Of a stretch of DNA of 21,035 nucleotides, positions 1 to 21,035 are shown one piece after another. Source of the DNA: a virus; IMG/VR virus record IMGVR_UViG_3300020450_001077, positions 1 through 21,035 of that record. One strand, 5' to 3'. The notes below the pieces were generated by a model. It had not been told where the DNA came from. It saw only the letters and a list, made by a program, of their open reading frames with translations, and searched no databases. The position numbers were made by a program, and so were the translations under genes. Positions within the stretch are counted from its first letter, which is position 1. The number at the start of each line of letters is the position of its first letter.

Positions 1-1350
1 ATCCTCGTCCTCAAAAACAACAAAGGAACCGAAGACAACAGAGTCAGAAAACTCGACTACAGCATCCAGTTAAGTAAGTTATTCTATGAACGTTTTATCC
101 AAAATAAGGAAATCTCGTTATTTTCCCCTCATGATTGTCCTGGCTTGTATGAGAGTTTTGGGACCGATAAGTTTGATGACTTATATTGCCGTTACGAATC
201 AGATGAATCCATCTCAAAAACCACAGTTGGAGCACAAGAACTTATCCTCGACTTATTAAAGGAGAGAGCAGAGACGGGTCGTATATATTTGATGAATTTG
301 GATCATTGCAATAGTCATTCTTCTTTTAAAGATAAGATTGAGATGAGTAATCTATGTCAAGAGATTACTTTACCCACCTATCCTATTCAGCATATTGATG
401 ATGAGTATGGGGAGATTGCTCTTTGCATCTTATCTGCTATTAATGTGGGGAAGGTTAGATCAGATGATGAGTTGGAAGAATTATGTGATCTTGCTGTAAG
501 AGGATTAGAAGAATTAATTGACTATCAAAGATACCCTGTAAAGGCAGCAGAAATTGCTACAAAGGCACGTAGAAGTCTTGGAGTAGGATTTATAGGTCTA
601 GCACATTATCTAGCTAAACTTGGACATAAGTATGAGTCACAAGAAGCATGGGATGCTGTTCATGGACTCTCTGAATCATTCCAATATTATCTGTTGAAGG
701 CATCAAATAAGATTGCAGAAGAGAAAGGTCATTGTGAAAACTTTGGACGTACCAAGTATGCGGATGGAATCCTTCCTATTGATACATATAAGAAAGACGT
801 AGACGAAATTTGTTCACAACCATTACAACATGATTGGGAATCTCTTAGGGCATCTATCTTGGAATACGGTCTCAGGCACTCAACATTGTCTGCACAAATG
901 CCATCGGAGAGCAGTTCCGTTGTGTGCAATGCCACAAACGGAATCGAACCTCCTAGAGACTACTTGTCCATTAAGAAATCAAAGAAAGGACCACTTAAGC
1001 AGATTGTTCCGTCTTATGGGTCTTTAAAAAATAACTATACATTGCTATGGGATATGCCAGATAATAAAGGATATATTAATATAGTAGCAGTGATGCAGAA
1101 GTTCTTTGATCAAGGAATCTCTGGTAATTGGTCATACAATCCAGAGCATTATGATAATAATGAGGTTCCTGTTAGTGTAATGGCACAAGATCTTTTGACT
1201 ACGTATAAGTACGGTTGGAAGACTTCATATTATCAGAACACTAATGATATGAAGACAGATGAAGTACAAGAAGATAAACCTAATCTTGAAAACTTACTTG
1301 AAGAATTAAGTACTGCTGACGAAGAGGAGTGTGAATCCTGTGCCATCTGA
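1..1350 (+). CDS. nrdA: Ribonucleoside-diphosphate reductase class Ia, alpha subunit (C-terminal 449 residues)
   Basis: This is the large catalytic subunit, which reduces ribonucleoside diphosphates to deoxy forms for phage DNA synthesis. The reading frame is open from base 1, so the gene starts upstream and the N-terminal part (ATP cone and the first active-site Cys, E. coli C225) is missing here. In fragment numbering the finger-loop N117-x-C119-x-E121 matches E. coli N437/C439/E441. C142 (in GEIALC) matches C462 with the same 23-residue spacing. Y410-Y411 (in SYYQNT) match Y730/Y731, again at the E. coli distance of 291 from the radical Cys. The C-terminal CESC (C444, C447) is the shuttle pair that takes electrons from glutaredoxin/thioredoxin; it is CxxC here, against Cx4C in E. 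coli. The end overlaps or abuts nrdB. All visible catalytic residues are intact, so it should be active. Confidence 0.97.
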   Translation: MLVLKNNKGTEDNRVRKLDYSIQLSKLFYERFIQNKEISLFSPHDCPGLYESFGTDKFDDLYCRYESDESISKTTVGAQELILDLLKERAETGRIYLMNLDHCNSHSSFKDKIEMSNLCQEITLPTYPIQHIDDEYGEIALCILSAINVGKVRSDDELEELCDLAVRGLEELIDYQRYPVKAAEIATKARRSLGVGFIGLAHYLAKLGHKYESQEAWDAVHGLSESFQYYLLKASNKIAEEKGHCENFGRTKYADGILPIDTYKKDVDEICSQPLQHDWESLRASILEYGLRHSTLSAQMPSESSSVVCNATNGIEPPRDYLSIKKSKKGPLKQIVPSYGSLKNNYTLLWDMPDNKGYINIVAVMQKFFDQGISGNWSYNPEHYDNNEVPVSVMAQDLLTTYKYGWKTSYYQNTNDMKTDEVQEDKPNLENLLEELSTADEEECESCAI

Positions 1351-1360
1351 TCTAAAAGGA

Positions 1361-2497
1361 ATGACTGTCTTCAATACTGAAGATGTAGATACTAAGAAGC
1401 AACCTATGTTTTTTGGTAAACCATTAGGGGTTCAGAGGTATGACAATTTTAAATATCCCCAGTTTGAGAACTTAACCAAACAACAGTTGGGATATTTTTG
1501 GAGACCAGAAGAAGTATCATTACAGAAAGATCGTGGAGACTATCAAACACTACGTCCAGAACAAAAGCACATCTATACAAGCAATCTTAAATACCAGATC
1601 ATGCTTGATAGTGTACAAGGCCGTGCTCCTGGTATGGCTTTCCTACCTTACTGTTCTCTACCTGAGTTAGAGGCATGTATGGAAGCATGGTCTTTTATGG
1701 AGATGATTCATAGTAGATCCTATACTTATGTTATTAAAAATGTTTATTCAGATCCATCAGAAGTCTTTGATACTATTATCAAGGAACCACGTATTTTAGA
1801 ACGTGCTGCTAGTGTAACTCAATCTTATGATGAGTTCATTAATGAAGCACAGCAGTGGGGTCAAAGTAGTTTGTGGAGAGATATGGATAAGTCTCTGGAC
1901 ACATCCTTACCTGTCTTGGAAATGAAAGAGGTGAAACGTAAACTCTATCGGGCAGTAGCTAATGTCAACATTCTGGAAGGTATTCGTTTTTATGTGTCCT
2001 TTGCTTGCAGTTTTGCTTTTGGTGAGCTCAAACTCATGGAAGGAAGTGCTAAAATCATCTCCCTTATTGCTAGAGACGAAAACCAGCATCTCGCAATTAC
2101 TCAAAACATCCTTAACAATTGGAGAAAAGGTGACGATCCTGAAATGGTTTCCATTCTGAAGGAAGAAGAGCAGTGGACATATGATATGTTTGACAAGTGT
2201 GTGAATGAAGAGAAGAAGTGGGCAGAGTATTTGTTTAAGGATGGTAGTATGATAGGATTAAATGATAAACTTTTATATCAGTATGTTGAATGGGTTGCTA
2301 ATCGTAGACTTAGATCTATTGGATTGAAACCACAGTATGATATACCTGCAAGAAATAATCCATTACCTTGGACAGAACATTGGATTAGTTCTAAAGGATT
2401 GCAAGTAGCACCACAAGAGACTGAAGTAGAATCTTATATGGTTGGTGGTATAGTTCAAGATGTTAAGAAGGATACTTTCTCAGGATTTAAATTATGA
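1361..2497 (+). CDS. nrdB: Ribonucleoside-diphosphate reductase class Ia, beta subunit (radical-generating)
   Basis: The small subunit houses the di-iron/tyrosyl radical and docks on NrdA through its C-terminal tail. With the ATG at 1361 it is 378 residues, the usual length. Iron ligands and radical site are all present: D83, E114, H117, radical Y121 (E-x2-H-x3-Y in EMIHSRSY), E206, and E240/H243 (RDENQH). This is therefore a classical Y-radical enzyme, not a Y-less variant. An in-frame GTG at 1331 would add ten residues overlapping nrdA. I prefer 1361 because the protein then begins MTVFNT, as I recall for cyanophage homologues, although neither start has a well-spaced Shine-Dalgarno. The last residues, KKDTFSGFKL, correspond to the NrdA-binding tail of E. 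coli R2, which also ends in F-x-L. The stop overlaps the next start as ATGA. Confidence 0.96.
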   Translation: MTVFNTEDVDTKKQPMFFGKPLGVQRYDNFKYPQFENLTKQQLGYFWRPEEVSLQKDRGDYQTLRPEQKHIYTSNLKYQIMLDSVQGRAPGMAFLPYCSLPELEACMEAWSFMEMIHSRSYTYVIKNVYSDPSEVFDTIIKEPRILERAASVTQSYDEFINEAQQWGQSSLWRDMDKSLDTSLPVLEMKEVKRKLYRAVANVNILEGIRFYVSFACSFAFGELKLMEGSAKIISLIARDENQHLAITQNILNNWRKGDDPEMVSILKEEEQWTYDMFDKCVNEEKKWAEYLFKDGSMIGLNDKLLYQYVEWVANRRLRSIGLKPQYDIPARNNPLPWTEHWISSKGLQVAPQETEVESYMVGGIVQDVKKDTFSGFKL

Positions 2498-3117
2498 GTG
2501 CTCCTGATTTTATCGGAGTGTATGATAATGCATTAACTTCAGAAGAATGTGATGAACTAATTTCATTTTTTGAATCTTCTGAAAAAAAACTAGGAGGATA
2601 TGCTGGAAAAGATGGATATAATGTAGATCATGAACATAAAAAAAATATTGAAGTAGTAGATACAAAAATTTCAACAACTCCTATTATTGAGAAACCTCTT
2701 AATGAATGTATTAGAAAATATGTTAAGAAATATCTATCATTAGAACGTATATTTCCATGTAACATTGTAGATTCTTATACTTTTCAAAAACTTCAATATT
2801 ATGGTGATGGTTATAAGATGTGGCATACAGAACATGTACCCTTTTCTCCTGCTAATATGAGAGTTTTAGTTTGGATGTTTTATTTGAATGATTCTAAATC
2901 TGGAACAGAGTTTATGCATTTTCCTACAATTAAAGGTAAGAAGGGAAGATGTATATTATGGCCGTCATCATTCACACATATGCATAGAGCGGAACCTAAC
3001 AAAGGTCTTAAATATATTATGTCAGGATGGATTTCTTATGTAAATCCAGATCTATGTGAGGAAATTGAAGAGACGGGAGATGTTAAAAAGGACACATTTA
3101 GTAGATTTAAATTGTAG
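2494..3117 (+). CDS. 2OG/Fe(II) oxygenase (prolyl-4-hydroxylase-like) carrying an NrdB-like C-terminal tail
   Basis: A 207-residue non-haem iron dioxygenase of the prolyl 4-hydroxylase superfamily. The double-stranded beta-helix core lies at about 95-183: H111-x-E113 (WHTEH) supplies two iron ligands, H162 or H164 (THMHRAEP) the distal His, and K173 (KYIMSGW) the likely 2-oxoglutarate carboxylate contact, as Lys does in prolyl 4-hydroxylases. The start overlaps nrdB (ATGA), so the two should be co-translated. The odd feature is the final 12 residues, DVKKDTFSRFKL, which differ from the NrdB C-terminus (DVKKDTFSGFKL) at one position and follow a short acidic linker outside the catalytic core. 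In class Ia reductases that tail is the docking peptide for NrdA. I infer that this enzyme binds the same NrdA pocket. Its substrate is unknown. Confidence 0.88.
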   Translation: MSAPDFIGVYDNALTSEECDELISFFESSEKKLGGYAGKDGYNVDHEHKKNIEVVDTKISTTPIIEKPLNECIRKYVKKYLSLERIFPCNIVDSYTFQKLQYYGDGYKMWHTEHVPFSPANMRVLVWMFYLNDSKSGTEFMHFPTIKGKKGRCILWPSSFTHMHRAEPNKGLKYIMSGWISYVNPDLCEEIEETGDVKKDTFSRFKL

Positions 3118-3136
3118 TTTATGATTAAATAATCTT

Positions 3137-3361
3137 ATGCTATTTCCAAAACGTTATGCAAGTTGTCCGTGGCCTGATTCGAGGTATAGAGAGTACATGA
3201 ACGGAAGACTTAAAAAGATAGACATGAAGGCAAGACTTAACGGCATGAAAGCTGGTCTTGCTAATGAGTCGTGGTATCCTGAATGGGATGATCGTCAAAG
3301 AGGTGCTGCTCAACGCATTCTAAATAATGCGTTAGAAGTCCTTGACGAGTATGACTATTGA
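3137..3361 (+). CDS. Small hypothetical phage protein (74 aa)
   Basis: I do not recognise a family. It is 74 residues, basic in the first half (PKRYASCPWPDSRYREYMNG) and acidic at the end (LEVLDEYDY), with no transmembrane segment. The middle has a repeated K/R-rich amphipathic pattern (RLKKIDMKARLNGMKAGLA) and WYPEW, so a small helical, possibly nucleic-acid- or protein-binding fold is plausible but unproven. A 19-base gap separates it from the oxygenase upstream. There is no clear Shine-Dalgarno. Its 3' end overlaps the next gene by 11 bases, which supports it as a real co-translated gene. Confidence 0.7.
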   Translation: MLFPKRYASCPWPDSRYREYMNGRLKKIDMKARLNGMKAGLANESWYPEWDDRQRGAAQRILNNALEVLDEYDY

Positions 3362-3788
3362 GTATGAAAATCCCTGGTTATATAAAAATACAAATTTCAC
3401 TTCTGACGATATTAATGATTTCTTCGGTTTCGTCTACCGCATTACAAATAATAAAAATGGGAGAGAGTACATCGGACGTAAGTACTTCTGGCAATTTAGA
3501 ACTCCTAAAGGTAAGAAACGTAAAGTAAAATCTGAATCTGATTGGAAGAAGTATTATGGGTCTTGTCCAGAACTTAAAGAAGAGATTGGGAAGATTGGCA
3601 GAGAGAATTTTAGTAGAACTATCCTATCTCTACATTATACAAAAGGAAAAACAAACTTTGAAGAAACCCGACAGCTCTTTGCACACGGAGTTCTTACAGA
3701 GCAACTTGACGACGGAACACCAAAGTACTATAATAGCAACATCCTCTCAAGATATTTCAGAAAAGATTACTATGGAGAAAACGAGTGA
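3351..3788 (+). CDS. GIY-YIG-like nuclease-domain protein
   Basis: A 145-residue protein with the hallmark of the GIY-YIG nuclease superfamily. F27-V28-Y29 stands for GIY and Y40-I41-G42 for YIG, followed by R43 at the place of the conserved catalytic Arg. A downstream Glu (in NFEETRQLF) and Asn (in YYNSNILS) could be the metal-binding Glu and structural Asn. A Lys/Arg-rich insertion (about 50-65) would suit DNA contact. It has no recognisable DNA-binding module after the core, unlike T4 Seg homing enzymes, so it may be a housekeeping phage nuclease or a decayed homing endonuclease. I chose the ATG at 3351, which overlaps the previous gene, over a TTG nine bases upstream. The 3' end overlaps the next gene by 17 bases. 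Confidence 0.7.
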   Translation: MTIEYENPWLYKNTNFTSDDINDFFGFVYRITNNKNGREYIGRKYFWQFRTPKGKKRKVKSESDWKKYYGSCPELKEEIGKIGRENFSRTILSLHYTKGKTNFEETRQLFAHGVLTEQLDDGTPKYYNSNILSRYFRKDYYGENE

Positions 3789-3957
3789 TGATCTTGTTGT
3801 AGAAGCAAGAGAGTGGTCTATGAATAAGATCAATTCTGATATTCCTATGGAGAATGTAAAGGCAATATATGAAGAGTTTCAAGAGTGGATTGATATTGAT
3901 GAGGATGATGAAGAGTTAGAAATTTTATCATTAGAACCTATAGATGAGGAAAGTTAG
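3772..3957 (+). CDS. Small acidic hypothetical protein (61 aa)
   Basis: The reading frame is open further upstream (from 3556), but the start is placed at the ATG at 3772 because upstream of it lies the strongly supported GIY-YIG-like frame. The product is 61 residues and very acidic in its second half (EEFQEWIDIDEDDEELEIL), so it could be a small protein-binding or DNA-mimic-like protein. No family is recognised and there is no membrane segment. It overlaps the preceding gene by 17 bases and the following flavoprotein gene by 14, in keeping with tight translational coupling. Function unknown. Confidence 0.65.
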   Translation: MEKTSDDLVVEAREWSMNKINSDIPMENVKAIYEEFQEWIDIDEDDEELEILSLEPIDEES

Positions 3958-5050
3958 TGTAGTTGGTGGAGGAAATGCTGGAGTCTTTACTGCACTATAT
4001 TTTGCTTGGTATGGACAAGATGAAGTAGAGTTAATTTATAATCCACAAATACCTCCTGAAAGAGTAGGTCAAGCAACTCTTTTAGATCCTCCTAGAATGT
4101 TATGGAATGCTACTGGGTTTGATTGGTATCATAATCAAATTAATGCTACGTTTAAGAGTGGTATATTATATGAAGGGTGGGGTCAAGTAAATGATAAAGT
4201 ATTCCATGCCTTCCCTGCAGATGGTATGGCTATGCACTACTGTCCTTGGGAGATGCAGAAACATGTTTTAGATTCTGGAGTATTTAAAGTTGTTGAGGGT
4301 GACGTTGATGATATTAACAGTATAGATTCTGATCTTATCTTTGATTGTAGGGGAAAACCAGATGATTATTCTGAGTATGAAGAACTTATTAACCCTGTTA
4401 ATGCTTGTATCTTAGGGAAACCTAAGTGGAATGTATCTGAAGCATTCTGGAGTAGGCATGTTGCAACTCCTGATGGATGGACGTTTGTTATACCTACTCA
4501 TCCACAATCACCATCTCATGATTACTGTGTTGGGTATTGTTATAATAGTAATATAACTTCAAGAGCACTTGCTCAAAGTAATTTCTTAGAGATGTTTGAT
4601 GTTACAATAAAACATCATGTTAATTTTAAGAATTATGTAGCAAAGAATGCTGTTATTGATGATAGAATAGTTCTTAATGGTAATAGATTATTTTTTTTAG
4701 ACCCTCTTGAATCATCTTCCACTCAGACTTATATTGAGTTGGCAAGATTTGTTTTAAATAATGGAGTAAGAGATGCCTCTAATCAAGTTAGAAGATATAT
4801 AAAACAGGTTCAAAACTTTGTACTGTGGCATTATAATTGTGGTTCTAAATACGATACTCCTTTTTGGGATTATGCAGAGTCATTAACTTTTAATGACTCT
4901 GAGTTTGATTCTATATTAGATTCTAGTATAAAATCTAGTGATTATGATATTATGGATCAAGCAAATAATAATTCTAGATCGGGGTATGGTCAATGGACTC
5001 CCTATGCTTTTAAGTTGTGGTATGATGGTATGATGAGGAAAGAAAAATGA
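3944..5050 (+). CDS. Flavin-dependent tryptophan-halogenase-like enzyme
   Basis: A 368-residue FAD enzyme of the tryptophan halogenase family (PrnA/RebH type). Seen in order: the Rossmann FAD motif VGGGNAG (7-13); PERVGQATL (38-46), matching the family's GEAT(I/V)P region; the Lys in NATFKSG (K71), aligning with the catalytic Lys of PrnA (K79) that forms the haloamine or guides HOCl; GWTFVIP (178-184), a WxFxIP version of the diagnostic WxWxIP; and DPLESSS (253-259), close to the family's second FAD/halide loop. It is much shorter than characterised halogenases (about 510-540), lacking much of the C-terminal substrate lid, so the substrate is probably not free tryptophan. True halogenation needs a reduced-flavin partner, and none is seen here. 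I recall similar genes as common in cyanophages. Start at 3944 overlaps the previous gene. Confidence 0.85.
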   Translation: MRKVSVVGGGNAGVFTALYFAWYGQDEVELIYNPQIPPERVGQATLLDPPRMLWNATGFDWYHNQINATFKSGILYEGWGQVNDKVFHAFPADGMAMHYCPWEMQKHVLDSGVFKVVEGDVDDINSIDSDLIFDCRGKPDDYSEYEELINPVNACILGKPKWNVSEAFWSRHVATPDGWTFVIPTHPQSPSHDYCVGYCYNSNITSRALAQSNFLEMFDVTIKHHVNFKNYVAKNAVIDDRIVLNGNRLFFLDPLESSSTQTYIELARFVLNNGVRDASNQVRRYIKQVQNFVLWHYNCGSKYDTPFWDYAESLTFNDSEFDSILDSSIKSSDYDIMDQANNNSRSGYGQWTPYAFKLWYDGMMRKEK

Positions 5051-5292
5051 TTGTAGTAAGATGTAAACAATGTAATACTGAAGTAAAAAGTAATTCACAA
5101 TCTAAAAGTTGTGGATGTCCTAACATGCTCACTATTACAGGAGACACTTTTAGTGCGGTTGACCTAACTAGTGTTATAGTGGTAAGATCTAATCAGGATA
5201 AACAAAAGGATGGTCTTACTTCACAAGATCTTGCATGGCAAGAGCAAAGACGTAAACGAAAAATTCGTAGAATGGATTTTGAAGTTCGATGA
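5047..5292 (+). CDS. Small Cys-rich (zinc-ribbon-like) protein, 81 aa
   Basis: An 81-residue protein with C-x2-C (CKQC, residues 6-9) followed by CGC (22-24), a spacing that could hold one zinc ion in a mini zinc ribbon near the N-terminus. The C-terminal third is strongly basic (WQEQRRKRKIRRMDF), which suggests nucleic-acid or acidic-protein binding. No enzyme motif is seen. It overlaps the flavoprotein gene upstream (ATGA) and the membrane-protein gene downstream, so it belongs to the same transcriptional run. Function not recognised; the zinc assignment is inference from Cys spacing. Confidence 0.68.
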   Translation: MIVVRCKQCNTEVKSNSQSKSCGCPNMLTITGDTFSAVDLTSVIVVRSNQDKQKDGLTSQDLAWQEQRRKRKIRRMDFEVR

Positions 5293-5606
5293 CTGAAGAA
5301 ACCATTAAAAAACTCTGCTATACTAAAGCAGAAATAGATGCAATGATTGCAGAGGCTGTAGAAGAGGCACGTAGAATTGATGAAGCCTCAATGGCAAAGC
5401 ATAACCGAGAAGCAACTATTATTAGTATGATTCTTGGATTCACATGCCTTGCATTATTTGTTGATGGTTTACTTAGAATATTGGGAATCATTCCTCCCTT
5501 TATGCATATTGATGTCAATATTCTAGATAGGATTGCTGATAGAGTTGAACATGATGTTATAGACAAAGTAAGACAAGTACCAATCAAACGACTTTTCTCA
5601 AATTAA
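5289..5606 (+). CDS. Small membrane protein (105 aa)
   Basis: A 105-residue protein: a charged helical N-terminus (about 1-40, TKAEIDAMIAEAVEEARR), then one or two closely spaced hydrophobic segments at about 43-70 (ISMILGFTCLALFVDGLLR, then ILGIIPPF), then an amphipathic basic C-terminus (DRVEHDVIDKVRQVPIKR). This looks like a single-span or hairpin inner-membrane protein. It is not clearly a holin, as it lacks the usual length pattern and I see no partner endolysin nearby. It overlaps the upstream gene (ATGA). Function unknown. Confidence 0.68.
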   Translation: MTEETIKKLCYTKAEIDAMIAEAVEEARRIDEASMAKHNREATIISMILGFTCLALFVDGLLRILGIIPPFMHIDVNILDRIADRVEHDVIDKVRQVPIKRLFSN

Positions 5607-5608
5607 TT

Positions 5609-5998
5609 ATGGCAATTTACAATGAATGTAAGATCGTGATTAACCTTAACCAACTTGTTAAGGCACGACCATGTGGAGTTGATTTAGATGAAGAACATGT
5701 GGATAATATTGCAAATGATTTAAGAAAGAGATTGACCTTTGACTCTGTGTTTAGTCAGGTGGATCAGGTTATCTGGGACTATGCTGAAGATTGTGGTATA
5801 GATCTATCAGAATCAGAAGAGTGTAAATCTTTTGGATTTTCTATTCCTGAATATGGTTCTACAACCATTGAAACTATTGAGTTGACTAAGGAGAAGGAAC
5901 GGAAAGAAAGAGAGAAAGAGTTTAAAAAGAACTTTGATATTGTTAAATTAGAATCTCCATCATGGACAATTGATGTCCCAGTGAGAAAGAATAAATAG
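5609..5998 (+). CDS. Hypothetical phage protein (129 aa)
   Basis: A soluble 129-residue protein of unrecognised family. The N-terminal half contains CGVDLDEEHVDNIANDLR and a mixed alpha/beta pattern with FSQVDQVIWDYAEDCGIDL. A highly charged helix follows (about 93-107, alternating Lys/Glu, likely coiled coil), and the basic C-terminus ends PVRKNK. It has no signal peptide or transmembrane segment. It starts two bases after the membrane-protein gene. Its stop codon lies inside a short inverted repeat (5994-6011), before the next gene. Function unknown. Confidence 0.68.
   Translation: MAIYNECKIVINLNQLVKARPCGVDLDEEHVDNIANDLRKRLTFDSVFSQVDQVIWDYAEDCGIDLSESEECKSFGFSIPEYGSTTIETIELTKEKERKEREKEFKKNFDIVKLESPSWTIDVPVRKNK
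5990..5997 (+). promoter_or_regulatory. T4-late-promoter-like octamer (AATAAATA)
   Basis: AATAAATA matches the T4 late-promoter -10 box TATAAATA at seven of eight positions and sits about 20 bases before the GTG start at 6018, at one of the few intergenic gaps. Late promoters of T4-like cyanophages are known to use close variants. It overlaps the previous stop codon, and in sequence this A+T-rich the match may be chance. Confidence 0.3.
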
Positions 5999-6011
5999 GT
6001 TGATACCTATT
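5994..6011. repeat. Short inverted repeat in intergenic gap
   Basis: AATAGGT (5994-6000), loop TGAT, then ACCTATT (6005-6011) form a perfect 7-bp stem with a 4-base loop between two genes. It is not followed by a T-run, so it is not a classical intrinsic terminator. It could be an RNA-processing site, a weak attenuator or a protein site, or be of no function. Confidence 0.4.
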
Positions 6012-6017
6012 AAATAA

Positions 6018-6329
6018 GTGGAAACTATCTCAGCACTTTTGTTTATTTTGATTTCTGTTTCATTAGCAGGAGCAGCATTTGCTTTGATGTGGAAGAATAT
6101 AAGTGATATTTCAAAGATAAGTAATAAAATTGAAGTAGAAAGTAGGACAGTAACTAGACCACCTCATCCAGAGATGAGAGAGGTTCAACCTGGTGATGAA
6201 TTGATGGTGGTAAATTTTAAAGAAGGGGATGAGATAGATCCAATATATCAGTCATTACAAGAAAGGATAGATGAACTTACTGAGGATGATGATGACGATG
6301 ATGATGGAGGTCTTGTGGTAAGGACTTGA
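6018..6329 (+). CDS. Single-span membrane protein with acidic C-terminal tail (103 aa)
   Basis: A 103-residue protein starting at GTG (6018). An N-terminal hydrophobic helix (about 4-24, ISALLFILISVSLAGAAFAL) looks like an uncleaved signal anchor. It is followed by a soluble domain with the proline-rich TRPPHPEM (46-53) and VQPGDELMVVNF, and an almost pure Asp run (DDDDDDD, about 91-97) before GGLVVRT. The Asp run is coded by a GAT/GAC-rich stretch (6285-6303). I recall similar short membrane proteins with a PPHPEM-like segment in cyanophages but no function is known. The most likely topology is N-terminus in the membrane with an acidic cytoplasmic or periplasmic tail. Confidence 0.68.
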   Translation: METISALLFILISVSLAGAAFALMWKNISDISKISNKIEVESRTVTRPPHPEMREVQPGDELMVVNFKEGDEIDPIYQSLQERIDELTEDDDDDDDGGLVVRT

Positions 6330-6354
6330 CTTTTTCCATTTAAACCTTTATAAT
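6326..6354 (+). promoter_or_regulatory. Sigma70-type promoter, TTGACT-N17-TATAAT
   Basis: TTGACT (6326-6331) differs from the -35 consensus TTGACA only at the last base. A 17-base spacer follows, then a perfect TATAAT -10 (6349-6354). It begins inside the last codons of the upstream gene and occupies most of the 47-base gap before the start at 6377, so transcription should begin near 6361. This is the only near-perfect host-type promoter I noticed in a gap, and it probably drives early expression of the genes downstream. Confidence 0.8.
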
Positions 6355-6376
6355 ACTTGAGTAACCAATCAAAGCA

Positions 6377-6592
6377 ATGACGCTTACTTCAAAGTTCAGG
6401 AAAGACATAGGCATCCTTCGGGCTGCTGTTGATAAAGAAATCTTTTTGGATGTCAAGAATCCAAAACTCTATAAAAAACTCTTAAGATATTATCAAAATG
6501 AAGTAGAGTTTGCAGGAGAAGATCCAGATGCTGATTATAATCTTCTAATTGAATGTGTAAGACAAGATCTTGAAGGGGTGCAAGTAAAATGA
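6377..6592 (+). CDS. Small hypothetical protein (71 aa), first gene after the promoter
   Basis: A 71-residue mostly helical soluble protein (SKFRKDIGILRAAVDKEIF, then KLYKKLLRYYQNEVEFAGED). It has no cysteines apart from one, no membrane segment and no recognised motif. It is the first gene after the sigma70-type promoter, with a leader of about 16 bases and no obvious Shine-Dalgarno. It overlaps the next gene as ATGA, so the two are probably made together. Small early-transcribed phage proteins are often host-takeover factors; that is only a possibility here. Confidence 0.68.
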   Translation: MTLTSKFRKDIGILRAAVDKEIFLDVKNPKLYKKLLRYYQNEVEFAGEDPDADYNLLIECVRQDLEGVQVK

Positions 6593-6825
6593 ATATACTT
6601 ATGGAAAGGTTCCCATATCGTTATGTTGAAGTAGGAACCTTAGAGAATGGTAAACCTGATTTCCGTATTCAAAAGGAAGACCGTTACACAAAGAGGTATA
6701 AAGACATGTATCTCTGTGATAATGGAATGCAACTGACACAGGCAATTGAGGACTTTGAGTACACCAAGTGGCTTGATCCAGCAGGAGTTCCATGTTATGT
6801 TAAGGATGAAGCAAGCGCAAACTAA
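6589..6825 (+). CDS. Small hypothetical protein (78 aa)
   Basis: A 78-residue soluble protein rich in aromatic and charged residues (RFPYRYVEVGTLENGKPDF, later FEYTKWLDPAGVPCYV). The pattern suggests a small beta-rich fold. No motif is recognised. It overlaps the upstream 71-aa gene by four bases and ends at the TAA within a CTAAATA motif (6822-6828). Function unknown. Confidence 0.65.
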   Translation: MNILMERFPYRYVEVGTLENGKPDFRIQKEDRYTKRYKDMYLCDNGMQLTQAIEDFEYTKWLDPAGVPCYVKDEASAN

Positions 6826-6842
6826 ATAACCGTAGAATTCTA
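6822..6842 (+). promoter_or_regulatory. Possible cyanophage late-promoter motif CTAAATA plus a 10-base palindrome
   Basis: CTAAATA (6822-6828) resembles the T4-like late promoter variant reported for cyanophages, and lies about 24 bases before the start at 6852. Just after it is the perfect palindrome TAGAATTCTA (6833-6842). Together they fill a short gap between genes. Both motifs are A+T-rich and short, so the support is weak. Confidence 0.3.
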
Positions 6843-6851
6843 TTTAAAATC

Positions 6852-7055
6852 ATGGTAGCAAAAGGAAAAGCAGCAAAGTCTGCAACAGGTGCATCGATGT
6901 CTAAGTATGATGTTGAAGTTGAAGCAAGACTTAAAGCATTAGAAGCACAGGCACATGGTGGTGGTTGTGATGCTGATCTTGAGAAGACAGTTGACAATTT
7001 AATTCATTTTCTTAAAGTTCAATTCCCAAAACAATTCAAATACTATAGTGACTAA
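6852..7055 (+). CDS. Small hypothetical protein (67 aa), coiled-coil-like
   Basis: A 67-residue protein with a basic Ala/Lys-rich start (MVAKGKAAKSATGAS), then a heptad-like helix (SKYDVEVEARLKALEAQAH, 17-35), a flexible GGGCD joint, and a second amphipathic helix ending FPKQFKYYSD. It is probably an oligomeric helical protein. I recall related short proteins in cyanophages but no role. It lies two bases before the epimerase gene and follows a possible late-promoter motif. Function unknown. Confidence 0.65.
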   Translation: MVAKGKAAKSATGASMSKYDVEVEARLKALEAQAHGGGCDADLEKTVDNLIHFLKVQFPKQFKYYSD

Positions 7056-7057
7056 TT

Positions 7058-8167
7058 ATGTCTCAATATAAAAAAACTGCCCTTGTATTAGGTGCAGGTG
7101 GTTTCATAGGAAGTCACATGGTGAAGAGATTAAAGTCAGAAGGTTATTGGGTGCGTGGAGTAGATCTTCACTACCCTGAGTTCTCTGGTACACATGCTCA
7201 TGAGTTTGTTACTGGAGATCTTCGTGATGTAGATTTTGTAAAGAGAGTATTAGAGTTTAAAGGAGATCAAGGAAACTTCCACAACTCAGTTCCTTATAGA
7301 TGCATCGAACCATTCCATGAGATCTACCAGTTTGCTGCTGACATGGGTGGTGCAGGATTTGTATTTACTGGTGAGAATGATGCAGAGATTATGCATAACT
7401 CTTGCACCATTAACTTGAATGTTCTTGAAGAGCAAAGGAAGTTGAATGAAACCTTTGATGGTGTAAAGAAAGATTGGACAGCATGTAACAGACCTAAGTT
7501 AGATTACCAGACAAAGATATTCTATTCTGGATCAGCATGTATGTATCCTGAGTACAACCAAGTAGACCCTAACGATCCTAATTGCCGTGAAGATTCCGCG
7601 TACCCAGCTGCACCAGATTCCGAATATGGGTGGGAGAAACTTTTTTCAGAGAGATTGTACTTGGCTTACAATCGTAATTATGGTATTCCTGTTCGTATTG
7701 CCCGTTATCACAATATCTTCGGACCAGAAGGAACCTGGTTCGGTGGTAGAGAGAAAGCTCCAGCAGCAATATGCAGAAAGGTTGCTTATGCAGGACAAGA
7801 TGATACGATTGAAGTCTGGGGTGACGGAAAGCAGACTAGATCCTTCCTCTTTATAGATGAATGTATTGAAGCAACAAGAAGAATGATGGATTCTGACTTT
7901 ATAGGACCAGTTAATATTGGTTCAGAAGAGATGGTGACTATCAATCAACTAGTAGATACTGCTGCTAAGGTTGCTGGTAAGAATATTGATAAGAAACATA
8001 TTGATGGACCTCTTGGTGTTCGTGGACGTAATTCAAACAACGATCTTATCCGTAAGGAATTGGATTGGGATTATGAGATGACATTAGAAGAAGGTATACG
8101 CAAGACTTATAATTGGATCATGGGTGAGATTGCTAAAGAGGTTGTTGAAGCAGTCGGTACAATATGA
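7058..8167 (+). CDS. GDP-mannose 3,5-epimerase (extended SDR)
   Basis: A 369-residue NAD(P)-dependent sugar-nucleotide epimerase closely resembling plant GDP-mannose 3',5'-epimerase, which makes GDP-L-galactose (and GDP-L-gulose) from GDP-mannose. Seen: Rossmann motif GAGGFIG (12-18); QFAADMGG (91-98); SACMYPE (159-165) with C161; YGWEK with Y190 and K194; REKAPAAICRK with K233; WGDGKQTRSFLFIDEC; and VRGRNSNN near the C-terminus. C161, Y190, K194 and K233 sit at exactly the mutual spacings of the plant catalytic residues C145, Y174, K178 and K217, a strong argument for this activity rather than UDP-glucose 4-epimerase. The gene overlaps the GT11 gene (ATGA). No GDP-mannose dehydratase or GDP-fucose synthase is present, so its product may itself feed the next enzyme. 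Confidence 0.9.
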   Translation: MSQYKKTALVLGAGGFIGSHMVKRLKSEGYWVRGVDLHYPEFSGTHAHEFVTGDLRDVDFVKRVLEFKGDQGNFHNSVPYRCIEPFHEIYQFAADMGGAGFVFTGENDAEIMHNSCTINLNVLEEQRKLNETFDGVKKDWTACNRPKLDYQTKIFYSGSACMYPEYNQVDPNDPNCREDSAYPAAPDSEYGWEKLFSERLYLAYNRNYGIPVRIARYHNIFGPEGTWFGGREKAPAAICRKVAYAGQDDTIEVWGDGKQTRSFLFIDECIEATRRMMDSDFIGPVNIGSEEMVTINQLVDTAAKVAGKNIDKKHIDGPLGVRGRNSNNDLIRKELDWDYEMTLEEGIRKTYNWIMGEIAKEVVEAVGTI

Positions 8168-8988
8168 TTGGATTTAATTATCTCGGCAAGTTGGGACAAC
8201 TGGGAAACCAGATGTTCCAATATGCATCTTTGAAAGGTATTGCAAATCAGAATGGGTATAACTTTTGTATCCCCAACCATAATGAAATTTTTGAGGATGG
8301 TTTAGGAAACAGATTACACATAGAACTTTTTAAACCATTTGTTCTTGAGAACTTTAGTGATCTAAATGTTCAACTAATAGATGGAGATAGACCTGTAGTT
8401 CAGGAAGGTTCTTTTCATTTTAATGAGCAACTCTTTAACAACTGTCCTGACTGGGTATGTTTACATGGGTTCTTTCAGACAGAAAAATACTTTAAGAATA
8501 TTGAACAAGAGATAAGAGAAGACTTCACATTCAAGGATGATATATTAGAACCTTGTAAGGAGATGATGAGTCAATTTGATGAACCTCCTATCTCTCTTCA
8601 CATTAGACGTGGAGATTTTTTAATCAACTCTGCTAATCATCATAACCTTGGTCTTGATTATTATGAGAAGGCATTAGATGTAGTGCCAAGAGTGTATGAT
8701 AGTTGTGATCTTCCTGTTCTTATTTTTTCAGATGATCCTGAGTGGTGTAAGGAGCAAGAACTATTCTCATCAAATAGGTTTATGGTTGCAGAAGGTAATA
8801 GTGCTTATGTTGATATGTGTTTGATGACTCTATGCAGTCGTCACATAATTGCCAACAGTTCTTTTAGTTGGTGGGGTGCATGGTTGGCTAATTCTAAACA
8901 GGTAGTCGCTCCCTCTGTTTGGTTTGGACCTAATAACGCACACCTAGATATTAAAGATCTTTATCTTGATAATTGGGAGGTGATTTAA
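8164..8988 (+). CDS. GT11 family glycosyltransferase (alpha-1,2-fucosyltransferase-like)
   Basis: A 274-residue inverting glycosyltransferase of family GT11, whose known members transfer L-fucose from GDP-fucose to the 2-hydroxyl of galactose (H-antigen type). Motifs in order: GQLGNQMFQYA (11-21), the donor/acceptor loop; HIRRGDF (146-152), the GDP-binding HxRRGD signature; and NSSFSWWGAWL (231-241), the conserved C-terminal motif. Length fits bacterial GT11 enzymes. It is translationally coupled to the GDP-mannose 3,5-epimerase. GDP-L-galactose is GDP-L-fucose with a 6-hydroxyl, so I infer this enzyme could transfer L-galactose. A fucose donor from the host is the alternative. No signal or membrane segment: cytoplasmic. 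Confidence 0.92.
   Translation: MIGFNYLGKLGQLGNQMFQYASLKGIANQNGYNFCIPNHNEIFEDGLGNRLHIELFKPFVLENFSDLNVQLIDGDRPVVQEGSFHFNEQLFNNCPDWVCLHGFFQTEKYFKNIEQEIREDFTFKDDILEPCKEMMSQFDEPPISLHIRRGDFLINSANHHNLGLDYYEKALDVVPRVYDSCDLPVLIFSDDPEWCKEQELFSSNRFMVAEGNSAYVDMCLMTLCSRHIIANSSFSWWGAWLANSKQVVAPSVWFGPNNAHLDIKDLYLDNWEVI
8976..8983 (+). promoter_or_regulatory. Strong Shine-Dalgarno that fixes the methyltransferase start
   Basis: GGAGGTGA, complementary to the 16S rRNA 3' end, lies inside the last codons of the GT11 gene with seven bases between GGAGG and the ATG at 8988. It is the best ribosome site in the window, where most junctions rely on coupling, and it rules out the in-frame TTG at 8973 as the start. 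Confidence 0.75.
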
Positions 8989-9656
8989 TGAATATTGAAA
9001 ATAGATTAATAACAAACCATGATTTTACTTTATTGGAAAATTATAGAAATGAAAAGGGACTTGTAGAAAAGTATGAGCATCCTAATGGAACTTGGAGTAA
9101 TGGTGATGCTACTATTAAATGGACAGGTTCTGAGATAATCTTTGATAAGTTAGCAAAGAATGGGATGAAAGTTGTGGATTTAGGAGCAGGAGATGGACCT
9201 GTTGCTCATATGATTTCTAATAAAGGATATGATGTTGTTGGGGTTGATGTAAAGCCATGGAATTTTGGTTATCAAAGTTTAGCTGTAATGGTCACTAAGG
9301 ATGCTATAGAATTTGTAAGAGAGTATGAGGATAATTCTGTTGATATTTTTATGGATGGGTGTGCAGTAACTCACTTTAATGATATTGGTGATGAACAAAC
9401 TCCTAATAAAGGATGGAGAAGTATTTTTGAAGCAGTTAAGAGGGTAATGAAACCAGGTGGATATTTTATTTGCTTTTCTGATATTCAAGTTGGTAGTGAA
9501 ACTGTCATAGGAGAGTTTATAATACCAGAAGATATTGTTAGAATGGCAGAAGAATCTGGACTTACTTTAACATCTGAGTATAATTATAGTAGAGATGATC
9601 GGTTCTTACATTCAATTGGTTTGGGTGTAGCAAGTTTTGTATTTACTAAAAAATGA
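8988..9656 (+). CDS. Class I SAM-dependent methyltransferase
   Basis: A 222-residue methyltransferase with a Rossmann core. VVDLGAGDG (62-70) is motif I that binds SAM; VVGVDV (83-88) is the strand-2 end with the acidic ribose contact; DNSVDIFMDG is the motif at the strand-4 position; MKPGGYFICF is the post-motif III loop typical of small-molecule methyltransferases. The start at 8988 is chosen because of the GGAGGTGA site just upstream, and it overlaps the stop of GT11 as TAATG. Placed between two glycosyltransferases, the natural guess is O-methylation of a sugar in the glycan, but nothing in the sequence fixes the acceptor. Soluble. Confidence 0.82.
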   Translation: MNIENRLITNHDFTLLENYRNEKGLVEKYEHPNGTWSNGDATIKWTGSEIIFDKLAKNGMKVVDLGAGDGPVAHMISNKGYDVVGVDVKPWNFGYQSLAVMVTKDAIEFVREYEDNSVDIFMDGCAVTHFNDIGDEQTPNKGWRSIFEAVKRVMKPGGYFICFSDIQVGSETVIGEFIIPEDIVRMAEESGLTLTSEYNYSRDDRFLHSIGLGVASFVFTKK

Positions 9657-10393
9657 AAGTAGCAATTGCATTTATTGGTACTAATAAGTATCTTGATTAT
9701 TTACCACAATACTATGAAAATATAGAAAAGTATTTTCTTCCTAATACCGAAAAAACTATATTAGTATTTACTGATGGTAAATTGAATGACACTCCTGATA
9801 ATGTAAAAGTATATCATCAGGAGCATTTGCCTTGGCCTTATATAACTTTGAAGAGATTTGAGATTATTAATAAGGCAAGAGAAGAGATTAAAAAAAATGA
9901 TTGGTTTGTTTTTATAGATGCTGATGCTTTACCTGTTGATACTATAAGAGAAGTAGATTTTCTTGCGAGATGTTGTGGTGCTTCAACTGATGAAGTTCCC
10001 TTGTTTGGTGTTCATCATCCTTGCCATTACTTAAAGATGCCACCACATTTACAAGGAACTGGTGCATATGAAACTAATGAAAAATCTGAAGCATATTTTG
10101 ATGTATCAGAATTGCCACCCATATATTGGCAAGGATGTTTCTGGGGTGGTAAAGTTCCCTCTGCTTTATCTATGATAGATGAATTAGAAGCAAGAGTGAA
10201 TAGAGATTTGGAGAAAGATATTGTTGCAGTATGGCATGATGAAACTCATATCAATAAGTATTTTTTTGAAAGAGAATTTGATGTCTATACTTTTGAACCA
10301 GAGTATGCATATCCTGAAGTTTTTGATGAGTATTGCAAATTTGAACCAAAGATAGTACACTTAGCAAAGGATAATTCCAAGTATCAACAATGA
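9653..10393 (+). CDS. GT6 family glycosyltransferase (ABO / alpha-1,3-Gal(NAc) transferase type)
   Basis: A 246-residue retaining glycosyltransferase of family GT6, the family of human blood-group A and B transferases. Seen: FIGTNKYLDYLPQYYENIEKY (only partly quoted family start, residues 7-27); LPWPYITLKRFEII (59-72), which matches the family's PWPxxTLxRF; DADAL with D89-x-D91, the Mn/UDP-sugar motif; YWQGCFWGG (158-166), matching the YYxGGxFGG donor/acceptor loop; and WHDETHINKYF (194-204), the near-invariant WHDESHLNKYF. Vertebrate members have a transmembrane stem that is absent here, as in bacterial enzymes. Bacterial GT6 proteins often replace DxD with NxN; this one keeps DxD. I recall a GT6 homologue noted in a Prochlorococcus phage. 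It overlaps its neighbours on both sides (ATGA). Confidence 0.9.
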   Translation: MKVAIAFIGTNKYLDYLPQYYENIEKYFLPNTEKTILVFTDGKLNDTPDNVKVYHQEHLPWPYITLKRFEIINKAREEIKKNDWFVFIDADALPVDTIREVDFLARCCGASTDEVPLFGVHHPCHYLKMPPHLQGTGAYETNEKSEAYFDVSELPPIYWQGCFWGGKVPSALSMIDELEARVNRDLEKDIVAVWHDETHINKYFFEREFDVYTFEPEYAYPEVFDEYCKFEPKIVHLAKDNSKYQQ

Positions 10394-10932
10394 AAGAAGA
10401 ACTATTAGAACTCTTAAAGAAAGATGCTTATAAGAAAGGAGAGTTTAAACTTTCTTCTGGCAAGACTAGTGAGCATTATGTAAATTGCAAACCAGTAACA
10501 TTAACTGGAAGAGGACTTACTCTTGCTAGTTTGTTGATGTTGATGCATGTAAAAACTGATTATGTTGCAGGACTTACTCTTGGTGCTGATCCTTTAGTGA
10601 GTGGTGTTGCATTAGTATCTGCTTTAGATAATAGGTTGGTTAATGGTTTGATAGTTCGTAAAGAAGCAAAGGGTCATGGTACTCAAGCATGGATAGAAGG
10701 TTTATTGCCAAGAGAAAGAACTAATATAACTGTGTTGGAAGATGTTATTACCACAGGAGGATCAGCAATTCAAGCAGTTAAGAGGTTGCGTGATGCTGGT
10801 TATGTTGTCAATCGTGTTGTGAGTATTATAGATAGACAGGAAGACGGTGAAGCCGATACTGCTATGAAATTAGCAGGACTAGAACTTATAAGTATATTTA
10901 AGTTGGATGAGTTGACAGATGAGAATGAATGA
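10390..10932 (+). CDS. pyrE: Orotate phosphoribosyltransferase
   Basis: A 180-residue type I phosphoribosyltransferase that makes orotidine monophosphate from orotate and PRPP in pyrimidine synthesis. The PRPP-binding loop VLEDVITTGGSA (115-126) has the paired acidic residues and TTGGS typical of OPRT. RKEAKGHGT (90-98) is the flexible catalytic loop, with K91, K94 and H96. YVNCKPVTL (30-38) matches the OPRT orotate/5'-phosphate region. Length is a little short of bacterial PyrE (about 210). It would raise UMP, and so dCTP and dTTP supply, alongside the reductase genes. It overlaps the GT6 gene upstream (ATGA) and a 55-codon gene downstream. Confidence 0.92.
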   Translation: MKEELLELLKKDAYKKGEFKLSSGKTSEHYVNCKPVTLTGRGLTLASLLMLMHVKTDYVAGLTLGADPLVSGVALVSALDNRLVNGLIVRKEAKGHGTQAWIEGLLPRERTNITVLEDVITTGGSAIQAVKRLRDAGYVVNRVVSIIDRQEDGEADTAMKLAGLELISIFKLDELTDENE

Positions 10933-11092
10933 TCAAACAAAAATAGTATATGCATTAGAGCATATAGCACACCTTCATGACTTGATTGATGATAATTATT
11001 GGGAAGACTATTTACGTGAGAACTTATATAGTTTAGAATATGTATTAGAAGCACAACTAACAGAGACTTACAAAAGGAAAGGATTAAACTAA
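10925..11092 (+). CDS. Small hypothetical protein (55 aa)
   Basis: A short gene from ATG 10925 to TAA 11090-11092. It gives a 55-residue helical acidic protein beginning MNDQTKIVYALEHIAHLHD, with DDNYWEDYLRENLYSLEYVL in the middle and a basic end (YKRKGLN). It overlaps pyrE by eight bases, and its stop shares bases with the next ATG (TAATG), so it fills an otherwise empty 160-base gap exactly; that is the main argument that it is real. An AAAGGA ribosome site for the next gene (11078-11083) lies in its last codons. Function unknown. Confidence 0.65.
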   Translation: MNDQTKIVYALEHIAHLHDLIDDNYWEDYLRENLYSLEYVLEAQLTETYKRKGLN

Positions 11093-11331
11093 TGGAACTA
11101 ACAGACTTAAATGTTAATAATGTTTTGAATGAGATCCGTCCTTACATCGAAGCAGATGGAGGGTACTTGGAATTTGTATCAATAGATTATCTAGAAGAAG
11201 GTCCAGTTGTATTTGTTAAACTTTTAGGTGCATGTGAGTCATGTGCTATGAGTTCCTTGACTCTTAAACAAGGTATAGAAACCCACTTGCAAGCACAGTG
11301 GCCAGAAATTTCACAGGTAATTCAAGTATGA
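11092..11331 (+). CDS. NfuA/NifU C-terminal-domain Fe-S carrier protein
   Basis: A 79-residue stand-alone NifU C-terminal (Nfu) domain, which carries or delivers [4Fe-4S] clusters as a homodimer through one C-x2-C per chain. Seen: VLNEIRPYIEADGGYLEFV (11-29), with the family's RPxxxxDGG; and LLGACESCAMSSLTLKQGIE (45-64), with C48 and C51 in the family's GxCxxCxxSxxTLxxGIE. The length equals cyanobacterial minimal Nfu proteins, which supply clusters to photosystem I. A well-placed AAAGGA precedes the ATG by eight bases. It sits between nucleotide genes pyrE and purS. A job in maintaining host photosystem I or another Fe-S enzyme during infection is inference. Confidence 0.9.
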   Translation: MELTDLNVNNVLNEIRPYIEADGGYLEFVSIDYLEEGPVVFVKLLGACESCAMSSLTLKQGIETHLQAQWPEISQVIQV

Positions 11332-11507
11332 GACTAACACAAAAAGTAATTGATGAGATTCAATTAGCGATGACTCACACCAAAATGAATGGTGATGTTA
11401 ATTGGAAAGATGGTGATGAGATTGAAGTGTGTCTTGGTGGCACATTTGCTGGTGATAAGTTCATAGCAATTCACAACAGAACACGAAGCAACACTACTAA
11501 AAAATGA
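11328..11507 (+). CDS. Small hypothetical protein (59 aa)
   Basis: A 59-residue protein from the ATG at 11328, which overlaps the Nfu stop (ATGA); a GTG 30 bases earlier in frame is less likely. It begins MRLTQKVIDEIQLAMTHTK and continues with WKDGDEIEVCLGG and FIAIHNRTRS: a helix followed by a beta-hairpin. No motif is recognised, and it is basic at the C-terminus. It is coupled to purS downstream by a four-base overlap. Function unknown. Confidence 0.65.
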   Translation: MRLTQKVIDEIQLAMTHTKMNGDVNWKDGDEIEVCLGGTFAGDKFIAIHNRTRSNTTKK

Positions 11508-11827
11508 GATTTAAAGCACTTGTCCATGTCAGACTAAGAGGATCTGTATCTGATGCTGCTGGTAATGCAGTAATGAAAAATACACATTTAGTTGCTCCTA
11601 ATCTTAAACCACATTTGTTGAGGATTGGTAAGGCAATAGATTTTTGGTTTGATGCAGAGACTGAAGAGATAGCAAGAAAAGAAATGGATCTTCTATCTGA
11701 TAGGATGCTTGCTAATACTGTTATAGAAGATTGGAGTTATGAATTAGAGGAGACTGAAGAGACTGGGATAGGTGATATATCAAATGATAATGCAGGTACA
11801 TCAAAGCATCATTTGTTTGGAGAATGA
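11504..11827 (+). CDS. purS: PurS, small subunit of phosphoribosylformylglycinamidine synthase
   Basis: A 107-residue protein whose first about 85 residues match PurS, the small dimeric subunit that bridges PurL and PurQ in the fourth step of purine synthesis. Seen: FKALVHVRLRGSVSDAAGNAV (3-23, as in family starts with V-x-L-x-x-x-V-x-D-x-x-G); LRIGKAIDFWF, matching the VRxGKxIxL segment; and LSDRMLANTVIEDWSYEL, matching the family's C-terminal LLANPVIEDYxxE. A Ser/Thr/Glu-rich tail of about 20 residues follows, which is extra to the family. PurL and PurQ are not in the window, so it either pairs with other phage genes or with host subunits. Purine genes are known from T4-like cyanophages. 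Confidence 0.88.
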   Translation: MRFKALVHVRLRGSVSDAAGNAVMKNTHLVAPNLKPHLLRIGKAIDFWFDAETEEIARKEMDLLSDRMLANTVIEDWSYELEETEETGIGDISNDNAGTSKHHLFGE

Positions 11828-11991
11828 AAAGATTATGGAGGACATGGAAGTATGCGTTGGGTAGTTTCTCTGATGAGAAGACCAAGAGGTATGACAATTC
11901 TATTGTCTTTGTACGATCTTTTTTGTTTCTTACTTATCTCATCACTAATTGTTTTATCGTTGCAGGGGTAATCCGTCACTGGAATAATTAA
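11824..11991 (+). CDS. Small membrane protein (55 aa)
   Basis: A short gene from ATG 11824 (overlapping the purS stop) to TAA 11989-11991. The 55-residue product has a basic aromatic start (MKRLWRTWKYALGSFSDEK), then a hydrophobic segment at about 27-50 (VFVRSFLFLTYLITNCFIVA), ending RHWNN. It looks like a one-span inner-membrane protein with a positively charged cytoplasmic N-terminus. I recall near-identical starts (LWRTWKYALGSF) in other cyanophage genomes, always of unknown function. It fills the gap between purS and the kinase gene, with two bases left over. Confidence 0.75.
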   Translation: MKRLWRTWKYALGSFSDEKTKRYDNSIVFVRSFLFLTYLITNCFIVAGVIRHWNN

Positions 11992-11993
11992 TT

Positions 11994-12830
11994 ATGAAAA
12001 AACTTGAGACGGGTTTATCTGGATGTACCTTGGAGTTGATCGATTCTAATATACTCAGAAAGCACTCGTCATCTGAATCATATAATAAAAGACTAGACCT
12101 ACAGGTCAAGAAGCAACAACTGTTCTCTACTCAAGTCTATAGGAACATAGAGACTCCTAAAGTATTGAGTAAAGAGAATGGTTATTTTGACATGGAATAT
12201 GTGACTGGTAGATCCTTTGATGAGTATTTTTCTACCTGTAGTGTGAATGATATAGAGTTTGTTCTTACTTCTTTGTTTGAATACTTTGATTGTGTAATAT
12301 CTAACTCAAGATACTATGCACCTGAAGTGTCTAAGAAGAGATTGTTAGATAAGATTAACTCATTAGAGACTCATACTCGTCACCTAACAGATCTCTATCA
12401 CATTAGACAGATGGTAAGTAGCATCACCATGAAGATACCTCAAACGTTCTGTCATGGTGATCTCACCTTTACTAATATCATTTTCAATAAGAATAGATTG
12501 TATCTTATAGATTTTCTGGATTGTTTTATAGACTCTTTCCTATGTGATTTGATTAAGTTGAAGCAAGACCTTTACTATCACTGGAGTTTGGATGTGCAGG
12601 GAGTAGAAAGTTTAAGAATTAGGCAGATATATTCTTACATATGGGAGAAAATAGAGGAAAGGTATAGTGAATATGTGGACACTATTGAGTTTAATGTTCT
12701 TGATATATTAAACACATTAAGGATAGAACCTTACTTGACTAATGAAGATCAAAGACTTATAATTAAGAGGATGCTTAAGTGTTCTAGTTTATATGGCAAC
12801 GTTAGTTGTACCGATGGCAGGGAGGTCTAG
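11994..12830 (+). CDS. Aminoglycoside/choline-kinase-like small-molecule kinase
   Basis: A 278-residue kinase of the APH/choline-kinase fold. Seen: K23 (ILRKHS) as the likely ATP Lys; FDMEYVTGRSFDEYF (65-79), matching the hinge M-E-x-I-x-G; CHGDLTFTNIIF (153-164), the catalytic loop with D156 and N161; and LIDFLDC (171-177), with D173 as the Mg-binding DFG-like Asp. Members phosphorylate sugars, choline, ethanolamine or antibiotics. The setting, overlapping a nucleotidyltransferase-HAD fusion by 38 bases, points to a sugar or head-group substrate. The kinase half of 16789-18333 is a second kinase of the same fold. Exact substrate not readable. Confidence 0.8.
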   Translation: MKKLETGLSGCTLELIDSNILRKHSSSESYNKRLDLQVKKQQLFSTQVYRNIETPKVLSKENGYFDMEYVTGRSFDEYFSTCSVNDIEFVLTSLFEYFDCVISNSRYYAPEVSKKRLLDKINSLETHTRHLTDLYHIRQMVSSITMKIPQTFCHGDLTFTNIIFNKNRLYLIDFLDCFIDSFLCDLIKLKQDLYYHWSLDVQGVESLRIRQIYSYIWEKIEERYSEYVDTIEFNVLDILNTLRIEPYLTNEDQRLIIKRMLKCSSLYGNVSCTDGREV

Positions 12831-13851
12831 TAGATACCCTGACCTAAGACCAAAATGGATGCTCTCTCACCCTATGTCCAATACCTTTATGGGTATTGCT
12901 GCTATATCAGGGTTGAATTTAGAGTTTTTTGATAAGATTTACTGGGTCACTCTACAAGAATACCAAGATAAGTATAAGTTTGAGAAAGGATACTTTGAGG
13001 AACTAGATGAGGTTGGTCTTAAAGAGAAGTCAGAGATAGTATTGTTAGATAAAGAAACATCATCGCAGTCAGAAACTGTGTGTGAGGTCATTAAGAAAAA
13101 GAATATTGAAGGGTTTATCTTTATCAAGGACTCTGATGGATACTATGAGTGTGAGATAAAGGATGGATCAAATCAGGTTGCATACTTTGACCTGAATGAT
13201 ATGGACAACATCAACGCACGGTCAAAGAGTTATGTTGAGATGGATCATAATGGTGTAGTGACTAATATTGTAGAGAAGAAAGTAATCAGTTCTACATTCT
13301 CATCAGGTGGGTATGGTTTCTCTGATCCACAGGAGTTCATATCAGTCTATGAGAAGTTAGGTGAGCAAGATGGAGAGTGTTATGTAAGTAATATTATCTT
13401 TGAGATGATGCTTTCTGGATCTAAGTTTAATGGTCTGAAGACTTCTAACTTTAAGGACTGGGGAACACTAGAGGCATGGAACAAGTACAAGTCTCAGTAC
13501 AAATGTTTGTTTGTAGATATAGATGGTACGTTAGTAAAGAACTCTTCTCATCACTTCCCACCTTATATTGGGAGTGGTGAACCATTAGAGGAGAATATTG
13601 CTGCACTTAATGAACTATATGATAATGGTAAGGCAAGAATTATTCTTACAACCAGTAGACCAGAAAGGTATAGGCAGACTACTTGTGAGGAGTTAGAGAG
13701 AAAGGGTATTAGATTTGATCAGTTAGTGATGGGATTACCTCATTCACAGAGGATCTTGATTAATGATTTTGCAAAGAGCAATCCTTACCCCTCTGCTGCT
13801 GCTATAAATATGCCTAGAAATAAAAATGACTTGAAGGAGCTTTTGAGATGA
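12793..13851 (+). CDS. Fusion: nucleotidyltransferase (N) - HAD phosphatase (C)
   Basis: A 352-residue two-domain protein. Residues 1-235 are a sugar-nucleotide-transferase-like GT-A fold: VVPMAGRSSRYPDLRPKWML (5-24), a variant of the glycine-rich NTP loop with the PK lysine; DSD at 113-115 as a metal site; STFSSGGYGF (167-176); and DWGTLEAW (222-229), matching the family's D-I-G-T-P-E-x-W. Residues 238-352 are a HAD phosphatase: FVDIDGTL (240-247, nucleophile D242 and acid D244), TTSRPERYR (286-294), and GLPHSQRILINDF (314-326), with the Asp that binds Mg. The same HAD domain occurs alone at 15595-15942. The kinase, phosphatase and NTP-transferase steps together resemble the Hdd-type route to activated heptose, but the sugar is not determined. 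The gene overlaps its neighbours at both ends. Confidence 0.82.
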   Translation: MATLVVPMAGRSSRYPDLRPKWMLSHPMSNTFMGIAAISGLNLEFFDKIYWVTLQEYQDKYKFEKGYFEELDEVGLKEKSEIVLLDKETSSQSETVCEVIKKKNIEGFIFIKDSDGYYECEIKDGSNQVAYFDLNDMDNINARSKSYVEMDHNGVVTNIVEKKVISSTFSSGGYGFSDPQEFISVYEKLGEQDGECYVSNIIFEMMLSGSKFNGLKTSNFKDWGTLEAWNKYKSQYKCLFVDIDGTLVKNSSHHFPPYIGSGEPLEENIAALNELYDNGKARIILTTSRPERYRQTTCEELERKGIRFDQLVMGLPHSQRILINDFAKSNPYPSAAAINMPRNKNDLKELLR

Positions 13852-14846
13852 AGATTTTAATAACAGGTGCTGCAGGGCAGATAGGTTCTGGGTTGGCAAA
13901 AAGAATTTGTGAGAAGCACGAATTAACACTAGTAGATAATCTTAGGAATGGATATTTACAACATCTAAAGGATGATGATGGTGAATTTATTGCACCATTC
14001 CATGATATAGATGTAGCAACATCAGAACTTTTTAGTCATTGTGGAACTAAGTTTGATAGTTATGATGCGATCATTCATCTTGCTGCTATATCATCTCTAC
14101 CAGATTGTGAAACTAATCCACTAGAGACACTTCACTGCAACGTAGCTGCTACTGCAAATGTATTAGACTTTGCCAGAAAGATGAATGTTCCTCATGTCAT
14201 CTTCGCAAGCACGAGTGCCATCTATGAGAACAATGATGTAGATGTATTCACAGAAGATCTAGAAGTAAGTCCAAGATTATACTACTCACTATCTAAGAAG
14301 ATGTGTGAGGATTTGGTTGAGACATATAGAGAGCACTATGGAAGTAAAGTCACAGTACTTCGTTTCTTTAATGTTTTTGGTCCTGATGGTGATCAGACAA
14401 GACCTAATCCACCTTTACTTAACTTTGTTTATAGAGAGTTGACTAAAGGTAAAGCACCTGTATTGAGTGGTGATGGTGAGCAAGTAAGAGATTTTATCTG
14501 TATTGATGATGTAGTTTCTATGCTTGATCTATGTCTTGAGAAGCAACCAAATGATGTCTTTAATGTATGTACAGGTAAGGCAGTAAGTGTAAATCAAATA
14601 TCCAGATGGGTTGCTGAAGCACTAGGGAAAGAGGATCTTGGATTAGATCATAAACCAGCAGGAGAACTATGGGATCATTATCCTGATTTGTTCCAAGGTA
14701 ATTATGGTCTTGATAAGAATATTGTTGGTAAGGAAACTACAAGATATTCCAAGGGGTCTTATCAAAAGGCAAAAGATCTGTTAGGATGGGAACCTAATAC
14801 TGATATAGAGTCAGAAGTTAAAAGAGTCACCTTACAAATCAAATGA
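13848..14846 (+). CDS. NAD-dependent nucleotide-sugar epimerase/dehydratase (extended SDR)
   Basis: A 332-residue extended short-chain dehydrogenase. GAAGQIG (7-13) binds NAD(P); HLAAISSLPDCETNP (77-91) is the typical strand-4 loop; ASTSAIYE (120-127) holds S121/T122/S123; Y146-x3-K150 (YYSLSK) is the catalytic pair; RFFNVFGPDGD matches the family's substrate loop; GDGEQVRDFICIDD matches the conserved uridyl-binding segment. Overall it looks most like UDP-glucose 4-epimerase or UDP-glucuronate/UDP-GlcNAc epimerases, clearly different from the GDP-mannose 3,5-epimerase at 7058. The HDIDV segment (52-56) after the second strand suggests the usual adenine-side Asp. An AAGGAG site lies upstream of the ATG. 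It overlaps the fusion gene before and the SGQPRF gene after (ATGA), in one run. Confidence 0.87.
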   Translation: MKILITGAAGQIGSGLAKRICEKHELTLVDNLRNGYLQHLKDDDGEFIAPFHDIDVATSELFSHCGTKFDSYDAIIHLAAISSLPDCETNPLETLHCNVAATANVLDFARKMNVPHVIFASTSAIYENNDVDVFTEDLEVSPRLYYSLSKKMCEDLVETYREHYGSKVTVLRFFNVFGPDGDQTRPNPPLLNFVYRELTKGKAPVLSGDGEQVRDFICIDDVVSMLDLCLEKQPNDVFNVCTGKAVSVNQISRWVAEALGKEDLGLDHKPAGELWDHYPDLFQGNYGLDKNIVGKETTRYSKGSYQKAKDLLGWEPNTDIESEVKRVTLQIK

Positions 14847-15595
14847 GAATAGCTTTATTATTGTCTGGTCAACCCAGATTTATTGAGGAAGGAGCAAAAT
14901 ATATTATTCCTAACGTATGTGAAGGGAATAATGTAGATACTTTCTGTCACTTCTGGATGGATGATGACCTAGTTACTAAACCATATAAGTATGGTGGAGA
15001 TGGTGAGTGGGTAAACCAAAGGATCGATTCTAAGGCAGTAGATAAAGCAGTAGAGATTTATAAACCAGTTACTTATGCAGTAGATCGTAGCAAATCATTT
15101 ACAGACTCTGCTGTTCACTTTGAGACTCCAAAGAATAAGTATTGGGGTGGTGGAGAACCAGAAGATCAAGAAGGATTTAGAAATAGAACTGTCAACAACT
15201 GTCTTTCATACTTCTATAGTCTGAATGAGGTCAACAAACTCAAGAAGGAATATGAATATGCTAATGACTTTAAGTATGATTGGGTGGTAAGATGTAGGAC
15301 AGATACGTTATTACATGTTAAAATACCTTTTAATGATCTAAATCCTGAGATGGTTCATTACTCTGACAATATGCACCAACCTGATGGTATGATTAATGAT
15401 TGGTTTGACTTTGGTGGATCAAAACAGATGGATGCATTCATGAGTGTATTCCCTGTATGGCAATTGATCCTTGAGAAATGTATGCGTGAGACAGAGGGAG
15501 CATGGTGTCATGAATTGATGCACCGTAAGATGCTTGATTCATTTGGTATTGGTGTTCAACCATGCAATATTCATATTACACTTCCTAGATTTTAA
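14843..15595 (+). CDS. Putative glycosyltransferase of the SGQPRF type
   Basis: A 250-residue soluble protein starting RIALLLSGQPRF (2-13), a beta-strand/loop typical of a group of poorly described GT-A-like proteins in polysaccharide loci. YDWVVRCRTDTLL (about 144-156) holds R-x-R-T-D, the likely DxD-like metal/nucleotide site of this group. NDWFDFGGSKQMDAF follows and fits their acceptor region. The acidic Glu-rich CHELMHRKML is near the C-terminus. It has no signal peptide. The partial gene at the window end (20377) shares SGxPRF, RTD and the DWF motif, so these are paralogues closing two similar gene sets. Glycosyl transfer is inferred from locus and motif, not shown. Confidence 0.7.
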   Translation: MRIALLLSGQPRFIEEGAKYIIPNVCEGNNVDTFCHFWMDDDLVTKPYKYGGDGEWVNQRIDSKAVDKAVEIYKPVTYAVDRSKSFTDSAVHFETPKNKYWGGGEPEDQEGFRNRTVNNCLSYFYSLNEVNKLKKEYEYANDFKYDWVVRCRTDTLLHVKIPFNDLNPEMVHYSDNMHQPDGMINDWFDFGGSKQMDAFMSVFPVWQLILEKCMRETEGAWCHELMHRKMLDSFGIGVQPCNIHITLPRF

Positions 15596-15942
15596 TGAAA
15601 ACTATTTTTTGTGATATTGATGGAACATTATGTGTTCATCATGAAGATATTATCAAACAACATAGAGATGAGTTAACTCTTCTACCAGAGACTTTAGATG
15701 TGTTGAAGGAGTGGGAGAGGAGTGGTCATCGTCTTATCCTTGTGACTGGACGGAAGGAGTCTCACCGTGGACAACTGGAAAGACAGTTAAGAAATGCTGG
15801 TATTTTCTGGGATAAATTAATTATGGGATTATCAAATGGTCCTAGAGTGATTGTGAATGATGTCAAAGAGGGTGGTGAGGATAGAGCACTAGGATATAAT
15901 GTAAAAAGAAACATGGGTATTAAGGAGTTGAGGAACTTATGA
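15595..15942 (+). CDS. Stand-alone HAD phosphatase
   Basis: A 115-residue HAD-superfamily hydrolase: FCDIDGTLC (5-13) has nucleophile D7 and acid D9; LVTGRKESHR matches motif II with the Thr; NGPRVIVNDVKEGGEDRA holds the motif IV Asp. It is the same short, cap-less HAD type as the C-terminal domain of 12793-13851 (compare LIMGLSNGPRVIVND with LVMGLPHSQRILIND), which implies a shared role, probably removal of a phosphate from a sugar bisphosphate or similar before nucleotidyl transfer. The start shares bases with the previous stop (TAATG), and the end overlaps the cupin gene. Confidence 0.83.
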   Translation: MKTIFCDIDGTLCVHHEDIIKQHRDELTLLPETLDVLKEWERSGHRLILVTGRKESHRGQLERQLRNAGIFWDKLIMGLSNGPRVIVNDVKEGGEDRALGYNVKRNMGIKELRNL

Positions 15943-16289
15943 CTTTTAGATCATACGGACACAAACCTTGGGGACATTATCTAAACATCTTTGATGCCTC
16001 TTATACAAAGGTTAAAGAAATACTAATCAAACCTGGTGAAGCACCTAGTTATCAATATCATTACAAGAGAAGTGAGATATGGGTGATAGTAAAAGGAACT
16101 GCAGAGGTAAAATTAGATGGTGTGGTTAAGACTTATGGGGAGGGTGATGTAATTCATATCCCAGTAAAGTCTAAGCACCAAGCCAAGAATGTTGGTGATG
16201 ATGATCTAGTTTTTATTGAAGTACAACTTGGAGAGTACTTTGGTGAAGATGATATTGTGAGGTTAGAGGATAAGTATGGTAGAGTATAA
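15939..16289 (+). CDS. Mannose-6-phosphate-isomerase type II (cupin) protein
   Basis: A 116-residue single cupin, equal to the C-terminal domain of ManC/AlgA-type bifunctional enzymes (mannose-6-phosphate isomerase half). The start has YGHKPWGHYLNI, matching the R-P-W-G-x-Y opening. SYQYHYKRSEIWVIVKGTAEV (from 37) contains the metal set Q39-x-H41-x4-E46 and the G-x-A-x-V turn. GEGDVIHIPVKSKHQAKN follows, with distal H80. It would supply mannose-6-phosphate from fructose-6-phosphate, or act on another sugar. That agrees with a GDP-mannose-based epimerase in the window, although no mannose-1-phosphate guanylyltransferase of the ManC kind is attached. It overlaps the HAD and oxygenase genes. Confidence 0.85.
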   Translation: MTFRSYGHKPWGHYLNIFDASYTKVKEILIKPGEAPSYQYHYKRSEIWVIVKGTAEVKLDGVVKTYGEGDVIHIPVKSKHQAKNVGDDDLVFIEVQLGEYFGEDDIVRLEDKYGRV

Positions 16290-16785
16290 AGTTATTGATA
16301 ATTTTTTATCACCGTATCTATTCAATAAGCTTGTATATGAAACTAATCCAGTTGTAGATTATAAAAAAACCGACTCTATGAAATGGGGGTATTGCAAAAC
16401 AGTGCTCGATGCTCCAGAGTCTTTAGGTGATAATATGTATTTTGAGAATTTGATATATTCTAATACAATATATAATGAAAAATATTATAAGATTCTTAAG
16501 GTTTTAACAGATAAATTAGATATTAAATCATTAATTAGAATAAAATTTAATTTATATACAAGAACAGATAATTTAATACATCATCCTAATCACTCTGATA
16601 CAGAATTTCCTCATAAAGGAGGATTGTTTTCATTAAACACTTGCGATGGTTTTACTGTTATAGATGAGGAAGAAATTCCATCAGTTGCAAATAGAATGAT
16701 TCTTTTTGATCCTTATATTCCACATCATAGTACTAATTGTACTGATTCTCCATATAGAATGAATGTTAATATTAATTATTTTTAA
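16276..16785 (+). CDS. 2OG/Fe(II) oxygenase, paralogue 1 (169 aa)
   Basis: A compact 169-residue 2-oxoglutarate/Fe(II) oxygenase. The core has H106-x-D108 (NHSDTEF), a jelly-roll segment with NTCDGFTVID, then H150/H151 (IPHHSTNC) as the distal His and R161 (SPYRMNVNINYF) as the 2-oxoglutarate contact. It shares layout and ending (xxRxxVxxNYF) with the protein at 19851. The start at 16276 has an AGAGGA site five bases upstream and overlaps the cupin gene by 14. The gene is far more A+T-rich than its neighbours: the line 16501-16560 holds only seven G+C in 60. That suggests a separate origin. The substrate may be a sugar or lipid of the locus, which is inference. Confidence 0.82.
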   Translation: MVEYKVIDNFLSPYLFNKLVYETNPVVDYKKTDSMKWGYCKTVLDAPESLGDNMYFENLIYSNTIYNEKYYKILKVLTDKLDIKSLIRIKFNLYTRTDNLIHHPNHSDTEFPHKGGLFSLNTCDGFTVIDEEEIPSVANRMILFDPYIPHHSTNCTDSPYRMNVNINYF

Positions 16786-16788
16786 ATT

Positions 16789-18333
16789 ATGTATAAAGTA
16801 TTAATTACTGCTAGTGGGTTGGGTTCACGACTTGGTAATCTTACTAAGTTTACCAACAAAGGACTGGTTAGGATTGGAAAGAAACCTGCTCTCAGTTATA
16901 TTATTGAGTCATATCCTGATGATGTAGAGTTTGTTGTGACTCTGGGTCATTATGGTGATCAGGTAGAGCAGTTCTTATCTCTTGCTTACCCTGATAAGAA
17001 GATTACTTATGTTCCAGTAGAGAACTATGATGGAGAAGGAAGTAGTCTTCTTTATTCTATGTCCCTATGTAAGGATGAGTTGCAGTCTCCTTTTATATTC
17101 CATGCATGTGATACTGTAGTAGAGAAAGAAGAGTTTGACTTTAGTTCTAACTGGGTTGCAGGTCATAAAAATGGTAGTAGTTTCCAATATAGAACTCTGA
17201 ATGTAAGGAATGAATCTCTGTTAAAGATTAATGAGAAGGGAGAAGAGTTCTTTGATTATGTTTACATAGGTCTATGTGGTATCAAAGATTATGAATTGTT
17301 CTGGAAATATACTGATGAGATATTAGAAGAGACAACAGTAAGTAGTCTTTCGGATTGCCATGTCATTTCTAAGATGATGGATCATTCTGATTTCTCAGTT
17401 GTAGACTATGAGACATGGTATGATATTGGTAATGTAGATTCACTTAAGAAGAGTAGAGAAGTAATCCCTGATAGGTTCCACCTTTTAGATAAAGAAGATG
17501 AGAGTATCTTTATTTTTGATGAAGACTTTGTGATTAAGTTCTTCTATGATAAAAAAATTTGTTTAAATCGTATAGACAGGATGCTTGCACTCAAGGGTCT
17601 TACTCCAAAGTATCTTGCATCAACAGATAATTTTTATAAGTATGAGTATGCCAAGGGTGATACTTATTCTAGAGTGGTAGATGGTAATAACTTTAAGAAG
17701 TTTTTGAATTGGTCTAAGGATAATCTATGGAAGAAGAATGACATAGACATCTCAGATATATGTGAGGAGTTTTATTTTACTAAAACTTATAAGAGGGTGG
17801 TAAAGTATCTAACTGATAATGGAATGGGTACTGATAGTACTTGTACAATTAATGGTGAAGAAATTCCATCTATATTTGATTTGATGGTTCATATTGATAA
17901 GAAGTATATATCCTCTGCTGAAGGGTATCAGTTTCATGGTGACTGTGTACTAGAGAATATTATTTCTAAGGATGGTAATTATACTTTGATTGACTGGAGA
18001 CAAGACTTTGGTGGTGATAAGTATAATGGTGACATATATTACGACTTAGCTAAACTGAAACACAACTTAACTGTCAATCATGATATACTAGATAAGGAGT
18101 TGTATAGTATTGATATTGATGGTAAGATTGTTAAAGTTGATATACTTAGAAGTAATGAGAAGTGTGAGTGTGTTGAGATATTAGAAGATTGGATTGAGAC
18201 AGAAGGTCTTGATAATAGAAAGGTTGATATTATTAAGTCTTTGATCTGGATTAACATGGCTCCTTTACACCCACAACCTATTGGTGATTTTCTTTTCTAT
18301 TTTGGTAAATACAATCTACATTTAAATCTATGA
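16789..18333 (+). CDS. Fusion: nucleotidyltransferase (N) - APH/choline-kinase-like kinase (C)
   Basis: A 514-residue fusion. Residues 1-235 are a sugar-1-phosphate nucleotidyltransferase domain: LITASGLGSRLGNLTKFTNK (5-24) is the NTP loop; HACDTVV (105-111) the metal Asp; WYDIGNVDSLKKSREV (210-225) the family end motif. Residues 240-514 are a kinase: K250 (FVIKFF) is the ATP Lys; YKYEYAKGDTYS (283-294) the hinge; FHGDCVLENII (382-392) the catalytic loop with D385 and N390; LIDWRQDFGGD (400-410) the Mg site. The two activities would phosphorylate a substrate and then activate it as an NDP derivative, much as LicA and LicC do for choline or HddA and HddC for heptose. It is a different domain order from the set at 11994-13851. 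Confidence 0.83.
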   Translation: MYKVLITASGLGSRLGNLTKFTNKGLVRIGKKPALSYIIESYPDDVEFVVTLGHYGDQVEQFLSLAYPDKKITYVPVENYDGEGSSLLYSMSLCKDELQSPFIFHACDTVVEKEEFDFSSNWVAGHKNGSSFQYRTLNVRNESLLKINEKGEEFFDYVYIGLCGIKDYELFWKYTDEILEETTVSSLSDCHVISKMMDHSDFSVVDYETWYDIGNVDSLKKSREVIPDRFHLLDKEDESIFIFDEDFVIKFFYDKKICLNRIDRMLALKGLTPKYLASTDNFYKYEYAKGDTYSRVVDGNNFKKFLNWSKDNLWKKNDIDISDICEEFYFTKTYKRVVKYLTDNGMGTDSTCTINGEEIPSIFDLMVHIDKKYISSAEGYQFHGDCVLENIISKDGNYTLIDWRQDFGGDKYNGDIYYDLAKLKHNLTVNHDILDKELYSIDIDGKIVKVDILRSNEKCECVEILEDWIETEGLDNRKVDIIKSLIWINMAPLHPQPIGDFLFYFGKYNLHLNL

Positions 18334-18908
18334 ATTTCAATAAACCTGATACTAAATTAGATGAATGTATCTTTATAGCACAGAAGGCTATTCCTGCTGA
18401 TGTTTGTGATAATCTTGTTCAAGATATAGAAAAAGGAGAGTGGCAACCTCATTATTGGAGGGATACCTATGGTCAGGAGATTGGGGAAAAATTAGATAAA
18501 GAACTTGATATTCAAATCGGTAATCCAAAATTTCAGAAACTTTTAACTCCTTTTGTGGTAGAATGTGGCAAATTATATAATAAAGAATATTCATATTATG
18601 GTAGACAAATAATGTATCATTTTAGTACTATTCGTTTTAATAGATATTCTCCTGGTCAGATCATGCGTAAACATCATGATCATATTCATTCACTTTTTGA
18701 TGGTAAGATTAAAGGAGTACCAGTACTAAGTTTTATTCTTAATTTTAATGATGATTATGAAGGTGCTGATTTATATTTCTGGGAGGATACTGTGATTAAA
18801 CTAGGTAAAGGTGATATCGTTATGTTTCCCTCTAATTTTTTATTCCCACATGGTGTGACTGAGGCAACCAAAGGATTAAGATATTCTGGAGTATGTTGGG
18901 CTTGGTAA
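18330..18908 (+). CDS. 2OG/Fe(II) oxygenase, PKHD/prolyl-hydroxylase type (192 aa)
   Basis: A 192-residue 2OG/Fe(II) oxygenase of the prolyl-hydroxylase type. RFNRYSPGQIMRKHHDHIH (102-120) supplies H115-x-D117. SFILNFNDDYEGADLYFWED (134-153) is the typical L-N-D-x-F-x-G-G-x-L-x-F region. LGKGDIVMFPSNFLFPHGV (158-176) holds distal H174, and GLRYSGVCWAW the 2-oxoglutarate contact R184. The overall pattern is close to PKHD hydroxylases found in many phages. It differs in type from the two paralogues at 16276 and 19851 and from the one beside nrdB. It overlaps the fusion gene (ATGA). Substrate unknown. Confidence 0.86.
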   Translation: MNFNKPDTKLDECIFIAQKAIPADVCDNLVQDIEKGEWQPHYWRDTYGQEIGEKLDKELDIQIGNPKFQKLLTPFVVECGKLYNKEYSYYGRQIMYHFSTIRFNRYSPGQIMRKHHDHIHSLFDGKIKGVPVLSFILNFNDDYEGADLYFWEDTVIKLGKGDIVMFPSNFLFPHGVTEATKGLRYSGVCWAW

Positions 18909-18909
18909 T

Positions 18910-19854
18910 ATGAATCCAAAACTTTTTATAGGACCGATGAGTAAAGAGATAGTTGATGCAGTCATCGACTATCCTACTCCTCTTGGATTGATACCATCTC
19001 GTCGTCAGGTAGACCATGAGAGTGGGTATGTTAATGGTTGGGTAACAGAAACTTTTTGCAATTATGTAAGAAGTAAAACTGATAAGGTTCTATTGGTAAG
19101 AGATCATGGTGGTCCTAATCAAGGATATAAAGTTGATAATGGTATAGAGTCTTTCTTAATTGATTGTCAGAACTTTGATATGATTCATATAGATCCTTTC
19201 AAAAGGTTTAAAGCAATCAAGGATGCAGTCAATGAGACTCTTAAGTTTATGAGAATGGGTCTACAAGTCAATCCTAATATTAAGTTTGAGATTGCAACAG
19301 AGGAAGCAATCAAACCACTACCACCAGAGAAACTTTCTTCATTCTTAAAGAGAATATATTCTTCTACTACACAGGAGGAGCAAGACTCAATTAAGTATTG
19401 TGTAATCCAATCTGGTACTGCACTCAGAGAGAATAAGAATATAGGATCATATAAGAAAGATTGTTTGGAGAAGTCAATAGAGATAGTGAAGGAGTATGGT
19501 TTAATTAATAAGGAACATAATGGAGACTACTTAGAAACATCTTTAATTAAACAGAAGTTTGATGTAGGACTACAGACGATTAACATAGCACCAGAGTTTG
19601 GTCAGTTACAGACTAAGATATACTGGGAGAATATGAACCAGAAACAGAGGACTAATTTCTATAAGATATGTTTGGACTCAGGTAGGTGGAAGAAGTGGGT
19701 TGATGAAGACTTTGATCCAGAAGTTCATGTAGAAGCCTTGGTAAATATATGTGGGCATTATGTTTTTTCCCACCCCAAGTTTAATAAACCAGAGGGTTTA
19801 GAAGAAGAAATAAAAACAACAATACACAAAAGGATTGAAGAGATTTTGTTATGA
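18910..19854 (+). CDS. Tagatose-bisphosphate-aldolase-subunit (GatZ/KbaZ)-like TIM-barrel protein
   Basis: A 314-residue soluble protein. LGLIPSRRQVDHESGYVNGW (25-44) and LLVRDHGGPNQGY (61-73) resemble the SxxQV..GGYxG and GGDHxGPNxW strands of the GatZ/KbaZ family, the partner chain of tagatose-1,6-bisphosphate aldolase. DMIHIDPFK (90-98) fits a third barrel strand with an active-site Asp/His pair, and FEIATEEAI (126-134) matches the family's ExxTEExI segment. The DHGGPN His/Asn and HID residues could bind metal or phosphate. GatY/KbaY, the catalytic partner, is not in the window, so it may act alone as a sugar-phosphate aldolase or synthase. Family level is moderately sure; activity is open. 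Confidence 0.6.
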   Translation: MNPKLFIGPMSKEIVDAVIDYPTPLGLIPSRRQVDHESGYVNGWVTETFCNYVRSKTDKVLLVRDHGGPNQGYKVDNGIESFLIDCQNFDMIHIDPFKRFKAIKDAVNETLKFMRMGLQVNPNIKFEIATEEAIKPLPPEKLSSFLKRIYSSTTQEEQDSIKYCVIQSGTALRENKNIGSYKKDCLEKSIEIVKEYGLINKEHNGDYLETSLIKQKFDVGLQTINIAPEFGQLQTKIYWENMNQKQRTNFYKICLDSGRWKKWVDEDFDPEVHVEALVNICGHYVFSHPKFNKPEGLEEEIKTTIHKRIEEILL

Positions 19855-20372
19855 GTGATATAAAAATTGAGGATAATCTTTTATCATTAGATGTTTTGAA
19901 TAAGATTCAACAAAATATGATACTCAACCCTCGATTTCCTTGGTATATTGGTAAGATACTAGATGATGAAAATCAATTATCATGTTCTTCTAAGTATAAT
20001 TATCAATTTTGTCATCATTTTGTTGGTGAACTTCCAGATAATCCTTTTTCAGAAAAAGCACCAACAATTGAATTGTTATATCCTATTGTGGAACACATGC
20101 GAGTGAATGCTTGGAAAAGAATTAAAGGTAATTTAAACCCAAGAACTTCTTCAATAATAAAACATGGATTTCATATTGATTATGATAATAAACATATGAA
20201 AGCATCAATTTTTTATCTCAATACTAATGATGGGTATACAGAATTTGAAGATGGTACTAAAATAGAAAGTATTGCGAATAGATTAGTTACTTTTCCAGCT
20301 AATTTAAAACATACAGGTACAACTTGTACTAACATTCCATTTAGAGTGGTGATTAATTTCAATTATTTTTAA
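19851..20372 (+). CDS. 2OG/Fe(II) oxygenase, paralogue 2 (173 aa)
   Basis: A 173-residue oxygenase related to the one at 16276. Core motifs: H108-x-D110 (GFHIDYD); SIFYLNTNDGYTEFEDGTKI (119-138), the jelly-roll hairpin (compare NTCDGFTVIDEEEI in the paralogue); IANRLVTFPANLKHTGTTC with H154; and R165 in PFRVVINFNYF. The shared ANR(L/M) and terminal NYF support a common ancestor. It overlaps the aldolase-like gene (ATGA) and precedes the second SGxPRF gene by four bases. No signal peptide. The substrate may be a saccharide or head group made by the surrounding enzymes, which is inference from context. Confidence 0.84.
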   Translation: MSDIKIEDNLLSLDVLNKIQQNMILNPRFPWYIGKILDDENQLSCSSKYNYQFCHHFVGELPDNPFSEKAPTIELLYPIVEHMRVNAWKRIKGNLNPRTSSIIKHGFHIDYDNKHMKASIFYLNTNDGYTEFEDGTKIESIANRLVTFPANLKHTGTTCTNIPFRVVINFNYF

Positions 20373-20376
20373 GACT

Positions 20377-21035
20377 ATGAAGAAAAAGTTTGCAGTTTGT
20401 TTTTCTGGTTATCCTAGATTTGTTAGGACAACCTTTCCTAATATAAAAAAGAACTTCTTAGATGGTCTGGGTGACTATGACATCTATGCTAATCTTCAGT
20501 GGGATGAAAAGAATTGGAAGGGTAGTCAGATACACCATGAGAATAATATTAAGTATGAGACAAATGAACTAGAAGATTTTAAAGAGTTATATACTCCACT
20601 TAATATGGTGAAGTGTCAGGTGAATGAACCGTTTGTATATGATACTTCAGACTATGATAAACTCTCTGCTGAACCTGATATGTCAGTCACACCAGAGAAA
20701 GCAAAGGACATAGTGTATAGGTTTAAATCACAGTATCAAGGAATAGCAGACTGTGCTAAACTGGTAGAGAACCCTGATGACTATGAGTACTTCATTCGCA
20801 TGAGAACAGACCTTATATTTGAGTCTGAGATTGAGATGAAGGACTTAGAGACTGATGGAGTAATGAACCAGAACGGACACGTTGCAGGGGCAGATAGGCA
20901 CTGGTCAGACTGGTTCCTTATTGTTCCCACTAAGCACTTGGCATTCTATGATGACCTTGCCAAGGTAGAAGATCATTTTGCAGATGGTATTATTCATATG
21001 CACAAGATCATAGAGAATGTAGGAAGACCTTATAA
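20377..21035 (+). CDS. Putative glycosyltransferase of the SGYPRF type, 3' end cut by the window
   Basis: The reading frame runs from ATG 20377 to the window end without a stop, giving 219 residues. It opens KKFAVCFSGYPRFVRTTF (3-20), and YEYFIRMRTDLIF holds the R-x-R-T-D site. Further on come HWSDWFLIVPTKHLAFYDDL and an acidic/His-rich HFADGIIHMHK. It is a paralogue of 14843-15595 (SGQPRF, RCRTD, NDWFDFGG). The same kind of protein thus closes both head-group gene sets, which suggests a transferase for each activated product. Family role is inferred. The C-terminus is missing. Confidence 0.7.
   Translation, partial: MKKKFAVCFSGYPRFVRTTFPNIKKNFLDGLGDYDIYANLQWDEKNWKGSQIHHENNIKYETNELEDFKELYTPLNMVKCQVNEPFVYDTSDYDKLSAEPDMSVTPEKAKDIVYRFKSQYQGIADCAKLVENPDDYEYFIRMRTDLIFESEIEMKDLETDGVMNQNGHVAGADRHWSDWFLIVPTKHLAFYDDLAKVEDHFADGIIHMHKIIENVGRPY

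Follow-up and report, generated by a model that had tools for sequence, protein, structure and literature searches.

Why does a single sugar locus of a marine cyanophage contain two sets of kinase, HAD phosphatase and nucleotidyltransferase (NT) domains, joined in different fusions? Two such sets, here called A and B, lie in the window, a stretch of 21,035 nucleotides (positions 1 to 21,035 of IMG/VR virus record IMGVR_UViG_3300020450_001077). The window is a fragment of a P-SSM2-like Prochlorococcus myovirus, its nrdB being 91% like that of P-SSM2, and both sets are inside one sugar locus, together with GT11, GT6, methyltransferase and SDR genes. Large LPS clusters have been reported in the T4-like cyanophages P-SSM2 and S-SSM7, their function being left open in the available part of the source (PMC3037559); P-SSM2 records gave no match to either the set-A or the set-B fusion query. 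The first-pass annotation held that the phage makes two different activated products with two trios of the same parts, reshuffled as modules. The four ORFs on which it drew are present, with the domain make-up it described. As argued below, the sets are fairly probably two separately inherited sugar-activation cassettes from bacterial surface-polysaccharide loci, that is, imported NDP-sugar routes whose substrates we infer.

Set A begins with a free APH-type small-molecule kinase of 278 aa (11,994–12,830; this and all following features are on the + strand), which matches Pfam APH above its cut-off (E = 2e-8). Its gene shares a 38-base overlap with that of the NT-HAD fusion, which starts at 12,793. 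The N-terminal domain of the fusion, NT_A (residues about 1–232; 12,793–13,488), reaches the cut-off of no NTase family in Pfam or NCBIfam and is placed by a profile match to 4evw (E = 0.0019). In an AlphaFold model of the fusion (mean pLDDT 68.7), this domain aligns to 4evw with Z 20.8 at 2.8 Å over 216 residues, which predicts a sugar pyrophosphorylase fold. A weak match of NT_A to NF052297 (VV20781; E = 0.063) was judged to be chance; the family's matches, in 7 of 299 genomes, resemble short secreted or lipoprotein-like proteins, and no sugar genes neighboured them in the stretches read. The C-terminal domain, HAD_A (residues about 233–352; 13,489–13,851), scores just above the Pfam cut-off for HAD_SAK_2 (28.0 against 27.5 bits). 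After residue 225 the model falls mostly below pLDDT 60, so the assignment of HAD_A is based on its sequence. The structural check that the first-pass annotation had called for bore out the fold of NT_A, the HAD half being too poorly modelled for a fold search.

Downstream are an SDR that is an NAD-dependent sugar-nucleotide epimerase/dehydratase (13,848–14,846; Pfam Epimerase E = 2e-49) and a phrog_13607 protein (14,843–15,595; E = 3e-51), probably a glycosyltransferase. The first-pass annotation had not counted the SDR in set A, which it normally follows: in 38 of 40 virus records its gene lies immediately downstream of NT-HAD. The APH kinase directly precedes NT-HAD in all 38 virus records with the 5′ side present, which takes the pairing beyond chance. 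By profile comparison, the phrog_13607 protein is homologous to genes that flank set A on both sides in a bacterial locus, L064 (E = 2e-19). WavE was rejected as a homologue, its match (E = 0.038 over 34 columns) being no better than that of some unrelated controls.

Set B comprises a free HAD phosphatase of 115 aa (15,595–15,942), above the cut-offs of Pfam Hydrolase and Hydrolase_3, and an NT-kinase fusion. The N-terminal NT_B domain (residues about 1–228; 16,789–17,472) matches LicC (1jyk) by profile at E = 3e-8, which shows kinship, not specificity, and the C-terminal KIN_B domain (residues about 229–514; 17,473–18,333) is an APH-type kinase. The window protein itself stays under the Pfam cut-offs (NTP_transf_3, E = 1e-4; APH, E = 0.012), and a bacterial homologue is above both. 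Although the trio of domain types proposed for each set stands, set B extends further than proposed. Between its HAD and its fusion lies a cupin of the single-domain type II mannose-6-phosphate isomerase type (15,939–16,289), a member of PF01050 (E = 7e-30; 104 bits against a cut-off of 23.6, covering profile positions 12–116 of 116). The T4-like cyanophage S-SCSM1 also has a type II one-domain MPI, according to the available part of PMC9602691, whereas the window cupin belongs to a conserved cassette that also includes NT-kinase and GatZ-like genes.

The GatZ-like gene (18,910–19,854) encodes a putative GatZ/KbaZ-like TIM-barrel aldolase or ketose 4-epimerase. The window protein has no Pfam or NCBIfam match and is below the PF08013 cut-off; a bacterial homologue (L072) scores 36.3 bits against that cut-off of 26.7. 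Its AlphaFold model (pLDDT 86.3) best matches 2fiq (Z 27.4, 308 residues aligned, 2.9 Å), 3txv (Z 26.3) and the tagatose 4-epimerase 9kcs (Z 23.7), the first two of which point to a full-length GatZ fold. GatZ-like matches also occur in Listeria phage records (about 26%), where they look like carried host DNA. Two inserted ORFs fall outside the set-B module. One, a phrog_274 ORF (16,276–16,785), is absent in L002, L040 and L041, where nothing separates the cupin from NT-kinase; the other, a 2OG-Fe(II) oxygenase ORF (18,330–18,908; PF13640, E = 3e-11), is likewise absent at this place in those three records and present in L042 and L051.

This module recurs in viruses and bacteria. Among 23 virus records with the NT-kinase fusion, the GatZ-like gene lies 3′ of it in all 22 that could be tested, the cupin lies 5′ in 20 of 21, and a HAD adjoins the fusion module in 18 of 19, on the 5′ side in 12 and the 3′ side in 6; L049 has neither cupin nor HAD. 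The cupin is also 5′ of the fusion in all six bacterial loci. Four of these six have the aldolase as well, and there a KdsC-like HAD takes the place of the phage one, so the HAD activity appears to be kept while the HAD family changed; in L071 and L074 no GatZ-like gene lies within the stretch fetched. Each set is thus a conserved cassette that has additional enzymes of its own, from which two different products can be argued.

In set A, the HAD domain would free or trim a phosphorylated sugar and the APH kinase would add a phosphate, most likely on the anomeric carbon. NT_A would make an NDP-sugar for modification by the SDR, with the product passing to the phrog_13607 protein or some other transferase. 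In set B, the GatZ-like enzyme would make or epimerise a ketose phosphate, which the cupin would interconvert with the aldose phosphate. The HAD would then strip the phosphate, the kinase domain would put a phosphate back on C1, and its fusion partner, the NT domain, would make the NDP-sugar. A HAD and kinase pair would thereby replace a phosphomutase, as in MupP-AmgK-MurU. Beyond the substrates, we infer the nucleotide used, the order of the steps and a decoration of the host surface or virion by the products.

By analogy of activities, MupP-AmgK-MurU is the closest characterised chemistry, and a closer match than the heptose pathway. MupP (a HAD), AmgK (an anomeric kinase) and MurU (an NTase) salvage peptidoglycan sugar in Pseudomonas, as described in the available part of PMC5371407, and share three activities with the window sets, likely in the same order, but the domains are fused differently. 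No window kinase or NT domain scores above the cut-off for any characterised family. The set-A kinase scores 16.5 bits against the AmgK equivalog NF045759 (cut-off 550), which the set-B fusion does not match; that fusion scores 20.5 bits against the MurU equivalog NF045761 (cut-off 250). The heptose comparison made in the first-pass annotation proved weak. Both window kinases are APH-type, with no GHMP family, as for the NDP-heptose kinase HddA, among the Pfam matches, and the scores of HAD_B against GmhB (NF006506; 23.6 bits, cut-off 178) and of NT_B against HddC (NF049965; 20.0 bits, cut-off 300) are far below cut-off.

An unlikely alternative is that the sets turn alcohols other than sugars (choline-, polyol- or glycerol-like head groups) into CDP-compounds, much as LicA-LicC does, so that glycans or lipids could be decorated through phosphodiesters. 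In profile comparison, NT_B is closest by sequence to the phosphocholine cytidylyltransferase LicC and then to other CTP-using enzymes, so a CDP-alcohol fits this domain as well. The set-A kinase also has a weak choline-kinase score (PF01633; E = 1e-4, 22.1 bits, cut-off 29), to which set B has no match, and the bacterial set-A locus L064 contains LicD and CTP_transf_like genes. However, LicA-LicC needs, to our knowledge, no HAD phosphatase, nor does it need the isomerase-type cupin and aldolase/epimerase that travel with set B. The sugar-nucleotide SDR that so regularly follows set A also argues against such a product, and a scan of 20 window ORFs (pyrE, nrdB and small ORFs left out) turned up no LicD. 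In Treponema denticola, LicCA is a fusion of an NTase and then a choline-kinase-like domain, in the same order as the set-B fusion. The window differs in that the choline-kinase Pfam score is below cut-off there and in the HAD, cupin and GatZ-like companions. The available part of PMC7368946 does not mention the LicCA fusion.

It is improbable that the two sets converge on one product, or on two almost identical ones, with one set a spare or decaying copy. The HADs are indeed close relatives (33% identity, E = 7e-26 by profile comparison), and two records, L005 and L015, carry remnants of HAD_B that lack DxDGT, and neither record contains the NT-kinase fusion. The other parts are another matter: NT_A and NT_B are different families with no detectable kinship (E = 0.41), APH and KIN_B are only distantly related (E = 3e-5), and an SDR accompanies one set while a cupin and a GatZ-like enzyme accompany the other. 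The window copies of both sets, moreover, have intact catalytic motifs. Two different activated products are thus a fair reading of two complete sets with distinct companions, although the idea of the same parts holds for the HADs alone.

The reshuffling of modules fared worse. In the kinase tree, sets A and B are separated by a 100/100 branch with bacterial members on each side, and both the NT-HAD and the NT-kinase fusions occur in bacteria. Together with the unrelated NT domains, this leaves in-phage reshuffling unsupported; the phage probably acquired both fused enzymes from bacteria in their finished form. Set A, for example, lies in Rhizobium locus L053, where two WavE genes and the pair of ABC-2/ABC transporter genes accompany it, and in L064 (genome G269) with LicD, GT2 and GDP-mannose dehydratase. 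Swapping of HADs between the sets was also rejected, since a 97/99 branch separates every A row from every B row, ungrouped rows not counted. The root of this HAD tree is unsure, given an alignment of short sequences (121 columns) and the long branches of those from bacteria and S-SRM01; a single clade of the 11 HAD_A rows was not rejected (p-AU 0.08).

For cyanophage LPS genes, functional roles and stuffer DNA have both been considered and the choice left undecided in the available part of PMC3037559. Sets A and B are seldom found together in one virus: both fusions are present in the window and in MH319741, while the set-B fusion occurs in 0 of 37 set-A virus records and the set-A fusion in 1 of 21 set-B records, many records being fragments. 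We nevertheless regard it as very improbable that these genes are functionless passengers. Catalytic motifs are retained across homologues at 48–99% identity: DxDGT in 40 of 40 HAD_A and 18 of 20 HAD_B rows (the exceptions being the two remnants), the HAD_B motif II pattern in 17 of 20, and HGDxxxxN with the second Asp in 38/38 APH and 28/28 KIN_B homologues. The NT_A loop is kept in 36 of 39 and the NT_B loop in 18 of 19, a looser cut giving 24 of 26. Loss of catalytic residues in the HADs or kinases, raised beforehand as grounds for abandoning the idea, was therefore not seen in the window, and dozens of records preserve the overlaps between neighbouring genes and the order of the cassettes. 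Nucleic-acid end repair of the Pnkp or Swiss-army-knife type is hardly credible: the HAD profile matches bacterial Pnkp1 (E = 3e-8), HAD_SAK_2 is the sole Pfam family over cut-off for HAD_A, and the labels given in PHROG and in S-SRM01 name a polynucleotide kinase or 3′ phosphatase, but there is no ligase or polynucleotide-kinase domain, the partners are APH kinases, sugar-pyrophosphorylase-fold NTases, an SDR, a PMI cupin and a GatZ-like enzyme, and, while the window HADs do not match the EcbF-BcbF capsule phosphatase TIGR01689 (cut-off 162 bits), a related HAD in the bacterial WavE locus L107 scores 234.

Related arrangements exist elsewhere. Three WavE-type LPS-core loci (L105, L107, L108), probably from Vibrionaceae, bring together a HAD, a KIN_B-related fusion (E = 2e-11), an NT_A-related NTase (E = 3e-11) and WavE. 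Unlike in the window, the NTase is not fused to a HAD, there is one HAD and one kinase, and the N half of the kinase-carrying fusion has no Pfam NTase match. The Synechococcus phage S-SRM01 (MW015081) has an SIS gene, an NTase-APH fusion called ‘NDP-sugar synthase’ and a small HAD called ‘3′ phosphatase’ in a row, with the SIS isomerase in place of the cupin and GatZ-like enzyme of set B. Its kinase and HAD are on long branches, and only its HAD matched the set-A fusion query. The earlier impression that the paired arrangement is undescribed agrees with our searches, though this isolate already shows a similar row. No description of the NT-HAD or NT-kinase fusions, or of set B, was found by exact words in open-licence PubMed Central; other print may hold one.

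Beyond the imported NDP-sugar routes favoured here, a more specific joint reading is possible but rather doubtful. Set B would be an undescribed nucleotide-sugar pathway (GatZ-like epimerase/aldolase, cupin, HAD and fused anomeric kinase-NT), whole in bacteria and phages, that bypasses phosphomutase, and the swapped fusions may mark a swapped order of steps. NT-kinase may join consecutive steps if the HAD acts first, as in the MupP order, and NT-HAD if the kinase acts first, as in the heptose order; one phage may then run the same three chemistries in two orders. HldE fuses non-consecutive steps, which counts against such a rule.

The gene content of set B makes the proposal testable, as it amounts to five small, soluble, separable enzymes, and the conserved exchange between HAD_B in phages and a KdsC-like HAD in bacteria gives a natural clue to the phosphorylated intermediate. 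If the proposal is true, set B may lead to an undescribed sugar donor, and a use would be given to the ‘orphan’ NT-kinase and NT-HAD fusions that lie in capsule and LPS loci of bacteria and receive only vague names in automatic annotation. Cyanophages would then import complete donor-sugar factories, not single glycosyltransferases.

The window, a linear IMG/VR virus fragment of 21,035 bases, encodes an nrdB product that is 91% identical to that of Prochlorococcus phage P-SSM2 and 98% identical to that of Marine virus AG-345-E15, known from a single-cell amplified genome (MH319741). This resemblance identifies it as a T4-like cyanophage. Large lipopolysaccharide gene clusters are described in P-SSM2 and S-SSM7, and in the section concerned the authors leave undecided whether these are working genes or stuffer DNA (PMC3037559). 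SDR, GT11, methyltransferase and GT6 genes lie 5′ of both sets. The GT11 (fucosyltransferase type) stands near the GT6 (blood-group-transferase type) at 8164-10393, a pair that could possibly build a histo-blood-group-like epitope on a phage-made glycan. Also amid the sugar genes are an orotate-phosphoribosyltransferase-like ORF (10390-10932, recognized by eye) and a gene for a NifU-like iron-sulfur scaffold domain (11092-11331). Elsewhere in this cyanophage, 3944-5050 encodes a tryptophan-halogenase family protein (PF04820, E 3e-25).

The four core ORFs are present as the first-pass annotation described them. Set A consists of a free APH-type kinase (11994-12830) and a nucleotidyltransferase (NT)-HAD fusion (12793-13851; domains NT_A and HAD_A), and set B of a free HAD (HAD_B, 15595-15942) and an NT-kinase fusion (16789-18333; NT_B and KIN_B). 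All four activities assigned to them are correct as far as fold or family goes, judging from Pfam, profiles and predicted models. Pfam backs the free kinase and both HAD parts, while the NT-kinase passes the cut-off only via a bacterial homologue. The weakest of the four assignments is NT_A, the N-terminal half of its fusion, for which no Pfam or NCBIfam nucleotidyltransferase match was found; a profile of 20 homologues matches the Vibrio cholerae sugar pyrophosphorylase 4evw (E 0.0019), to which the predicted model aligns over 216 residues (Z 20.8). The annotation had named missing catalytic residues in the HAD or kinase domains as one ground for rejecting its two-trio reading. The catalytic motifs are intact in the window copies, with few exceptions among relatives, and the reading therefore stands on this count.

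Scans of IMG/VR found the NT-HAD fusion at 37 loci. Many of these contigs are near copies of each other, and 51 loci, including MH319741 and the virus locus L040, reduce to 23 distinct sequences at ≥85% query coverage. Neighbors were counted in 40 records, namely the window, MH319741, L040 and the 37 loci. The APH gene lies directly 5′ of the fusion, overlapping it briefly, in 38 of the 38 records intact on that side, and an SDR gene (13848-14846 in the window) follows directly 3′ in 38 of 40, the exceptions being L038 and L040.

Set B was followed in 23 records: 21 virus loci from an alignment-based scan, the window and MH319741. A GatZ-like gene (18910-19854) lies 3′ of the NT-kinase in all 22 records with an intact 3′ side (L061 is cut), and a cupin gene (15939-16289) lies 5′ in 20 of 21 uncut records (L042 and L051 are cut; L049 is without one), separated from the NT-kinase by another gene in the window and L048. 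Two window ORFs, absent in MH319741, L040 and L041, are inserted within the set: a phrog_274 ORF (16276-16785), whose PHROG label ‘DNA endonuclease V’ seems doubtful, and a 2OG oxygenase ORF (18330-18908) between the NT-kinase and GatZ-like genes, a position shared with L042 and L051. A HAD_B-type gene occurs in 18 of 19 testable records, 5′ in 12 and 3′ in 6 (L049 is without it; L042, L045, L051 and L061 are cut). That this HAD changes side yet is retained argues that it is part of the set-B pathway.

The GatZ-like protein has no Pfam match. Its predicted model (pLDDT 86.3) most closely matches GatZ-type structures (2fiq, Z 27.4; 3txv, Z 26.3), followed by tagatose 4-epimerase (9kcs, Z 23.7), UxaE (Z 23.2) and class II aldolases (1gvf, Z 20.7). 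A DH pair and an EHNGDY stretch are among its invariant residues, and all 26 homologues compared show both RDHxGP and the EHxxDY pattern. The cupin is a PF01050 domain, scoring 104 bits where the cut-off is 23.6; a one-domain type II isomerase is known from cyanophage S-SCSM1, according to an excerpt of the published account (PMC9602691). A GatZ-like gene also lies close to the record end in four Listeria phage records (OR846732, OR848100, OR848179 and OR846727), where it is probably host DNA.

Both sets are found together in three records: the window, MH319741 and L040 (genome G693). The set-B fusion profile has no match in 37 set-A records, and among 21 set-B records the set-A profile matches over its full length once, in L040; seven further matches cover the HAD part only and correspond to HAD_B. 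Absence of the second set is weak evidence because the records span 5-281 kb and are mostly fragments. In L005 (10823-11140) and L015 (2753-3070), a HAD_B lacking the DxDGT start follows an intact set A and a phrog_13607 gene, and the NT-kinase is missing; in these two records set B is apparently in decay and has been lost.

The proposal that the phage reshuffled the fusions as modules is not supported. Profile-profile comparison gives E 7e-26 for HAD_A and HAD_B, 3e-5 for APH and KIN_B, and 0.41 for NT_A and NT_B. In the kinase tree, free APH and fused kinases fall on opposite sides of a 100/100 branch, each group with 8 phage and 2 bacterial rows, the fused side also holding unlabeled rows from the WavE loci and S-SRM01. 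The HAD tree splits A from B at 97/99, within the limits set by long branches and short rows. Each set therefore has a separate history, older than the sampled phages or at least with bacterial members on either side; HAD_A and HAD_B plainly share a common origin further back.

Both fusions are bacterial, not phage-only. An NT-HAD with an APH gene in front is found in Rhizobium sp. CFBP 8762 (L053, 35% identity), flanked by two WavE genes and adjoined by an ABC-2 permease and ATPase. The bacterial contig scan says little about the abundance of this fusion, as it used two conserved peptides as query and 1 of 86 candidate stretches was confirmed. Among 289 genomes of Rhizobium's class, two match at E 1e-10, Rhizobium and G269; the latter carries the set-A cassette (L064) between phrog_13607-type genes (E 2e-19; 14843-15595 in the window), with LicD, GT2 and GDP-mannose dehydratase genes 3′. 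Of 398 genomes of one phylum, themselves part of a larger group, six carry the NT-kinase. The cupin adjoins it in 6/6 loci, and a GatZ-like gene is present in four (L072, L073, L075, L076) and absent from the stretches examined in L071 and L074. Translation shows a HAD gene adjoining the GatZ-like gene in three of these four, L072, L073 and L075; the L072 product is KdsC-like (80.3 bits, under the TIGR01670 cut-off of 107), and L073 and L075 are near-identical by eye.

Related builds occur elsewhere. In three loci from genomes of one family (L105, L107, L108), probably Vibrionaceae as inferred from the VV20781 lipoprotein of the center genome and from 4evw, a HAD, a fusion with a KIN_B-like C-terminal half (E 2e-11), an NT_A-like nucleotidyltransferase (E 3e-11) and WavE are direct neighbors; the L107 HAD passes the cut-off of capsule phosphatase family TIGR01689. 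The Synechococcus phage isolate S-SRM01 (L110 3915-6327) has SIS, NT-APH fusion and HAD genes in a row, and its HAD annotation as a 3′ phosphatase is probably wrong, given this sugar-activation row. A third build, in a set-B-carrying virus contig (L043 1985-3358), places a HAD_2-type phosphatase ahead of an NTP_transferase domain. Fusions of a nucleotidyltransferase to a kinase or a HAD thus represent a general habit of these loci. The same order is seen by eye in another set-B-carrying contig (L059 5015-6397), and NT_A profile matches of comparable size are found in L044, L047, L048, L049, L050 and L052.

The trio of HAD, kinase and nucleotidyltransferase corresponds to the chemistry of MupP-AmgK-MurU, in which a sugar-6-phosphate loses its phosphate, receives a new one at C1 and is then uridylylated (PMC5371407). 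By analogy, both sets would most likely act in the order HAD, kinase, nucleotidyltransferase; in set A, the kinase-first order of heptose activation is just as possible. The chief competing explanation is a CDP-alcohol route in place of an NDP-sugar; among solved structures, LicC is the closest to NT_B. Under the NDP-sugar route, the GatZ-like enzyme and cupin of set B would supply the aldose phosphate, and the SDR of set A may act on the NDP-sugar product. Precedents exist for the parts, for the logic and for each of the two fusions. No description of the set-B group was found in the open-licence papers searched; as far as that literature shows, the new element is the grouping of a HAD, a PMI-type cupin, an NT-kinase and a GatZ-like enzyme.
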